From Terriglobia bacterium (GTDB lineage: Bacteria > Acidobacteriota > Terriglobia > Bryobacterales > Bryobacteraceae), in contig JAIQFN010000034.1 in NCBI GenBank assembly GCA_020073265.1, positions 1-64,000 on the forward strand: a stretch of DNA of 64,000 nucleotides, given 5' to 3'. Both the position numbers and the translations under genes were made by a program. This document shows, piece by piece, positions 1-64,000 of the stretch. The notes beneath the pieces were generated by a model. It was not told the origin of the DNA. It saw nothing but the letters and a program-made list of their open reading frames with translations, and did no database searches. Numbering within the stretch: position 1 is the first letter of the stretch; each line of letters opens with the position of its first letter.

Positions 1-129
1 AAAACCAAGGGCAGGTTTCCCTCCGCGCCCACAGCCCTTGGAAATCGCTGGTCGCGATTCCCACATTTCCACCGCCCCTACTCGACGTGGAAAAGTGGAA
101 AACCAAGAGCAGGTTTCCCACTTTCCCAC
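1..129. repeat. Direct and inverted repeats at window edge
   Basis: Bases 1-21 recur with one mismatch at 99-119 (shared core CAGGTTTCCC). The second copy lies in a long imperfect inverted repeat: GTGGAAAAGTGGAAAACC at 87-104 pairs with GGTTTCCCACTTTCCCAC at 112-129 across a 7-base loop, 16 of 18 positions matching. The left copy is cut by the window edge, so it may belong to a second such hairpin. It lies beyond the 3' end of the minus-strand gene 260-1273 and could form a hairpin in its transcript, but there is no U-tract typical of an intrinsic terminator. Bases 130-259 hold a small hairpin, CTCATTCTTCAATGAG, and no gene that I can support. Confidence 0.55.
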
Positions 130-259
130 TCACTGCTCTTCCTCTCAAAACCCAATTCAGAAAGGAGGCCTGGCGGCAGTCGCTCCGCTCCCGCCTTCAG
201 GCTCATTCTTCAATGAGAAAATGCTGGCGGGCGGCCTGCGTGGCGACCTGCTGGTTTCC

Positions 260-1273
260 TTATTTCGCCGCCGCTTCAGCTTCCTGCTTGCGCGCCCCGC
301 CCAGAATGTCCGGCATCGCGTAGTTGCCTTCGTGGCAGGCGTATTCAAAGATGCGATCCGGCGACGCGACAAACGGATATTCCATCGTCCACGGCCGCGT
401 GTAGGTGGCCGGATCGTCGATCGTCACCCGGTACAGAATCGTGTTGGCATCGGCGCGCTGGAAGCGTTCGATCACGTGCAGGTTTTCGGTGGTCCCCCGG
501 AAGCGCGTCTGGTCCGTGAAATTCGTGGTGTCCACCACCAGCGTATCGCCCTCCCAACGCCCGATCGAATCGCCCAGCAACTGCCGCACGCTGGACGGCT
601 TATGCGCGCCGTTCATCCGGATCACGCGAACGTCGTGGACCATCTCCACCATGATCATGACGGTATCCGGCGTTTGCACGATCTGATAGTTGCTGTTGTA
701 AAGCGCCGGAATCATGGGCGGCCCGGCCACGGAACCGAACCCGATGATGCAGCGCTCGGCCAGCGGCCGGTCCTGCACGCTGTCGTAGCGGTTGCGGAAA
801 CCACCACGCCCGCGAGCCTGCCGCACCTGCTCGGTGACCGGCGGCGCGTGCCCGTCCGGCGGATCGACGATCAGCGACGTCCGCTTGACGCCGTCCACGC
901 GCGCGAGTTCCGATCCGCGATCGATAAACAGGTTGTTGTAGCCGCCCGTCTCGGTATCTCCGGTCAGGCGGAGCAACGTCGACCCCTGCCTCTTGTCGAT
1001 GTTGCTGTCATCCAGATCCTTCTTCTCGTACGCGATCGCCTCAGCGTCCGTGACCGTGGCCTTGCCGGCGAATACGGCCGGGCGCTCCATGGGCGTCAAG
1101 GTGGCGTTGGTCCAGTTGCCCTGCAGGTCGGGGTGCCCGTCGCGAGTGCGTGGCATGGTCCAGGCTTTGCTCTTGGCGGGCGATTTCGCCGCCGTGCCGG
1201 GACCCTGGGCGGCGACAGGCGTCGCGATCAGGACTGCCAGCGCGCCGATGGATGCGAGAACTCGACAGTGCAT
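260..1273 (-). CDS. Secreted protein of unknown function
   Basis: This 337-residue protein starts with a signal peptide (about residues 1-23, with VAAQG at the cleavage region). The mature part begins with a proline-rich stretch and the segment PDLQGNWTNATLTPMERP, a form I associate with a family of secreted proteins common in acidobacteria that has no assigned function. I see no catalytic motif. The ATG start is supported by a strong ribosome binding site, AAAGGAGAT, just upstream (1278-1286). The gene stands alone on this strand; the next gene upstream is the toxin of the 1.3-2.0 kb pair. Exported location is likely; function is not known. Confidence 0.85.
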   Translation of the reverse strand: MHCRVLASIGALAVLIATPVAAQGPGTAAKSPAKSKAWTMPRTRDGHPDLQGNWTNATLTPMERPAVFAGKATVTDAEAIAYEKKDLDDSNIDKRQGSTLLRLTGDTETGGYNNLFIDRGSELARVDGVKRTSLIVDPPDGHAPPVTEQVRQARGRGGFRNRYDSVQDRPLAERCIIGFGSVAGPPMIPALYNSNYQIVQTPDTVMIMVEMVHDVRVIRMNGAHKPSSVRQLLGDSIGRWEGDTLVVDTTNFTDQTRFRGTTENLHVIERFQRADANTILYRVTIDDPATYTRPWTMEYPFVASPDRIFEYACHEGNYAMPDILGGARKQEAEAAAK

Positions 1274-1346
1274 GGGATCTCCTTTGCCCTACTTCTCGCG
1301 ATACTACATCAGTTCCGGCGTGAATGCCAGCATGAACCGTGAGCCG

Positions 1347-1748
1347 CTAGGCAACCACTGGTACCAGCTTCGATTCGATGATCCGCAGGTCCGAAGTCAC
1401 GAGGCGGAGGCGGTGGACCTGAGCCGTCGCGACGATGGCGCGATCCGCGGGATCTTTCAGGGCGCCTAGTGCGCCGGCGCCGGAGGCCACCTCGTACGTC
1501 AGAGGAAGGATCTGAAACAGCTCGCTGGTTTGCATCTCGCCAAGGAATTCATCCAGCGTCGACCTCAGCCTAAGCTTTCCCTCGCTTTTCAAAACCGCGA
1601 TTTCAAGCAGACTGATGGCGCTCAATGCCACCGGTTCGGCCCGCCTGACCGCACCTTCCAGCACGCGGGACTGCTCTCTGGAGAGTTTCTTGTCGTCAAT
1701 CATCCAGCGCACCACGACGTGAGTGTCCAGCAGCAATTGTGGTAGCAA
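1347..1748 (-). CDS. vapC: PIN-domain toxin, VapC-like ribonuclease
   Basis: This 133-residue protein has the PIN-domain layout: an N-terminal acidic site LLLDTHVVVRW (Asp8), a central SLLEIAVLK, then DPADRAIVATAQ and TSDLRI near the C terminus, which together supply the acidic metal-binding cluster. VapC-type toxins are Mg-dependent ribonucleases that are held inactive by the adjacent antitoxin. The only start that keeps the first strand is TTG at 1748, 11 bases after the antitoxin stop codon, so the pair is probably one transcript. The variant is close to the type found with Phd/YefM-like antitoxins. The RNA target cannot be told from sequence. Confidence 0.85.
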   Translation of the reverse strand: MLPQLLLDTHVVVRWMIDDKKLSREQSRVLEGAVRRAEPVALSAISLLEIAVLKSEGKLRLRSTLDEFLGEMQTSELFQILPLTYEVASGAGALGALKDPADRAIVATAQVHRLRLVTSDLRIIESKLVPVVA

Positions 1749-1759
1749 AGTGAAACCTG

Positions 1760-2002
1760 CTATTTCTGCCTCACCGCATCCCAGAGTTTAGACGTATCGG
1801 TGTTGACGATATCACCGACGATCCGAGCTCTCTTGGACCAACTGTTCCGAGGAGATTTCCAAGGGGTCTTTTTCGCGGGACCCAGAACCGCTACCGCGCG
1901 GCCCCTCCTGGTGACCGTGATGGGCCCGCCGCGCTGCTCGATCTCATCGAGATACGCGAGGCATTTCGCCTTGAACTCAGTTGCACTGACCACTCGTTTC
2001 AT
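1760..2002 (-). CDS. Antitoxin of Phd/YefM type
   Basis: This 80-residue protein has the Phd/YefM N-terminal DNA-binding fold: VVSATEFKAKCLAYLDEIEQ, then PITVTRRGRAVAVLGP, the strand-turn-strand characteristic of the family. The C-terminal part (residues 45-80) is basic then amphipathic and would wrap the toxin. It lies directly upstream of the PIN toxin with an 11-base gap, the normal antitoxin-first order. Antitoxins of this family usually repress their own operon by binding near the promoter, here the short 77-base space before the divergent methyltransferase. An operator cannot be assigned from sequence alone. Confidence 0.85.
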   Translation of the reverse strand: MKRVVSATEFKAKCLAYLDEIEQRGGPITVTRRGRAVAVLGPAKKTPWKSPRNSWSKRARIVGDIVNTDTSKLWDAVRQK

Positions 2003-2079
2003 GTTGATTTCAGGTTAACACGCGATATGGTCATCTGACCATACCGACTCTAGGACACCGAAATCGATATCTTCGAGAT

Positions 2080-2934
2080 ATGCACGAATACCTGCCCAGC
2101 CGCACCGCGCTTGGCGTCGCTCGACGGAGGGCCGTCCACCAGCTTCTGGATAACCCCAGGGTTTTCGACGACCCTTTGGCCGTTTCCATCATCGGCCCGG
2201 AGGCCGCAGCCAGGCTGGCGTCGGAAGTCTCCACCAACGAGCACCCGGTCTCGCGATCGCTGCGCGCATTCGTAGCCGTCCGTAGCCGTTACGCCGAAGA
2301 TGAACTGACGCTCGCGGTCGCGAACGGAGTCCGTCAGTATGTCGTCCTGGGTGCGGGACTGGACACCTTTGCCTGTCGGAACATTCACGCGGCGGCCGGT
2401 TTGCGCGTCTTCGAAATCGATCATCCCTCAACGCAGGAATGGAAGCGGGACTTGCTCCGAACGGCCGGCATCGCGATCCCGGCCGAGTCTGTCTTCGTGC
2501 CGGTGGACTTCGAGCGGCAGTCGTTGGGCGACGGCCTCCAGGCGGCGGGCTTCGACCACCGCCAGCCCGCCTTCTTTTCCTGGCTGGGCGTGGTGCCCTA
2601 TCTCACCGAGGACGCCTTCCGCGCCACCATGGCCTACATCGCCGCGATGCCGCCTGGGAGCGGCGTGGTCTTCGACTACGGCGTGCCCCGGTCTGAACTC
2701 AACGCTCGCGAACAGCTCGCAAGGGATCACTTGGCCGGCCGCGTCGCTGCCGCAGGCGAGCCGCTTCAATTGTTCTTTGAGCCGAAAAAACTCGCCGCGC
2801 AGCTCCGCACAATGGGATTCCGCCACGTCGAAGACCTGGACGCAGCCGAGATCAACCGCCGCTATTTCCGCGATCGCAGCGATGGATTTGCCCTGGCGGG
2901 AAACGGGACGCATCTGCTCAGCGCTCGCGTCTGA
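2080..2934 (+). CDS. SAM-dependent methyltransferase, LCM/TIGR00027 family
   Basis: This 284-residue protein matches the leucine carboxyl methyltransferase-like family of bacterial SAM-dependent methyltransferases. The start, with SRTALGVARRRAVHQLLD and then RVFDDPLA, is the family's N-terminal signature. SAM-binding motif I is YVVLGAGLDTFACR (about residues 87-100), followed by the acidic FEIDHP and later FFSWLGVVPYLT. Members methylate carboxyl or hydroxyl groups of small molecules or polyketides, and the substrate cannot be named here. It is divergent from the toxin-antitoxin pair and is followed 50 bases later by an ATP-grasp gene on the same strand, so the two may be co-transcribed. Confidence 0.85.
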   Translation: MHEYLPSRTALGVARRRAVHQLLDNPRVFDDPLAVSIIGPEAAARLASEVSTNEHPVSRSLRAFVAVRSRYAEDELTLAVANGVRQYVVLGAGLDTFACRNIHAAAGLRVFEIDHPSTQEWKRDLLRTAGIAIPAESVFVPVDFERQSLGDGLQAAGFDHRQPAFFSWLGVVPYLTEDAFRATMAYIAAMPPGSGVVFDYGVPRSELNAREQLARDHLAGRVAAAGEPLQLFFEPKKLAAQLRTMGFRHVEDLDAAEINRRYFRDRSDGFALAGNGTHLLSARV

Positions 2935-2984
2935 GCCCTCGCGGTCCCCGGCGGCGTCGGCGTCCGTGCGTCTATGATGATGAC

Positions 2985-3962
2985 GTGGGTAAGCGGCACG
3001 ATCTGGTGGTTCTGTTCGAGCATCCCGAGTGGCAGAAGCCTCTGTTCGCGGCCCTGGAGCGGCGCGGCCTGGCATACGGCCAATTCGATCTCAAGCGCGG
3101 CGCATTCGATCCCGATCGCGTGCCGGAAGCGCGGCTCTACTTCAATCAGGCCAGCCCGAGCGCCTACGTGCGAGGCAACACTCGCGCCGTGCCGCTGGCG
3201 CTTTCGCTCATGCGGTCGCTCGAACTGGGTGGCGCGCGTGTATTGAACGGCTCGCGCGCCTTTGCGCTCGAACTCAGCAAATCCGCCCAGGCCGCCTTGA
3301 TGCGCCGCCTGGATATCCCGCATCCGCGAACCGTCGCATTCAACGATGTGGACGCCGCGCTCAGCCAGTGGGGCGATCGCTGGCCGGCTCTGCTGAAGCC
3401 CGAGCAAGGCGGCAGCGGCGCGCGCATGTACCTGCTGCACTCCGGCGCCGAGCTGGTCCGTCTTCTCGAGGAGCGTCCCGAGCTCTGGCTCCCCGACCAT
3501 CTGCTCATGCTCCAGGAACATTTCGAAGTGGATGCTGCGCAAGGCATCGTCCGCATGGAGTTCCTCGGCGGCGAGCTGCTGTACGCGATGCGCGTCGTTT
3601 CGCACGGCGCCTTCAATCTGTGTCCATCCGAGACCTGCAATCCGGAGAGCGGCGCTTCCGAGTGCCACGTGCCTGAGATCAAGCCGGCCAAGCCGGTGGA
3701 GTTTCATCCTTATCGAAACGTTCCCGCGGCCGCTGTGGAGGCCGGCAAAAAGCTAATGACGGCCGGCGGGCTGGACGTCGGCGGCATCGAGTATCTGGAA
3801 GCTCGCGATGGCCGCCTGATCTTTTACGACATCAACGCGAACTCCAACCTTCGGGCTCCCATCGGCCAGGCCTTCGGTTTCGATCCGTTCGAGCGCGTTG
3901 TGGATTTTCTGCTGTCCCAGTTGCGCGGTCTGCCGGAAACACAGAGCGCCACGGCTCCCTGA
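2985..3962 (+). CDS. ATP-grasp family ligase-like protein
   Basis: This 325-residue protein has an ATP-grasp fold similar to RimK/glutathione-synthetase-like enzymes. PALLKPEQGGSGARMYLL (about 130-147) is the nucleotide-binding strand-loop with its lysine, MLQEHFEV gives the adenine-contacting segment, and FYDINANSNLR (about 280-290) carries the metal-binding Asp and Asn. ATP-grasp enzymes join an acyl-phosphate to an amine, often making peptides or modifying protein termini. The start is GTG at 2985. The conserved MRVVSHGAFNLCPSETC stretch with two cysteines lies before the catalytic loop. The substrate is unknown. No peptide substrate gene is visible next to it; the upstream neighbour is a methyltransferase. 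Confidence 0.8.
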   Translation: MGKRHDLVVLFEHPEWQKPLFAALERRGLAYGQFDLKRGAFDPDRVPEARLYFNQASPSAYVRGNTRAVPLALSLMRSLELGGARVLNGSRAFALELSKSAQAALMRRLDIPHPRTVAFNDVDAALSQWGDRWPALLKPEQGGSGARMYLLHSGAELVRLLEERPELWLPDHLLMLQEHFEVDAAQGIVRMEFLGGELLYAMRVVSHGAFNLCPSETCNPESGASECHVPEIKPAKPVEFHPYRNVPAAAVEAGKKLMTAGGLDVGGIEYLEARDGRLIFYDINANSNLRAPIGQAFGFDPFERVVDFLLSQLRGLPETQSATAP

Positions 3963-3999
3963 CGCGGAACCGGCTATTCTAAAAGGACAGGGAATCTCG

Positions 4000-4959
4000 A
4001 TGCGAAAAGTCATCTTAGCGCTCGTGTTGTCCGCGATTGCGCTGCTCGCCCAGACACCGGCGCCCGTCCCAGCCTTCGAAGTCGTCTCCATCAAGCCGGC
4101 GCCTCCGCTGAATCCCGCCGACGTTGCGGCCGGCAAGCTGCACGTCGGCATGAACATCGACGGAGCCAGAGTCGACATCGGTTTCCTGTCGCTCGCCGAC
4201 TTGATTCCCATCGCCTACCGCGTGAAGCGCTACCAGGTCTCCGGGCCCGATTGGATGTCGGCGCAGCGGTTCGACGTTCTCGGCAAAATCCCCGAAGGCG
4301 TATCCAAGGACCAGGTTCCTGAAATGCTGCAGGCCATGCTGGCCGACCGATTCAAGCTCGCCATCCATCGCGAAAGCAAAGAGCACTCGGTGTATGCGCT
4401 GGTGGTCGGAAAGAACGGCTTGAAGCTGAAGGAAGCGCCGCCCGAAACCGCCCCTCCCTCGGCGGACAGCGCCGACGCTGATAAAGACAAGGGCATCTCC
4501 GTCGGAGGCGGCACCCAGATGCGTTTCAATCGCGACGGCAGCGGCGCCGTAGTGAGCGGCGGGCCAGCCGGCAAGATGCGCGTCACGATGGGACAAGGCG
4601 GCATGATGCACTTCGAGGCCGAGCGCATGACGCTGGCGGGCCTGGCCGACATGCTGGCGCCTTTTCTGGATCGCCCCGTCCAGAACATGACCGAGTTGAA
4701 GGGCAATTACCAGATCTCGCTGGATATCGCGATGTCGGAACTCCTCAACGTGGCCAAGACCGCCGGTCTGGCGATCCCGGGAGCGGCGCCGAGTGCGCGC
4801 GCCGACGTTGGCAGCCAGCCCGCCAATGCGGCATCCGAACCGTCCGGTTCATCCATCTTCAACTCGGTGCAGCAGCTCGGCCTCAAGCTGGAATCGCGCA
4901 AAGCGCCGGTCGAGACCATCATCATCGACCATCTGGAAAAGGCTCCGACGGAAAACTAA
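4000..4959 (+). CDS. TIGR03435 family secreted protein
   Basis: This 319-residue protein belongs to the TIGR03435 (DUF3738) family, which is greatly expanded in Solibacter-like acidobacteria. I recognise the signal peptide ending LLAQTPAPVPAFEVVSIKPA and the conserved core: ADLIPIAYRVKRYQVSGPDWM, where W-M precedes the FDVLGKIPEG strand, then MLQAMLADRFKLAIHRESKE and YALVVGKNGLKLKE. The family has no known biochemical role. The true start is ATG 4000, which puts the signal peptide first; an upstream extension to 3898 lies inside the preceding gene. Its stop overlaps the convergent lysA stop by four bases. Confidence 0.9.
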   Translation: MRKVILALVLSAIALLAQTPAPVPAFEVVSIKPAPPLNPADVAAGKLHVGMNIDGARVDIGFLSLADLIPIAYRVKRYQVSGPDWMSAQRFDVLGKIPEGVSKDQVPEMLQAMLADRFKLAIHRESKEHSVYALVVGKNGLKLKEAPPETAPPSADSADADKDKGISVGGGTQMRFNRDGSGAVVSGGPAGKMRVTMGQGGMMHFEAERMTLAGLADMLAPFLDRPVQNMTELKGNYQISLDIAMSELLNVAKTAGLAIPGAAPSARADVGSQPANAASEPSGSSIFNSVQQLGLKLESRKAPVETIIIDHLEKAPTEN

Positions 4960-6188
4960 GACTCGCCGCGGATCAGGTCTTCGTAAGTTTCGCGCTCGCG
5001 GATGACCCGATAACTGTCGCCTTCGATCAGAATCTCGGGCGGGCGCGGCCTCGCGTTGTAGTTCGACGCCGCGACGAAACCGTAGGCCCCCGCGGTGCAG
5101 ACCGCCAGCAGGTCCCCCGGCATGACGTTCGCCATATCGCGGCCGCGCGCGAGAAAATCGCCGGACTCGCACACTGGCCCCACCACATCGGCCGTGATCG
5201 TGCCCGACTGATTCTCGCGCAGCGGGATGATCTCGTGGTGCGAGTGATACAGCGCCGGACGAATCAGGTCGTTCATGGCTGCGTCCACGATCACGAATTC
5301 GCGCTCGCCGTTGGTCTTGCGATACAGCACGCGCGTCAGCAGCACGCCCGCTTCGGCCACGATGGAGCGTCCCGGCTCAATCAGGATCTCCAGGCCGCGT
5401 CCGCCTGCCTTCCCGCACATGGCGTGGATGAACTCCGGAATGCTCACGGCTTTGTCGCCCGGCTTGTAGGCCACGCCCAGGCCGCCGCCCAGGTCCAGCG
5501 TGCGGATCGGCAGTCCGCGCCCGCGCAGCCGCTCCACCAGCGCCACCATCTTGTCGAACACTTCCAGCATCGGCTCGATGTCGACAATCTGCGAGCCAAT
5601 GTGGCAACTCACTCCTTCCAGCTCCAGGTTGGGATACGCGGAGGCCTGCCCGTAGATCGATTCGGCTTCCTCGATATCGATTCCGAACTTGTGCTTGCGC
5701 AGACCCGTAGATATGTATGGATGCGTGGACGCATCGACATCGGGATTGACCCGAAGCGCCACCTTGGGCCGGACCTTCCAGCGCGCGGCCAGCGAGTTCA
5801 GGAGGAACAGCTCGTGCACGGACTCGCAGTTGAAGCCCTTTATTTTGTGCTCGAGTGCATACTCGATCTCTTTCTCTGACTTTCCGACACCTGAAAAAAT
5901 GACCGCGCCGGGATCCGCGCCGGCCTTCAGCACGCGGAACAGCTCGCCGCCTGACACGATGTCGAATCCCGCGCCCGCTTCCGCCAGCAGCTTAAGGATG
6001 GCAAGGTTGCTGTTCGCCTTCACCGCGTAGCACACCTTGTGCGGCGTCTCGCCGAACGCGCGATCATAAGCCTGATACCGCTCCAGAATTCCGGCGCGCG
6101 AGTAGATGTAGCAGGGCGTGCCTTCGCGCCGTGCGATGTCGGCCAGCGGCACTTCTTCCGAGTACAGCGTGTGGTTGCGGTATTGCAT
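4956..6188 (-). CDS. lysA: Diaminopimelate decarboxylase
   Basis: This 410-residue enzyme decarboxylates meso-diaminopimelate to L-lysine, using PLP. The PLP lysine is Lys57 in CYAVKANSN. Other family marks are GVGKSEKEIEYAL, the glycine-rich LDLGGGLGVAY that binds PLP phosphate, EPGRSIVAEAG, and the second-subunit catalytic VCESGDFLARGR. Length is normal for LysA. The start is ATG 6188, which shares one base with the stop codon of the upstream phosphatase gene (TGATG), so translation is probably coupled. A longer reading frame to 6302 lies wholly inside the phosphatase gene. Acts in the cytoplasm at the last step of lysine synthesis. Confidence 0.95.
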   Translation of the reverse strand: MQYRNHTLYSEEVPLADIARREGTPCYIYSRAGILERYQAYDRAFGETPHKVCYAVKANSNLAILKLLAEAGAGFDIVSGGELFRVLKAGADPGAVIFSGVGKSEKEIEYALEHKIKGFNCESVHELFLLNSLAARWKVRPKVALRVNPDVDASTHPYISTGLRKHKFGIDIEEAESIYGQASAYPNLELEGVSCHIGSQIVDIEPMLEVFDKMVALVERLRGRGLPIRTLDLGGGLGVAYKPGDKAVSIPEFIHAMCGKAGGRGLEILIEPGRSIVAEAGVLLTRVLYRKTNGEREFVIVDAAMNDLIRPALYHSHHEIIPLRENQSGTITADVVGPVCESGDFLARGRDMANVMPGDLLAVCTAGAYGFVAASNYNARPRPPEILIEGDSYRVIRERETYEDLIRGES

Positions 6189-7942
6189 CAACGGACTTTC
6201 AACACGATCATGGTCTGGTCGTCGAAGGCGGGACCGCCGGCGGTGAACGCATCCAGGTCCGCGAGGATCTTGTCCGCCACCACCTCCGGGCTCTTTCCGC
6301 ACAGCTTGCGCAGCGCGCGCGACAGATGCCCGCGCCCGTACTCCTCGCCTTTCGGATTGGGCTGATCGGTGATGCCGTCGGAATGCAGCACCACCAGGTC
6401 GCCGGGCTGCGTATCGAAGACCAGCTCTTCATATTCGCGGTCGTCCAGCAGGCCGGCGGGAACGCCTTCCACGCGCGGCTTGATGATCTCGCCCTTGCGG
6501 CAGATCAGCGGCGGTTCCGAGCCCGCGTTGGCCATTACGAATCGCCGCGTGGCGCGATCCCACACCAGCACCATTAGCGTCACATAGCGCGCTTCGACGG
6601 CGCGCTCGCGCAGCACGTTGTTCAGCAGCCGCAGCAGCGCAGCCGGGCTTCGCATGCGGTGCGCGAGCGTGCGCAGCAGACCGCTGACCATGGCGCCGTA
6701 GAGCGCTGCGGCCGCTCCTTTGCCGCTGACGTCGCCGAACGCGAACACTGCGTTGTCGTTGCCGTGCGGGAACACATCGTAGACGTCGCCGGTGATCTCG
6801 CGCGCCGGCCGCGACCGGATGGCGATCTCCAGGCCTTCGATGTCGGGCGCCTCGGCCAGCAGCAGGACCGTCTGAAGATTGCGGGCCGCCTTCAGGTCCT
6901 GGTCCATGCGCTGCTCGCGCTGCGCCAGTTCTTCGTACAGCCGCGCGTTCTCCACCGAGCTGGCGATCTGCGGAGCGAGCAGCGCCAGCAACCGCGCGTG
7001 ATCCTCGGTGAAGTAACCCATGCGCTCGCTCTCCAGATCCATCACGCCCACCACGCGATCCTGCACCACCAGCGGCACGGCGATCTCCGACCGGATGTCC
7101 GGATGCGACGCGATGTAGCGCGGATCGGCCAGCGTATCCACCACGCGCACGATCTCGCGCGATTCGGCCGCCGCCCCGGTGATGCCTTTCCCCAGCGGGA
7201 TGTTGTCCAGATTCACGCGCTCGTCGTAACGCTCGCTGAAGCGGTGGCGCAGCACCTTCTGCTCAGGATCCACCAGCAGAATGCTGAAGGCGTCGAAGGC
7301 CACCAGCGCGTGCGTGATCTTGGCGATCTTGCCGAGTAGCTCGTCCAGATCGAGTATCGCGCTGAATTCCTGCGACAGGTGCGACAGCGTCTTGAGCGTG
7401 CGGTTCTGCCGCTCGACGCGCCGGTACAGGCGCGCGTTGTCGATCGACACGGCGACACGCGTCGCGATCAACTGCAGCAGCGAACGGTCCGGCTCGCGAT
7501 AGGCGTTCAGCTTGGTGGACTGCACATCGATCACGCCCACCAGCTTTCCGCGCGCCAGCATGGGGACCGCCAGCTCGCTCCGGACAGCGTCAAGCGCCGA
7601 AAGATAACGCGGGTCGGTGCGGACGTCGTTCACCAGGATGGGCTGGCGCGTGGCCGCCGCCGCGCCCGTGATTCCTTCGCCCAGCGGAAGCACCAGGCTG
7701 CGGATGATCTCTTCGCGATGCCCGATCGAGTGCCGGATGCTCAGTCCCCGCAGCCGCTCGCTGTAAAGCAAAATGGCGAACAGATCGTACGGGACGACGT
7801 CTTTGACGAACGAAGCCACGTTGGCCAGGATGCGATCGAGATCCAGCGTTTCGGACGTGGCTGCGGCGACATCCAGCAGGAAGTCGAGCAGCTCGGCGCG
7901 CTCCTGGAAACGAACGTCGGCTTTGCGCGGCGCGGACGACAT
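6188..7942 (-). CDS. GAF-GAF-SpoIIE (RsbU-type) serine phosphatase
   Basis: This protein of about 584 residues has two tandem GAF domains (about 15-165 and 190-340), a short helical linker (YEELAQREQRMDQDLKAARNLQ), and a PP2C-like SpoIIE phosphatase domain (about 370-584). The metal-binding aspartates lie in ITGDVYDVF, FGDVSGKG, LHSDGITD and FDDQT. Such proteins dephosphorylate anti-anti-sigma factors when the GAF domains sense small ligands or redox state. I choose ATG 7942: the longer frame begins at a TTG inside a hairpin repeat (7949-7995). The stop overlaps the lysA start by one base. No anti-sigma or anti-anti-sigma gene is visible nearby. Confidence 0.9.
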   Translation of the reverse strand: MSSAPRKADVRFQERAELLDFLLDVAAATSETLDLDRILANVASFVKDVVPYDLFAILLYSERLRGLSIRHSIGHREEIIRSLVLPLGEGITGAAAATRQPILVNDVRTDPRYLSALDAVRSELAVPMLARGKLVGVIDVQSTKLNAYREPDRSLLQLIATRVAVSIDNARLYRRVERQNRTLKTLSHLSQEFSAILDLDELLGKIAKITHALVAFDAFSILLVDPEQKVLRHRFSERYDERVNLDNIPLGKGITGAAAESREIVRVVDTLADPRYIASHPDIRSEIAVPLVVQDRVVGVMDLESERMGYFTEDHARLLALLAPQIASSVENARLYEELAQREQRMDQDLKAARNLQTVLLLAEAPDIEGLEIAIRSRPAREITGDVYDVFPHGNDNAVFAFGDVSGKGAAAALYGAMVSGLLRTLAHRMRSPAALLRLLNNVLRERAVEARYVTLMVLVWDRATRRFVMANAGSEPPLICRKGEIIKPRVEGVPAGLLDDREYEELVFDTQPGDLVVLHSDGITDQPNPKGEEYGRGHLSRALRKLCGKSPEVVADKILADLDAFTAGGPAFDDQTMIVLKVR

Positions 7943-7948
7943 CAGATG

Positions 7949-7995
7949 TGGGGCAGCCAATCCTGGCTGCAGCCGGCCTTTAGCCGGCCGGTTCT
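7949..7995 (-). repeat. REP1 double-hairpin repeat, copy A
   Basis: On the minus strand this reads GGCCGGCTAAAGGCCGGC, then GCAGCCAGGATTGGCTGC and CCCCAC. It is two adjacent hairpins, the second with a 7-bp stem around GGAT. The same module recurs at 33265, 35534, 37982 and 38116. This copy lies between the deoC stop (8018) and the phosphatase start (7942), 22 bases past the stop. Confidence 0.8.
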
Positions 7996-8017
7996 AAGAT
8001 GAGCACGAACTGCCATT

Positions 8018-8932
8018 TCAATAGCCGGAAGTAACCGGCTGCTCCTTGCCCGTGGTGGCTTCCACGATCTTCACGCTGGCGCTCGCGCCGATGCGCGACG
8101 CACCCGCCGCGGCCATCTTCTTCACATCGTCCAGCGTGCGAATTCCGCCCGATGCTTTCACGCCCATTTCCGGCCCCACCGCCATGCGCATCAGCTCGAC
8201 GTCGTGCGCCGACGCCCCCGATGGCCCGAATCCCGTCGACGTCTTCACAAAGTCCGCGCCCGCCATCTTGGCGAGCATGCTGGCCATCACCTTCTGATTG
8301 TCGTCGAGCAGCGCAGTCTCGAGAATCACCTTGACGATGGCGCCTGCGCGGTGCGCTACCTCCACCACGGCGGCGATGTCGGACTTCACCGCGTCCTGGT
8401 CGCCGCTACGCAGCGCCCCGACATTCTGAACCATGTCGATCTCCTGCGCTCCCACGCGCAGCGCCGCTTCCGTCTCGGCAACTTTGGCTTCGGTCGACGT
8501 CGCCCCGAGCGGAAACCCGATCACGGTGCACACCTTCACCGGCGATCCCGCAAGTTCAGCGGCCACCACCGGCACCCAGTAGGGATTGATGCACACGCTG
8601 GCGAATCCGTACTTGCGCGCCTCGCGGCACACCTTGACGATGTCGTCGCGCGTCGCCTCCGGCCGCAGCAGAGTATGATCGATCAAACTCGCGATCGCAG
8701 GATCGATGCCGGTGAGTTTGTCGCTGGCCGACAGCCGGCAAGCGCCCGCCTTCACGATCTCCTTGGCCTTGCGCTCGCAAGTCTGCGGGCAGCGCTGCGT
8801 GCAACCGGGACACACCAGGTCGGGAATGTTCAGGCCTTCGGCGTCCGGCGGCAGCGCGGCGCGTCGCCCAGCCCGCGCGAGAATCTCCTCTCCGATCTGT
8901 TCAACCAGCCGATCTAGCTCCGCGGCGTCCAA
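8018..8932 (-). CDS. deoC: Deoxyribose-phosphate aldolase with N-terminal Cys-rich extension
   Basis: This 304-residue protein contains a complete class I aldolase: LIDHTLL (about 83-89), [10 protein letters not shown], the catalytic aspartate region AQEIDMVQN, the Schiff-base lysine Lys230 in [10 protein letters not shown] and the second lysine Lys259 in VKASGGIRT. It cleaves 2-deoxyribose 5-phosphate to acetaldehyde and glyceraldehyde 3-phosphate. About 75 extra residues precede the barrel: an amphipathic helix ([17 protein letters not shown]) and a cysteine cluster [12 protein letters not shown] (Cys 41, 44, 48, 52). Helix extensions of this kind target enzymes into bacterial microcompartments. 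The gene overlaps the RpiB-like gene by 19 bases, so the two are expressed together. Microcompartment use is inference, since no shell gene is in the window. Confidence 0.93.
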
Positions 8933-9540
8933 TTCCGTGTGGCCTTTTCAATTTCGGCGATCTTTTGAACTCGCGCGGCGTGCCGTCCGCCGGCGAATGG
9001 AGTGGTCAGCCAAACCCGCAGGACGTCTTCCGCCTGAGAGCGCGTCAGCAGCCGGCCCCCAAGCGTAAGTACATTAGAATCATTATGTTCCCGGCTGTTA
9101 CGCGCTGAAGCTTTATCATAACACAGGGCCGCGCGAATGCCCGGAAACTTGTTGGCCACGATGGCCGAGCCGATGCCCGCGCCGTCGATGATCACGCCGC
9201 GCGTGGCCTTGCCGCTCGCGACAATTTCCGCGACGTGCCGCGCGATGTCGGGATAATCCACCGGCTTCTCATCGTGCGTGCCGGTGTCCTCGACGTGCAA
9301 ACCGAGTTCTTCGAAGATCGGCTTGAGCTGCTCCTTGAGTTCAAAGCCGCCGTGGTCCGATCCGAGCGCGATGATTTTCTCGGGTGGCGTCGTGGTGTCG
9401 ACCTGATCGGCGGGCACCTCGACGATCTTCACGCCCCGGTCTTTGGCCAGATCGCGAGCCGACGGCGTAACGATCGTGCCTTTGGCGATCTTCAACTCGC
9501 CGGAATCCGGCACCTCAGCTTGTGTAATGACTCGACGCAC
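8914..9540 (-). CDS. RpiB/LacAB-like sugar-phosphate isomerase, atypical catalytic site
   Basis: From the GTG at 9540 this is 208 residues. Residues 1-50 form an extension (VITQAEV, then [16 protein letters not shown]). The RpiB fold follows: [15 protein letters not shown] (about 56-70), [27 protein letters not shown], and [16 protein letters not shown]. In typical RpiB the segment before GTGIG is CG and that cysteine opens the sugar ring. Here it is IIDGAGIG, with Asp at position 119. The substrate may therefore differ from ribose 5-phosphate. The alternative start at 9573 lies inside a hairpin repeat and is less likely. It is the first gene of an overlapping pair with deoC, the same pairing I recall from sugar-phosphate microcompartment loci. 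Confidence 0.85.
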
Positions 9541-9564
9541 TATTGAGACAGCATACCTTATGCC

Positions 9565-9607
9565 GTGGCGCACGCTTCAGCGTGCCGCGTCCCCACTCAT
9601 GGGGCCG
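9565..9607 (-). repeat. REP2 double-hairpin repeat, copy a
   Basis: On the minus strand this is a CCCCATGAGTGGGG hairpin followed by CGGCACGCTGAAGCGTGCGC and CAC. It is nearly identical to the copy within imuB at 32132. It lies just upstream of the RpiB-like gene and contains the rejected GTG start at 9573. Confidence 0.8.
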
Positions 9608-9658
9608 CAGTTAGACGAAGAGCAGGGAGCGCGCGAAAACCGAGAACATGAGTCAGGC

Positions 9659-9706
9659 GTTCACACCAGTGTGAACGCGGCACGCCCGAGTGCGTACGCC
9701 ACGTCA
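9659..9706 (+). repeat. REP2 double-hairpin repeat, copy b
   Basis: GTTCACACCAGTGTGAAC forms an 8-bp stem; it is followed by CGGCACGCCCGAGTGCGTAC and GCCACGTCA. The terminal TCA is the reverse complement of the TGA stop codon of the amidohydrolase gene (9704-9706), so the repeat ends exactly at that gene's 3' end. Confidence 0.8.
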
Positions 9707-10534
9707 GTCCAGCTTAAACACCGCCCGCGCGTTCTCAAACAGAAACTTCCGTTCGATGTCCGCCGCCAGCCCCAGCGCTCGCACCTGCTCCACGCACTTG
9801 TCCAGCGGCAACTGCGGAAAATTTGTCCCGAACAGCACCTTGTCCTGGCCGTACGTGCGCAGGTAATGCAAAAACTGCGGCGGATAATAGCGCGGCGCGT
9901 ACGCCGACGTGTCGATGAACACGTTGTCGTGCTTCCACGCCAGGCCGATCATCTCGTCGGTCCACGGATGCCCGATATGTCCACCCACAATACGCAGCTC
10001 CGGAAACGTCAGCGCCACTTCGTCCAGGTAAGGAATCGGCCGCCCGGTCTCCGACGGCATCAGCGGACCAGTGTGCCCCACCTGCGTGCAAAACGGGATG
10101 CCGAGCTCGATGCACTTCACGTACAGCGGATAGTAAAGCTTGTCGTTGGGCGGCAGCTTCCACAGCCACGGCACCACGCGCAGCGCTTTGAAACCGAGCT
10201 GGCGGACGGCGCGGTCGAGTTCGCGCACCGCCGCCACCGGATTCGCCAGATCCACTGCAGCGACTCCAGCGAAGCGATCCGGAAACGCCTCCACGTGCGC
10301 CGCCACCTCGTCGTTAGTCATGACCCAGCGCCCCGGGCGGCACCAGGCTGACAGCATCAGCTTTTGGACGCCGGCCGCGTCCATCAGCCCGACGATTTCG
10401 GCGGGCGACAGCTTACGGTCCAGCAACTGCGCCGTTCCGGATTTCTCGAACAGACGCACGGCCTCCGGCAGATCCTGGCGCATGCGTCCCAGAGCAGGCT
10501 GCGCCCAGGCGTCGATGATTTCGTGTGTGGGCAT
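9704..10534 (-). CDS. Amidohydrolase-2 family metal-dependent hydrolase
   Basis: This 276-residue TIM-barrel protein is of the amidohydrolase-2 type (ACMSD-like hydrolases and decarboxylases). It starts with IIDAWAQP where many members have D-x-H-x-H. Later marks are VVPWLW, GIPFCTQVGHTGP, LRIVGGHIGHPWTDE with the metal-contacting histidines, NVFIDTSAYAPRYYP and VLFGTNFPQLPLDKC near the C terminus, where other members have GSDFP. The loss of the N-terminal HxH (here WAQP) and of the final Asp (GTNFP) suggests altered metal binding. The reaction cannot be named. It ends inside a REP2 repeat and is separated by about 160 bases from the RpiB-like gene downstream. Confidence 0.85.
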   Translation of the reverse strand: MPTHEIIDAWAQPALGRMRQDLPEAVRLFEKSGTAQLLDRKLSPAEIVGLMDAAGVQKLMLSAWCRPGRWVMTNDEVAAHVEAFPDRFAGVAAVDLANPVAAVRELDRAVRQLGFKALRVVPWLWKLPPNDKLYYPLYVKCIELGIPFCTQVGHTGPLMPSETGRPIPYLDEVALTFPELRIVGGHIGHPWTDEMIGLAWKHDNVFIDTSAYAPRYYPPQFLHYLRTYGQDKVLFGTNFPQLPLDKCVEQVRALGLAADIERKFLFENARAVFKLD

Positions 10535-10665
10535 CTGAAACTATTCTGTCATCCCCGCCATGAGCGGATCTAGTCTGGGAAACTGGAAGTGATGTTGCGA
10601 ATAGCCATCGTGGCTTGCGCGGTCCCTAGAGAAACCCGCCGCGTTTCTGCGCCGTCCCACTTCCC

Positions 10666-13068
10666 ATGCTTCGCCATTCCATTCGCGCGCTGTTGAAGAC
10701 GCCCGGGTTCACCCTCGCGGCGATCCTCGCGCTGGCGCTCGGCATCGGCGGCAACACCGCCATGTTCAGTCTGGTGAATGCCGTGTTGCTGCGCCCGTTG
10801 CCCTACCGCAGCCCCGAGCGGCTGGTGATTGTTTCGCAAACCCTGCAATCGCGAGCGGCCAATGACGCCTCCGCCGCCGATTTCCAGGACTGGCGCGATC
10901 GTGCCCGCTCCTTCGAGCAGATGGCCGCGTTCTCCGGATCGGCATTCAATCTCACCGGCGGCGACCGGCCCGAGAAGCTGATCGGAATGACGGTGACCAG
11001 CGGCTTCTTTGAGACGCTCGGCGTCGCTCCCGCACTCGGCCGGGGCTTCGTCGCCGGCGAAGACCAGCCCGGTGCGAACCACGCCGTGGTGCTGAGCGAC
11101 GGCTTGTGGCGGCGGCAGTTCGGAGCCGATCCCAAGCTGATCGGCAAGAACATCCAAATCAGTCAACAAAGCTACACCGTGATCGGCGTGATGCCGCGCG
11201 GATTCCGCTTCTACGGCCCCGAGTACGAATTGTGGACGCCGCTGACTCTCGACCCCGATCGCGCGAATCGCAGTTACCACTTTCTGCTCGCTGTGGCGCG
11301 CCTCAAAACCGGCGTGACGCTCGCGAGCGCCCGGGCCGAGCTGGACGTCATCGCGCGCCAGCTCACGGCCGAGTATCCGAAAACCAATCAGGCTTTGGGT
11401 GCTTCCGTGGTTCCGCTCGACGAGGAACTGGTGGGAAGCGTTCGCCCCGCGATGCTGCTCTTCATGGGCGCGGTGGCGTTGGTGCTGCTGATCGCGTGCG
11501 CTAATGTCGCGAACCTGCTGTTGGTGCGCGCCGCCGGACGCCAAACGGAATTTGCGATTCGAGCGGCGTTGGGCGCCGGCCGCGGCGATATTGTGCGACG
11601 GTTGCTGTCGGAAAGCATGCTGCTGGCCGTGGCGGGCGGGGCGCTTGGTGTGTTCCTCGCGCAACTGTGCATTCGCGCCCTGGTGGCACTCGATCCTGGC
11701 GGCATCCCACGACTCGATGAGATCGGCATCGATGTACGCGTGCTGGCCTTCACCATCGCCGTCTCGCTGGTCACGGGCATTCTGTTCGGATTGGCGCCCG
11801 CTTCGCAACTCTCGAAAATCGATTTGAACGAAACGCTGAAGGAAGGATCTCGCGGAGCTTCCCTCGGCCGGCGCGGCGGAAGAACTCGCGCGGCTTTCGT
11901 GGTGGCGGAGTTCGCCTTGGCGCTGGTGCTCCTGGTCGGCGCGGGTCTCCTCATCCGAAGCTTCGCCGCCATGCTCGAAACCAGCCCGGGGTTCCGCACC
12001 GAGAATCTGCTCACCATGAACGTCAGCGTGCAGCCGGAGCAGTATGCATCGGAGCCGCTCATGGCCGCCGATTTCGAGCGCGCCCTGGAGAAAATCCGCG
12101 CGATTCCCGGCGTGCTGTCCGCGGCGGCCGGAACCAACGTTCCTGGAAACGAGTTGAACCAGGGACGCGCCTTCGCCATCCAAGGTCGCCCGTCGAAAGC
12201 AGGCCAGATTCAGGGCGCCGCCTACCTGAGCGTCAGCCCCGCGTATTTCCGCGCCGCCGGCATTCCGTTGCTGCGCGGGCGCGAGTTCACCGCTCAGGAC
12301 CGGCGTGGCGCCCCCGACGTCGTGATCATCAGCGACGCCATGGCGCGGCGATTCTTTCCCGGTGAAGATCCCATCGGCAAGCGCATCGTGTGCGCCTCGC
12401 TGCAGTTTCGTGCCCGCACCCTCGGCGCGCCGCTACCGCGTGAGATCGTGGGCGTCGTGGGAGACGTGCAGCATGTTGGACAAGGCCCCGATCGAAGCGT
12501 GGAAATGTACGCGCCTCAAATGCAGAACGTGATCCCGTTTACTTATCTGATGGTCCGAACCGCGGCCGATCCCTCCAGGCTGAGCCAGGCGATGGTGCGC
12601 GCCGTCAACTCGGTGCTCAAGGATTCGCCGGTGGCTGGTGTGAAAACCATCGAGCAGCGCCGGGCCGACTCCGTTGCGCGCCCGCGCTTTCACATGCTGG
12701 TCGTGGGCGCGTTCGCCGGCGTCGCGCTGCTGCTGGCGGCCATCGGCATTTATGGCGTGATGGCGTATTCAGTCGCGCAGAGGACGCAGGAGATCGGGAT
12801 CCGCATGGCGCTGGGAGCCGATGCCCGGCGCGTGCTGGCGCTGGTGCTGGGAAACGCGATCAAGCTGGCGGGCGCCGGCGTCGCTCTCGGTTTGGCCGGC
12901 GCGTTCGCTGCCACGCGTCTGATGACCAGCCTGCTATACGACGTGAAGCCAGCCGATCCGTTGACCTTCACCGCCGTCGCGCTGGTGATCGTCGTAATCT
13001 CGGCGCTCGCTACCCTGATTCCCGCTTGGCGCGCTGCCCATACCGACCCGGCGCGCACCTTGCGCTAG
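10666..13068 (+). CDS. ABC transporter permease, acidobacterial duplicated orphan permease type
   Basis: This 800-residue membrane protein consists of two MacB-periplasmic plus FtsX units. The first TM (about 15-40, with LALALGIGGNTAMFSLVNAV) leads into a periplasmic core, then FtsX unit 1 (about 260-385, ANLLLVRAAGRQTEFAIRAA). A linker TM (about 405-430) and second periplasmic core follow, and then FtsX unit 2 (about 675-800, YSVAQRTQEIGIRMALGADA), ending PAWRAAHTDPARTLR. MacB-like systems move peptides or lipoproteins, or transmit mechanical force, with a separate ATPase. No ATPase gene is near, which matches the orphan permease family expanded in acidobacteria. It precedes the adenosine-specific kinase gene by 10 bases, perhaps in one transcript. 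Confidence 0.93.
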   Translation: MLRHSIRALLKTPGFTLAAILALALGIGGNTAMFSLVNAVLLRPLPYRSPERLVIVSQTLQSRAANDASAADFQDWRDRARSFEQMAAFSGSAFNLTGGDRPEKLIGMTVTSGFFETLGVAPALGRGFVAGEDQPGANHAVVLSDGLWRRQFGADPKLIGKNIQISQQSYTVIGVMPRGFRFYGPEYELWTPLTLDPDRANRSYHFLLAVARLKTGVTLASARAELDVIARQLTAEYPKTNQALGASVVPLDEELVGSVRPAMLLFMGAVALVLLIACANVANLLLVRAAGRQTEFAIRAALGAGRGDIVRRLLSESMLLAVAGGALGVFLAQLCIRALVALDPGGIPRLDEIGIDVRVLAFTIAVSLVTGILFGLAPASQLSKIDLNETLKEGSRGASLGRRGGRTRAAFVVAEFALALVLLVGAGLLIRSFAAMLETSPGFRTENLLTMNVSVQPEQYASEPLMAADFERALEKIRAIPGVLSAAAGTNVPGNELNQGRAFAIQGRPSKAGQIQGAAYLSVSPAYFRAAGIPLLRGREFTAQDRRGAPDVVIISDAMARRFFPGEDPIGKRIVCASLQFRARTLGAPLPREIVGVVGDVQHVGQGPDRSVEMYAPQMQNVIPFTYLMVRTAADPSRLSQAMVRAVNSVLKDSPVAGVKTIEQRRADSVARPRFHMLVVGAFAGVALLLAAIGIYGVMAYSVAQRTQEIGIRMALGADARRVLALVLGNAIKLAGAGVALGLAGAFAATRLMTSLLYDVKPADPLTFTAVALVIVVISALATLIPAWRAAHTDPARTLR

Positions 13069-13078
13069 CCTGAATGTC

Positions 13079-13561
13079 ATGGACCTGCACGCCATCCGGC
13101 TCGAGATCCCCTCCGACGGCAACATCATCGTCGGGCATAGCCACTTCATCAAGACGGTCGAGGACGTTTACGAAGCCATCATCAACACGGTGCCGCAGAT
13201 GAAGTTCGGCCTCGCCTTCAACGAGGCTTCCGGCCACTGCCTCACGCGAGTGGACGGCAACGACGACGAGCTGAAAGCCATTGCCACGCGCAACGCCACC
13301 GCGATCGGGGCCGGCCACCTGTTTGTGGTCGCGCTGCGCGGCGGGTTCCCCATCAACATCAAGAACCGCATTCTTGAAACGCCCGAAGTCTGCAATATTT
13401 TCTGCGCAACCGCCAACCCGGTCGAGGTGATCGTCGCTCAAACTGAACAGGGCCGGGGAGTGCTGGGCGTGATCGACGGATCGTCGCCCAAAGGCGTGGA
13501 GGATGCCGCGGGCGTCGAGTGGCGTCATGGTTTCCTGCGCAAGATCGGATATAAGAAATGA
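13079..13561 (+). CDS. Adenosine-specific kinase family protein
   Basis: This 160-residue protein belongs to the small Pfam family named adenosine-specific kinase, first studied in the archaeon Pyrobaculum. Recognisable parts are KTVEDVYEAIINTVPQMKFG, the FNEASGHCLTRVDGND loop, GAGHLFVVALRGGFPINI and VEVIVAQTEQGRGVLGVIDG, then GFLRKIGYKK at the C terminus. Length is normal. Whether it truly phosphorylates adenosine is poorly established. It overlaps the following TPR gene by four bases (ATGA), so the two are translationally coupled. Confidence 0.88.
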   Translation: MDLHAIRLEIPSDGNIIVGHSHFIKTVEDVYEAIINTVPQMKFGLAFNEASGHCLTRVDGNDDELKAIATRNATAIGAGHLFVVALRGGFPINIKNRILETPEVCNIFCATANPVEVIVAQTEQGRGVLGVIDGSSPKGVEDAAGVEWRHGFLRKIGYKK

Positions 13562-15228
13562 TGCTGCGTTTGTTCGCCGGCCTGCTGGCTGCGTTGTCGC
13601 TCGCCGCGCAGTCAACCTCGCACAAGGGCCACAACGCGGGCGACTACAAGATGACCGAGATGGGGACGCCCGCGCGCATCAGCGGCATCGGCGACAGCCA
13701 CCTCCGGATCACCACCAAATCGGAAAAAGCCCAGGCCTACTTCGATCAAGGTCTGAATCTGCAACATTGCTTCTGGGATTTCGAAGCGTACCGCGCGTTC
13801 AAGGAAGCGGCGCGGCTCGATCCCAACGCGGCCATGGCTTACTGGGGCATCGCCGAATCCGTGTCCGACTACAAGGCCATGGACGACATCAAGAAGTCCG
13901 CGCTCGAAAAAGCCAAGGCTCTGATGGACAAGGCGTCGGATCACGAGCAATACTACCTCCGCGCGCAGCGGGCCCAGCAGGAGGACGACGGCGATCAAAA
14001 TTATCGCCGAGAGATGGAAGCGCTGATCGACAAGTATCCGGACGACATCGATGCCCGGCTGTTGCTCGGCATTCACTCCGGCGCAGGCTACGTCCAGAAG
14101 GATGGACGGCCGCGCAACGGAACCATCTACGGCCTGATGCTCGTCGATAGCGTGCTGGCGACGCATCCCTCCAGCGCCGCGGCGCATCACTACCGCATCC
14201 ATCTCCTCGAAGCCAGCACGCATCCCCTAGACGCGCGTGCGGACGCCGACGCACTGGGGAAGCTCGCGCCCGGCTCCGGCCACATGGTGCACATGCCCGG
14301 CCACATCTACTATCGCCTTGGCGATTACGACGGCGCCCGCCAGTCTTTTCTCGACTCGATGAAGGTGGACGAGGACTACATGCGACGCGAAAAGGTCAGC
14401 ACGCTGGATGACTGGAACTACGCCCACAACCTGAGTTACCTGATCGCGAGCGACGCCGAGTCGGGCCGTCTCCATGAAGCGCTGGATATGGCCGCGCGCC
14501 TGGAGAAACTGCCCGCGAATCCGTTCATCGCCAAAGGTACGCCGTCGCATGTGCTGACCGTGGGTGGCGCCACCGCGCGTTTGCAGATCCGCTACGGAAA
14601 TTGGCAGGCGGTCGTCGATCATCCCATCCAGCTCGGCATGGATCCGGACGCCGCCGGCGCTGCCGCCGCCGCCTATCGCGATGGCATCCTGGCGTACGCT
14701 AGAGGAATGCTGGCGCTCGCACGAAAGGATCTCGAAACTGCCGCGCGCGACTCCGATGCCTTGGACGCCGTTTCGTGGCGGCTCCACGCCGACGACCATG
14801 GTGAGGAGAAAGGCGGCAATCCCGACCAGGTGCTGGAGATCCTTGAGATGCTGTCGCTCGATCTGCGCGGCAATTTGAAAAGCGCGCAGTCGAAACACGA
14901 CCAAGCCATCGAGATCCTGAAAAAAGCCATCGACAAAGAGAAGGACGTCGGCTACGGCGAGCCTCCGCGGTATAGCCGCCCCGAACTTGAAAGCTTGGGC
15001 TACGCCTACATCCACGCCGGCAAGTGGGACCTGGCTCGCAAGGCCTTTCAAGACGAGATGATCACGCGCCCAGCGAGCGGCCACGCGCTGTACGGAATCG
15101 CGCAATCCTACGAGCTGGCGGGCGACAAGAAAGCCGCGACGCGGGCTTACTCGGAATTCCTGGCCGCATGGAAAAACGCCGACGCCGATTTACCCATGGT
15201 GGAACATGCCAAATCCGCGAGTCATTAA
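13558..15228 (+). CDS. Secreted TPR-repeat protein
   Basis: This 556-residue protein starts with a signal peptide (about residues 1-18, ending LSLAAQ). Helical TPR-like repeats follow: AQAYFDQGLNLQHCFWDFEA and AYRAFKEAARLDPNAAMAYW near residues 55-100, GHIYYRLGDYDGARQSFLDS near 245, and LESLGYAYIHAGKWDLARKA plus ALYGIAQSYELAGDKKAA near the C terminus. Histidines are conserved in HSGAGYV, AAAHHYRIHLLE and GHMVHMPGHIYY, a pattern seen in a family of secreted TPR proteins of acidobacteria and related groups; they could bind metal. Its start overlaps the adenosine kinase stop, and its end overlaps the MaoC gene by 23 bases. Confidence 0.88.
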   Translation: MMLRLFAGLLAALSLAAQSTSHKGHNAGDYKMTEMGTPARISGIGDSHLRITTKSEKAQAYFDQGLNLQHCFWDFEAYRAFKEAARLDPNAAMAYWGIAESVSDYKAMDDIKKSALEKAKALMDKASDHEQYYLRAQRAQQEDDGDQNYRREMEALIDKYPDDIDARLLLGIHSGAGYVQKDGRPRNGTIYGLMLVDSVLATHPSSAAAHHYRIHLLEASTHPLDARADADALGKLAPGSGHMVHMPGHIYYRLGDYDGARQSFLDSMKVDEDYMRREKVSTLDDWNYAHNLSYLIASDAESGRLHEALDMAARLEKLPANPFIAKGTPSHVLTVGGATARLQIRYGNWQAVVDHPIQLGMDPDAAGAAAAAYRDGILAYARGMLALARKDLETAARDSDALDAVSWRLHADDHGEEKGGNPDQVLEILEMLSLDLRGNLKSAQSKHDQAIEILKKAIDKEKDVGYGEPPRYSRPELESLGYAYIHAGKWDLARKAFQDEMITRPASGHALYGIAQSYELAGDKKAATRAYSEFLAAWKNADADLPMVEHAKSASH

Positions 15229-15658
15229 CGGGCTGGACGAATTGCGGTCGCTCATCGGCCGTGAAGTAGGAGTGAGCGACTGGCTGGAAGTGTCGCAGGA
15301 CATGATCAACCGCTTCGCCGATCTCACCGGCGATCACCAGTGGATCCACGTCGACGTCGAGCGCGCCCGGCGCGAGACCCCGTTCGGCTCCACCATCGCG
15401 CACGGCTTCCTTACCGTGTCGCTGCTGAGCGAACTGTCGCGGCGAACCGTGGAGGTGCGCGGCGATTTCAAAATGCGCATCAATTACGGGTTCAATCGCC
15501 TGCGCTTCGTGTCGCCGGTGCCGGCCGGCGCAAAGATTCGCGCGCGATTCACTCCCCAGAAAGTCACCGACAACGAAGTCACCTGGCAGGTGACGGTTGA
15601 AATCGAGGGCCAGGAGAAGCCCGCGCTGGTGGCCGAGTGGCTGGGACGTTTCTACTAA
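15206..15658 (+). CDS. MaoC-family (R)-specific enoyl-CoA hydratase-like protein
   Basis: This 150-residue single hot-dog-fold protein is of the MaoC dehydratase type. The catalytic dyad is in ADLTGDHQWIHVD (Asp43 and His48), followed by the substrate-tunnel segment PFGSTIAHGFLTVSLL and later NYGFNRLRFVSPVPAG. Such enzymes hydrate trans-2-enoyl-CoA to (R)-3-hydroxyacyl-CoA. The ATG start lies 23 bases inside the end of the TPR gene, so translation is likely coupled. The substrate is unclear; links to adenosine kinase and the TPR protein are by position only. Confidence 0.9.
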   Translation: MPNPRVINGLDELRSLIGREVGVSDWLEVSQDMINRFADLTGDHQWIHVDVERARRETPFGSTIAHGFLTVSLLSELSRRTVEVRGDFKMRINYGFNRLRFVSPVPAGAKIRARFTPQKVTDNEVTWQVTVEIEGQEKPALVAEWLGRFY

Positions 15659-15701
15659 ATCCGGATTCTCCCCGGCCGCGACCACGTGTCTTGGAGCCTC
15701 A

Positions 15702-16082
15702 ATGTTCAAAGAAACGCACCCGATTATCGGCACGCGAGACATCCAGCGGGCGATTGACTTCTACACCAAGCAACTTGGCTTCAAGCTGGCCTTTGGAGAC
15801 AAAGCAGATCCTCCGAACTACGTCGGGTTTCGCCGCGACGCGGTCGAACTCCACATGCAGTTTCAGTTCGAGCACGAGATGGGCACGATCCGGCTGCGGT
15901 TTCTGGTGGACGACCCAGACGCGCTGTTCAAAGAATACCGGCAACGTGGCGTCGAGTGCACTCCCACCGGCGTTCGCAATACGCCGTGGGCGACGCGGGA
16001 ATTCGCCCTGTACGACCTGGATCGCAACGCGCTCACCTTCTACCGCGCTCTGACAGGCGCGGAGATGGAGCCGCGGTCTTAG
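15702..16082 (+). CDS. Glyoxalase/bleomycin-resistance fold protein
   Basis: This 126-residue protein has a vicinal-oxygen-chelate fold: THPIIGTRDIQRAIDFYTKQ, LGFKLAFGDKADPPNYVGFR, a metal-ligand histidine in VELHMQFQFEHE, and a C-terminal REFALYDLDRNALTFY that carries the second half's glutamate or aspartate ligand region. Members are glyoxalases, dioxygenases or resistance proteins that sequester drugs. I start it at ATG 15702, 43 bases after the MaoC stop; the longer frame to 15597 lies in the MaoC gene. Substrate unknown. Confidence 0.88.
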   Translation: MFKETHPIIGTRDIQRAIDFYTKQLGFKLAFGDKADPPNYVGFRRDAVELHMQFQFEHEMGTIRLRFLVDDPDALFKEYRQRGVECTPTGVRNTPWATREFALYDLDRNALTFYRALTGAEMEPRS

Positions 16083-16089
16083 CTAAGGA

Positions 16090-17334
16090 CTACGCCGCCG
16101 TCCGCACCGCCTGAGCGTCTTCCACCGGATCCGGATGCGCGCTGTCCGGAATCAGCCAATGCACCACCGCATAGGACGCGATGGGCATGAACGCGAAGAG
16201 CATGCAAACCGGCATGAATCCGTAGCGATCCGTCACCCACGCCAGCGGACTCGATATGACGAACTGCATCAGGCCGTACGCCAGGATCAGGCTGCTCACG
16301 CCGAAAGCCGCGCGGCCCGGTCCGTAGATATCGATCGGCAGCGTGTAGTGATTGGTGCTCCAGGCGGCCACAAGGAAAAAGCTGAGGCACATTCCAGCCG
16401 TCGCCAGCGTCGGAGTCGGCAGGAACGGGATCGCTGCCGTGCTGAGCAGTAGAATCGCGGCCAGCATGCAGGCGCGCTTGCGCGCGAACACCGGCGTCTT
16501 GCCGCGCTGAATCAAACGCCACGAAATGCTGCCGCCCAGCATCGCGCCGAAGTAACCGCAAATCGGAATGATCCAGGTGTATTCGGCGGTCTGCGCCGGA
16601 GTCAGGTGATGCATGCGCACCAGGTATCGCGGCGGCCAGTTGGTCCACAAGCTGTAGACCGTCATGGCGAGAAAGTTTCCGAGGATCAGCGCCCACAGCT
16701 TGGGGTCTTTGAGCAGACCGAAGGAATGCTTGTGCGCGGCGTGAACGTATCCGGCGACGGGCGGGATCACTCGCGAAGTCACCAGCCAGACCGGAATCCA
16801 CAACATGCTGATTATGCCCACCGCATAGAACGTCCAGCGCCAGTCGTGCTGATACGCAAAGTACACTGCGAAACCCGGCGCCATGCCCGCGCCGAGACTC
16901 AAGCCCAGTTGTCCCATGGCCGTTCCGACGGCTTGCTCTTTGGGATAAAGATACAGGCTCACTGCTTTTCCGACGGCCGTCACGCCGCTGGCTTCGGCCG
17001 CGCCCAGCAGTATGCGCCACAGCAGCAGCTCATGCACGCTGTGAGACATCCCGGTTCCGAAGCTCGCGATGCCCCAGACCGCAACCGAAATGGTGGCGCC
17101 GCGATTCAGTCCGATGCGATCGATGAAGGAACCGACGAACAACGCTGTCGCGGCGTAGGCGATGGAAAAATACTGCACCAGGTGGCCGTAATCGGAAGGC
17201 ATGAACGCGAAGTCATGCCGCGTGGTCCAGATCTCGGCCATGGTCGCCAGCACCTGCCGGTCCAGATAGTTCAGGACCGCGGAAAAAACAAAAATTGTAA
17301 GAGCGATCCATCGGACCGGGATGGGGGAGCGCAT
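16090..17334 (-). CDS. MFS transporter, anion:cation symporter-like (hexuronate type)
   Basis: This 414-residue membrane protein has 12 predicted TM segments. TM1 carries WIALTIFVFSAVLNYLDRQV, the family signature of ACS-type symporters such as ExuT, with Asp-Arg after the first helix. Between TM2 and TM3 is FVGSFIDRIGLNRG, the MFS motif A, and TM4-5 hold LLGAAEASGVTAVGKAVSLY. These carry organic anions such as hexuronates. The ATG start at 17334 gives the proper first helix; an extension to 17421 lies in mfd. It is the last gene of a minus-strand run, 19 bases after mfd. Confidence 0.9.
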   Translation of the reverse strand: MRSPIPVRWIALTIFVFSAVLNYLDRQVLATMAEIWTTRHDFAFMPSDYGHLVQYFSIAYAATALFVGSFIDRIGLNRGATISVAVWGIASFGTGMSHSVHELLLWRILLGAAEASGVTAVGKAVSLYLYPKEQAVGTAMGQLGLSLGAGMAPGFAVYFAYQHDWRWTFYAVGIISMLWIPVWLVTSRVIPPVAGYVHAAHKHSFGLLKDPKLWALILGNFLAMTVYSLWTNWPPRYLVRMHHLTPAQTAEYTWIIPICGYFGAMLGGSISWRLIQRGKTPVFARKRACMLAAILLLSTAAIPFLPTPTLATAGMCLSFFLVAAWSTNHYTLPIDIYGPGRAAFGVSSLILAYGLMQFVISSPLAWVTDRYGFMPVCMLFAFMPIASYAVVHWLIPDSAHPDPVEDAQAVRTAA

Positions 17335-17353
17335 CAGTTGATTGTAACAGTGA

Positions 17354-20300
17354 CTATGCTTGCAATTGCGCGAAGTGCGTTTCGAGTAGTTGCAGCACCT
17401 TGGTCGGACTGCTGGCGCCATCCACTGGAAGCCGCAGTACGCCGGCCGGCGTGAACTGCGCGCCTTCGGTGTTGGTCACCAGGTTCATCAGCCGGTTCGG
17501 ATCGATGCGCGCGTCCTTGTGGAACTTGACGTTCAGCGCGCCCTGGCGGCGGTCGATCGCCTCGATGCCGAGCTTCTGCGCCGCGCTCTTCAACACTGAG
17601 AACTTCAGCAGGCTGCGGACCGCGTCGGGCGCCGGGCCGTAACGGTCTTCGAGCGCCGCCAGCACCTCGGCGGCCTCCTCGTTCGAAGCGGCATCCGCGA
17701 TGCGCTTGTACGCGCGCAGGCGCTGGTGCTCATCGGCAATGTACTCGGACGGAATGCGGATGTCGAGACCCAGGTTCAGCGTGGAGTGCACTTCGAGCGG
17801 CACCGCTTCGCCCTTCAGCTCGTGCACGGTTTCCTCGAGCAGCCGGATATACATGTCGAAGCCGACTGCACCGATGTGTCCGTGCTGTTCGCCGCCCAGG
17901 ATGTTGCCGGCGCCGCGCAGCTCCAGATCCAGCGCGGCGATCTTGAATCCCGCGCCGAGGTCGCTGAACTCCTTGAGCGCGGCCAGCCGCTTGCGCGCGA
18001 TCTCGCTCAACTCGGTGTCGGCCGGAACCAGCAGGTACGCATACGCGCGCCGGTTCGAACGCCCCACGCGGCCGCGCAACTGGTACAGCTCTGAAAGCCC
18101 GTAGCGCTCGGCATGCTCGATGACCATCGTGTTCGCGAGCGGAATGTCGAGCCCGTTCTCGGCGATGGTGGTGCAAACGAACACGTCGAACTGGTGACGC
18201 ATGAAGCCCAGCAGCGCTTTCTCCAGCTCCGCCTCGCCCATCTGCCCATGCCCCACGCCGACGCGGCAAGTCGGCACCAGTTCCTGGATCTCGGCCGCGC
18301 GCGAGAAGATGCTGTCCACGCGGTTGTGGATGAAATAGACTTGCCCGCCCCGGCTCATCTCCTGCTCGATGGCGGTGCGAATCAGCGCCGGATCGAAATG
18401 CGCCACCACCGTCTGGATGGCCAGCCGGTCCTTGGGAGGCGTCTCGATGACCGACATGTCGCGCAGGCCCAGCAGCGACATGTGCAGCGTGCGCGGGATC
18501 GGCGTCGCGCTCATGGTCAGCACGTCCACGTTGTGCTTGAGCTGCTTGATGCGTTCCTTGTGACGCACACCGAAGCGTTGCTCTTCGTCCACCACCAGCA
18601 GACCCAGGTCGTGGAACTGGACGTCTTTCGAAAGCAGGCGATGCGTTCCGATCACGATGTCCACCTTGCCCTCGGCCAGCCCAGTCAGAACGTCGGCGAT
18701 CTCCTTCTTGTCGCGAAAGCGGCTCAGCATCTCGACGTGCACCGGGAACGGCGCGAAACGCCGCTTGAAGGTCTCGAAATGCTGGAACGTGAGCACGGTG
18801 GTAGGCGCGAGCACGGCCACCTGCTTGCCATCGCCCAGCGCCTTGAACGCCGCGCGCATCGCGACTTCGGTCTTACCGTAACCGACGTCGCCGCACAGCA
18901 GCCGATCCATCGGATGGCCGCTCTCCATGTCTTTCTTGATTTGCTGGATCGCGGAGAGCTGGTCCTTGGTCTCGGTGAAATCGAAGGCGTCCTCAAACTC
19001 GCGCTGCCAGTTGCTGTCGTGTGAAAACGCGAAGCCCTCGGCCATGTGGCGCTGCGCGTAGAGTTTCAGCAGCTCGTCGGCCATGTCGCGCATTCTGGCC
19101 TTGACGCGCGACTTGGTGCGCGACCAGGTGGTGCCGCCCAACCGGTCGAGCGTCGGCGCAGCGCCTTCGCCCGCGCCCCGATACTTTTGAATCAGGTCCA
19201 GACGCGTCAGCGGAACGTAGAGCTTGGCGTCGGCGGCGTACTCGATCAGCATGAAGTCGCCTTTGTTCTCGCCTTGCGCGATTTCGCGAGTGCCCAAAAA
19301 CCGCCCGATGCCGTGCGTGACGTGAACCACGTAGTCGCCGGGCTTGAGATCCGCCAGGTCGGCGGTGAACGCTGCGAGCTGCGACTTGGTCGGACCCGGC
19401 TTGGCGATCAGGTCGGAAGTGTCGAACAGGTCTTCGGAGCCGAACAGCGCGATGCGCGGCTCCGGAAAAACCACGCCGCGCCGCACCAGCCCCTTCACCA
19501 GCAGGGTGCTGGCCACCGCGCCTGCTACATAAGAGCGCTCGGCCAGATACGGCCGCGTGGCATCCGCCGGATCGAGTCCGAGCTGAAAGGGAACCGCGTA
19601 CTCCTGAAAAATGTCGGCCAGCCGCTCCAGCTCGCCCGTGGATCGCGCGAAAAAGATCACGCGATAGCCTTGCTCCACCAGGTTGCGCGCTTCGGCGATC
19701 GCGGCCTGCACGTTGCCATGGAAAGCGAGCGACGGCCGCGAGGCGAGCGCCGGGTTGCTTGCTTCGGCGCCGGCGCTGGTGATAAGCTCCAGTTCCCGCA
19801 GCGCCAGTTCGCCTTCGGACTCCAGGCTGCCGTGAAGCTCGCCCCAGGTGTAGAAGTTCTTGTCCGGAGGGCAGGGGAAAACGCGATCGGTTTCTTCCAG
19901 CCGCTTCCAGAGACGGCCGGCCGCCGAAGCAATCTGCTCCGGTTCATCCAGCACCACCAGCGGATTCTCGGCCAGCGCAAACAGCGATTGCGAACGCGGG
20001 CGCGCCAGCGGCACCAGAAATTCCCAGCCCGGAAAGGGATCGCCCGGACTTGCGACATCCACTTCTTCGGCGATGGCCTGCAGCACCTCGCGCGACTTCG
20101 GATATTCCGCCAGCGGCAGCAGCGTCGCTTCAGCGATCTTCATCACCGAGCGCTGCGTCTCGACGTCGAAGCGGCGGATGGATTCAATCAGATCGCCGAA
20201 CAGCTCGATGCGGATGGGCTTGGAAGCTTCCGCCGGGAAGATGTCGAGAATGCCGCCACGCAGCGAGTACTCGCCCACCATCTCAACCGGATCGCGCTTC

Positions 20301-20824
20301 TCATAGCCGATGCTCTCCAAGTGCGCCAGCAAATCTTCGAGCGGAACCTCTTCACCTACTCGCAGCGTGAGCGCGAGCTGGCGATAAAAGTCGGCCGGCT
20401 CGGTGCGAAGCAAGGCCGACGCCACCGGCGTGATCGTAATGGTGGTTTTGCGCGACGCCAGCCGCCACAGTCCCACGGCGCGCTGCTCGCTGATCTCGCT
20501 GTGCGGCGACATGCGCTGCGAGGGCAGCACGTCCAGTGCGGGGATGTTCTGCGGCCGCGGGATGTCGGAGGTCACCAGCAGATCGAAAAACGTGTCCACC
20601 AGCTCGCCCAGCGTCTCGGCTTCCTTGTTGCCGTCGACGACGACAATGATATTGCGCTCGGTGAGCTGCCAGAGCAGCACCAGGTACAACGCTTTCGCGG
20701 TGGTGGTGAGGCCGGAGAGCGAAAGCCGCGCCGTGCGGTTGCGGGTCAACCGGCTGACGACGTCCTGAAAAGCCGGATCGCGGCTCAGCGATTCCAGCAG
20801 ATCGCGAATAGCAGGATGGGTCAC
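17354..20824 (-). CDS. mfd: Transcription-repair coupling factor
   Basis: This 1156-residue protein removes RNA polymerase stalled at DNA damage and recruits UvrA. The UvrB-like region comes first ([40 protein letters not shown]). The RNA-polymerase-interacting CarD-like domain is near 490-560 ([19 protein letters not shown]). The RecG-like translocase has Walker A GDVGYGKT (645-652), the DEEQ box (746-749) with [25 protein letters not shown] and [18 protein letters not shown]. The C-terminal TRCF domain includes [20 protein letters not shown]. The start is GTG. Length is normal. It is probably transcribed with the MFS gene downstream. Confidence 0.97.
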
Positions 20825-20878
20825 GAGCGAGGGTCGAAGAAGCGCCGGGACAGAGCGCTTCGCTTCATTCCTATTTTA

Positions 20879-22204
20879 CTAGTGCAGCAGCGCCTTCAGC
20901 TTCAAGATCAACAAACGCGATTCCAGCGAAATGTTATCCAGCCCCATCGATTCCGGGCTGACCTTGAATTCATCCAGATATTCGGCAAAGTCCTGCACGT
21001 TTTGAAGACAGTTGAACTCCTGGCCGTCGCGCCGGCAGGTAGCACGCTCGCAGTCGCAAGCTTGAGCGAACGCCTCGGAGAGCAGGTGCGCCGCCAGGCT
21101 GGCATTCGCGAGCTCGTTGCGTCGCGCAAAATCGCGGCTGAGGATGGCGAGGTAGCCCAGACGATCGTCACTGAGCGGCAGCTTCCCCGTTGTGCTCAGC
21201 GCTTCTGAAGCTACACTGGCGCGTTGCTGCGGCGTCAGGTCCTCGCGCCTGGACAGCTTGATCAATTCCGCCGCCCGGTCCGAGAGCGACTCCATCCGCC
21301 GCACTTCCGACAAAGCCTCCGAGTAAGAAAGGTTAGAAACATCGGGAGAAACGTCACCCTTCTTCTCTTCCTGCGCCGCGATTGCGATTTCCGGCTGCGG
21401 CGGCAAATCCAACTCCTTCCATTCGTCTTTGTATTGCGCGAGTAAAGCGGGGTCGATCGATCCCAGCAGTGCGGCGATCTGGCGAAACAGATGCTCCCGC
21501 GTGTCCCGTGGTTGTTCGCGAAGGCGCTGGGAGGTGGCCGCGCCCACAGCCTTGTCGATCGCCTCGATGGCCAACGGCCGGTTGAACGCCGCTATCTGTT
21601 TACTCTGTTCGAGAAGATAGAGAACGTCCTCCGGAAAATAAGACGCCGCCGGGAACGCCGCCAGGATTTCCGAGAACAACTCCGCGGCCGCCTGCCGATC
21701 CTTCTGACTCAAGTCTTCGAGAATTCTGGATGCGCTGACCAGGCGGAAGGCGCCCGCGCGCAACCCGTTGGTCACCATGCGGCGTGCCTCCACCGGGCGC
21801 GGTTCTAGGAACAGATAAAGCTGGTCGTACGCCCGAGCCACGTAGTCGCGTTCCGCGTCGCGGCCGAGCAACCGGCTCACTCGTTCCGCCTGTTCGAGAT
21901 CGAGCGGAGCCCAGGCGCGCGCCAGCCGGACACCGAGCAGGCCTTGCTCGGCTGGATCTGTGACGCCGCTGAGCGCTGACTGCGAATCCCGCAACAGTTC
22001 GCTGGCGACGCTTGGATATCGAGCGCCCAAGACATCGGCCGTCTGGAGCCGGCTGTCGATGCCGAATGCCACCGGCTCGGACGCGGCCAGCCTGCGAATC
22101 TGGCCGACCAGAACGTTGATCTCTTTCTCGCGGGGGCTCGGCTCGGGCGCGGCGCGTTGCGGCGACTGCGCCAGCCACAGGAATCCCAGCAACCAGAACG
22201 TCAC
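20879..22204 (-). CDS. Secreted protein of unknown function with C-terminal cysteine cluster
   Basis: This 441-residue protein begins at a GTG with a short hydrophobic leader (residues 1-16, FWLLGFLWLAQ). The body is helical and alanine/leucine/arginine rich, with a repeat-like look: RAWAPLDLEQAERVSRLLGR, ARAYDQLYLFLEPRPVEARR, ASRILEDLSQKDRQAAAELF. Near the C terminus is a cluster of cysteines, CDCERATC and C399 (Cys 383, 385, 390, 399). I do not recognise the family. It starts 9 bases after the ankyrin protein gene, so they form one transcript and may act together outside the cytoplasm. Confidence 0.8.
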   Translation of the reverse strand: MTFWLLGFLWLAQSPQRAAPEPSPREKEINVLVGQIRRLAASEPVAFGIDSRLQTADVLGARYPSVASELLRDSQSALSGVTDPAEQGLLGVRLARAWAPLDLEQAERVSRLLGRDAERDYVARAYDQLYLFLEPRPVEARRMVTNGLRAGAFRLVSASRILEDLSQKDRQAAAELFSEILAAFPAASYFPEDVLYLLEQSKQIAAFNRPLAIEAIDKAVGAATSQRLREQPRDTREHLFRQIAALLGSIDPALLAQYKDEWKELDLPPQPEIAIAAQEEKKGDVSPDVSNLSYSEALSEVRRMESLSDRAAELIKLSRREDLTPQQRASVASEALSTTGKLPLSDDRLGYLAILSRDFARRNELANASLAAHLLSEAFAQACDCERATCRRDGQEFNCLQNVQDFAEYLDEFKVSPESMGLDNISLESRLLILKLKALLH

Positions 22205-22213
22205 GACGTGGGT

Positions 22214-24040
22214 CTAACGTTCCAGGCTCTTCAGCAGACTGGCCTGGCCGTATTTGCGCGCCAGATCCTGTGCCGTCAAACGTTCCTTCGAACGCGCCTT
22301 AGTGTTCGCTCCGGACTTGATCAGCAGATTGACCATCTCGGAATCGCCGAAGTCAATGGAAGCGGCGTACAGCAGCGGAGTCATGCCGAGCTTGTCGACG
22401 GCGTTCACGTTAGCGCCGCGCGAAAGGAGCAGCCGCGCGAGCACCGGCCGGCCGTTGATTACGGCCAAATCCAGGAGCGTGACACCGCTGCCATCGGCCA
22501 GGTCGACCGGAAGCCCCGCATCCAGAAGCGCCTTGAACGTAGCGGGATCATCGAACCCAATCGGCGTGGAGGCCGTGACGCCCTCAAAGAAACCCAGGAA
22601 CAGGAACTTGTCGTCCAGCTTGTCGCCCTTGGCGATGAGCTGTGGAAACATGTCCGCGTTGCCGGACATCGTGGCGAGCCCGAACGCTGTAGCGTTGAAC
22701 AACGGCGCGCCGGAACCCTTCGGCAGCCGCACCTCGGCGCCACGCTCGAGCAGCAACCGCATCACTGGCGACGATCCCGGATATTGCGCGGCTACGAGCA
22801 ACGCCGAATACTTGGTCTTCGCCCGAGCGTTCACCTTGGCGCCATGCTCGAGCAGCAGCTTGGCTTTTTCGATGTTCGGCATGGCCATCATCAAGGCCGT
22901 CGTGCCGTCTTTGGTGGCCGAGTTCGGATCGAACTTTTTGTCCAACAGGGCGCGCAGTTCCGCGGGCGTGCCGAATAGCACAGTCTCGGCCCACGATTCA
23001 ATTCCGGAAGGCTCGGCTTCGCGCAGCGGCGGCGCGTTCTGCTTTTGCGCCGGTCCGAGCGCGCCGGCCAGCGCCATCACGGACCAGGACGCGCCCATCT
23101 GGGAGATGAACTGATCGTGGCCGTAAGGATAGCCGCTCTCAAAGTACGGCGGGCTGACCACCGCGGGCGGATGCAGTCGCGAGACGACGTGCCAGGAGCC
23201 GTCCGGCTGCTGGGAATCGAGCAGGAAGCGCAGGCCGTGCGACCACACCGGATCGCTCACCGCCATGCCGCCGGCCTCGTGCAGTGCAACCAGCGCCTCG
23301 CCTGTCGAATAGGCGTCGCTAGGCCGGCCGACGATCGACTTCCAGCCGCCGTCTGATTGCTGTGTCGCCGCAAGCTCGGCCGCGCGTTTCGCAAGGTCGC
23401 TCTGCGCCGCGCCTGCCCAATGCAGGCCGAGCAACTGATAGGTTCGTTCCTCGGTATCGCGCGGCTGTTGCGAACTCAACCACGCCCTGGCCCGCTCGAC
23501 GCGCTTTAGTGTATCGGCGGCCAGCGACGCATGATGATAGAGCTGGATAGCGCGCATCGCAACTGTGGTGGCCGTGATATAGCTGTAAGCCTGCGGCGGC
23601 CGCTCGTCGCTGGTCACCCAGTGGCCATCGGGTTTTTGGCGCAGCGCGATGTGACGGGCATAAATCGCCGTCGTCAGATTGGGGCGCACACCGGCGGCGT
23701 CCATGCCCAGTAGCCGTATGGCGTCGTCCATGGCGGGATCGATGATGTGCGAGTATTGAACGGCGCGGTCGAGGCTGGCGTAAGGACCGAAACCGCGCGC
23801 GACGTCGTTGTGCGCAATCTGCTCATTGAGCGGGATCCCGTGCTCTCGCGCGGCGCGATAAGCGATGGCCGGCAGGAGCTGGTTGTGGCACGAATAGCAG
23901 GTCTGTTTCGCGTACCAGTCCTTCTGAGCGTTCTCGAGCAGCGCGATGGCCTTGGAAGCGGCATCGCGAATTCGATCGGGAGCGAGGTTCGCCGCGGACC
24001 CTAGCGCGGCGCAAAGCAGCAAGCCAACAAAGATCCGCAT
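22214..24040 (-). CDS. Secreted c-haem-motif, QW-repeat and ankyrin protein
   Basis: This 608-residue protein has a signal peptide (1-17), then CYSCH at residues 48-52, a c-type haem attachment motif. Residues about 60-340 have the repeat pattern of the alpha/alpha toroid of terpene cyclases and prenyltransferases, with QW motifs RQKPDGHW, QQSDGGWK and SQQPDGSWH. Residues about 345-608 are ankyrin repeats (KDGTTALMMAMPNIEKAKLL, ALLVAAQYPGSSPVMRLLLE, GMTPLLYAASIDFGDSEMVN, TAQDLARKYG). The cyclase acid motif DXDD is not seen, so cyclase activity is unlikely; the toroid may serve as a scaffold. A secreted redox or sensing role is inference. It sits upstream of the 441-residue secreted protein. 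Confidence 0.85.
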   Translation of the reverse strand: MRIFVGLLLCAALGSAANLAPDRIRDAASKAIALLENAQKDWYAKQTCYSCHNQLLPAIAYRAAREHGIPLNEQIAHNDVARGFGPYASLDRAVQYSHIIDPAMDDAIRLLGMDAAGVRPNLTTAIYARHIALRQKPDGHWVTSDERPPQAYSYITATTVAMRAIQLYHHASLAADTLKRVERARAWLSSQQPRDTEERTYQLLGLHWAGAAQSDLAKRAAELAATQQSDGGWKSIVGRPSDAYSTGEALVALHEAGGMAVSDPVWSHGLRFLLDSQQPDGSWHVVSRLHPPAVVSPPYFESGYPYGHDQFISQMGASWSVMALAGALGPAQKQNAPPLREAEPSGIESWAETVLFGTPAELRALLDKKFDPNSATKDGTTALMMAMPNIEKAKLLLEHGAKVNARAKTKYSALLVAAQYPGSSPVMRLLLERGAEVRLPKGSGAPLFNATAFGLATMSGNADMFPQLIAKGDKLDDKFLFLGFFEGVTASTPIGFDDPATFKALLDAGLPVDLADGSGVTLLDLAVINGRPVLARLLLSRGANVNAVDKLGMTPLLYAASIDFGDSEMVNLLIKSGANTKARSKERLTAQDLARKYGQASLLKSLER

Positions 24041-24069
24041 GCCTCGGATTCTATCAGACCGGCACAGGC

Positions 24070-25224
24070 TCAGCGCCGCAACCGCACTACGGTCTCCAGG
24101 TGGAACGTCCGCGGGAACAGATCCACCAACGCAATCTTCTCAATGCGGTAGCCGCCGGCCAGCAGCCCTTGTAAATCGCGCGCCAGCGTCGCCGGATCGC
24201 AGGCCACGATGGTGACTCGCGGCGCCCGGATGCGCGACAGCTCCTTCACCACCGGCTTGCCCAGGCCGGCCCGCGGTGGATCGGCCAGGATAAAATCGGG
24301 CGTGCTCTCCAGGCGCGCCAGGAATTCTTCCACGCTGCTGTTCTCGGCGGCGACGCGATCCGCAACGTTGTGCGCCAGGTCGCGAAACGCGCTGTGGCCG
24401 GCTTCCACGGCGGTCACTCGCTGGAAGCGCCCGGCCAGATGCCTGGAAAAGAGACCGACGCCCGCGTAGAGGTCCACCGCCGAGTCCCCCTGCTGGTCTT
24501 CCAGCGCGCAAGCCACCAGGCCATCCACCAGAAATCGATTCACCTGAAAAAACGAATTGCGGCTGACGCGGAATCCGGCGTATTCGATCGGGCCGGTGGT
24601 GCCGGCCGTTTCCAGGATCGAGAACACCGAGCGCGGCGCACGGTCCAGAAGATTCATCTGCACTTCGTTTTCGTTGGTAAACAGGTCCACCGCGCCGCTA
24701 AACGAACTGAGGCGCGCAAGCTGCGCATTGAGCTTGGCGATGACCTGGTTGAGAACCGGCGAAGCGATGGGGCAATGCTCGATGGCACAGAGACGGCGCG
24801 AGCCGTGCTCGAAGTAGCCAACCTGCCCGCGGTCGATATGCAGTTGGACGCGGTTGCGATAGCCCCAGGGATCGGCCGTGATCGCGGCGATCTCGCCATC
24901 GAATTCGATCTTGCCCACGCGCCGCAGCACTTCGCGCAGGATGGCCACCTTCTGCTCGACTTCGAGCGCGTAGTCAACGTGCTGATACTGGCAGCCTCCG
25001 CAGCGCTGGAAGTAAGGACAAGCCGGCGCGACGCGCGCAGCCGCAGGCGAGATCACTTCGAGCAAGCGCCCGCGGAACATATCGTTCTTGACGCGGTCGA
25101 GCGAGGCGCGCACCACTTCTCCTGGCGCCACGTAGGGAATCAGGACCACTTTACCCTCGATCCGCGCCAGTCCGTCTCCGCCGTACACCAGTTTTTCTAT
25201 GCTGAGCGTTTCTTCGGTGGGCAA
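24070..25224 (-). CDS. TrmA/RumA-type tRNA or rRNA (uracil-5-)-methyltransferase
   Basis: This 384-residue protein methylates uracil C5 in RNA. An N-terminal TRAM domain (IEKLVYGGDGLARIEGKVVL) is followed by the 4Fe-4S cysteines (Cys69, 75, 78 in CPYFQRCGGC, and another in RRLCAIEHC). The methyltransferase domain has YRNRVQLHI, SFFQVNRFLVDGL, VDLYAGVGLFSRHLA (SAM motif) and DPPRAGLG. The nucleophile region is VACDPATLARDLQGL and the C terminus is DLFPRTFHLETVVRL. Whether it is RumA-like (rRNA) or TrmA-like (tRNA) is not decided; the Fe-S site favours the RumA/RlmD group. The start is TTG. It is divergent from trpS with 37 bases between. Confidence 0.93.
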   Translation of the reverse strand: MPTEETLSIEKLVYGGDGLARIEGKVVLIPYVAPGEVVRASLDRVKNDMFRGRLLEVISPAAARVAPACPYFQRCGGCQYQHVDYALEVEQKVAILREVLRRVGKIEFDGEIAAITADPWGYRNRVQLHIDRGQVGYFEHGSRRLCAIEHCPIASPVLNQVIAKLNAQLARLSSFSGAVDLFTNENEVQMNLLDRAPRSVFSILETAGTTGPIEYAGFRVSRNSFFQVNRFLVDGLVACALEDQQGDSAVDLYAGVGLFSRHLAGRFQRVTAVEAGHSAFRDLAHNVADRVAAENSSVEEFLARLESTPDFILADPPRAGLGKPVVKELSRIRAPRVTIVACDPATLARDLQGLLAGGYRIEKIALVDLFPRTFHLETVVRLRR

Positions 25225-25261
25225 GCCTAAGCTTACCCTACGCTACCATGGAGAATTCAAC

Positions 25262-26251
25262 ATGAAGGCACGCATCTTCAGCGGCGTTCAGCCGTCCGGC
25301 AATCTGCACATCGGAAATTATCTCGGGGCGTTGAAGAACTGGGTGGAGATCCAGGGCGATTACGAGAGCATCTTCGGCATCGTCGACCTGCACGCGGTCA
25401 CGGTTTACCAGAGCCCCGCGGAGCTGCGAGCGAAGATTCTCGAAACCGCCGCGCTGTTCTTGGCGGTTGGCATCGACCCGCGGCAATCCAGCATCGTGGT
25501 GCAGTCGTCGGTGCCGGAGCATTCCGAGCTGGCCTGGATGCTGACCTGCGTGACTCCGGTGGGGTGGCTGGAGCGGATGACGCAGTACAAAGCCAAGTCG
25601 CAGGAGCAGGAAACCATCGGCGACGGCCTGCTGCAATACCCGGTGCTGATGGCCGCCGACATCCTGATCTACCAGGCGGCGATCGTGCCGGTGGGCGACG
25701 ACCAGGCGCAGCACCTGGAACTCACGCGCGACATCGCGCAGCGCTTCAATTCGCTGTATGGCGAGACGTTCGTGATGCCTGCCACGCACCTGCCCACGGT
25801 CGGGTCGCGCGTCATGGGGCTGGACGATCCCGAGAAGAAGATGAGCAAGTCGGCCACCGGATCGGGACACGCCATCGGGCTGCTCGACCCGCCGGAGCAG
25901 ATTCGCAAGAAGATCATGCGCGCCACCACCGACTCGCAGCCGCAAGTGGATTTCGACTGCCTGGGCGCGGGCGTGCGCAACCTGATCGACATCAGCCAGG
26001 CGTTCATGAGTTGGACCAGCGCCGAGAGCCGGACCGAGTTCCAAGGAATGCGCTATGGCGATCTGAAGAAGAAGGTCGCCGAGATCGTGGTGTCCAAGGT
26101 GGAGCCGATCCAGCAACGCTACCGCGAGATCACCTCGGAGCCCGGTTACGTCGACGCTGTTCTTGCGCAGGGAGCCGAACGCGTGTCGCCGATCGCGAAA
26201 TCCACCGTGCGGCTGGTGAAGGAGCGCATGGGCCTCTACACCGCCGTTTGA
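25262..26251 (+). CDS. trpS: Tryptophanyl-tRNA synthetase
   Basis: This 329-residue class I synthetase charges tRNA-Trp. The HIGH motif is NLHIGNYLG (about 15-22), and KMSKS is at about 193-197 (EKKMSKSATGSG). ADILIYQAAIVPVGDDQAQH, EYTRD-like ELTRDIAQRFN and the tRNA-contacting C-terminal helices (RYREITSEPGYVDAVLAQGA) are all present. Length matches bacterial TrpS. ATG at 25262 removes a 21-residue extension that would read through the divergent promoter region. Its stop codon directly abuts the convergent PEP-CTERM gene's stop, with no gap. Confidence 0.97.
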   Translation: MKARIFSGVQPSGNLHIGNYLGALKNWVEIQGDYESIFGIVDLHAVTVYQSPAELRAKILETAALFLAVGIDPRQSSIVVQSSVPEHSELAWMLTCVTPVGWLERMTQYKAKSQEQETIGDGLLQYPVLMAADILIYQAAIVPVGDDQAQHLELTRDIAQRFNSLYGETFVMPATHLPTVGSRVMGLDDPEKKMSKSATGSGHAIGLLDPPEQIRKKIMRATTDSQPQVDFDCLGAGVRNLIDISQAFMSWTSAESRTEFQGMRYGDLKKKVAEIVVSKVEPIQQRYREITSEPGYVDAVLAQGAERVSPIAKSTVRLVKERMGLYTAV

Positions 26252-27013
26252 TTACGCCGAAGTTTCGGGCGAGCGCGAAGAGCGCGAGCGGAATTTCCTG
26301 ATCAACGGAATCGCGAGCAGGCCGGCGGCCGCGACGGGCCAACTAGCGGGCTCCGGAACAGCGGGCGGCGGAGGCGGCGGGTCCACCGCGGTTCCGAAAT
26401 CATCCATACCGAAACCGTCGTTGCCCGAATTGTTCAGCCACTTCACGCTGCCGATGGAGCTGGCGGAATTGATTCCGACGAAATAAAGGTTGCCGTCCCC
26501 GGCGTAGTTGCTGAAGGACGGGAACGTGTAGGTGGTTCCATCCGCGGTCTGGATCTGCAGGACGCCGCCGCAATCGCCCACGTCGGTGATGAAGAAGAAC
26601 AGGGTGGAAGCCGAAGTGGTCAGTTGCATCCGCGTGATGTCGTTCGAATCCAACCAATTGCTGCCGCCGGACGTGGTGTTGAAGCGGCCGGAGAATGGCG
26701 TATCGGAGCTGTTCAGAATGGTGAACTGATCCGTGTGAGTCCCATTGCTCTGCTGTGGGTCGCCGGCCTGGCTGCCCGGCGCAACGCTGAAAGTGCCCGC
26801 GCCGGTGGACAGGCTGTTGTAGGGTCCGTAGCCAAAGCCCTCGAAGTTTTCCAGCATGACAGGGTTCCAGTTGACGCCTAAAGTTGACAGGATCCAGGCG
26901 TTCCTAGCGGCCACTGCGTTGCCTGTGCTGGTCTCAGGCAGCACGGTGATGCTGGTAGCGCTCGCCAAAGTCGCCGAACAGGCGAATAGCATCGAGAGCA
27001 GAAAGCTTTTCAT
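26252..27013 (-). CDS. PEP-CTERM sorting-domain protein
   Basis: This 253-residue exported protein begins with a signal peptide (1-20) and ends with a PEP-CTERM sorting signal: VPEPASW, a hydrophobic segment PVAAAGLLAIPLI and a basic tail RKFRSRSSRS. Exosortase cleaves such tails; no exosortase gene is in the window. The body is beta-rich with SLSTGAGTFSVAPGSQAGDP, GRFNTTSGGSNWLDSNDITR and GSVKWLNNSGNDGFGMDDFG, and a poly-proline stretch before the sorting tag. It is a paralogue of the next gene upstream (27118-27837). Extracellular display or matrix binding is the likely role. Confidence 0.9.
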   Translation of the reverse strand: MKSFLLSMLFACSATLASATSITVLPETSTGNAVAARNAWILSTLGVNWNPVMLENFEGFGYGPYNSLSTGAGTFSVAPGSQAGDPQQSNGTHTDQFTILNSSDTPFSGRFNTTSGGSNWLDSNDITRMQLTTSASTLFFFITDVGDCGGVLQIQTADGTTYTFPSFSNYAGDGNLYFVGINSASSIGSVKWLNNSGNDGFGMDDFGTAVDPPPPPPAVPEPASWPVAAAGLLAIPLIRKFRSRSSRSPETSA

Positions 27014-27117
27014 GACCGTCTCACCAGGCCTAAGAATGCGGCCTGAGGGCGGAAAACTTATGAGGCGTTCGATTTAGAACCCGGGAAAAAAGGTACTGGT
27101 ACGACAACCAGCGAGTA

Positions 27118-27837
27118 CTACATGACTTCACGTCTTTTCATCTTAGTAAAGAAGATGATGGCGATCAGAGCGGCTGCGGCGGTGGGCAACGAAGCGGGCT
27201 CCGGCACTTCGGGCGGTTCTTCGATTTTTCCGAAGTCGTCCAGGCCGAAGCCATCATTGGTCGAAGAGTTCAGCCAGGAAATGGTTCCCAGCGGCGCATC
27301 CGAAGTGATGCCAACGAAATAGATGCTTCCATCCGGCAAGTGCATCTGGAAGCTGGCGGTGGTTCCGTCGGCGGTTTTCAGTGTCAGGAGGCCATCGACA
27401 TCATCGACATCGGTCATGAAGAAATAAGTATTGGATAGCGATGTAGTGAGCTGCAGTTGCGTGATGTCGTTGGAATCCAGCCAGCCCTTGCCGCCGGGCG
27501 TGGTGTTGAATCGTCCGATGTAAGGCGAATCGGAGCTGTTGAGGATGGCGAAGCGATTGGTCTTGTCGCCGTTGGACTGGAGCGGATCGCCGGGCTGGCT
27601 GCCGGGCATCACGCTGAAGGTGCCGATGCTCGAGAGCAGGGCGGGATAGGGTCCATAGAGATAGTTTTCAAACGATTCGGTTACGTTGAGCGTGTAATCA
27701 GGGTCGAAGTTTGCCGCGAGCCAGTTAGATCGGGCTGTTACGGCGTCAGCGATGCCGGAGGCCGGCATGATGGTGATGGTGGTGGAGCTTGCGGGCGCCA
27801 CTAGGGCGGCCAAGAGCACCAAAAGCGTGCTTTTCAT
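27118..27837 (-). CDS. PEP-CTERM sorting-domain protein, paralogue
   Basis: This 239-residue protein parallels its neighbour nearly block for block: signal peptide, ENYLYGPYPALLSSIGTFSV, GRFNTTPGGKGWLDSNDITQ, then ISWLNSSTNDGFGLDDFG, and the tail VPEPASLPTAAAALIAIIFF followed by TKMKRREVM. The two genes are therefore a tandem duplication, 104 bases apart on the same strand. Sorting by an exosortase encoded elsewhere is expected from the family. The motif LDSNDITRMQLTTS or LDSNDITQLQLTTS in both suggests a conserved fold, perhaps a beta-sandwich adhesive or binding domain. Confidence 0.9.
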   Translation of the reverse strand: MKSTLLVLLAALVAPASSTTITIMPASGIADAVTARSNWLAANFDPDYTLNVTESFENYLYGPYPALLSSIGTFSVMPGSQPGDPLQSNGDKTNRFAILNSSDSPYIGRFNTTPGGKGWLDSNDITQLQLTTSLSNTYFFMTDVDDVDGLLTLKTADGTTASFQMHLPDGSIYFVGITSDAPLGTISWLNSSTNDGFGLDDFGKIEEPPEVPEPASLPTAAAALIAIIFFTKMKRREVM

Positions 27838-27937
27838 GGGATCTCACCAATTCCAGGATGGGGCGCGGGGTTGTAAACCGCATGAACGGTTGGGGGCAGG
27901 ACTGATGCGAGGAAGTAATATGACCAAACCGCGAAGT

Positions 27938-30900
27938 CTAATGAAAATCATGGGATGGGACCGCCTCCTCGGCGACGTGGAGAGGTTCGAAATGGCTGGC
28001 TTTGATGGAAATGACGTTGTCGATGTTCTGCATTTCGCCGTCGATCACCAGATAAGAGTTGTGGAGGATGGTGGCGCGCTCGCGGTCGAAGACGTCTGGC
28101 ATGACGACGGCATTGGAGACGCCGGTTTCATCTTCGAGGCTGAGGAACAGGAGGCCCTTGGCGGTACCAGGACGCTGGCGGCAAATGACGCAGCCGGCGA
28201 TGCGGGCCAGGCGGCCGTTGGGGATGGATTTCAACTCGCGCGCCGGGGTGACGCCGATGGCGTTCAGCATGTCGCGATGGAAGGCCAGCGGGTGTTTGCC
28301 GATGGTCAAGTGGGTGCCGCGGAAATCGGAGTTGAGGCGTTCGCTCGAAGTCATGGGCGCGAGCGGCGAATCTGAGGTGGAGTCGTCGGCCGAGGCGAAG
28401 AGCGGGCCGGCGGGGCGGATGGCGAGTTCGGAATCCCAGAGCGCGGCGCGGCGGTGAGTGGGATCGGCGGTGATGAAATTGAGCGCGCCGATTTCACTGA
28501 GCTTGCGAAGCTCGTCTTTGCGGAGCGCGGGGGCGCGGTTCACCAGGTCCTGGATGCTCAAGAACGGGGCTTGCGCGCGGGCGTCCAGGATCGCTTGAGC
28601 GGCTTGCTGGCGCAGGCCTTTGACGTAGTTCAATCCCAGGCGCACCCATTTTTCGCCGCGGTGATGCTCGATGGTGCATTTCCAATCGGAGCGCGTGACG
28701 TCGATGGGTTTGAAGTGCAGGCCGTGGCGCTGGGCGTCCTTGACCAGCGTGGCGGGCGCGTAGAATCCCATGGGCTGGTTGTTGAGGATGGCGGCGGTGA
28801 AGGCGGCCAGGTAGTGGCATTTCAGATACGCGCTGGCGTAAGCGATGAGGGCGAAGCTGGCGGCGTGCGATTCCGGAAAACCGTACAGCGCGAACGAGGT
28901 GATGGACTGGACGATGGTGTCCTGCTGCGCGCCGCTGATTCCGTTCTTGGTCATGCCGGAGCGCAGGCGGGTTTCGATGTCGCGCATGCGGGCTTCGGAG
29001 CGCTTGAAGCCCATGGCGCGTCGGAGTTCTTCGGCTTCGCCGCCGGTGAAGTTGGCGGCGATCATGGCGATGCGCAGGAGCTGTTCCTGAAATAGCGGGA
29101 CGCCGAGCGTTCGTGCGAGCACGGGTTCGAGCGAGGGATGCAGGCACTCGGGTTTTTCGCGGCCCTGGCGGCGGCGCAGGTAGGGGTTCAACATCTGGCC
29201 CACGATGGGGCCGGGGCGGATGATGGCGACCTCGACCACGATGTCGTAGAAGCGCTGCGGCCTGAGGCGCGGCAGGCAAGACATCTGCGCGCGGCTTTCC
29301 ACTTGAAATAGGCCGATGGTGTCGGCTTTCTGGAGGGCGGCGTAGACCAGCGGGTCGTCCTGCGGCAGATGCGCGAGATCGACTTTTTCGCCGTAGGACT
29401 CGTCGATGCGCTGGATGGTTTCTTCGAGCACGGCCAGCATGCCGAGGCCGAGCAGGTCGACTTTGATGATGCCCATGTCGGCGCAATCTTCCTTGTCCCA
29501 CTGGATGACGACGCGGCCGGGCATGGTGGCGGGTTCGAGCGGGACGACGGAATCGAGCTGGCCTTCCGAGATGACCATGCCGCCGGAATGCTGGCCGAGG
29601 TGGCGGGGGAGATCCTGGATGGCTAGGTAGAGGTCGAGGAACTTCCGGATGCGGGGATCTTCGGGCGCGAGGCCGGCTTCACGGAACTGGCGCTCGGCGG
29701 TTTCTTGGGGATCGGTCCAGCCCCAGGTGGGGACGAGGGCAGCGATGCGGGCGAGGTCGGGTTCGTCGAAGCCGAGCACTTTGCCGATGTCGCGGACGGC
29801 GGAGCGGCCGCGATAGGTGATGACGTTGGCGGTCATGGCGGCGCCGAGCTGGCCGTAGCGCTGGTAGACGTACTGGATGGCGCGCTCGCGCTGGTCGCCG
29901 CTGGGCAGATCGAGATCGATGTCCGGCCACTCGCCGCGTTCTTCGGAGAGGAAGCGCTCAAACAGGAGTTCCATCGAGATGGGGTCGACCGCGGTGATTC
30001 CGAGCGAATAGCAGACGGCGCTGTTGGCGGCGGATCCGCGACCCTGGACCAGAATGTTGTTGCGGCGGCAGAACTCGATGATGTCCCAGACGATCAGGAA
30101 GTAGCCGGCGAGGTCGAGTTTTTCGATGAGGGCGAGTTCGCGCTCGATCTGGCGGCGGGCGCGGCGGCAGAGGTCGGCCGAGAAGGCAGTGGGGTAATAG
30201 CGGTTGCGAGCGCCTTCCTCGGCGCGTTTGCGAAGGAAGGTGTTCATGGTTTCGCCGGGCGGGACGGGATAGCGGGGGAACTGGTAGCCCAGGTCGGCGA
30301 GAGTGAACTGGAGGCGGCTGGAGAGCTCGCGGGTGTTGGCGATGGCTTCCGACAGGTCGGCGAAGAGGCGCGACATTTCCCGCGAGTTTTTGAGATGCCG
30401 CTCGGAGTTGATGGAGAGCAGGCGGCCGGCGCCGGCGATTTTGACTTTTTCGCGGACGCAGGTGAGGACGTCGAGGGCTTCGCGCGATTCCGGCGTCGCG
30501 TGGCTGGTGCCGTTGGAGGCGAGCAGCGGGAGTTGATGACGGCGGGCGAAATCGATGAGAGCTTGATTGCGCGCTTCTTCGTTTCTGTTGTAGTGGCGCT
30601 GGAGTTCGACGTAGATGTTTTTTGCGCCGAACCAATCGAGCAGGCGGGGGTCTGGGCGGGAGGCCAGGTGGACCAGGCCTTCGGAGAATTCCGCGAACTC
30701 TTCGGGCGTGGCGGCGCCTTCGCCTTTAGCGGCACGCATTTTCATGCGCGTGATCAGGCGGCAGAGGTTCTGATAGCCTTTGCGATTTTCGGCCAGCAGC
30801 GGGTAGCGGTGGCCGTTGGTCGAGGTGATTTCGGCGCCGATGTGGGCGCGCAGGCCGGCTTTTTTCGCGGCCATGTGGAAGCGGGCGGCGCCGGAGACGT

Positions 30901-31099
30901 TGTCGCGGTCGAGGATAGCGAGGGCGGGCTGATCGAATTGGGCGGCGTGGGCGGTGAGTTCTTCGGGGGTGGAGGAGCCTTCCAGGAAGCTGAAGGCACT
31001 GCGGGCGTGGAGTTCGATATAAGGAGCGCTGGTGGAAACTCCTTGCGGCGGCACGAGTGCCGGCGCGGCACGCAGGAGTGCGTGCGCCACGTCAGTCAT
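27938..31099 (-). CDS. dnaE2: Error-prone DNA polymerase III alpha subunit
   Basis: This protein of about 1053 residues is the DnaE2 mutasome polymerase. The PHP domain begins with YIELHARSAFSFLEGSSTP (near 20), and the palm aspartates are in EWPDIDLDLPSGDQRERAIQ (about residue 390). Other marks are GRGSAANSAVCYSLGIT, HLGQHSGGMVIS, DLLGLGMLAVLEE and, near the C terminus, LPNGRLARIAGCVICRQRPG-like OB-fold strands. It makes damage-induced mutations with ImuA and ImuB. The first residues, MTDVAHALLRAAPALVPP, are encoded by a REP2 repeat, and the ATG overlaps the imuB stop by eight bases. A longer start at 31156 lies in imuB. Confidence 0.95.
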   Translation of the reverse strand: MTDVAHALLRAAPALVPPQGVSTSAPYIELHARSAFSFLEGSSTPEELTAHAAQFDQPALAILDRDNVSGAARFHMAAKKAGLRAHIGAEITSTNGHRYPLLAENRKGYQNLCRLITRMKMRAAKGEGAATPEEFAEFSEGLVHLASRPDPRLLDWFGAKNIYVELQRHYNRNEEARNQALIDFARRHQLPLLASNGTSHATPESREALDVLTCVREKVKIAGAGRLLSINSERHLKNSREMSRLFADLSEAIANTRELSSRLQFTLADLGYQFPRYPVPPGETMNTFLRKRAEEGARNRYYPTAFSADLCRRARRQIERELALIEKLDLAGYFLIVWDIIEFCRRNNILVQGRGSAANSAVCYSLGITAVDPISMELLFERFLSEERGEWPDIDLDLPSGDQRERAIQYVYQRYGQLGAAMTANVITYRGRSAVRDIGKVLGFDEPDLARIAALVPTWGWTDPQETAERQFREAGLAPEDPRIRKFLDLYLAIQDLPRHLGQHSGGMVISEGQLDSVVPLEPATMPGRVVIQWDKEDCADMGIIKVDLLGLGMLAVLEETIQRIDESYGEKVDLAHLPQDDPLVYAALQKADTIGLFQVESRAQMSCLPRLRPQRFYDIVVEVAIIRPGPIVGQMLNPYLRRRQGREKPECLHPSLEPVLARTLGVPLFQEQLLRIAMIAANFTGGEAEELRRAMGFKRSEARMRDIETRLRSGMTKNGISGAQQDTIVQSITSFALYGFPESHAASFALIAYASAYLKCHYLAAFTAAILNNQPMGFYAPATLVKDAQRHGLHFKPIDVTRSDWKCTIEHHRGEKWVRLGLNYVKGLRQQAAQAILDARAQAPFLSIQDLVNRAPALRKDELRKLSEIGALNFITADPTHRRAALWDSELAIRPAGPLFASADDSTSDSPLAPMTSSERLNSDFRGTHLTIGKHPLAFHRDMLNAIGVTPARELKSIPNGRLARIAGCVICRQRPGTAKGLLFLSLEDETGVSNAVVMPDVFDRERATILHNSYLVIDGEMQNIDNVISIKASHFEPLHVAEEAVPSHDFH
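31050..31096 (+). repeat. REP2 double-hairpin repeat, copy c
   Basis: GGCACGAGTGCC is followed by CGGCACGCAGGAGTGCGTGC and GCCACGTCAG. The element lies over the imuB-dnaE2 junction: it encodes the first residues of DnaE2 and its terminal GTCA supplies the TGA stop of imuB (31092-31094). Confidence 0.8.
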
Positions 31100-32330
31100 A
31101 GGCGCCTTCGATGAACCAGCGCTGGTTGGGTTCGCGATAGATGCGGTACAAACCATTGGGTAGTGTCACGTCCCATTCGTCGCGATTCCAGGGGGCTTCC
31201 GTCCACCAGTCGCCGGAAGTTCGCCAGGGGCCGGAGGCGTCGAGAATTTTCCCGTGGATGCCGGTGGCGAAAATGCGCGCGGGGCGATCGCGTTGGAGCT
31301 CCACTTTGGCTGTGAGCGGCGGGCGGAAGTAGCGGAACCCCTGGTGATTGGTTGGCGGCTGCTGGGTTGTGACTTGCGGCTGGGTCTGGACCAAGTGAAA
31401 AGGGTGCGGGTGGTGCGTGTTCAGGAGCTCGGGGATGCCGACGTTCGAATCGCCCACGATGCCGCGAATGCGCGCGAGCGTCAGCTCCAGTTTGTCGGGT
31501 GCGGGCGTGGGTGGAAGGAAAATCCCGGTCTGGACGGTGCGCGGGAGCACCGGCTTGAGGCTGAGTGCGAGCGCCAGCGTGGAGGCTTCGGGCGGATGCG
31601 CTTCGAGATCCATTTGCAGGAGTTTCAAGAGCGACTTGGACTCGCGCATGGGGAAGGGCAGGTTGAGCGAGCGCGTGTGGTCGGCCTGGCCGTCGAGTTC
31701 GAGACGGACGGTGACCTGGTTGGTGGCCATGCCGTGCGCCTGGAGCTTTTCGCATTGCTCAGAGAGGAGGCGCGCGATCAGGAACAGCAGGGGTTCGAGC
31801 AGTTCGACGGGGTGATCGAGTTCGATGCGGGCGTCGTAGGTGATGGCCGGCTGGAAGGCGTGGAGCGGGCGGTGGACGGCGCTTTTGGCGAGGCGCTGGA
31901 GGTGGACGCCGGCGGGACCGAATCGTTCGGCGATGCCGGTTTCCGGGAGCAGGGCGAGCTGCTGGAGGTCGTGGATGCCCCAGGCGTCGAGCGTTTCGGC
32001 GAGGTCGTCGGCGAGCGGGAGGGTTGAAATATCCAGGTGATCCAGTTCTGGCGCGATGCTGACGCCCGGGAAATTGCGGGCGGCCAGGATGGCGGATTCG
32101 GCGGTGGCGGCGATGGCGATGTTTACTTGAGGCGTCCTCATGAGTGGGGACGCGGCACGCTGAAGCGTGCGCCACATCGCTTGTGCGATTTCGTGCGGTG
32201 TGCCGTGGAGACGACGGAGGGCGTCGATAGGGAAGACGACGGTGTCGGGCGCGGTTTGTTCGAACCAGGGGGTGAAGGCTTGGGCGATTCGGGCGAGATC
32301 GGCTGCGGGGCCATGGATGCAGGCGAACAT
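31092..32330 (-). CDS. imuB: ImuB-like Y-family polymerase homologue
   Basis: This 412-residue protein is the mutasome bridging subunit, related to Y-family polymerases but inactive in well-studied members. It shows VVFPIDALRRLHGTPHEIAQ, ANIAIAATAESAILAAR-like VNIAIAATAESAILAARNFP, then LDAWGIHDLQQLALLPETGI (the helix-hairpin-helix region near 115) and a C-terminal half ending in WDVTLPNGLYRIYREPNQRW. No catalytic D-x-D at the N terminus is seen, as expected for ImuB. Residues 52-66, MWRTLQRAASPLMRT, are encoded by a REP2 repeat inserted in frame. It starts directly after the imuA stop with no gap. Confidence 0.9.
   Translation of the reverse strand: MFACIHGPAADLARIAQAFTPWFEQTAPDTVVFPIDALRRLHGTPHEIAQAMWRTLQRAASPLMRTPQVNIAIAATAESAILAARNFPGVSIAPELDHLDISTLPLADDLAETLDAWGIHDLQQLALLPETGIAERFGPAGVHLQRLAKSAVHRPLHAFQPAITYDARIELDHPVELLEPLLFLIARLLSEQCEKLQAHGMATNQVTVRLELDGQADHTRSLNLPFPMRESKSLLKLLQMDLEAHPPEASTLALALSLKPVLPRTVQTGIFLPPTPAPDKLELTLARIRGIVGDSNVGIPELLNTHHPHPFHLVQTQPQVTTQQPPTNHQGFRYFRPPLTAKVELQRDRPARIFATGIHGKILDASGPWRTSGDWWTEAPWNRDEWDVTLPNGLYRIYREPNQRWFIEGAYD
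32132..32176 (-). repeat. REP2 double-hairpin repeat, copy d, inside imuB
   Basis: On the plus strand it is a GCGTCC...GGACGC hairpin around CATGAGTGG, followed by CGGCACGCTGAAGCGTGCGC and CACAT. It is about 45 bp, so as an insertion it keeps the imuB frame open, and is almost the same as copy a at 9565. Confidence 0.8.
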
Positions 32331-32984
32331 TTATATGGCCCTCGCGAGGAGACTGGCGGGGAGCGGGCGCGTCGGCTTGCGCGAGATGGTCTCCAGCTCG
32401 ACTTCGCGCAGCAGCTCGAAGCCGGGGGCGCCTTTCCAGATGATTTTTTTGCGCTGCATTTCGAGCATCAGGGAAGCGCAGGATTTGGCGAGCGGGTCCT
32501 TTTCAGCGAGCGCGAGGATGGTGGGAGTGTTTTCGATGGCGAGGCGGAAGCGGTACCAGTAGGAGATGGGGATGCGGTTCGAGATTTTGGGTGGGATCTG
32601 GCAGAGGTCGAGCACGACGACGCCGAATCCGCCGGCATGCAGCAGGGAATCGGCGGCTTTGAGCGCGTGGCCGGCGTTGTGGCCGCAGCGGATCCAGAGG
32701 AGCTGGGAGAGGGCGACGCCGGCGGCGGAGGCGGAGACGGGGTCGAAAGAATCGTCGGTGTCGACGTAGGCGCAGATCTCGAACTTGGCGGTAGCGGCGG
32801 CGAGCAACGAGTGGATAAGGGTGGTGCGGCCGGAGCTTTCCGGGCCGATGATTTCAGAGATGGCGCCGCGCGGGAAGCCATCGATCAAGGCGTCGAGGGG
32901 GGCGAGGCCAGTGGGGAGCTTTTCGCGGGATGCGGGTTGGGGGCGGAATCCGAGCGCAGTGGAGAGAGCGGCGTTGGGGTTCAT
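32331..32984 (-). CDS. imuA: ImuA-like RecA-fold protein
   Basis: This 217-residue protein has a RecA-like fold and heads the imuA-imuB-dnaE2 cassette. The nucleotide-binding loop is GPESSGRTT (47-55), in which the usual Walker A lysine is arginine. RALVDTDD-like CAYVDTDDSFDPVSASAAGV and FGVVVLDLCQIPP (Walker B-like strand) follow, then the C-terminal NRIPISYWYRFRLAIENTPT, typical of RecA-derived SulA/ImuA proteins. It is thought to support assembly of the mutasome. ATP use by this copy is uncertain because of the arginine. Direct repeats just upstream (32990-33009) may be regulatory. Confidence 0.88.
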   Translation of the reverse strand: MNPNAALSTALGFRPQPASREKLPTGLAPLDALIDGFPRGAISEIIGPESSGRTTLIHSLLAAATAKFEICAYVDTDDSFDPVSASAAGVALSQLLWIRCGHNAGHALKAADSLLHAGGFGVVVLDLCQIPPKISNRIPISYWYRFRLAIENTPTILALAEKDPLAKSCASLMLEMQRKKIIWKGAPGFELLREVELETISRKPTRPLPASLLARAI

Positions 32985-32989
32985 GCAAT

Positions 32990-33009
32990 TTCGCCTTTTC
33001 TTCGCCTTT
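32990..33009 (-). promoter_or_regulatory. Direct repeat upstream of imuA
   Basis: TTCGCCTTT occurs at 32990-32998 and again at 33001-33009, one helical turn apart (11 bp). It lies 5-25 bases upstream of the imuA start. On the coding strand the nearer copy, AAAGGCGAA, also contains a possible ribosome binding site. A damage-responsive operator is possible, but it does not match any SOS box I can name. Confidence 0.35.
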
Positions 33010-33264
33010 GCTATTGTGGCTCCGAAGGAGTTGGGTTGTCAAGGAGGAAGCGTCAGAGGCGGGCGGGGGAGGTGTCCATTTCCGGGATTCGGTTTGTTTT
33101 GTAATTTTACTTTTTCTAGGCGGTCCGGGCTGATTTTCTGAACAGTCGATCGACTTGAAGTTTAGCGCGGCGTGGTAAGACCGCGGATGCAGGGGTGCGG
33201 TGATGTGGTTGATAAGAAGGGGTTGAGGGGTGCGGAATTGTCTGTGAATCGTTTCCTTACCCAT

Positions 33265-33304
33265 GCCGGCTAAAGCCGGCTGCAGCCAGGATTGGCTGCC
33301 CCAC
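33265..33304 (+). repeat. REP1 double-hairpin repeat, copy B
   Basis: GCCGGCTAAAGCCGGC is followed by the GCAGCCAGGATTGGCTGC stem and CCCCAC. It ends one base before the stop codon (33306-33308) of the minus-strand HEAT-repeat gene. Confidence 0.85.
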
Positions 33305-33305
33305 G

Positions 33306-34622
33306 CTACATTCTTGCGCGGAGATTTTTCAGGGAGCGGAGGGCTTCTTTGGAGACTTCGGGGTCTGTGTCCTTGGACAGGGTTTCGAGAGGGGCGATGG
33401 AGTCGTTCGCGCCGCTCACCGCCAGCACCTGGGCCAGGCCGGTTTTTTCGTCCTTGGTCGCGGTTGCAGCCTGCAGGGCGGGATAGAGGGCGCGGCGCAC
33501 TTCTTCATCGCGCGCCAGCTCGATCAGGTACGGGCGGGCGGTGTCGCGATAGGCGGTGGAGTTGAGATTGTTGACCAGGTAGCGCAGCGGGTCGAACTCG
33601 CCCATCTCGCGTTTTCCGAGCGACACCAGGGCGAAGGCCTGCGAGAGGCGCGGTCCGGTCTTGTTCTCGTTCTGGAAAGCGTTCTGGGCTGAAGCCAGGT
33701 CGGAGGGGTTTTTCAGGCGCGCGAAGCCTTCGGCGGCGGCCTCGCGCAGGCCGTCGTCCTTGTTGGCGAGGTAGGCGCCGAAGACGCCGTGCAGTTGCTC
33801 GTCGGGCATTTGAGCCATGGCGGTGAGCGAGGCGCGCTTCACCTTGGTGTTGCGGGAGCGGTCCAGCAAGCCGCGCAGATCGTTGATGGCGCCGCGATTG
33901 ACCAGCAGGCCAGTAGTCTCGATGGCGGTGAGCTGCACCTTTTCGTTGAGGTCGTTGAGCAGGAACGCGACGCTGGGGCCGGCGGCCGGGTCGCGGATCT
34001 TTTCGAGTGCGACCAGCGACTCGTAAATCAACTGGGTGTCCTTGGAGCGCAAGGCCTGTTCGAGGTCCGGGAGGGCTTGGCGGCCGCGCAGGATTCCGAG
34101 GGCGCGGGCGGCGTTGGCGCGCGAGTCCATGCTGGCGCCGCCGCGCGCGATCCGGCCGAGCGCCTGGATCACTTCCGGGCGGACCTGAATGTAGGCGTCG
34201 ATCACCTGGTCATTGGTGTCGGTGAATTTGCTCTTGATGGACGTACCGGCGCGGCGCAGCGAAGCGGTCAAGCCGGTTTGGATGTAGCCGGGCACGTAGA
34301 AATTCACCAGGCCGTCGGTGGCGCGAATCTGGATTTCGGCGTCGTTGTCGGCGCAGGCTTTGACGAGCGGATCGAGACTACGCTGCGTGCCGATAGCGAC
34401 GATGGCCTTGACGGCCTCCAGGCGCACGTTGAGATTGACGTCCGAAAGATAGGGCGCGATCCGTTCGATGTTGTCGGAAGTAGCGTCTTTGCCGAGGTCG
34501 CGAACCGCCTTGGCGCGTTGTTTGGCGTCGTCCTGCGCGCCGAGGCTCAGGGCGCCGAGGCTGAGGACGGCGAGGAGAAGACACGCGTATCGCATCCATT
34601 TACTGGACGTGACGAGGCGCAT
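33306..34622 (-). CDS. Secreted HEAT-repeat protein
   Basis: This 438-residue protein has an N-terminal leader (hydrophobic about 10-28, ending LGALSLGAQ) and is then almost wholly alpha-helical HEAT repeats, such as NIERIAPYLSDVNLNVRLEA, RANAARALGILRGRQALPDL, LLDRSRNTKVKRASLTAMAQ and PLETLSKDTDPEVSKEALRS. HEAT solenoids bind proteins; the partner is unknown. A GAGG ribosome binding site 7-8 bases before ATG 34622 supports that start. It follows mqnD by 10 bases, so they probably share a transcript. REP1 copy B lies right at its 3' end. Confidence 0.9.
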   Translation of the reverse strand: MRLVTSSKWMRYACLLLAVLSLGALSLGAQDDAKQRAKAVRDLGKDATSDNIERIAPYLSDVNLNVRLEAVKAIVAIGTQRSLDPLVKACADNDAEIQIRATDGLVNFYVPGYIQTGLTASLRRAGTSIKSKFTDTNDQVIDAYIQVRPEVIQALGRIARGGASMDSRANAARALGILRGRQALPDLEQALRSKDTQLIYESLVALEKIRDPAAGPSVAFLLNDLNEKVQLTAIETTGLLVNRGAINDLRGLLDRSRNTKVKRASLTAMAQMPDEQLHGVFGAYLANKDDGLREAAAEGFARLKNPSDLASAQNAFQNENKTGPRLSQAFALVSLGKREMGEFDPLRYLVNNLNSTAYRDTARPYLIELARDEEVRRALYPALQAATATKDEKTGLAQVLAVSGANDSIAPLETLSKDTDPEVSKEALRSLKNLRARM

Positions 34623-34632
34623 AACAGGTACC

Positions 34633-35478
34633 TCAGCGAACGAATTCGACGGTCACCTGGCGCGGAATGATTCCGGCTTGGAAGCCCATGTCCAGCAGTT
34701 TTTGAGCCGCCACGGGCACCAGGTCGCCGCCGTCGAGCGTAAAGTGATTCACATACATGCCCACGAACTTTTCGGCCAGGCGCGGCTCCAGGTCGCGGGC
34801 GAATTGCAGGGCGTAGTTGAGCGACTCTTCGGTGTGATCGAGCGCGTACTGGATGCTTTCGCGCATCAGGCGGCAGCACTCGCTCTTGACGTCCTGGGGC
34901 ATGGAGCGGAGCAGGGCATTGGCTCCCAGGGGCAGCGGGAGATCGTACGCGGTTTTCCACCAGCGGCCCAGGTCGACCACGCTCTGGAAGCCGCTCTTGC
35001 CGTAGGTCAACTGGCCTTCGTGGATGATGAGGCCGGCGTCCACGGAGTGTTCGGCGACGGCGTCCAGGATTTTGTCGAAGGGGATGGGGATTTCCTCGAA
35101 ATCGGGTTCGAACAATTTGAGCGCCAGGTAGGCGGTGGTCATGCGGCCGGGGATGGCGATGCGTTTGCCTTTTATCTCTTCGGGCGCCATGGGGCGGGTA
35201 CTGACCAGGATGGGGCCGTAGCCGTCGCCGACGCTGGATCCGGAGGCCATCAGGACGTACTTGTCAGCGATGTAGGAATAGGCGTGATAAGAAACGGCGG
35301 TCAGGTCATAGGCGCCTTCCAGCGCCTTGCGGTTCAAGGTTTCGATGTCTTCGAGCACATGCCGGAAGTTGACCAGACCCGAGCGGACCTTCTTGGTGGC
35401 CAAACCGTAGAACATGTAGGCGTCGTCGGAGTCGGGACTGTGCGCGCAGACCAGTTCCAGTACAGAAGTGCTTGCCAT
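34633..35478 (-). CDS. mqnD: 1,4-dihydroxy-6-naphthoate synthase-like (futalosine pathway)
   Basis: This 281-residue protein matches the MqnA/MqnD fold, a periplasmic-binding-protein-like enzyme. CAHSPDSDDAYMFYGLATKK (about 11-30) and RHVLEDIETLNRKA are typical of MqnD, with IAIPGRMTTAYLALKLFEPD, DAGLIIHEGQLTYG and LPLPLGANALLR following. MqnD makes dihydroxynaphthoate from cyclic de-hypoxanthine futalosine in menaquinone synthesis. Whether this copy is MqnD or MqnA is judged from motifs only; no other mqn gene is nearby. It shares a transcript with the HEAT-repeat gene and stands after a 55-base gap that begins with REP1 copy C. Confidence 0.8.
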   Translation of the reverse strand: MASTSVLELVCAHSPDSDDAYMFYGLATKKVRSGLVNFRHVLEDIETLNRKALEGAYDLTAVSYHAYSYIADKYVLMASGSSVGDGYGPILVSTRPMAPEEIKGKRIAIPGRMTTAYLALKLFEPDFEEIPIPFDKILDAVAEHSVDAGLIIHEGQLTYGKSGFQSVVDLGRWWKTAYDLPLPLGANALLRSMPQDVKSECCRLMRESIQYALDHTEESLNYALQFARDLEPRLAEKFVGMYVNHFTLDGGDLVPVAAQKLLDMGFQAGIIPRQVTVEFVR

Positions 35479-35533
35479 AGGGTGCAGACTTCCACACTAT
35501 AGCAGACGCGTATGACGATTCCGTTTTGTTGGA

Positions 35534-35573
35534 GCCGCCTAAAGGCGGCTGCAGCCAGGATTGGCTGCCCCAC
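35534..35573 (+). repeat. REP1 double-hairpin repeat, copy C
   Basis: GCCGCCTAAAGGCGGC is followed by the GCAGCCAGGATTGGCTGC stem and CCCCAC. The first stem carries paired base changes against copy B. It ends directly at the stop codon (35574-35576) of the minus-strand kinase. Confidence 0.85.
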
Positions 35574-37226
35574 CTAGCGGGTTTGGAGGGCTTCGAGCTC
35601 GGGACGGAGGGCGGTGAGCGCGTATTCGAGCTTACCGAGGCCCTCTTCGGCGTTGGTGAGATCGCCGCTGCGGCCCTTGCGTTCGAGCGCCAGCGCGGCT
35701 TCGAAGGCTTCCCTGGCGCCGAAGGTGGATACCGAGCCCTTCAGGCTGTGGGCATGATGCTCCACGCCGGACGGGTCGCGCGAGGCGACGGCGCCGCGGA
35801 TCTTGTCCAGCGCCTGCGGGTAGTCATTGAGAAACAGTTCCACGACTTCGCGCAACAGGTCGAAGTCTCCACCCACGCGGCTGAGCGCGAGGGCTTCATC
35901 CAGATGGTGGAGCTGCTCTTCCACCGAGGATCCGGGACGTTGGGGATCGGCATTCATAGTAGAACCTCCAGGCACAACAGACTGAATCATGCTCATCAAT
36001 TCCGGTACACGCACCGGCTTGGTGACGTAGGCATCCATGCCGGCTTCGAAGCAGCGCTGGCGATCCTGGTCGGAAGCCTGCGCGGTGATGGCGACAATGG
36101 GAAGGCGGTGTCCCGATCCGCGTTCCTTCCGGCGGATCTGGACGGTGGTTTGCCAGCCGTCCAGCTCGGGCATTTGAATATCCATGAGGACCAGGTCGTA
36201 GTGGGCGCGCTCGAGCATTTCGAGAGCCTGCCTGCCGGAAGCGGCGACCTCGACGTGGTAGCCTTCTTTTTGCAACAGGCGCGTGGCCAGGCGCTGATTG
36301 ACGACGTTGTCTTCGGCCACCAGGATGCGCTTGCGGTGAATTTCGGGTTCTGGGGGGATCGCATGCGGCGCGGAGCGAGGCGAATCCAGAGCGGCCGTGA
36401 AATGGAACTTGCTTCCGTCGCCCGGCTGGCTTTCCACCCAGATGCGTCCGCCCATCAACTCGACCAGAACGGAAGCGATGGACAGGCCCAGCCCAGCGCC
36501 GCCGAATTCGCGGGTGGTGGATCCATCGGCTTGGGCGAAGGGCTGAAAGATGATGCGCTGCTTTTCGCGCGGTATGCCGATGCCGGTATCGGCGACGGTG
36601 AACTGGAGTTCGACGCTGGACTGGCCGCGCGAGGTGGCGCTCACGCTGACGGCTATCTTGCCGGCGCGGGTGAACTTGATGGCGTTACCGGCGAGTCTCG
36701 CGAGCACCTGGCCCAGCCGGTCCGCGTCTCCGATCCATCGATCGGGAACGGCAGAGTCGACGGACCATTCCAGGGGGAGATGCTTGGTAGCGGCGCGTTC
36801 GGCCAGCGGCCCCAGCACCTGTTGGAGCAACGAGCGCAGCGAGAATGGGCCGACGCTCAGGGCCAGCTTGCCGGCCTCGTAGCGGGCATAATCGAGGACA
36901 TCGTTGGCTAACTCGAGCAGCGTGTCGGCCGAGGAACGGGCCAGCTCAAGGTATTCGCGCTGCTCAGGCTGCAATTCGCCCAACAGCGCCAGGTCCAGCA
37001 TGCCGGTGATCCCGTTCAGCGGAGTGCGGATCTCGTGGGTCATGTTGGAGAGGAACTCGCTCTTGGCGGCGCTCAAGGCGGCGACGCGCTCGGCCAGCTC
37101 ATGCGCCAGCGATCCGGTCTCTTCCAGATAGCAGTTGGCTGCGGCGAGGTCACGGTTGGCGGCCGCGAGCAGCGCCTCGGGTGGCGAATTGAGTGGCTTT
37201 TGGTCCATAGTACGATTCGCCCGCAT
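35574..37226 (-). CDS. Hybrid histidine kinase with receiver and Hpt domain
   Basis: This 550-residue protein has no N-terminal sensor domain of note. A coiled region (about 15-55) is followed by the HisKA with the phospho-accepting histidine His64 in NMTHEIRTPLNG. The ATPase domain has the N box GNAIKFTRAG, G1 DTGIGIP and G2 GGAGLGLSI. Next is a receiver with Asp349 in LVLMDIQMPELDG and TKPVRVPE. The C-terminal Hpt domain has His493 in HAHSLKGSVS. It is a BarA-like phosphorelay kinase, and its partner response regulator is not in the window. An internal ATG (37208) is an equally possible start. The stop is abutted by REP1 copy C. Confidence 0.93.
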   Translation of the reverse strand: MRANRTMDQKPLNSPPEALLAAANRDLAAANCYLEETGSLAHELAERVAALSAAKSEFLSNMTHEIRTPLNGITGMLDLALLGELQPEQREYLELARSSADTLLELANDVLDYARYEAGKLALSVGPFSLRSLLQQVLGPLAERAATKHLPLEWSVDSAVPDRWIGDADRLGQVLARLAGNAIKFTRAGKIAVSVSATSRGQSSVELQFTVADTGIGIPREKQRIIFQPFAQADGSTTREFGGAGLGLSIASVLVELMGGRIWVESQPGDGSKFHFTAALDSPRSAPHAIPPEPEIHRKRILVAEDNVVNQRLATRLLQKEGYHVEVAASGRQALEMLERAHYDLVLMDIQMPELDGWQTTVQIRRKERGSGHRLPIVAITAQASDQDRQRCFEAGMDAYVTKPVRVPELMSMIQSVVPGGSTMNADPQRPGSSVEEQLHHLDEALALSRVGGDFDLLREVVELFLNDYPQALDKIRGAVASRDPSGVEHHAHSLKGSVSTFGAREAFEAALALERKGRSGDLTNAEEGLGKLEYALTALRPELEALQTR

Positions 37227-37285
37227 GGGCTATTTCGACCCTCTTCCTGGTTATCGGCAGTCCGGGGGATTATTATGAGGATTCT

Positions 37286-37990
37286 GTGGATCTAAAGACG
37301 ACCGAACATCACACCTTCACGGCGCCGATGGAGTGCCGCTATCTGCTACATGTCCCGGAGGATATTGGGCCGAAGCCCCGGCTGTTGGTGGCCCTGCACG
37401 GCTACAGCTCGAATCCGGAGGTGATGCTGAGGCTGACGGTGGGGCTGGTGGGAAGCGGGCAGGTGGTGGCGTCGATCCAGGCGCCCAACCAGCATTACGT
37501 GACGGCCGGGGCATTGCCGGACCGGCAGTCGGTGCCGGGGTACAACTGGGGGATCAGCCCGCATTGGGACGCGACGGTGCGGCTGCATCATGAGATGGTG
37601 CTGCGGGTTCTGGCGGAGTTGCGGGAGCGGTTTCGGGTGGGGCCGGAGCGCTGCGCGCTGGTGGGGTTTTCGCAGCCTGTTGGGCTCAACTACCGGTTCG
37701 CGGCGACGCATCCCGAGCAGGTGGCGGCGGTGATCGGGATCTGCGGCGGGGTGCCGCGGGACTGGGAGGAATCGAAGTACCGGCCGGTGACGGCCAAGGT
37801 GTTGCATATCTCGCGCGATCAGGATGAGTTTTATCCCGTGGAAGTGGTGCAGACTTTTCCCGGGAGGTTGCGGGTGCGGGCGGCGGACGTGGAGTTTCAT
37901 TTGATGCCGGGGACGCATCGGTTTCCGTCCAAGGCGGACAAGGTGGTGCGGCCGTGGCTGGATCGGGTGTTTGGGTTGCTGGCCGGCTGA
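37286..37990 (+). CDS. Alpha/beta hydrolase, carboxylesterase/phospholipase type
   Basis: This 234-residue protein has the fold of small serine esterases: LLVALHGYSSNPEVML (oxyanion loop near 34-48), nucleophile Ser129 in LVGFSQPVGLN, Asp180 in SRDQDEFYP and His211 in PGTHRFPS. The nucleophile elbow is GFSQP where the family normally has GFSQG; proline at that position is unusual. The start is GTG at 37286. The stop codon lies inside REP1 copy D, which also encodes the last residues (LLAG). It is divergent from the histidine kinase. Confidence 0.88.
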   Translation: MDLKTTEHHTFTAPMECRYLLHVPEDIGPKPRLLVALHGYSSNPEVMLRLTVGLVGSGQVVASIQAPNQHYVTAGALPDRQSVPGYNWGISPHWDATVRLHHEMVLRVLAELRERFRVGPERCALVGFSQPVGLNYRFAATHPEQVAAVIGICGGVPRDWEESKYRPVTAKVLHISRDQDEFYPVEVVQTFPGRLRVRAADVEFHLMPGTHRFPSKADKVVRPWLDRVFGLLAG

Positions 37991-38021
37991 AGCCGGCTGC
38001 GGCCAGGATTGGCCGCCCCAC
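37982..38021 (+). repeat. REP1 double-hairpin repeat, copy D
   Basis: GCCGGCTGAAGCCGGC, then the stem GCGGCCAGGATTGGCCGC and CCCCAC. Compared with copies A-C the second stem has paired changes on both arms (A to G and T to C). The esterase stop codon TGA lies in the first hairpin loop. Confidence 0.85.
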
Positions 38022-38115
38022 AGCTAGGGAATTTGTGACTCAGGACGTTTGGCAAGCTGATAGGGACAGGAGAATCACTTGTGGTGGTGGGGGTGAGCCA
38101 GACCCGCGATACTCT

Positions 38116-38155
38116 GCCGGCTGAAGCCGGCTGCGGCCAGGATTGGCCGCCCCAC
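38116..38155 (+). repeat. REP1 double-hairpin repeat, copy E
   Basis: It is identical over its core to copy D, 134 bases downstream and in the same orientation. Between the two is a 94-base stretch with no gene. The following gene starts at 38214. Confidence 0.85.
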
Positions 38156-38213
38156 GGGGATCTAAGGGGTTTACCGCATTGTCGGGGTAGGCGGAAGGCG
38201 TTAGGCTGGAATC

Positions 38214-39167
38214 GTGAAGCGGTTCATCCTGGGTAGTATTGTTTCTGCCGGCTGTGCGCTCGCGCAGACCAGCACTAGCGCCACGAACACGGTTGATATC
38301 AACGGGCGGCGCGTGTATGACGGGGCGCAGAGCATCCAGTCGAAGTCGGGCAACCAGACGGTGACGACGCAGACGCTGGGGTCCATCAATGGGCGACAGG
38401 TTCCGCTGGAGCGGGTGGAAGAGCGCGTGATCCGGGACGATGCTTCCGGGCGCGTAGTGGAGCGGACCATCCAGAAATACGATCCGCAGGGGAATCCGAC
38501 CACGCCGGTGAAGGAGACCGTCCAGGTGGAAAAGCGGCCGGACGGGAGTTCCACCACCCAGACCTCGACGTATCGGCAGGACATCAACGGGCACATGCAG
38601 CTGGCCGAGAAGTCGGTCACCGAGGTTCGCACCAGCGGTTCCACGGAGACCGCGGAAACGGCCGTACAGCGGCCGACCATCAACGGGTCGGTGGAGACGG
38701 TGGAGAAGCTGAGCGATACCAAGGTGAAGGATGCGAGCGGCAGTTACCGCGAGGAAGCGGTGACGTATCGCAAGGACGCGGGCGGCGGGTTCTACACGGC
38801 GATGCGGAAGTCGACCGAGCATACGCAGCAAGGGTCGCAGTCGAGCGACAACACGGCGGAGTATGAAGTCGGCGCGAGCGGGCAACTGGAGCTGCACGGC
38901 CAGACGGTTTCGAAGACGGTGGAGCAGCCGGATGGGTCGAAGAGCATCGTGATGGATGTTTTCGGGAAAGGCGTTCCGGGGACCGTGGATGCTGGCGGAT
39001 CGTCGCTGAAGCTGCAGGAGCAGCAGATCATCGAGCGGAAGAAGGGGCCGAGCGACACGGTGGTGGAGACGGTGGACGTGCGGCGGCCGAGCGTTGCGGA
39101 TCCGAAGACGCTGGGGCCGGCGCGGCAGCTTTCTGAGACGGTGTGTAAGGGGAATTGTAAGCCGTAG
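38214..39167 (+). CDS. Secreted repetitive protein of unknown function
   Basis: This 317-residue protein starts at a GTG with a signal peptide (about 1-18, GSIVSAGCALAQ). It is rich in Thr, Ser, Val and charged residues and is built of degenerate repeats that begin with ING, such as VDINGRRVYDGAQSIQ, GSINGRQVPLERVEERV, QDINGHMQLAEKSVTEV and PTINGSVETVEKLSD, followed by ASGQLELHGQ. The pattern suggests stacked beta strands, as in adhesin or fibre proteins. Two cysteines stand near the C terminus (VCKGNCKP). I do not recognise a family. Confidence 0.8.
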   Translation: MKRFILGSIVSAGCALAQTSTSATNTVDINGRRVYDGAQSIQSKSGNQTVTTQTLGSINGRQVPLERVEERVIRDDASGRVVERTIQKYDPQGNPTTPVKETVQVEKRPDGSSTTQTSTYRQDINGHMQLAEKSVTEVRTSGSTETAETAVQRPTINGSVETVEKLSDTKVKDASGSYREEAVTYRKDAGGGFYTAMRKSTEHTQQGSQSSDNTAEYEVGASGQLELHGQTVSKTVEQPDGSKSIVMDVFGKGVPGTVDAGGSSLKLQEQQIIERKKGPSDTVVETVDVRRPSVADPKTLGPARQLSETVCKGNCKP

Positions 39168-39174
39168 GACGAGC

Positions 39175-39257
39175 GGGACAGACGGATCTGTCCACGCGCG
39201 ACGTGCCTAGTTACTCCGAAAAAGAATAGCGCCGCTTGGGACAGATTCGTCTGTCCC
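39175..39257. repeat. Paired inverted palindromes between convergent genes
   Basis: GGGACAGACGGATCTGTCC (39175-39193) and GGGACAGATTCGTCTGTCCC (39238-39257) are each nearly self-complementary and are reverse complements of each other apart from one base. They sit between the convergent genes 38214-39167 and 39265-39450 and could end both transcripts. I recall this unit recurring in acidobacterial genomes. Confidence 0.7.
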
Positions 39258-39264
39258 TGCCGGG

Positions 39265-39450
39265 TCAGCCGTGGCCTAAGTACATCAGCCAGCCCAGGCC
39301 GATCAGGGCCGCCACGAAATAGCCGAAGCAGCGCAGGCCGTAGCGGAGGCGCTCGGCGTCGGTTCGCTTGGTGATCACGCCCAGGACCACCGAGGAAAAC
39401 AGCGCGAACAGCACGGACGCTTCGAAATGGGTCAGGTTCATCTTGGGCAT
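39265..39450 (-). CDS. Small membrane protein
   Basis: This 61-residue protein has two hydrophobic segments: FEASVLFALFSSVVLGVIT near the start and CFGYFVAALIGLGWLMYLG at the end, joined by a basic loop KRTDAERLRYGLR. That basic loop would favour a cytoplasmic position. Its start codon overlaps the upstream gene's stop by one base (TGATG), so the two are translated together. No family recognised. Confidence 0.75.
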   Translation of the reverse strand: MPKMNLTHFEASVLFALFSSVVLGVITKRTDAERLRYGLRCFGYFVAALIGLGWLMYLGHG

Positions 39451-39863
39451 CAGTCTTTTTTCCCGATCGCGATTTCGTAAGCGTCCACCATGGCCAGGAC
39501 GTTCAGCAGTCCGGCGGCTACCAGGAACTTAGTGCCGTAGTCGTGGACGTGGCCGGCCATGTCCGGTTGCGCGTATCCGAGCCAGATGCTGAGCAGGTAG
39601 AGCAGGCCGGAGGCGAGGTCGCCGACGAATCCGCCGCAATAGATGATGGTGGTGAGAATGTCGCCGGTCTGGGGCTGGAACATGGCGCCGCGCATCATCA
39701 GGCCGAGCAGGAACATCAGCACGACGCAGGCCGCCAGCAGTCCGCCGCGGCCGGGCCGCTTCAGCAGAAAATGACCGCCGCCGGGAATCAGCCAGCTCAG
39801 CCCGACCACCGGGTACCAGGAGCGCGTGGGGGCCGGTTCGGGCGCTTTGGGGACGTTGGGCAT
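39450..39863 (-). CDS. Four-TM membrane protein, TM2-like
   Basis: This 137-residue protein has a proline-rich cytoplasmic start, then WYPVVGLSWLIPGGGHFLLK, a glycine-rich turn reminiscent of TM2-domain proteins, and three more hydrophobic segments, ending KFLVAAGLLNVLAMVDAYEI. I select ATG 39861-39863; the frame continues upstream through the metallo-beta-lactamase gene but without coding character. It is coupled to the 61-residue membrane protein. Function unknown. Confidence 0.8.
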   Translation of the reverse strand: MPNVPKAPEPAPTRSWYPVVGLSWLIPGGGHFLLKRPGRGGLLAACVVLMFLLGLMMRGAMFQPQTGDILTTIIYCGGFVGDLASGLLYLLSIWLGYAQPDMAGHVHDYGTKFLVAAGLLNVLAMVDAYEIAIGKKD

Positions 39864-39882
39864 CAGCTCTAGTTTAGCAAGG

Positions 39883-39913
39883 CAGGTGTCAGGTTTCAGG
39901 TGTCGGGTGTCAG
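39883..39913 (+). repeat. Short tandem CAGGTGT-like repeats
   Basis: CAGGTGT, CAGGTTT, CAGGTGT and CGGGTGT follow each other as about 7- or 8-base units, ending at the stop codon of the minus-strand metallo-beta-lactamase gene (39914). Confidence 0.55.
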
Positions 39914-40834
39914 TTACTGCGTTTCGGCGTAGACGCGGCGGACGGCGTTGGGGATCGCCGCGCTGCTGCCCCAGTCTGGGTATTTCGTCTTCAGGTCGGC
40001 TTCGATGCGCCTTCCGGCTTCTTCTACTGGGATGTTTTGGCGCTTGAGATCTTGGGCGCGGGTTTGGAGGTCGCTGAGGAAGGTGTGCTCCTGGGCGATC
40101 AGGGAGCCGTCGCCTAGCGTGCCGTGATCGGGGATGATGTGGCGCGGGTGGAGCGGGGCGATTTTGTCCAGAATGGCCAGCCAACCTTTCGCGCTTGCGT
40201 CGGCGTTGGGCATGCTGGGGACCAGTTTGTTTTCGACTATGTCGCCGGAGAGCAGGACGCTGTCGGGTTCGACGAAGATCAGCTCGTCGCCTTGGGTGTG
40301 GCCCGGGCCGAACCACATCAGGCGGGCGGTGATGCCGCCGAGGTCGAGTTTCAGCTCGCGATCGAAGAGCAGGTCGGGCGGGCGGAGCTGCAGGTCTTTG
40401 AGCTGCTCGCGGTAGAGGGCCGAGCGGCTGCTGAACATCTGGACGAATTCCGCGCCGTGCTTTTCCATCTCGTCCTGCTGGACGGCGGGGCGGATCAGGA
40501 TGGTGTTCGCGGGAAAGGCCTGGACGCCGGAAGCGTGCTCGGGATGGAAGTGCGTGGTGGTGAGGTACAGCATGGGGCCTTTGGCAAGCTTGGCGGCTTC
40601 GCGGGCGACGATGGCGCCGTTGGGCGCGCCCATGCCGGTGTCGACAACGAGGGTGGCGCGGTTGCCGACGATGATGCCGATGTTGGGAAAGCCGAGGATG
40701 GCGTAGACGTGCTCGGAGACGCGCTGGGTCGCATTTTCAGGGACGCCGGTGGGGGCGGGCGGGTTCTGTGCGAATGCAATCGTGCAACCCAGGAGCGGAG
40801 CGATTTTCGCTAATAGCATCGATGGTTTCCTCAT
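39914..40834 (-). CDS. Secreted metallo-beta-lactamase-fold hydrolase
   Basis: This 306-residue protein has a signal peptide (about 1-22, ending AFAQ) and a metallo-beta-lactamase fold. Metal ligands are in THFHPEH (95-100, with Glu where the family has Asp), [12 protein letters not shown] and SGDIV, and IIPDHGT. The Glu in HxHxxH still allows di-zinc binding in some members. It could hydrolyse beta-lactams or other esters or thioesters. ATG at 40834 overlaps the kinase stop by four bases (ATGA), so the two are translated together. Confidence 0.88.
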
Positions 40835-43452
40835 TTCCCGTTCGCCGGCGCGCGGCGGCGGACCTCGTCGAAGAAATTCAGCAGGAAGGTCACGTGGCTT
40901 TGCGCCTGGGACACGGGTCCCTCGGCAGGCAAGAGGGCAGCAATGCGTTTGCCGTCGGGCGCAAGGCTAAAGTTCGATGCCGACAGAGTGTAACTCGTTA
41001 ACCTTTTTTCGGACCAGACCCGCGGCTTTTCGGGCACGAACGAATCGCCCTTCACCGCGTAGGTTGCCACCATGACTTGGTTGTCCAGGGTGCGGAAAAA
41101 CAGCTCATGGCCATTGCGGGACCACACCGGGAGCATGCCGCTGCCGTTGGAGATTTGCCACTTGCCGCCTTTGTCGGGAAACGCTCGCACGTACACTTCG
41201 TTGGTTCCGGTTTCGTCGGATGCGTAGGCGATCCATCTTCCGTCCGGGGAAAAGGAGGCGTCCCGATCGTTAAACTGTGTTTGGAGGAACGGTTCCGGCT
41301 TTCCGGCGCGAAGAGCTTCGCCGTCGCGCTCCAGCGCCATCGTAAAAAGGTCCTGGGCGTTAGCCGGAGTCAGTTCCTCAAAGGCCAGGCGTTTGCCGTC
41401 GGGTGTGAGAGACGTTGGGATTTGCGGGTTGGTGCTGGAGATTAAACGTTGGGGCTTTCCGGCGCCATCGGAACGGGTCCAATAGATTCCATCGGAGGCT
41501 CCGAAGATGATGTACCGCCCATCCGGGGTCCAAACCGGATTTCTGGAGCTCTTGCCGTCGAAGGTCAAGCGTGTCATCGTGTCGCGCTGGGGATCGTAGA
41601 CCCAAAGGTCGCCGGCGTTCGCGAGCGCCAGACGCTGTCCGTCGGGCGAGAGTTGCGGAGTCAGGAACAAGCCCGTCTTAGAGAGCAATGGCTGAGTGTG
41701 GCCTGTTCCGTCCAGCCATTGGACGGTGACGAGGTCGGCTTGCTCTGCGCCGCTGCGATAGAGCATCGTTCCGCTTCGGGAGGAATCGAATTGTGCATAG
41801 CCGTATTGGGCGGAATAAGACACCCGCTCGAGGACCGGGACAGCGGCGCCGCGCACTTCCAGGCGCTCGAGGTCGAACGGTAGGGCGAACATCGTGCCCC
41901 GGTTCACGTAGACGACATAGCCTGCACTTTTCGACGTTGGCAGATACCGCCCATAGGTTCCGCCGCGCTGGAGCGTTTTGCGGCGATGGTCGGCCAGGGA
42001 CATGACGTCAATGTTGGCCAGGTCGTAGCCGCCGCCCATCGCCGTGTGGGAGGTGAACAGGACCGTCTTGCCTCCCGGCAAGATCTGCGGGAAGCGATGC
42101 GTGACTTCTCCGCGGCTGTGATCGAGCTCGGTTAATACCGCAGGCTGGCCGCCGGAGGAGGGGACGCGCGACAGGGACCCAGAGGGAGCTAGCGCCGCGA
42201 CGATGTTCCCGTCTTCGCCCCAACTGCCTCCGGTCACGGTGGCCGAAGCGTTGCACAGGGTGATCGCCGAGCCGCCGTCCACGGATATCTTTTTCAGTTG
42301 TCCTTGTGCGAAAAATGCCACCCACTGGCCATCCGGCGAGAAGAATGGGCTGGTGGCTCCGCGCGTTCCGGCCAGCTCGGTGGCCGTGGGTTGATCGAGC
42401 CTGCGGGTGAAGAGGCGTGACTGAGACACGTAAACCAGGCGCGAGCCGTCGGGGGAAATGATCATGCCGACTCCTGTGAGCGGGCCGGCCGGTACGTCGG
42501 CGCCCAGATCCACGTCCAGGCGGACCAGCGGTTGGAGCGGCGGATCGGCGGGACGCGTGGCGCGCCAGAGCAGCGCGATCAGGGCGACGGATGCCAGCGC
42601 GAGCGCTGCGGCTATGGCCCACGGGAGCTTGTGGTGGCGCGGCTTCTCGGCGGGCGGCGCTTCGCCCAGCAGCAGCTCGATGTCTCCTATGTCGCGCAGG
42701 CGGCGTGCTGGATCTTTTTCGAGGCAGCGCCGCAGCAGAGGCAGCGCTTTTTCGGGAACGCCGTCCCAATGCGGTTCGGATTTCACCACTGCCGCGAGGA
42801 CGTCCGTGATGGTCTCGCCGGCGAAGGCCTGGCGGCCGGTGAGCATTTCGTACAGGACCACGCCGAAGGCCCAGATGTCGGCGCGCTTGTCCACCGGCTT
42901 GCCGCGCGCCTGCTCGGGCGACATGTAGGCGGCGGTGCCCAGGATCATGCCGGCGATGGTGGGGGACATGGTGAGGGTGGGGGAGCTGCGCGGGTCGCCG
43001 GATGCGGGACCGGAGGCTTGTGCGACGGCGGCCAGCCCGAAATCGAGCACTTTCACCGCGCCGGCGTGGGTGACTTTGATATTGGCGGGTTTCAGATCGC
43101 GATGCGTGATGCCTTTTTCGTGCGCGGCTTCGAGCGCCGCGGCGATCTGGCGGGCGAAGTTGAGGGCGGTCTCGAGCGGCAGCGGGCCGGCCAGAGTTTC
43201 GCCCTCGATCAGCTCCATCACCAGGTAGTTGGGGCCGACGTCGTAGAGTTGGCAGATATTGGGATGATTCAGCGCGGCGACGGCGCGGGCTTCGCGCTCG
43301 AAGCGTTCGGAGAATTGCTCTTTGGAGACTTTGATGGCGACATCGCGGCCGAGCCGGGTGTCGCGCGCGCGGTAGACCTCGCCCATGCCGCCCGCGCCGA
43401 TCTGCGCGAGGATTTCGTAGGGTCCCAGTTTGTCGCCGGCCGAGAGCGGCAT
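40831..43452 (-). CDS. Membrane Ser/Thr protein kinase with TolB-like propeller
   Basis: This 873-residue protein has an N-terminal PknB-like kinase (about 10-270): glycine loop [10 protein letters not shown], Lys41 in [12 protein letters not shown] (117-124), DFG (137-139) and the APE-like MSPEQARG. One TM (about 281-303, [20 protein letters not shown]) is followed by an extracytoplasmic propeller with WD40/TolB-like repeats such as [33 protein letters not shown] and [17 protein letters not shown]. It is a common acidobacterial kinase type. I start at ATG 43452, removing 19 residues that overlap a promoter region. Its substrate is unknown; it is coupled to the metallo-beta-lactamase. Confidence 0.92.
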
Positions 43453-43487
43453 GGTTGTTTTATCTAGTCTACTCCCAAGTTTGAACC

Positions 43488-43596
43488 TGCTGAAAAACCT
43501 TTGTAGCAACCCGCTCCCTAACGGTTACGGCTCTGTAAGTGACTCTGGAATTCTGAGCCGCGACCGTCAGGGAGTGGTAGCGCGCGTTTTTCAGCA
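43488..43596. repeat. 109-bp near-perfect palindrome, MITE-like
   Basis: The ends TGCTGAAAAAC (43488-43498) and GTTTTTCAGCA (43586-43596) are exact 11-base inverted repeats. Inside, CTCCCTAACGGTTACGGCTC (43514-43533) pairs with GAGCCGCGACCGTCAGGGAG (43555-43574). The whole would fold to a single long hairpin. It lies between the kinase start and the small secreted protein's start. A non-autonomous mobile element or a large regulatory hairpin are both possible. Confidence 0.75.
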
Positions 43597-43645
43597 AGCT
43601 CAAGTTGGCCTGCGATTTTCAGGCGCCGGCGCGCACTGACAGGGC

Positions 43646-43849
43646 ATGAAAACTATTCTCTCCAGTCTGCTTGCGTTGGCGTTGTTGATGGGAGGCGGCT
43701 CGGTTGCGTTGGCCAGTTCGAAAAAGAGCGCCAGCGGCAAGAGCCATTCGAGTTCCAGTCATAGGCGCAGCAGCACGGGGAGGCACCGGAGTGGTGTCAA
43801 CCGAAGCGGGTCGCGTAAGAGCGGCAGGGTACCGAAGAACTTGAACTAG
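43646..43849 (+). CDS. Small basic secreted protein
   Basis: This 67-residue protein has a signal peptide (about 1-23, LLALALLMGGGSVALAS), and a mature part of mainly Ser, Lys, Arg, His and Gly: SSKKSASGKSHSSSSHRRSS and later RSGSRKSGR. The composition suggests nucleic-acid or cell-wall binding in the periplasm. REP2 copy e begins two bases after its stop. Family not recognised; the signal peptide and the absence of other frames in this gap support it. Confidence 0.7.
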   Translation: MKTILSSLLALALLMGGGSVALASSKKSASGKSHSSSSHRRSSTGRHRSGVNRSGSRKSGRVPKNLN

Positions 43850-43850
43850 T

Positions 43851-43896
43851 GTCGAGACGAGTCTCGACACGGCACGCACCAGTGCGTGCGCCACGT
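43851..43896 (+). repeat. REP2 double-hairpin repeat, copy e
   Basis: GTCGAGACGAGTCTCGAC forms an 8-bp stem, followed by CGGCACGCACCAGTGCGTGC and GCCACGT. It starts two bases after the small basic protein's stop and 32 bases before the aminotransferase start. Confidence 0.8.
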
Positions 43897-43927
43897 TGGA
43901 GCCACCATCTGAAGTAGACTCGCGGGT

Positions 43928-45085
43928 ATGTTCTCTTCGCGGCTCGACTGGAGCGCGCAGCCGAATCCTATTTCGAAACTGCTGCAGGCGAAGCGCGAGG
44001 CGGGCGAGGTTCTGCTCGACCTGACGGAATCGAATCCCACGCGTGCGGGTCTTGTGTATCCGGAGGATCGGATTCTCGCGGCGCTGGCCGATCCGAGATC
44101 GCTCAGCTACGAGCCGGATCCGGCCGGGATCCAGGCTGCGCGCTCGGCTGTGGCCGAATACTATTCCGGACGCGTCGCTTCCGAGCAAATTCTGCTGACG
44201 GCCAGCACCAGCGAGGCCTACGGGTATGTGTTCAAACTGCTGGCCGATCCGGGCGACCAGGTGCTGGTGCCGCGCCCTTCCTATCCTCTGTTCGAGTTCC
44301 TGGCGGCGTTGGAGTCGGTGCATCCGGCGGAGTATCCGCTGGTTTATGACGGTGGCTGGAGGATCGATTTCGATGCGCTCAGGCGGCGCGTGACAGAGCG
44401 CACGCGGGCCATCGTGGTGGTGAATCCCAACAACCCGACCGGGTCGTTCTTGAAGCAGGCGGAACTGGCGGAGCTGGTGGAGCTGTGCCGGGAGCGTCAG
44501 CTTGCGCTCATCTCCGATGAGGTCTTCTCCGACTATGGTTTCGAGGAAGACGCGCGGCGCGTGCGATCGCTTGTGGGGGTCCAAGATGTTCCGACTTTTG
44601 TCCTGAGCGGTCTGTCGAAGTTGGTTGGCCTGCCGCAGGTGAAGCTGGGCTGGATCGTGGTGGGAGGCCCGGCGGCGGTGCGGGGCCAAGCCATGGATCG
44701 GCTGGAGCTGATCTCGGACACATACCTCTCGGTGGGAACGCCGGTCCAGTGGGCGGCTGGGTCGCTGCTCGGCTTGCGGGATCAGATCCAGGGCCAGATC
44801 CTGGACCGAGTCCGACGAAATCGGGAATTTCTGGCGTGCCAGATTGGAACCAACTCGCCCTGGCGGGTGCTCGACGCCGAGGGCGGTTGGTATGCGGTCC
44901 TGGAAGCGCCACGGATCCACAGCGAAGAAGAATGGGTGCTCAGCCTGCTGGGTGAAGACAACGTGCTGGTGCAGCCCGGGTTCTTCTTCGATTTTGAAAG
45001 GGAAGCCTACCTGGTGGCGAGCCTGCTCACTCCTCCGGAGACGTTCCGGGAGGGGATCGGGCGCATTCTGGCGCGCGTAACCTGA
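43928..45085 (+). CDS. PLP-dependent aminotransferase, class I/II
   Basis: This 385-residue enzyme has the fold-type I aminotransferase motifs: LDLTESNPT at the start, YYSGRVASEQILLTASTSEA, PRPSYPLFEF, VVVNPNNPTGSF, the aspartate region LISDEVFSDY, and the PLP lysine Lys231 in SGLSKLVGLPQVKLGW. It would move an amino group between an amino acid and a 2-oxo acid; the exact substrate is not clear from sequence. Its end directly abuts the convergent TPR gene. Confidence 0.9.
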   Translation: MFSSRLDWSAQPNPISKLLQAKREAGEVLLDLTESNPTRAGLVYPEDRILAALADPRSLSYEPDPAGIQAARSAVAEYYSGRVASEQILLTASTSEAYGYVFKLLADPGDQVLVPRPSYPLFEFLAALESVHPAEYPLVYDGGWRIDFDALRRRVTERTRAIVVVNPNNPTGSFLKQAELAELVELCRERQLALISDEVFSDYGFEEDARRVRSLVGVQDVPTFVLSGLSKLVGLPQVKLGWIVVGGPAAVRGQAMDRLELISDTYLSVGTPVQWAAGSLLGLRDQIQGQILDRVRRNREFLACQIGTNSPWRVLDAEGGWYAVLEAPRIHSEEEWVLSLLGEDNVLVQPGFFFDFEREAYLVASLLTPPETFREGIGRILARVT

Positions 45086-46342
45086 CTACTTGCGCAGCGA
45101 CTTGGCGAAGCGCGCGTACTGCTGCTCGGCCTGCGTACGCTCGGGGTGACTGCTTTGCAGACTTTTCCGGTAGATGTCGAGGGCCTGGCGGTAGTACTCG
45201 GCGGCCTCGGAAGCGCAATGGTCCTGCTCCTCGATTTTTCCAGCGATCATGAGCAGTCTGGCGAACGAGGAATCATCGGCGCCCCCGGTTTTTCGTTCGG
45301 TTTCGAGCGCATCCTGGATGAGAGACTTGGCCTCGGTGTAGTTGCGCTCGCCCAGGAACGCTTCGGCCAGCCCGGCCTTCACACGCGCCACCAGCACGTG
45401 CGCCGATCCCAGCAGATGTTGATAGATGGCCAGGCTTTGATGGAGGCGCTGTTTGGCGACGGCGTATTTTCCCTGGTCGATCGCGACCCGGCCAAGCTGG
45501 CTGAGCGCGGCGGCCTGTTGAGGATCGTTGGCGGCTTCGTAGATATGCAGGGCTTTGTTGAGCAGCGGCTCGGCGCGGGAGGCGTTGTTTTCCAGGCGGT
45601 ACAGCTCTCCCAAATCGAGCAGTGTGTCGGCGAGCACAGGAGCTGGGTTGCCTTCCTGGTTGCCCAATTCCAGCGATTCCTTCAACAACGGCTCGGCCGG
45701 TTCGTAGCGGCCTTCTGCCATATAGGCGGTTGCCAGGTTGGCCAGGCAGCCGGCCAGGAAATCCCGGGGCAAAGACGAGTCTCGGTGCAGGATTCCGATG
45801 ACGTTCTGGAGGAGATCTTCGGCCTCGGCTGGGGATCCGCGCACCGTCAAGAGCACGCCGAGGTGGCGGGCGGCGGTGAGGGTGCAGAGATGCGTTTCGC
45901 CGTGGGCTGCGCGGCACGCCTGCATGGCTTGGCGCAGCAGGGGCTCTGCCTCCATCGGGCGGCCCTGGTCGAGCCGTAGTTCGCCCAGGCCGTCCAGCAC
46001 GTACCCGAGCAGCGAATTGCCTTTGGGCCCCAATGCTTCGACGGCGCTCTTGGCTTCCAGGAATAGCGATTCGGCTTGGGTGAGGTTCCCTTGGAGCTGG
46101 TAGGTAATTGCGAGCGTATGCGCACTTTTCACCGTTCGCTGGTCCGGTTGGGGGAATTTTCGCGCCTGTGCGAGGGAGGCCGCCAGTGGAGAGACAGCTT
46201 GGGCGAAGCGGCCGGCGTCGAAGTCCGCCATGCCTTGGTCGAAGTTGACCTCCCAGCTTGGCTTCTCCTGCGCCGCGAAAAGGGGCGCAGCCAGGCAGAA
46301 TGCGATGACAAAGCTCCGCCTTGGACTCATCCGATGAGTCAT
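45086..46342 (-). CDS. Secreted TPR protein
   Basis: This 418-residue protein begins MTHRMSPRRSFVIAFC with a signal peptide (about 5-28, ending LFAAQ). The rest is TPR repeats of the Kinesin-light-chain type (about 75-415), for example LAITYQLQGNLTQAESLFLE, LDGLGELRLDQGRPMEAEPL, LANLATAYMAEGRYEPAEPL and ALSQLGRVAIDQGKYAVAKQ. The start ATG 46342 is supported by AAGGAGG just upstream (46348-46354). It likely binds other proteins outside the membrane. The gene upstream is separated by 275 bases. Confidence 0.9.
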   Translation of the reverse strand: MTHRMSPRRSFVIAFCLAAPLFAAQEKPSWEVNFDQGMADFDAGRFAQAVSPLAASLAQARKFPQPDQRTVKSAHTLAITYQLQGNLTQAESLFLEAKSAVEALGPKGNSLLGYVLDGLGELRLDQGRPMEAEPLLRQAMQACRAAHGETHLCTLTAARHLGVLLTVRGSPAEAEDLLQNVIGILHRDSSLPRDFLAGCLANLATAYMAEGRYEPAEPLLKESLELGNQEGNPAPVLADTLLDLGELYRLENNASRAEPLLNKALHIYEAANDPQQAAALSQLGRVAIDQGKYAVAKQRLHQSLAIYQHLLGSAHVLVARVKAGLAEAFLGERNYTEAKSLIQDALETERKTGGADDSSFARLLMIAGKIEEQDHCASEAAEYYRQALDIYRKSLQSSHPERTQAEQQYARFAKSLRK

Positions 46343-46471
46343 GACTGCCTCCTTGCTGTCGGGGATCGCACGCTCTGGGCAGGTGAACAGTTTCAAACCG
46401 GCAGACCGGCGTTCCGATTTCTCTTATCGGACGCTGCCCGAATCATCCGCCGCGAGCGAAGTGAATCTCAG

Positions 46472-46504
46472 GCACCGTTGAAAAGAAACAGATTTTGACG
46501 GTGC
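46472..46504 (-). terminator. Hairpin between small gene and TPR gene
   Basis: GCACCGT (46472-46478) and ACGGTGC (46498-46504) can pair across an AT-rich loop with further partial AAAA/TTTT pairing. It lies between the minus-strand 82-residue gene and the TPR gene and could end transcription of the former. No clear U-tract. Confidence 0.35.
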
Positions 46505-46617
46505 TTCCGTTCCATGCCAGGCTGCCGGAGCGCCGCTCGTGAGGATATTAAACACATCACTGGCGATGCTTTGAGCATTTCAGTTGCCATTCAGATTTAC
46601 GCGGATGAAGCGCGGAC

Positions 46618-46866
46618 TCAGGAGGCGGCCGAGGTGGATTCGGAGGGATTGGGCCAGGACGCGCCGATCCGGGCGTTGGCGATTTCCATGACGCGGGAGC
46701 AGCAGCCGGTCAGAGAAATGCTGATGTCGCGAATCGAATTCCCGTGGAAGCGGACGCGCGGGGCCTGGTGATGCTCGGGGCAGCGGACGCCGCGCAACTT
46801 TTCTTCCGTCGCTTGCTTGAACCGTTCGACTCGAAGCCTGTCGAAGTCCGTGAGCACCGAGAACAT
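46618..46866 (-). CDS. Small conserved Cys/His protein
   Basis: This 82-residue protein has RVERFKQATEEKLRGVRCPE, then HHQAPRVRFHG, and ISLTGCCSRVMEIANARIG. The motif C29-x2-HH with CC at 55-56 resembles short acidobacterial proteins I have seen with the same layout. The conserved cysteines and histidines suggest metal binding. Function unknown. It is divergent from the membrane glycosyltransferase gene at 46957. Confidence 0.6.
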   Translation of the reverse strand: MFSVLTDFDRLRVERFKQATEEKLRGVRCPEHHQAPRVRFHGNSIRDISISLTGCCSRVMEIANARIGASWPNPSESTSAAS

Positions 46867-46956
46867 TCTAGCATGGAATTGTTACAAACAAGAGAAAAAC
46901 CTGATGTCTGAGTGCGATCCGCCCGGCCTGCTCCCGCCAGGCGTTCGCGCGAGCGC

Positions 46957-49338
46957 ATGCGCCACGGCTCGCGCGCGTTTGAGCTAAGCTTTCAGTACCG
47001 AACTTTGCTTGCCGAACGATCCGTCCTGGTCTTCGCCGTCTTCATCGCGCTGCTGGTTCTCGTGGCCGCGTACTTCAACGTGCGCAACGGAGATGTCGAT
47101 GAGTTGGGTCTCTACAACCCCAGCTACATGCTGGCGCATTACGGCAAGCTGACCTATCCGGCGTATAGGATATTCGACGCTCCGGTGATCGCGCACCCGC
47201 CGGTGCACGTGGGCTTGATCGGCCTGTTCGCGCGACTCGGGTTCACCTGGTACTACTCGGAAGCGACGCCGACCGTGCTGTTCTTTCTGCTGCTGATCGT
47301 CGCGATCGTGCGCGGGGCATTTCCGCCGGTGGTGAAACTGGGGCTGCTGTTCTCGATTGGTCTGCTGATGTTTCCCGGCGAATCGCTGGCTGTGTACTTC
47401 GGGACGCGCCCGGAGGGGCACGTGCACGCCGCGTGGCTGGCCGGACTGGTGTTGCTCGAATCCGGGCGGCTCGATAACTGGAATCGCGCGCAGCTTTTCG
47501 CCGGCGCATTTCTGCTGACCTGGGCTTCGGGCGTGCATTACTACGCGGCTCCTGCGCTTCTGGGCGCGGGCGTATACATGCTCTGGGCGGTGTTGAATCT
47601 GGGCTGGAGCGAGGCCAAGCCGCGGGTGCTGGCTGTGTGCGCGGGCGGCTGCCTGTTTGGCGTGCCGTATCTTGCTTTCTATGTCGTGCCGTATTTCAAG
47701 CAGATCCTGGATGAGATCGGTGGCGCTCAGCCGGGCCAAGGGGTTGCGGCGGCGGTGCGCGACCAACTGGATCTGTACAAGGCGTTGGGGAGCAGCGCGG
47801 CGATTCCGGAACTGGTCCGAGCTCCGGCCAGGCTGGGGATTCCGCTGGTCGTGTTGTCGACCGCGATACTTGCCGCCGTGCGATCCACACGGGGCATCGC
47901 GCTGGCGGCGCTGCCATTGCTGTTGGCGGTCTACGTCTCGTTCCACAAACAGGCTACCTACACGATCCATGAGATAGCGTTGTACGCGGCGGCGGCGGTC
48001 ATCGCAATTCTGATGGCCGGCGATTGGATTGCGAGGCGTGCCGGACTGGGGCGCGCCTTCCTGCCGGCGGCGGCGGTCTGCCTGGGCGTCTATCTGGTGA
48101 CAGGCAACGCGGCGCTGCGAGGGGCGGCCATCACCTGGAAGCCGCAAGTTTACGAGGCCGACGTCGCGCGCGCGGCCGAACGCGAGATCCTGGGTCCGCA
48201 CGCGCGGGTGGCATCCCGAACCGGCGCCTGGTATTCATCCGGCGCCGAGCATTGGCATCCCGTCATGGACGATCTGCTGCGCCTCAACGCTCCGTACGTT
48301 CCGGCGGCGTACTTCGCTGATTTCGATGCGATCGCCGAGTATCCGCATTTCAGCGACTTCACTCAGAACCCCGAGCACACCACGATTTCTTCCTGGTATG
48401 CGGACGGCACCCTGAAGCTGCGCGGGTTTTTTTTCGCCGAGACCAACTACCAACTCCGGCAAGTGCTGCTGAGTGCGAAAGCGCCCCCGCAGGTGCAGGG
48501 CTACGTGGAGCGCGAAGGGAAGCTGTACCGGTTCGAGCAGGATGCGGCGGGGGATTCGCACGTGCTATCGGCGGTGTGTCCCTCATCGCCGCAAGTTTAT
48601 GCGCCGGGAGCGTTTCCGATCCTGCTGAATCTTCCGCGGGGAACTCCACCCGAGCGCGCCGTGCTGGTTACCGTGCTCACACCGCTCGATTCCGTCGAGC
48701 CGGCCGGCTGGATGAAGCGCTCGTGCCGGCAGATCGCGGAGGTTCGAGGATCGCTTCGCGCCGCCGACCTGGACGCCTTGGTTCGATCCTTGCGGCGCGA
48801 GGACACGACCATCCATTTCTATCGCAATGTGGAACAGGTGCCGGGCTTCATCGGCGCGGGCTTGCCGCCGGCGCTGGCTCCGCCGGCCAGTGCGGTGGTG
48901 GCGCTCGGTGGCGTGCTGGATCTTTCCAAGATCCAGACTGCCGATCCGCGCGCGCGCTTCGAACGCGGGCGGCCGATCCGCATCACCACGTCCCAGGGTC
49001 TCGGGCAATTCGCGGTGCACATCCCCATCGCTCACGGCGAAGCGATCAGCATGCCGTGCTGGGTTCAGTTGCGGCTGAAAGTGACGGCGGGCCGCATCGG
49101 GTTCGCTGCCTGGGACCTCAAGCTAGGCGTTCTGAAGCGCACGCCCGTCGCGCTGCTGAAGGGCCCGGAGCCGGTGAATATCGTTCTGGCCATGCCCAAC
49201 CTGCGCGGTGCGTCTTACATCACGATCATCAACGCGAGCGACGATGGCGCGTCGCAAGTCGAACTTTACGATGCCGGGATACTGGTGAGCCAGGCGGACT
49301 GGGAACGCAACCAGGCGGCGCTGGCCAAGCTGCGCTAG
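46957..49338 (+). CDS. Multi-TM GT-C-like glycosyltransferase with C-terminal beta domain
   Basis: This 793-residue protein has a first TM at about 20-40 (ERSVLVFAVFIALLVLVAAY), then DVDELGLYNPSYMLAHYGKL with an acidic motif of the type that binds lipid-phosphate sugars in ArnT/PMT-like enzymes, and about ten more TM segments to about residue 400. The soluble part includes a region (about 400-660) and a beta-rich C-terminal domain (668-778, RPIRITTSQGLGQFAVHIPI). That domain recurs in 58167-60377 and 60386-62308. The start ATG 46957 keeps the protein free of the upstream repeat-like GC-rich stretch. Its stop overlaps the convergent gene by four bases (CTAG). It probably transfers a sugar from a polyprenyl carrier. 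Confidence 0.85.
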   Translation: MRHGSRAFELSFQYRTLLAERSVLVFAVFIALLVLVAAYFNVRNGDVDELGLYNPSYMLAHYGKLTYPAYRIFDAPVIAHPPVHVGLIGLFARLGFTWYYSEATPTVLFFLLLIVAIVRGAFPPVVKLGLLFSIGLLMFPGESLAVYFGTRPEGHVHAAWLAGLVLLESGRLDNWNRAQLFAGAFLLTWASGVHYYAAPALLGAGVYMLWAVLNLGWSEAKPRVLAVCAGGCLFGVPYLAFYVVPYFKQILDEIGGAQPGQGVAAAVRDQLDLYKALGSSAAIPELVRAPARLGIPLVVLSTAILAAVRSTRGIALAALPLLLAVYVSFHKQATYTIHEIALYAAAAVIAILMAGDWIARRAGLGRAFLPAAAVCLGVYLVTGNAALRGAAITWKPQVYEADVARAAEREILGPHARVASRTGAWYSSGAEHWHPVMDDLLRLNAPYVPAAYFADFDAIAEYPHFSDFTQNPEHTTISSWYADGTLKLRGFFFAETNYQLRQVLLSAKAPPQVQGYVEREGKLYRFEQDAAGDSHVLSAVCPSSPQVYAPGAFPILLNLPRGTPPERAVLVTVLTPLDSVEPAGWMKRSCRQIAEVRGSLRAADLDALVRSLRREDTTIHFYRNVEQVPGFIGAGLPPALAPPASAVVALGGVLDLSKIQTADPRARFERGRPIRITTSQGLGQFAVHIPIAHGEAISMPCWVQLRLKVTAGRIGFAAWDLKLGVLKRTPVALLKGPEPVNIVLAMPNLRGASYITIINASDDGASQVELYDAGILVSQADWERNQAALAKLR

Positions 49339-50648
49339 CGGCGCCAGGCCGGCTCGTCCACCAGGATCTTCTTGCTCAATGCGGCGAAGTTGTATTCCGA
49401 GCAAACGCGGTTCTGCAAGTAGCGCGCGACATCGCGGCGCTTGCGCGGGTTGCCGAGAAACTCCTCCACCTTGGCGTTGAGCTCGTCCAGGTTGCGGTAC
49501 ATCACCTCGTTCGCGGCGTCGCCCATGCCCTGGTGGAAGTCTTCTTTGTAATCGAAGAGGATGAAGCCGCCGCAGGCGAAGCAGCCCATGATCTTGGGCG
49601 AGACGCCGGTGTTGTAGCCCAGGTTGACGACGTCCACGATGATGTCGCTGTTCATGAACAGCAGTGGCAGCTCGTTGAAATAATCGAGGCATTTGCGGAA
49701 GCGCATGTGGTACTGGTCGCGCAACCGGGCGACGCTGCCCGGCTCGACGAAGTTGCCGTAGAAATCGAAGTCGCGTTTGAGCGCGGTCAGCACGCCCAGC
49801 CGGGCGTTGGTGTTGCCCATGGTCTCGATTTCCTCGTGCATGAATCCCCAGAAGAAGGAGTGGTTTGCATCCAGGCGCAGGCGCTTGCGCGTGGGTGCGT
49901 CGAGGGCGTCGATCTCGGAGGTGATCAGGTCCCAAAGGCAATCGGTGAGGCGGGCTTTCTTGGCGGCCTGGACGCGCGCTTCGAGAGCCGCGAGCTCCGG
50001 CTCCTGGCGGAACGGCAGAGTGTCGGTGGCCTTCAGATACACATTGCCGGCGAAGGCCATGCGAGTCCGGAAGGCGCTGGGCGATGGCGTACGGTATCCG
50101 TAGCGGACGTAGTTCGGATAGGCGGGCTGGAGGAAGAAGCGCACATTGCTTCGGTCGACGATACCGAGCTTGTCGAGCGCGGCGATGTGGCCGCGGTCGG
50201 GCGAATAGTGCAGGTAGAGCGGGTGGCTCAGGACGCTCTTGATTCTGCGGATGCAGCCGCCGGTGGATTCCTTGGGGTCCAGAGGGAGCGGCCCGACAAT
50301 CTGCTGGGGAAGCTGCAGCAGGCCGTGGTCCCAGAGCATCAAGGTGGGGATCTGCAGGACATCGGTGAAGATATTTTGCCGGTCCGGCGTCGCGCAGAGC
50401 AGAATGTAGAGCGCGTTGGGAAGCGAAATGGCGGCATCGGGCCGGAAGGATTTCAGCGCGTCGATGGCGCTTCGGATGTAGATGTCGTTCTGGGTGGTGA
50501 ATCCGCCCACGTGCAGGTCGAAGACCTCGGCGCCCAGCCGGCGCAACTCCTCGGTCATCTCGATGGCGAAGTTGTAGTCGATTCCGCCGAACCAATCGTG
50601 CGGCGGCAAAGTCGCCACCAGGCGGAGGCCTTCCAGCGGTTGGCTCAT
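49335..50648 (-). CDS. CgeB-like glycosyltransferase
   Basis: This 437-residue protein has two Rossmann-like domains of the GT-B type. The N-terminal half has RLVATLPPHDWFGGIDYNFA and AISLPNALYILLCATPDRQN, with LWDHGLLQLPQQIVGPLPL. The C-terminal half has FYGNFVEPGSVARLRDQYHM, then VVNLGYNTGVSPKIMGCFAC and GGFILFDYKEDFHQG, typical of Glyco_trans_1_2/CgeB proteins. It is probably a cytoplasmic sugar transferase. ATG 50648 overlaps the stop of the preceding gene by four bases (ATGA). Confidence 0.88.
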   Translation of the reverse strand: MSQPLEGLRLVATLPPHDWFGGIDYNFAIEMTEELRRLGAEVFDLHVGGFTTQNDIYIRSAIDALKSFRPDAAISLPNALYILLCATPDRQNIFTDVLQIPTLMLWDHGLLQLPQQIVGPLPLDPKESTGGCIRRIKSVLSHPLYLHYSPDRGHIAALDKLGIVDRSNVRFFLQPAYPNYVRYGYRTPSPSAFRTRMAFAGNVYLKATDTLPFRQEPELAALEARVQAAKKARLTDCLWDLITSEIDALDAPTRKRLRLDANHSFFWGFMHEEIETMGNTNARLGVLTALKRDFDFYGNFVEPGSVARLRDQYHMRFRKCLDYFNELPLLFMNSDIIVDVVNLGYNTGVSPKIMGCFACGGFILFDYKEDFHQGMGDAANEVMYRNLDELNAKVEEFLGNPRKRRDVARYLQNRVCSEYNFAALSKKILVDEPAWRR

Positions 50649-53600
50649 CGTTCCTGCCATTTCTTGAGGGCGACTTTGGCGACGATGCGGCCTACGTGAA
50701 CGGCGAAGAACGGCAGGCCCAGGATGCGTCGGATCATGGGGCGCTTGGCGGGGGGCTGCGGGCCCAGCAGCGGGATTTCGATGTGGGCGCTTCCGATGAC
50801 GGCGCGCGCCAGGCGGATTCCGAGCGGCCGAGGGTCATCGGACCAGCCGAGCGATGCAGCGGGTTGGACATCGGGGATCTCGAAGGTCAGGGTGAGTTCC
50901 GAAGAGCCGGCCAGGACGGCCGCCGGGATGTTGATGGAACGCTTGTGCGCCTCCCGATCGGGGCCGAGCGTCCAATCTCCCACTACGTGGCCATTGGCTT
51001 TCACGCGGACTGGCAGGCGCGGCGAGCTTCCACCCAGGTTGCAGTCGGAAATGACGAAGGCGGCGGGGAGGTCGCCGGCGGGCGCGGTCTCGAAGGACAC
51101 TTTCATGCTGGACTCCGCGCCGATGGTCCAGGATCCGTAGGGGTCGGGCGCAGTCCATTGGGAGCCCAGGCCGTCGCCGATGAAGGTGATCGAATCGCCG
51201 CCCTCGGCAAAATCGATCAGCGCGCCCAGGCGATAGCGCAGGGAGCCGGCCGGCCTGAGCTCCAGCTTGGTGAAACGGAAGCCGAGCGGGCGTTGGTCGG
51301 ACGAGTTCCAGCCGAGTTGCTTGGGCGAGCGCGGCGCGTCGATGCGGAAGGTGAATCTGGCAGGCCGCTGAGATTCGAGGATGTGCGCCGGAACGAGAAT
51401 CCTGCGCTGCTCGGTGAAGCGCGTCGGGATGGTCCAGGTGGCCAGGTCGAGGCCGTTGACGGCGACGGTGACGCCGATCTCGGATTGCTCGGCTGAGACC
51501 GCGGCGTCGGTGATGGTGAACACGGCGTTGATCAGGCCGTCGATCGGTTCGGGCACCAGGACGTCCAGGCCGGCTTCGGGACCGAGCGTCCAGGCGCCCA
51601 GATCGTCGGGATTGGTCCAGCATTCGTCGAGGTGATAGAGGCCGGCGCCCTGGCGGGTAAAATCGATGGCTTGGTTGAGCGGGCAGGCCAGGCGATCCGA
51701 TCCGGTGAAAAGAATCTGCTGGACCTTGATGCTCAGCTCGCGGGGGTCTTCGCTGACCGGCTGCTGCCCTTTGGCGATCAAAATCTGCTGGGCCGATTGC
51801 GGATCTTGCGGCCGGAGTTCGAGGCGGCACGAAGTTTTTCCCGCCATCAGCCGAAGCGGCAAGACCACCTTGCAGCGGGAAATCTCGTAGCGCATGTAGA
51901 TGGTCCAGCGCGCGAGTTGTTCGCCTTCGAAGAAGACCTTAAGGTGGATGGGATGGTCGTCCAGATTCAGGAAGCCTTCGGTGATGCGGAGGTAGGCCAC
52001 CAGATCGCCGGTCAGGGACGGATCGGGTTGGAACACGATGGCCGCGCGATAGCCGTCGATCCAGGAGCCGGTGTAGTCCATCGCGCCCCAGTCGCCGTCT
52101 TTGTAGCGGGCCGAGCGGCCTTGCGAGGTCAGGTCCAGCGCGTGTCCCGGCGCGACGACGGCGAGCGAGTGATCGGCCTCGTCGTAGGCGAAGTAGGAGC
52201 GCATCAGGTCTTCGTTGTACTTCCAGGGCGATCCTTTGTAGCGGCGATCCTCGCCCACTCGGGCGCGGCCTTTGCGGATATGCACGGGATAAGGCGTCTC
52301 GGTGGCGAGCATGAACTGGCCGATGAAGCGCTGGAAGACGTAGTGCACCGCGTTGAGCGCGAGAAAATCCGCGTAGCGTCCGCCGGAACGCTGCAGGCGG
52401 TCGCATTGTTCCGAGCAAGCTTCCAGTGACCTTGCGACGGCGCCCAGGCTGTAGCGCAGCTCGCGCGGCCAATCGGTAACGCGGGCCACCTGGCCGAGAT
52501 TCAGGCCGGTCTGGTCGAGGCCGAAATCGAAGATGATCAGGTCGTAGTTGGCCGCCAGGTGGCGCTCGAGCGATTCATCGCCCGCTGGCTGGGGATCGGC
52601 CGGAAGCGTGCCGGCGGGTGCGCTGCCGCCCGAGAGCAACTCCGCGACATAGTGCAAAGGGCGGGTGAATTGCATCCTGGCGGCGCACTCGGCGATCAGT
52701 TCGAGCATCCGGGGATTGTTGCCTGCATAGACAAAACGCGCATCCGGAGGGTACACGGTGAAGTGCGCTGCGACGTACGGCAGGGCATGCTCGGGATAGT
52801 AGAAGACGAAATTCCGGGCGTCGTTGGCGTCGGTGGGATAGGGGGCCTGCTGCGGTCCTCCCAAAGTCTCCGTGAGCGCGCAAAGGTACCGCGCCGCCGG
52901 GCCATTCGAGAAATCCAGCTCTTCCACCGGTTCGTTGGGCGCTCCCCAGGTGTCTTTCTGGTGGTGCGCAACGGCCTCCTCCATGTCCCAGACGAACTGC
53001 TGCAGATTGTTTTCCAGCTTGATGTCGGTTTGATGCAGGGGCGTGGGGACGCGGGTGTGATCGCAGTGATAGCCCTTGACCAGATGCGCCAGGCTCTCGG
53101 TGCGATTACCGAAGTACAGGCACAGGCGCTTGCACATGTTGGAATCGGCGTGCCAGCCATGCGTCATGCGCTCATCGAAGCCGCAGATATCGAACAGCGT
53201 CTGGCGCGGCATCAATTGGAAGTCGCCCGGAGAATCGAAGCGCATATAGGGAACGCGCAACGCCACTTCGTGCAGGTGCAGCCGGGGACCCAGGTCCTCG
53301 CACAGGCGGATGATTTCTTGCGGATCGCTGCGAGGGAACGATTCCCAGACCGGCTCGGGCACTTCGAAGCGCGGGGCGATGTATTGGCCGTCGGGGAGAT
53401 CGCGAACCGCGTCACCCAGACTGGAGATGCTCTTGTCCAGGACGAAGACCATGTCGGTGTTGGTGGTCAGAATCCAGCGGTTTCTGGGGTTCGATCTGCG
53501 GATGGCGACGTTGCGGGTGTGCGGCTCGGTGGCGAACAGATGAGTGTGCCCGACCATGCGCCAGTACAGTTGAGGGCGCATGCGGAAGACGCGCAGGACG

Positions 53601-53800
53601 GACTTGGCTTTGGGCGTCAGCGTGTCGTAGATGGCCTCGATGAAGGTGGGTAGTTCGTTGGAGGTGTTGCAATCGACGAACAGGATCTCGTCGTCGGGGT
53701 CGCGGAGCACCTCCGCCATGCAGTTGAAACTGATGGCGGCGCGCTTGGGGAGGTTGTAGCCGTGCGAATCGTTGCGGCCGTAGAGGACGATGGAGATCAT
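50645..53800 (-). CDS. GT-A-like glycosyltransferase with three C-terminal beta modules
   Basis: This 1051-residue protein begins with a GT-A domain (about 1-270): MISIVLYGRNDSHGYNLPKR, DDEILFVDCNTSNELPTF and TTNTDMVFVL (DxD-like acidic site), then CGFDERMTHGWHADSNMCKR. A middle region (about 270-550) has a Rossmann-like part (LAANYDLIIFDFGLDQTGLN). The C-terminal 500 residues hold three tandem beta modules (about 553-710, 711-858, 859-1005), each with a GxWT motif (YTGSWIDGYR, LGAWTLGPEAG, YGSWTIGAESS) and, in the second and third, a closing LGW..D.RPLGxR signature. The stop and start are coupled to both neighbours by ATGA overlaps. Confidence 0.85.
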   Translation of the reverse strand: MISIVLYGRNDSHGYNLPKRAAISFNCMAEVLRDPDDEILFVDCNTSNELPTFIEAIYDTLTPKAKSVLRVFRMRPQLYWRMVGHTHLFATEPHTRNVAIRRSNPRNRWILTTNTDMVFVLDKSISSLGDAVRDLPDGQYIAPRFEVPEPVWESFPRSDPQEIIRLCEDLGPRLHLHEVALRVPYMRFDSPGDFQLMPRQTLFDICGFDERMTHGWHADSNMCKRLCLYFGNRTESLAHLVKGYHCDHTRVPTPLHQTDIKLENNLQQFVWDMEEAVAHHQKDTWGAPNEPVEELDFSNGPAARYLCALTETLGGPQQAPYPTDANDARNFVFYYPEHALPYVAAHFTVYPPDARFVYAGNNPRMLELIAECAARMQFTRPLHYVAELLSGGSAPAGTLPADPQPAGDESLERHLAANYDLIIFDFGLDQTGLNLGQVARVTDWPRELRYSLGAVARSLEACSEQCDRLQRSGGRYADFLALNAVHYVFQRFIGQFMLATETPYPVHIRKGRARVGEDRRYKGSPWKYNEDLMRSYFAYDEADHSLAVVAPGHALDLTSQGRSARYKDGDWGAMDYTGSWIDGYRAAIVFQPDPSLTGDLVAYLRITEGFLNLDDHPIHLKVFFEGEQLARWTIYMRYEISRCKVVLPLRLMAGKTSCRLELRPQDPQSAQQILIAKGQQPVSEDPRELSIKVQQILFTGSDRLACPLNQAIDFTRQGAGLYHLDECWTNPDDLGAWTLGPEAGLDVLVPEPIDGLINAVFTITDAAVSAEQSEIGVTVAVNGLDLATWTIPTRFTEQRRILVPAHILESQRPARFTFRIDAPRSPKQLGWNSSDQRPLGFRFTKLELRPAGSLRYRLGALIDFAEGGDSITFIGDGLGSQWTAPDPYGSWTIGAESSMKVSFETAPAGDLPAAFVISDCNLGGSSPRLPVRVKANGHVVGDWTLGPDREAHKRSINIPAAVLAGSSELTLTFEIPDVQPAASLGWSDDPRPLGIRLARAVIGSAHIEIPLLGPQPPAKRPMIRRILGLPFFAVHVGRIVAKVALKKWQER

Positions 53801-56142
53801 GCCGGCAGCACCGTTTCCTTCAAGTCGAATTCGGCCAGGCCCCAGTTGTGGTGATTGAAGAGCATGGGCGAATTGAGGCGGTTCATCTGCGCGGCCCAGA
53901 CCAGCACCTCTTCGTTGTCGACGAACGAGAGTCCGCGGGCGCGGATGCGCTCGAACAGCCTGGCCTGGCCTTCGGGCGTCCAGCCGGAGCCGGTGGCGTG
54001 CTCGATGTGGTAGATGCGCATGGGGTCGGCGAGCATTTGCTCGCGCGCGCCGCCGTGATGCGCGGCGATGCACAGGATAGAATCCAGGTTCATCGAGAAC
54101 AGGTCGAACTCGGGATAACCGCGCAGGTCGCACCAGTGCTCGCGGGCCATGAGCGTGAAGTCGCCGCAGGCGTTGGTGTGGACGAAGGCGGCGTTGTGAT
54201 CGCCTGGGGTTTCGTTCCAGTCGCAACCGTAGGCCCGCAAGGGACCGCTGGCGGTGAGTTCCAGGACGTGCGTGCGGCCGGGATCGAGCGCGGCGTCCAG
54301 ACGGTGGACTGCGCGGTGGCCGGCTTGAGCCGCCGCCAGGGACTGGCCGTTCGCGTCGCGAATCTCGAAGTTGACTGCGGGATCGGCTTCCAGGTCGATG
54401 AACAACGGCCGGGCTTCTCCGGCTGGAGCGCGCACCACCAATTCGGCGGGACCCGAGGTGAGCATGGAATCCGATTCGGGATCCCAGCGCCAGCCCGCGC
54501 CCCAGGGTTGCGACAGGACCGCGGCCATAGCGCTGGCCCGCGAGCGAGGGGTCCAGCCGCACCAGAATACTTTCAGCTCGGGTGGGCCCTGAGAACCGGT
54601 ATCGGTGGCGTCGCGCAGGCCGAGCCTTAGGATCTGGGTGCGGCCGGCAGTGCGCTGGACGGGAATGCGCAAGAAAGTGAGTGACGCGATTTGTTGCCGC
54701 GCGATGGTGCACCCGGCGGAGTCGAGCAACGCGACCTCTACGGGACGGCCCGCGGGTTCTACTTGCAGTCCCAGCTCGGCTGAGCTTGTCGCGGAGGCGG
54801 CTACGATGAACTCGGCGCCGTCGCGCGCGCGGCGGAACGATTCTCCGCGATAGTCTTCCAGCGGCTGCCAGGCGGCACCCGGAGCGAGGCCTGCTCCGGA
54901 CGGGAAAATATCTTCGCCCGGTGGCGTGGTGGCATGAAACGACCAGCGCCGCTTGAGCGCGGAGAACGAGTGGCGCAGCATGCCCACGAATCCGCGATAG
55001 TCGATGTACATGCGCAGCCAGCGCTGCAGGCGCGGCGAGACGGGGACGGTGAGGCGCACCAGGCGTCCGCCTTTGGCCAGCTTGTCGATGAGATGCTGCA
55101 GGGCGAACCAAGCGGCGACGATGAAGTTACGGCTTCCGATCGGTTGCAGGGCCGCGGACCCTGTCCCGCCCGCGCCCAGTTCCCAAGTGAATCGAAACGC
55201 GCGGAAGTTCAGGATGCGTGGGTCGAGCTCGGTGGGAAAGCCGCCATGATGAACGCGGAACCATAGCCGCGCGGGCAAGGGCGCCGCGAGAGGCAGACGC
55301 AGCCGGCTTCGTCGAGCGACGTTCACGTGCGCCAGTACCTGGTAGCCTTCGCGGATCACCTCCAGGTCGAGCGCGGCGTTGCCGGTGCCTGGTCCCGGCT
55401 CGAGTTCCAGCAGCAACGCCGAAACTCGCGGCGGTGGATTATCGAGCAGCAGTTCGGCGTATTGGCCGGCCCAGCGGAACGGCTCGTTGGCGGTGTAGCG
55501 CTCCACCGGAAGCCAGCCCTTGCCGAACAGGAGGCCGGAATCGGGCGCGGCGATGTCGCCGGCGTTCAAGACTGGCCGTCCCTCCGGCGACACGTTGTAG
55601 GTTCCCTCGCGCACGTTGACGCGGATCAGATGCGTGCGGCAGTAAGCCAGCTGGTCTTCGAGCGGCGCGCCGACGGGGACGTCGCTCATGGCGTCATGCC
55701 GGTCGATGCGGTACATCCGGCCTGGCTCGAGACGCTGCTGGGCCAGGAACTCGGCCAGTTCGTCGGAGAACAGGATGTCGATGTTGGTGGCCAGCGCAAA
55801 GCGGCCGCGCGCCCGGCGCAGGCCCACGTTCTTAGCGAGCATCTGATAGAGCGGCAGCGCATCGGCATGCGCAAAACGGCGATGCAGTTCCGCGGGCACC
55901 TCGATAACACGGACCTGGCAGGGTCCGAAATCCGTTGGCCACCGCAACGCCTCGGCCAAGCGTGGGCGGTCCGCCGGCGGGTTCCATTCCACGAGGATCA
56001 GCTCGGAGGGAATCCCGTGGCGCCGCGCTTGCGCGATCCAACCCGCGGTGAAGGCTTGCATACGGTGGAGCAGGTTGCCGCCATGATCGTCGTTGCGGGC
56101 CGTCACGACTAGGGAAAGGTAAGGGGCTCCGCCGCCGGACAT
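53797..56142 (-). CDS. Glycosyltransferase family 2 protein with large beta insert
   Basis: This 781-residue protein carries a split GT-A enzyme. The N-terminal part (about 8-235) has YLSLVVTARNDDHGGNLLHR, SELILVEWNPPADRPRLAEA, LAKNVGLRRARGRFALATN and the acidic NIDILF (about 118). Residues about 240-640 are beta-rich (for example RSRLRLPLAAPLPARLWFRV). The second part of the transferase follows (about 650-781): HTNACGDFTLMAREHW, LRGYPEFDLFSMNLDS, MRIYHIEHATGSGWTPEG. ATG 56142 shares one base with the stop of the methyltransferase; the ATGA at the other end couples it to the next gene. Confidence 0.87.
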   Translation of the reverse strand: MSGGGAPYLSLVVTARNDDHGGNLLHRMQAFTAGWIAQARRHGIPSELILVEWNPPADRPRLAEALRWPTDFGPCQVRVIEVPAELHRRFAHADALPLYQMLAKNVGLRRARGRFALATNIDILFSDELAEFLAQQRLEPGRMYRIDRHDAMSDVPVGAPLEDQLAYCRTHLIRVNVREGTYNVSPEGRPVLNAGDIAAPDSGLLFGKGWLPVERYTANEPFRWAGQYAELLLDNPPPRVSALLLELEPGPGTGNAALDLEVIREGYQVLAHVNVARRSRLRLPLAAPLPARLWFRVHHGGFPTELDPRILNFRAFRFTWELGAGGTGSAALQPIGSRNFIVAAWFALQHLIDKLAKGGRLVRLTVPVSPRLQRWLRMYIDYRGFVGMLRHSFSALKRRWSFHATTPPGEDIFPSGAGLAPGAAWQPLEDYRGESFRRARDGAEFIVAASATSSAELGLQVEPAGRPVEVALLDSAGCTIARQQIASLTFLRIPVQRTAGRTQILRLGLRDATDTGSQGPPELKVFWCGWTPRSRASAMAAVLSQPWGAGWRWDPESDSMLTSGPAELVVRAPAGEARPLFIDLEADPAVNFEIRDANGQSLAAAQAGHRAVHRLDAALDPGRTHVLELTASGPLRAYGCDWNETPGDHNAAFVHTNACGDFTLMAREHWCDLRGYPEFDLFSMNLDSILCIAAHHGGAREQMLADPMRIYHIEHATGSGWTPEGQARLFERIRARGLSFVDNEEVLVWAAQMNRLNSPMLFNHHNWGLAEFDLKETVLPA

Positions 56143-56987
56143 CACTTCGGCGTGGCCGTCAGACACAGATGCCAACCAAAGGCCCGCTCGAGAGCGCGAA
56201 AGAGGAACTTAGGCATCCAGCGGAAATACCAGACCACTTTGTATTGATACTGGACGTATTCCGGAATGCTGTAGGGAAAAATATGGTCCACCATCACATC
56301 GGTGACGCGCAGGCCATGCTTCTCCAGCAACCGCCGCCCGCCGGACCGCGAGTAGCTGTAGGTTACCGGGCAGCCCTCCTCGGCCTCCGAGTATTCCGCG
56401 ACCAGCCGATCCAGCTTCCAGAACCGTCCCTTGCCGTAGGTCAGCAGAATCCACAAAACTTTCCAGGATCGCCGGTTGTACACCATGATTTTCACGGTGC
56501 TGGACGGGGCCAAATACTTGCGGATCTCCTCGAGCACGCTTTCCGGATTGGGCGTGTGATGAATGACGCCGAAGGAATACACCAGATCGTAGGGTTCCAC
56601 CGGCACCGATTCGCTCAGCTTTTCGGCGTTGGCCTGGATGAAGCGCACTCGCTCTTCGAGACCGAAGACTTTAGCGCGCTGCCGCGCCACTTCCAGCGAT
56701 TTCTCCGTGAGGTCGACGGCCGTGACTTGCGCGCCGGCGGCCGCGAAATTGATGGTATCGGTGCCGATGCCGCAACCGATTTCCAGAACTTTCTTGCCTT
56801 TCCACTTTTCAAACTCGGCAAATCCCGGGATGTGCGGCTCCACCAGGTACTTGCGGGCTTCCACCTCTTCGAAGTACTCGCGCGATCCCACCGGTTGAGG
56901 AGAATGCCGGATGTTGCAGGGACGCGAGTTCCAGTACTCGCTGACCTTGGCGAGCGGGGTGTCGCGAAAAGATGGTGAGCTGCTCAT
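56142..56987 (-). CDS. Class I SAM-dependent methyltransferase
   Basis: This 281-residue protein has motif I VLEIGCGIGTDTINFAAAGA (about 67-87), acidic VTAVDLTEKSLEVARQRA, and YDLVYSFGVIHHTPNPESVL before the C-terminal lid. The beginning, VSEYWNSRPCNIRHSPQPVG and REYFEEVEARKYLVEPHIP, is typical of Methyltransf_11-like enzymes in polysaccharide loci that methylate sugars or their precursors. It is the first gene of a four-gene overlapping run down to 49335. Confidence 0.9.
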   Translation of the reverse strand: MSSSPSFRDTPLAKVSEYWNSRPCNIRHSPQPVGSREYFEEVEARKYLVEPHIPGFAEFEKWKGKKVLEIGCGIGTDTINFAAAGAQVTAVDLTEKSLEVARQRAKVFGLEERVRFIQANAEKLSESVPVEPYDLVYSFGVIHHTPNPESVLEEIRKYLAPSSTVKIMVYNRRSWKVLWILLTYGKGRFWKLDRLVAEYSEAEEGCPVTYSYSRSGGRRLLEKHGLRVTDVMVDHIFPYSIPEYVQYQYKVVWYFRWMPKFLFRALERAFGWHLCLTATPK

Positions 56988-57084
56988 GCTTCGGCTGGCG
57001 CGGGTATTAACTTAAGATTATAACCGCAGGCGGCGTCGCGAACAATGCGCGCGACGGCCACACTGGGTGGGCCGCCGGCGTCCT

Positions 57085-57999
57085 TCAAAGCCTCGGATTC
57101 ACCCAACTCTGCACGCCGTTTTCAAAAGCGATGGTTCCCCAGGGCGTCTCGCTGGTGGAGAACAGCGAATAATCGCGCAGGCAGCGCCAGCCGTGGGCCG
57201 AGAGCAGTTGGCGCAGTTCGTCCTCGATCTCCTTGGCATGCGTGCCGATGTGCAGGCGTTTGACCTTGGCATCCAGCTCTTCAATATTCGACCGGACGGC
57301 CGGCAGTTCCTGGCCTTCGATGTCCATGTCGATGAGATCCACCAGGTTCAAGTCCTTCAGCAGGCCGGCCAGCGTTACGCCGGGTATGCGGATGGATCGC
57401 CAGCCGCTCTTGTGACGCCGGACCGGGAACCCGCAGTATTCGCCATCCGGCTCGGACTCGCCGGAGAGGTCGTAGTCCTTGGCCAGAGACTGTCCATACC
57501 AGTCGTCCGGGCTGCGATCCCAGGGGCCGCCGCGCGGTCCGCCGATGTAAAACAGCACGTCACCCGGCGAGTCGCTGATGGCGGCGTGGATCAGGCAATG
57601 CTGGCTGGCGTCGATTTGGTTGTCCTGGAAATGCAGGCCCATCCATTGGAAAACCACCGGCTCGGCTTCGACGGCGATCAGCCGGTAAGGCAACTGATGG
57701 TTGAATTGCTTGAGTGCGTGCGCCGCGCGAACCGCCCAGCGTCCGAAGCCGGCGCCCAGGTCGATCATGGTGTAAAACCCGCGGGCTGCGACCACCGATT
57801 CCAGCACATCGATCCACTCGAGATACTCTTCGTTGAACATCGGGTAGGACGTTTCCAGCAGCGTGCCCTCCGGGTAGGTGTACAGCCCGGCGATGAACTG
57901 GCTGCGGGTTTTGGTCCCGAGGAAATCGTACCCATAGCCGGCCGGGACCACGCCGGAGAACGGCTGAAAGCGGGAAAACACTTCGTGGTGAGCTGGCAT
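57085..57999 (-). CDS. FkbM-family methyltransferase
   Basis: This 304-residue protein has motif I YTMIDLGAGFGRWAVRAAHA (about 77-96) and the FkbM mark LVDLIDMDIEGQELPAVRSN (about 225-245), with LHIGTHAKEIEDELRQLLSA after it. FkbM enzymes O-methylate sugars and other hydroxyls. I place the start at ATG 57999; a longer frame to 58284 covers the promoter region of the divergent gene at 58167. It is 85 bases upstream of the other methyltransferase gene's start (56987). Confidence 0.87.
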   Translation of the reverse strand: MPAHHEVFSRFQPFSGVVPAGYGYDFLGTKTRSQFIAGLYTYPEGTLLETSYPMFNEEYLEWIDVLESVVAARGFYTMIDLGAGFGRWAVRAAHALKQFNHQLPYRLIAVEAEPVVFQWMGLHFQDNQIDASQHCLIHAAISDSPGDVLFYIGGPRGGPWDRSPDDWYGQSLAKDYDLSGESEPDGEYCGFPVRRHKSGWRSIRIPGVTLAGLLKDLNLVDLIDMDIEGQELPAVRSNIEELDAKVKRLHIGTHAKEIEDELRQLLSAHGWRCLRDYSLFSTSETPWGTIAFENGVQSWVNPRL

Positions 58000-58166
58000 T
58001 ATCAGGAGTAAAGGAAGGCCTTCAGGTGCAGTATAACGTCCTTCGAGGACCGGATCAAACGTCGCGGCTGGAACTGGAACTGGGCGAGACCGAATCCGGC
58101 TAAACTGGTTATGGCGAAACCAGGATCTTCCCGCTTCGGCTTTACGCTGTCGCCGGCTCGTGGTTG

Positions 58167-60377
58167 ATGGCAAAACAACGAAAAACCGGGCCGAATGCGA
58201 CATCGCAACCTGGAGACAGATCGCCGGTTTCCCCGGCACAGACACTGGAACCACCAGGCGCTCGCGAAGGTCCGCCGCATGCACCGGCGCGCTTGTGGCC
58301 GTACTTGGCAGCGGTCCTGCTGCTGCCAGTCATCGTGCTCTGGCACCGCGACAATGCGCTCTACACGCCGCCCTGGTACGCCGATCCGTGGTTCTATCTG
58401 GGATATTTCCGCAACCTGGTTGAATACAAGAGCGACTTGTTCGACGGCAGCTACTACGGCAGCCGGCTGACGTGGATCCTCCCAGGTTGGCTGATTCATT
58501 CGTTGTTCCGACCGGTAATCGCGAATGCCATTCTGCACCTGACCGTTCAATCAACCGCCGCGCTTTCGTTTTTCTCGATTCTGCGGCTGACAACCGGGGC
58601 GCGAAGCGCTTTCCTGGCGACGCTGGTCTTCTCGGTCAACCCGTGGCTGTGGGCCGCCACCGGATGGGACTATCCAGACGGCGCCGGGATCGCCTACTGT
58701 TTACTGGCGATGGCGTTGCTGACGCGAGCCGCGACGGGGGCCGCCCGGAAACGCAGCCTTCTTCTGGCTGGCGGCGCAATTGCCGGAATGGCATACACAC
58801 ATGTTTTCCTGGCGACCTTTACGCCGCTGCTGTTGCTGTACTACTCCGGGTTGGTGTGGCTGTGGCAGCGCGCGCCCTCAAGAAGTTCCATCTTCGACTT
58901 GGGCGTCTGGGCGGGACTTGGATTCGGAATCGTAACGCTGGCACTGGGGGTCGTCAACCACCGGCTGGACAGCCATTTCTGGTTCTACGGTCCATCGATG
59001 GTGCGAGCGTTGCAGATGGCCAAGGACTTTCAGTTCGTCAGGTCTATTTGGGTGGATCACGGGCTGGCGCCATGGTTGTGGCCCGGAGTCGGCGGGGCCA
59101 TCACTGCCTTGGTCGCGTTGCTGGCCGGCGCGAGAAGAGCGGCGACGGAGCGCTCCAGGGCAGCTCTCTTGTTTTCCGCACAGCTTCTGCTGGCTCTCGC
59201 CTACATGGCTTTCTTGCAGAGCCGGGGGACCACCGTTCTGGCCCACCATCCCTACGCCAGCTACCTGCTGCCCTTCGTGTTTCTGGTGATGGGCGCTACG
59301 TTCTGGCCGGCCGCCGAGGGAACGAGCCTGCGAATTTACCTGGCAATCTGCTGTGTCGCGGCGGTGGCTTTCGGCGTACTTTGGTACAACCCTTTCAGTG
59401 CTCTGGTGGCCGCCTCTCCAGGCGCGCAGAGAGGAACTCTGGTTCTCAGCGCGGGTATCCTGGCAGCGGCGCTGGTGTTGCGGCGGCGTACGGCCGGGAC
59501 CATGCTCGCGGTCACCGGCTTTGTCGTGCTCACTTCGGTCCAGCTCGGCCAGACGGTACACTTTCAAGGGACCGAGCTGCATGGAAGCCGGCAGCAATAC
59601 GAGCGCTTCATGCATCTGCGCGAACGAATCGAGTCGGTCCGCAAGCGCCGGACGCCACTGTTTTGGTTCGACGCGAAAGAGGTCAATCGAAATGAATACA
59701 TTGGCGTGAGTTCATTTTATTTGGCGGAGTTCAGCCAGTTGGGCACTGGTTTTCCCGGCGGATGCGATGGGCCGATGGATACCGGATCGGTGATTGTGGT
59801 CCTCTCCCAGCAGGAGCACACCCCGGAGTTGGCGCGTGCGGCTCTCGCGAAGTGCTGGGGGCCATTGGGAATCCGTCCCGTGGTGGAAGCCGTGGAGGAG
59901 GTTGAGGGCGCCGCCCGGCCCTACACCCTCGCCATGCTCCGGCCTGAATCCCAGGCTTCCCCGGGGACTTCGCCGGACGGCCTGTTGCAAACCATCGCTC
60001 TCGAGCGGGTGCAGTTGGGCGACAAGAATGCTTCACTTCAGCGAGTCCCGGAAGGACTGATGGTGACCACCATACCAGGCCCCGGCGCCTTCGCGGGCAG
60101 GGTGCCGCTGGACTGGGACGCCATTGGCCGGACACGGCTGGCCGTGCATGTGCGGGCCAGGGGATTGCGCGGGAAAGTGGGATTCGGAATTCTGCGGTCC
60201 GACAACCAGGCGTTCCTGCAAGAACACGCCGTTCGGCCCTCCCCCACGATGGTGGACCTGGTTCTGCCGCTGCCCTCGCCGGCGGGCGCCGGGGATCTGA
60301 TCATCAGCAACCTGTCCGCTAGTGGCGCTGTCTCCCAGGCGATCGTCGAGAAGATCGAAATCTGGAAAATGCCCTGA
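58167..60377 (+). CDS. Multi-TM GT-C-like glycosyltransferase with C-terminal beta domain
   Basis: This 736-residue protein has a TM at about 45-60 (LWPYLAAVLLLPVIVLW), then WYADPWFYLGYFRNLVEYKS with an acidic motif in the first external loop, about ten more TM segments to about residue 465, and a soluble C-terminal part. Residues 623-736 (LMVTTIPGPGAFAGRVPLDW and onward to ISNLSASGAVSQAIVEKIEI) are the beta-rich domain that recurs in 46957-49338 and 60386-62308. ATG 58167 is preferred over the adjacent TTG. It probably moves sugar units from polyprenyl phosphate onto a surface glycan or lipid. It is divergent from the FkbM gene. Confidence 0.85.
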   Translation: MAKQRKTGPNATSQPGDRSPVSPAQTLEPPGAREGPPHAPARLWPYLAAVLLLPVIVLWHRDNALYTPPWYADPWFYLGYFRNLVEYKSDLFDGSYYGSRLTWILPGWLIHSLFRPVIANAILHLTVQSTAALSFFSILRLTTGARSAFLATLVFSVNPWLWAATGWDYPDGAGIAYCLLAMALLTRAATGAARKRSLLLAGGAIAGMAYTHVFLATFTPLLLLYYSGLVWLWQRAPSRSSIFDLGVWAGLGFGIVTLALGVVNHRLDSHFWFYGPSMVRALQMAKDFQFVRSIWVDHGLAPWLWPGVGGAITALVALLAGARRAATERSRAALLFSAQLLLALAYMAFLQSRGTTVLAHHPYASYLLPFVFLVMGATFWPAAEGTSLRIYLAICCVAAVAFGVLWYNPFSALVAASPGAQRGTLVLSAGILAAALVLRRRTAGTMLAVTGFVVLTSVQLGQTVHFQGTELHGSRQQYERFMHLRERIESVRKRRTPLFWFDAKEVNRNEYIGVSSFYLAEFSQLGTGFPGGCDGPMDTGSVIVVLSQQEHTPELARAALAKCWGPLGIRPVVEAVEEVEGAARPYTLAMLRPESQASPGTSPDGLLQTIALERVQLGDKNASLQRVPEGLMVTTIPGPGAFAGRVPLDWDAIGRTRLAVHVRARGLRGKVGFGILRSDNQAFLQEHAVRPSPTMVDLVLPLPSPAGAGDLIISNLSASGAVSQAIVEKIEIWKMP

Positions 60378-60385
60378 GCGGTTGC

Positions 60386-62308
60386 TCACTCTCGCCGGGG
60401 ACCCAACATCAGCGCGACATCCTGAATCAGCATCCCGGAAGGCACGTTGCCGTCGGCGGCGTTGCGGACGATCAGGGCTCCGGCGCGCTCGGGAAAGAGG
60501 ATGGGAACGTAAATGTCGATCAGTTCGGGCGAAGGATCGACGCCCTTTTCGATTTGAAATTCACTCGCGCCTTGATCCAGGATTCCCAGAGTCACCCGCC
60601 CATTCAGCACGCGGCCCCGTAGATACAGGAACCCGGCGCCGGCCGAACGCTCGGGCATGCGGAGAGGAAAGCCCAGGGCGAAAGCCCCCTGGCCGGCGGG
60701 AGCAACTAACTTCAGCGGAGGGCCTTTTTGGACCGAAGCATTGTTGTGGACTTGCAGCGTTTCGAGCGACACAACGCCATCCACTCGCGTGAACGGACCG
60801 CGCGGATCTTCACAACGAATGCTCGCCGGGAAGGCGGTCAGGGAGGGAGCGGGCGGCAGGGGATGCGAACCGGCCGGGCGCGGCAACTCACCACTTTCGA
60901 TCTTGCGGCGGACCAGCGGCGCGAGTTGCTGAAAGACGATCCAGGCCTTCAGCCGTTCTCCGGTCTCGGTCATATGGATGGCGTCCACGAAAAGATCCGG
61001 ATCCTCGGGGACATTGGCTGCGACGTCCAGGAAAGGAATGCCGCGCGAGGCGGCATAGCGACGGAAGACGCGGTTCTGGAAATTCGCCAACCGGCGAATA
61101 TCGGCATAGCGCAACGGCCACAGGACGGTATTCAACTGCTCGTAGATGAACTTGTGGCGCGTGCGCGACAGAGCGATGCGGTCGTTTGAATACCACTCGA
61201 AGGAACACAGCACCAGTTCCCCACCGGCGGTTTTCAAACTGCTTCGGATGGCGTCCAGATCGTGGACGATGCGCGGCAACTGCAGCGGCAGCTTGGGATC
61301 GTCGACGTTGGGGTCCTGTTTGTCGACGCCGTGCGGCCACATCAGCCGGTACGCGGGCTTGCGGGGTTCGCCGACGGCGCTGAAGCCGTTGACGGCCCGG
61401 TCAATCAGATCGCCGATCGCCAGGTGAGCGCGGATCGCGGCCGGCACGACATGCCGGGCGATGGGATCGTGCGCGCCGATCTCAACCCGCGGCGCGATGT
61501 GGGGCGATACCAGGAGGTTGGCCGAGGGGAACTGATTGGCGCCCTCGTAGTAGACCGCCAGGTCCGGATCGAGCGGCAGCAGTTCATCGCGCACGATGGC
61601 TGCGATGTCCTCCGAATTGATGCCTTCGCGTCCGGCGTTGAGCATTTCAAAGCGCACATCCAGATGGTTGGCCGCGGCGTAGCGGTTCAGCCAGAAGCTG
61701 ACGTATTCCGGATAAGAGAACGGAAAGTGGTGGAAGCCAACCGTGGTGGAAGCGCCGATGAAAGCGATGCGAATCGTCCGGGGCGGTTTCGCCATGCCGA
61801 TGGCCGGCCCGCGCAGGCCGAACTCGTTGGTGACCAACCCCGCGACTCCCGTGGTATTGGGCGGGAAGCGAAAGATGGGATGGCTCGCCGGCGCCGGCGG
61901 ATCGAAAGCCAGCACATTGTCGGGGTAGTTCCTAAAAAGACTGGTGGGCGCACAGCGGGTGCCCTCGACGTAGTAGCGGTTCCAGATGTAGTCGGCTTGG
62001 TCGGGGAACAGCCCCCGCTGCTGGTAGTCCTTGTAACGCGCTGCCCGGTCCGCGCCCACTGGCGCCCGGTTGGACAGCGGCGGAGGATCCTCGGTGAACC
62101 ATCGGCGATCGGTTCCGGGCGCCGCCGGGAGCCGCTCGACATAGGGCATTGCCTCCGGCGTCGTGACCGGCTTCGCCTCCACCGGGCCGGGAACCGCGGC
62201 TGACTCCGTAGAGCGGCTCGGGCGGTAGCCGGTAAACAAGCGCAGCGCGGCTTCGCATAGCAACAGGCCAAGCAACAGGGATGCCAGGACCAGCAGGAAA
62301 GATTTCAT
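60386..62308 (-). CDS. Membrane-anchored SGNH-type hydrolase with C-terminal beta domain
   Basis: This 640-residue protein has one N-terminal TM (about 3-22, LLVLASLLLGLLLCEAALRL). The SGNH fold has block I IAFIGASTTVGFHHF with Ser187, FEMLNAGREGINSEDIAAIV (block II-like), DLAVYYEGANQFPSANL with Gly/Asn, and the DxxH dyad Asp442/His445 in FVDAIHMTETGERL. The C-terminal domain (523-636, LKLVAPAGQGAFALGFPL) is shared with two glycosyltransferases nearby. SGNH proteins in glycan loci add or remove acetyl groups. ATG 62308 overlaps the broken paralogue by four bases (ATGA). Substrate is unknown. Confidence 0.85.
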   Translation of the reverse strand: MKSFLLVLASLLLGLLLCEAALRLFTGYRPSRSTESAAVPGPVEAKPVTTPEAMPYVERLPAAPGTDRRWFTEDPPPLSNRAPVGADRAARYKDYQQRGLFPDQADYIWNRYYVEGTRCAPTSLFRNYPDNVLAFDPPAPASHPIFRFPPNTTGVAGLVTNEFGLRGPAIGMAKPPRTIRIAFIGASTTVGFHHFPFSYPEYVSFWLNRYAAANHLDVRFEMLNAGREGINSEDIAAIVRDELLPLDPDLAVYYEGANQFPSANLLVSPHIAPRVEIGAHDPIARHVVPAAIRAHLAIGDLIDRAVNGFSAVGEPRKPAYRLMWPHGVDKQDPNVDDPKLPLQLPRIVHDLDAIRSSLKTAGGELVLCSFEWYSNDRIALSRTRHKFIYEQLNTVLWPLRYADIRRLANFQNRVFRRYAASRGIPFLDVAANVPEDPDLFVDAIHMTETGERLKAWIVFQQLAPLVRRKIESGELPRPAGSHPLPPAPSLTAFPASIRCEDPRGPFTRVDGVVSLETLQVHNNASVQKGPPLKLVAPAGQGAFALGFPLRMPERSAGAGFLYLRGRVLNGRVTLGILDQGASEFQIEKGVDPSPELIDIYVPILFPERAGALIVRNAADGNVPSGMLIQDVALMLGPRRE

Positions 62309-63619
62309 CGCGAGCTTCGGGCTGTCGCGCCGTCGCAGCGCACACTCATCTCGGAAGCCGACAGCGACGGAGGCGGCCGAAGAGCGTGAGAACCGGCGGG
62401 GCGCGGCAGTTGGCCGCCTTGGATTTGTTTGCGGATCAAAGGAACCAACTGTTCGAACACGATCCAGGCCTTGACGCGCTCGCCGGTGTCGGTCATATGA
62501 ATGGCGTCGGTGAACAGATTGGGATCCTGCGGCAGGGCCGAAGCGATATCCAGGAAGGGGATGCCGCGCGCTTCCGCATAGCGCTGGTACACGCGGTTCT
62601 GGAAGTCGGCCATGCGCCGGATCTCGGAGTAGCGCAGCGGCCACATCACCGTGTTCAGTTGTTTGTAGATGAACGCGTGGCGCGTGGCGGAGAGCGGCAA
62701 CCCGTCCTTGGCCAGCCACTCGAAGGAGCACAGCGCCAGCCCGCCTCCGATGGATTGCATGCCGGCGCGGATCGAATCCAGATCCTTGACGATCCTGGTC
62801 AGGTGTAACGGCAGCTTGGGGCTGTCGATATTCGGATTCTGCTCGCTGACGCCGGCCGGCCAGATCAGCACGTGCAGCGGTTTGCGCGGCTCCGAGAGCG
62901 AGCTGAATCCGTTGAGCACGCGGTCCAGCAGATTCGCGAGCGCGAGATGAGCGCGGATGGCTTCCGGGACGCGATGCGTGGCAACCGGATCGCGCGGGTT
63001 GATTTCTTGGCGCGGTGTGCCGCGAGGGAAGGCCATGCCGGGAGCGTCGAATTGGTTGGCGCCTTCGTAATAAACCGCCAGGTCCGGATCGAGCGGAAGC
63101 AGTTCATCGCGCGCGATCGCGACGAAATCCTGCGAGTTTAGTCCTTCGCGTCCGGCGTTCAAGGCCTCGAAATGCACGTCGTAATGGCTGGATTCGGCGA
63201 AGCGGTTCAGCCAATAGCCGACGCGCTCGGGAAACGAAAACGGATAGTTGGCAGCGCTCGCGTTCCACGTACTTCCGGTTCCAGATGTAGTCCGCCTGCG
63301 GGCCATACAGGCCGCGCCGCTCGAAGTCCTTGTAGCGCGCGATGCGTTCCGGGCTGACCGGCGTACGATTCGGAAGCGGCGGCGGATCCTCGCTGAACCA
63401 GCGCCGGTCCGTGCCGGGTTCGGCGGGGAGCTGCTGGATGTAGCGCGCGGCTTCGCTGACCTCGAGCGGTTTGTCGGCGGTGACGGCTGGAGGAGCGGCC
63501 GGTTCCGCAGCGCGATGGGCGCCGTAGCCGGTGAACAATCGCAGGCCCGCTTCACACGCCAGCAGTCCGACCAAAGTGGAACCGATTACCGCCAGGATGG
63601 GTTTCGCTTCGATCTTCAA
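62305..63619 (-). pseudogene. SGNH-type hydrolase paralogue disrupted by deletion and frameshift
   Basis: Read from a TTG at 63619 (TTGA overlap with the gene upstream), the first frame codes for a TM segment ([20 protein letters not shown]) and the paralogue's N-terminal part down to DYIWNRKYVERERC, near base 63253. The rest continues in another frame from NYPFSFPERVGYWLNRF through FTDAIHMTDTG to the end. Against the neighbour (60386-62308), about 73-75 residues are missing, including block I with the catalytic serine (FIGASTTVG), and the frame shifts. The C-terminal beta domain is also missing. No single open frame can give an active hydrolase. A read or assembly error is an alternative. 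Confidence 0.8.
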
Positions 63620-64000
63620 CCGCGTTGCCTCGGCCCTGCCACGCTGAACGCCACGCCCCGGCGCGCCAGCTCTCGCGCGCCTTTGCCGAACCATTCGCCG
63701 AAAAATCGGAACGGCTTGCGCCAGTTATAGACTAAGCCAACAGGCAAACTCGCCAGGTATTTCGCGGGCGAGTATTGAATGGGTTCGAAGAACTGATCGC
63801 GGCGATCCATACGATAAGCCGTGTAACCGACGATCCAGGTCAGCGGCACGTAGCCGTAGTGGCGCTGCAGCAAGCGCATGGAAGCCTGGAACACCTCGCG
63901 CCGCTCGTAAATGGTCTTCGCCCCGCGATGCATGCGCGAATTCGCGAGATATTGCGGAATGGATTCGAATCGGAAGCCGGCCTTGGCCATGCGAATCCAC
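63616..64000 (-). CDS. C-terminal part of a glycosyltransferase family 2 protein (cut by window edge)
   Basis: The frame runs off the window end, so only about 127 residues are seen. The part visible, WIRMAKAGFRFESIPQYLAN, then SRMHRGAKTIYERREVFQAS and MRLLQRHYGYVPLTWIVGY, is the typical C-terminal region of GT2 transferases after the D-x-W-I-R catalytic helix. The N-terminal nucleotide-binding half lies beyond 64000. Its stop overlaps the pseudogene's TTG start by four bases. It belongs to the glycan locus. Confidence 0.75.
   Translation of the reverse strand, partial: WIRMAKAGFRFESIPQYLANSRMHRGAKTIYERREVFQASMRLLQRHYGYVPLTWIVGYTAYRMDRRDQFFEPIQYSPAKYLASLPVGLVYNWRKPFRFFGEWFGKGARELARRGVAFSVAGPRQRG

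Follow-up and report, generated by a model that had tools for sequence, protein, structure and literature searches.

The C-terminal ends, approximately 128 residues in length, of three proteins encoded in the window (the 64,000 bp stretch of a Terriglobia bacterium genome that was analysed) are homologous, as judged from profile comparisons of their sequences, and are copies of one module. The explanation that best accounts for what was found, to which we give a probability of roughly 0.6, is that this is a portable module resembling carbohydrate-binding modules (CBMs) and that it tethers glycan-assembly enzymes to their glycan.

The three hosts are P1 (793 aa; 46957–49338, plus strand) and P2 (736 aa; 58167–60377, plus strand), both multi-TM GT-C-like proteins, and P3 (640 aa; 60386–62308), an SGNH/GDSL-like protein encoded on the minus strand, with stops in the plus strand there. 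The module corresponds to residues 652–780 of P1 (48910–49296, plus strand), 609–736 of P2 (59991–60374, plus strand) and 511–637 of P3 (60398–60778, minus strand). Between P1 and P2, and all on the minus strand, lie a glycosyltransferase (49338–50660; Glyco_trans_1_2, Pfam E 3.1e-11), a large GT2-like protein with three C-terminal repeats of about 155 aa (50648–53632; called by eye and with no Pfam match at E <= 0.1), a second GT2-like protein, also called by eye (53797–56175), a SAM methyltransferase (56142–56987; Methyltransf_31, E 6.7e-23) and an FkbM methyltransferase (57085–58284; Pfam E 2.1e-5). No module was found in the second GT2-like protein or in the SAM methyltransferase, and the beta-rich-looking stretches of the GT2-like proteins (three in each) were rejected as module copies at hhalign probabilities of <=1.5 %. 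The glycosyltransferase and the FkbM methyltransferase also lack the module, but relatives of both carry it. The glycosyltransferase shares 30–32 % identity with three proteins (L042, L045 and L046) up to near their module, which follows the part that aligns, and a relative of the FkbM methyltransferase in G034 (31 % identity over 316 aa) carries it on the N-terminal side of the enzyme.

When the full proteins were compared by BLASTP, P2 and P3 shared 32 % identity over 144 aa (E 4e-13), P1 and P2 27 % over 136 aa (E 9e-8) and P1 and P3 26 % over 78 aa (E 5e-5). A tblastn search of the whole genome with the P2 segment recovered P3 (1.1e-11), P1 (5.5e-5) and further copies on contig C99; a match on contig C54 (L007) was at E 0.67. 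A profile trained on 26 copies, all from outside the genus of the window, was then run, at a fixed Z of 20000, over the 760 ORFs of the window and the C99 and G002 loci, and it detected P3 at E 2.9e-20 (77.9 bits), P2 at 5.3e-19 (73.3 bits) and P1 at 4.2e-10 (44.2 bits), against top scores of 5.2, 5.8 and 6.1 bits, respectively, for 1000 shuffles of each segment. Hence, the proposal of the earlier sequence-only reading that one module is present on three proteins of one locus was borne out, and the profile-level similarity on which that proposal depended is present. That reading placed the module correctly at the C-terminus, but its limits (110–115 residues) were too short, as the true start lies 12–16 residues earlier. 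The motifs it listed are recognizable in the alignments, in P1 only loosely, and two stronger ones, T..[WG].[YF]A and V..G..G.G.L, lie outside that list. The best-conserved Trp (position 39 of the P2 model) is found in 24 of 37 copies and is replaced by Gly in all three copies in the window, which was counted against a CBM-like role. Position 41 is Tyr or Phe in 34 of 38 copies in the sequence alignment, from which surface exposure does not follow.

The hosts themselves are less readily identified. A simple TM scan found eight hydrophobic segments in P1, followed by a soluble C-terminal part of about 400 residues, and seven in P2. Such an architecture, and only this, suggests that both are GT-C glycosyltransferases. 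P1 has no Pfam match and P2 only a match to YfhO below the cut-off, and profiles of the two families found no PDB relatives at E <= 1. GT-C enzymes have 7–13 TM helices, an acidic residue following TM1 and extracytoplasmic domains. In six of six P1-like proteins, Asp48-Glu49, located after the first hydrophobic segment, is invariant. P3 has one N-terminal hydrophobic segment and matches Lipase_GDSL_2 over 178 of 178 positions (E 4.2e-7), its score of 31.1 bits being just under the cut-off of 32.9; the module hosts of this kind in G002 and Azospirillum score 25.3 and 28.1. Three PDB sequences matched P3 at E 0.36–0.69, one of them a GDSL-family protein.

The module does not belong to a named family in the libraries searched, and the earlier reading knew of none. 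None of 11 copies matched Pfam at E <= 1, and in a second scan of 25 copies there was one match, to a thioesterase domain (E 0.016). A set of 11 copies gave matches to three NCBIfam families, one copy each (best E 0.023), and module copies to three PHROGs families, again one copy each (best E 0.042), none of them above cut-off or significant. The Wzt families of Pfam did not match the module. No paper on the domain was among the titles listed in literature searches, and it may nonetheless be in print.

AlphaFold models of the P2 module (pLDDT 91.5, pTM 0.86) and the P1 module (pLDDT 85.2) both predict a beta-sandwich of ten strands in the same order. The expectation that the predicted folds would be alike thus holds for P1 and P2, for which the two models, being built on the same seven alignment rows, are mutually dependent. 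The nearest solved structures to both models are CBMs. For P2, the VIA Z scores were 12.9 for the porphyran CBM 8xmz, 12.4 for CBM11, 12.2 for CBM29 and for CBM86, 11.7 for CBM22 and 11.6 for CBM15, and for P1 they were 12.3 for CBM29, 11.9 for CBM15, 11.7 for CBM86, 11.6 for CBM11 and for CBM22, and 10.5 for 8xmz. While the predicted fold is like that of CAZy families CBM29, 11, 15, 22 and 86 (best VIA Z 11.6–12.4 over the two models), identity to these is only 6–12 %, and the structures solved so far belong to systems that degrade polysaccharides, whereas the module is found on glycan-building enzymes. The N-terminal domain of the galactofuranosyltransferase GlfT2 (PDB 9nj1 and 9dtp; VIA Z 9.9–10.8) is likewise a beta-sandwich on a bacterial glycan polymerase, but differs in its location in the host and shares 12–13 % identity with the module. 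The predicted fold is a common one that is found in other kinds of domain too, and the Foldseek and VIA lists also include Cry and Vip insecticidal proteins, astacin-type proteases, a phage tail fibre and a complex I intermediate; absence from the VIA lists, as for the Wzt domains, excludes no family. No sequence-level link to a solved CBM was detected in an hmmsearch of the PDB chains with two profiles and an E limit of 10, the matches being a biofilm surface protein (E 1.1) and PapK (twice, E 0.12–0.14). One mark of a CBM is a discrete beta-sandwich beside a carbohydrate-active catalytic domain, and this arrangement is seen with the predicted fold and the glycosyltransferase domains of hosts elsewhere. 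The catalytic assignment of the three hosts in the window is weak in this respect.

In all, 38 copies on 36 host proteins were compared. The hosts include multi-TM and SGNH-like proteins, SAM and FkbM methyltransferases, radical-SAM proteins, GT1 and GT2 glycosyltransferases, a TPR protein, dehydrogenases, in which the module is inserted, and a likely lipoprotein made up of two module copies and nothing else. Depending on the host, the module is N-terminal, C-terminal or internal. Pfam scans of 29 of the 36 hosts, including P1, P2 and P3, gave Glyco_trans_1_2, Glycos_transf_2, FkbM and other methyltransferases, Radical_SAM, and ADH with GFO_IDH_MocA, some of them below cut-off, and the remaining seven were named by likeness or annotation. 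These kinds fit assembly or modification of a glycan, though the bias towards glycan enzymes is an impression from the hosts alone, with no background set. As hosts occur both with and without TM segments in the simple scan, the module probably occurs on both sides of the membrane.

Genome searches were confined to Acidobacteriota, and 34 of the 38 copies are from genomes of that phylum, the other four being at one Azospirillum locus. There are three copies in the window, three on G000:C99, where one protein has tandem copies, and four in G002. The four Azospirillum copies lie within about 10 kb on a plasmid, where the annotation of the stretch names sugar-nucleotide enzymes, methyltransferases and glycosyltransferases; an ABC transporter is elsewhere on the record. 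This record was the only match to the first four plasmid queries, three of which found nothing, and three of the Azospirillum copies used as queries found themselves alone. A scan of genome contigs gave 187 pattern matches with one relative, a scan of viral contigs 35 pattern matches with none, and a phage search found no module. An incomplete copy (L014, 8407–8706) was counted. Those left out of the tree were three weak matches in G167 (L097 13903–15000, L098 and L099; E 8.5e-7 to 2e-4), two weak matches in G414 (L101) and, from two C99 proteins (L008, 10890–13286 and 13294–15663; hhalign 76 % and 33 %), C-termini that have diverged.

The tree of the 38 copies includes well-supported pairs that join different host kinds. 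In addition, in radical-SAM hosts that are 46–48 % identical outside the module, it follows the radical-SAM domain in two Acidobacteriota genomes and precedes it in Azospirillum. Hence, the module moves between hosts. Copies from the same genome do not resemble one another more closely than when the labels are shuffled, with 28 changes of genome label on the tree against a mean of 29.5, and values as low in 37 of 200 shuffles. This counts against one shared ligand, and the earlier suggestion of a common ligand gained no support. The accompanying suggestion that the ligand is perhaps a glycan fits both the predicted CBM-like fold and the kinds of host.

We infer that the module may bind the glycan under construction, be it the nascent chain, a repeat unit or a modified end, and that, once bound, it would keep its host enzyme on the glycan, either raising the local substrate concentration or sorting the chains acted on. 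In P1, P2 and P3 the module would work in the periplasm, on lipid-linked or polymerized glycan, and in the methyltransferase, radical-SAM, GT1/GT2 and dehydrogenase hosts mostly in the cytoplasm.

There are partial precedents. One account (PMC11127046) describes GT136, a GT-C O-antigen ribofuranosyltransferase whose CBM binds the O-antigen backbone, and states that EmbA-C and AftD also carry CBMs. As in P1 and P2, a sugar-binding domain is there attached to a multi-TM extracytoplasmic glycosyltransferase, the same general architecture, but the family described here is also found on many non-TM proteins, and profiles of the module, P1 and P2 have no related PDB chain, GT136 being compared by description only. 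The CBM of GT136 is reported in that source as apparently disposable for catalysis, which was counted against tethering. The carbohydrate-binding domain of Wzt, which reads capped O antigen (PMC9445017), is similarly a jelly-roll that recognizes the chain end and is appended to an O-antigen-locus protein, but it is attached to an ABC nucleotide-binding domain and dimerizes by strand exchange (PMC9445017, PMC11231755); no ABC domain was found in the 29 of 36 hosts scanned with Pfam, P1, P2 and P3 included. PMC11231755 also describes a CBM-like fold, termed immunoglobulin-like, in the Klebsiella O7 methyltransferase-kinase terminator, which by description only resembles the hosts here in that a methyltransferase from an O-polysaccharide locus carries such a domain. 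Thus, CBMs on glycan-building enzymes are already known, and it is the module family and its host range that appear to be new.

Among the alternatives, the least unlikely is that the module binds no sugar and serves in docking, linking the enzymes of one locus to one another or to a common scaffold in the manner of an assembly line. TPR proteins are a class often serving protein contacts, and the presence of one among the hosts would suit this, as would the several hosts within one locus and the loss of the Trp from the window copies. However, a single partner could hardly serve hosts on both sides of the membrane, the predicted fold is typical of sugar-binding modules and an unsystematic look noticed no conserved partner gene; the shared docking partner raised by the sequence-only reading is accordingly rated less likely. 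It is somewhat more doubtful still that the module is a stable beta-sandwich spread by recombination that props or dimerizes its host and has no ligand of its own. Its patchy occurrence on similar enzymes, exemplified by the glycosyltransferase and FkbM methyltransferase of the window, and its variable placement would be expected of such a spacer, and Gly, Ala, Val, Thr or Pro occupies many of the conserved positions, a pattern that suits a fold rather than a site. Yet the identified hosts are mostly of glycan-locus kinds, and the tandem copies of the C99 protein and the two-copy lipoprotein are hard to explain as props. That the three C-termini are unrelated beta domains, alike by chance or general beta-sandwich composition, might be read from the low pairwise identities (26–32 %), but is ruled out by the leave-genus-out profile and the shuffles, and P1 and P2 share a predicted fold.

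CBMs are known mainly from polysaccharide-degrading enzymes, with some on glycan transporters and transferases. If the module is a CBM-like tether, its presence across transferases, methyltransferases, radical-SAM proteins, dehydrogenases and SGNH-like proteins would help to explain how enzymes that modify glycans locate the chain they act on. The module may also be used as a marker of glycan loci where a phylum is poorly annotated, and its copies could go directly into binding tests. A bolder and distinctly tentative extension is that one CBM-like family acts as an exchangeable address label, such that enzymes of many kinds, whichever side of the membrane they occupy, are sent to one glycan intermediate once they acquire it, with no enzyme–enzyme contact. 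If so, the locus would become a functional line without its enzymes touching.

The two multi-TM GT-C-like proteins P1 (46957-49338, plus strand) and P2 (58167-60377, plus strand) and the SGNH/GDSL-like protein P3 (60386-62308, minus strand, with stops on the plus strand) were translated, and their C-termini were found to be mutually similar using BLASTP as well as tblastn of the whole genome. At E ≤ 0.1, a profile of 11 copies of the shared module hits this genome at six sites, half of them in the window and half on another contig (C99); all six belong to its own training rows, and no seventh appears at that threshold. A non-circular test was made with a profile of 26 copies from outside the genus, originally retrieved by searches begun with the window's copies, against 760 ORFs drawn from the window, C99 and the loci of the congeneric Bryobacterales bacterium palsa_89 (Z = 20000). 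It recovered P3 at 2.9e-20, P2 at 5.3e-19 and P1 at 4.2e-10, and the top score among 1000 shuffles per segment was 6.1 bits, against 44.2-77.9 bits for the real segments. The proposal, made from the sequence alone, that three unlike proteins share a C-terminal beta domain is confirmed, and it extends to many further hosts. Two more multi-TM proteins on C99 (L008:10890-13286 and 13294-15663, plus strand) have C-termini that hhalign relates to the module at 76% and 33%, and these may be divergent copies. A second SGNH-like gene (62305-63694, minus strand), in tandem with P3 and about 51-60% identical to it across the aligned parts, does not include the module; its open stretches are confined to two different frames, the stretch containing the putative nucleophile motif of P3 is by eye apparently missing, and the gene looks broken.

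The domain was modelled from seven rows, the three window copies and four from palsa_89 (L029, PMOK01000065.1), giving a pLDDT of 91.5 and pTM of 0.86 for P2 and 85.2 and 0.80 for P1. Both modelled copies have ten strands in similar order, though the two models are not independent because they were built on identical rows. Searched with the P2 model, Foldseek returned 57 PDB matches at E ≤ 0.001, and the best 50 of the 57 are in the majority carbohydrate-binding modules (CBMs) but also include some Cry proteins, one astacin zymogen and phage proteins. When Foldseek's matches for each model were re-examined with VIA-align, where rows no more than 1 apart count as tied, CBMs took the top ranks for both models: for P2, 8xmz (Z 12.9, rmsd 2.5, 121 aligned), CBM11 (12.4, 2.9, 129), CBM29 (12.2, 2.7, 122) and CBM86 (12.2, 2.9, 123), and for P1, CBM29 (12.3, 2.7, 124), CBM15 (11.9, 2.7, 130), CBM86 (11.7, 2.7, 124) and CBM11 (11.6, 3.4, 131). 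Sequence identity to these structures is 6-12%, and the predicted CBM-like fold alone is no proof of function.

None of the first 11 copies matched Pfam, and among 25 copies the one match was to a thioesterase domain (E 0.016). NCBIfam and PHROGs each gave three families, one copy each, at E ≥ 0.023, and profile searches with the module found no CBM among PDB sequences. As there is no significant match in Pfam, NCBIfam or PHROGs, the module is unnamed in these libraries. A GT2-like protein (by eye; 50648-53632, minus strand) ends in three repeats of ~155 residues that appear beta-rich, have no Pfam match and are unrelated to the module by profile, and two large proteins adjoining the C99 cluster (L008:3-5706, plus strand) carry several near-identical repeats of ~90 residues (SSPAPGSTLSGASATFQWTAGSG...).

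The 38 copies placed in a tree are on 36 proteins, 29 of them scanned with Pfam and the other 7 named by likeness. Ten are on multi-TM P1-like, P2-like or C99 proteins, including one tandem pair and one copy encoded by a small ORF of its own that follows a P2-like gene. Such an ORF in palsa_89 (L014:8329-8757, minus strand, 143 residues) holds a second, C-terminally cut copy, as if split off from a tandem. The remainder are on SGNH-like proteins (three, with Pfam matches below the cut-off), FkbM proteins (two), other methyltransferases (four), a methyltransferase-FkbM fusion (one), radical SAM proteins (four, one being a radical SAM-module-methyltransferase-FkbM fusion), GT1/GT2 fusions (four), GT1-type proteins (three), dehydrogenases of ADH plus GFO_IDH_MocA type (four), a TPR protein (one) and a single module-only protein (two). 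Pfam matches were also below the cut-off for the C99 methyltransferase (18.4 bits vs 27), one radical SAM protein of genome G534 (19.5 vs 29.5) and some Glyco_trans_1_2 matches. The module-only ORF (L088:9119-10072, minus strand) has 318 residues, two tandem modules, no Pfam match and, by eye, a lipobox-like N-terminus. The dehydrogenases carry the module as an insertion early in the protein, mostly N-terminal to the stretch matching the GroES-like ADH domain; all four look like ADH-GFO_IDH_MocA fusions (L028:5247-8075, minus; L027:6711-10433, plus; L097:5598-8333, minus; L100:5896-8568, minus), and Pfam was run on the first.

The tree is weak in places, with 10 of 35 inner branches well supported, 15 open and three long-branched copies from Azospirillum brasilense. 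Host type changes 21 times on it, against a shuffled mean of 29.4 and as low in 0/200 shuffles; hence, module copies partly track their host. Even so, the module has shifted among hosts, and well-supported pairings of unlike hosts are the C99 methyltransferase with an FkbM protein of G565 (support 100/100), a radical SAM protein of G534 with a methyltransferase of G001 (96/93), and the Azospirillum SGNH-like protein with the GT1/GT2 group (96/91). Once the modules are masked, alignments of 284-296 residues show 46-62% identity among the radical SAM proteins of G034, G534 and Azospirillum; in G034 and G534 the module comes after the radical SAM domain, but in Azospirillum it comes before. The G001 and G559 methyltransferases share 52.5% identity, but their modules fall in separate branches (96/93 and 89/95). 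The window glycosyltransferase at 49338-50660 shares 30-32% identity with three proteins that run on into a module, and a G034 relative of the window FkbM protein has the module, which the window protein lacks.

Across the genomes searched, the family is sparse and scattered. Counting the window's own genome throughout, the module was found in at least 3/396 genomes of the phylum Acidobacteriota, which includes Bryobacterales, with the 11-copy profile (E ≤ 1e-4), at least 5/396 with a 25-copy profile (10 candidates scored per genome in both), at least 6/150 of the order with a 13-copy profile (E ≤ 1e-3; 28 candidates), at least 13/200 of the family with the 25-copy profile (21 candidates) and at least 3/61 relatives with a single-sequence query. 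These are lower bounds because candidates were scored in part and because G001, where the single-sequence query found no copy, has two by the 25-copy profile. Outside the phylum, a single A. brasilense plasmid, NZ_CP059454.1 (181 kb, of which about 86 kb was scanned), matched a copy from the window genome's family (G518) at E 1e-8, and a profile without Azospirillum training rows found four copies (E 2e-24 to 5e-11). Their hosts (SGNH-like, TPR, methyltransferase and radical SAM) all lie inside positions 8898-18818, with sugar dehydrogenases, epimerases, methyltransferases and glycosyltransferases annotated around them and glycosyltransferases and an ABC transporter permease and ATPase farther along.

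A hydrophobicity scan of 21 proteins (a set outside which the hosts of L048 and L088-L101 lie) found eight segments in P1 and seven in P2, with the module downstream of the last, and one N-terminal segment in P3. There were none in the C99 and G034 methyltransferases, the two G534 radical SAM proteins and most glycosyltransferase hosts. Single segments within the enzyme domain of two dehydrogenases and one glycosyltransferase are probably false positives, and an N-terminal segment is apparent by eye in the G001 methyltransferase (L092). If the topology suggested by this pattern is right, the module would act in the periplasm on P1, P2 and P3 and in the cytoplasm on many other hosts.

The most economical reading is that of a putative glycan-tethering domain on its host enzyme, which fits the predicted fold, the hosts and known examples. 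PMC11127046 describes a CBM of GT136 that binds this enzyme's O-antigen backbone yet appeared disposable for catalysis, and an EmbC CBM required for efficient activity; PMC9445017 and PMC11231755 describe, respectively, a Wzt domain that certifies capped chains and a Klebsiella O7 terminator that contains a CBM-like fold. Counting against tethering, there is no sequence-level link to a CBM among PDB sequences, the Trp found in most copies is Gly in all three window copies, and copies of one locus give no sign of shared specificity. A docking domain and a spacer are less likely alternatives. The sequence-only reading, which suggested a common ligand, perhaps a glycan, or a shared docking partner, is supported in part: the modelled fold and the hosts are consistent with a glycan ligand, but a common one finds no support as the genome label changes 28 times on the tree (shuffled mean 29.5; as low in 37/200), within the shuffled range, and copies of the same genome are therefore no more alike than chance. 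The module appears to be a new family of a known kind of accessory domain, with an unusually broad set of biosynthetic hosts.
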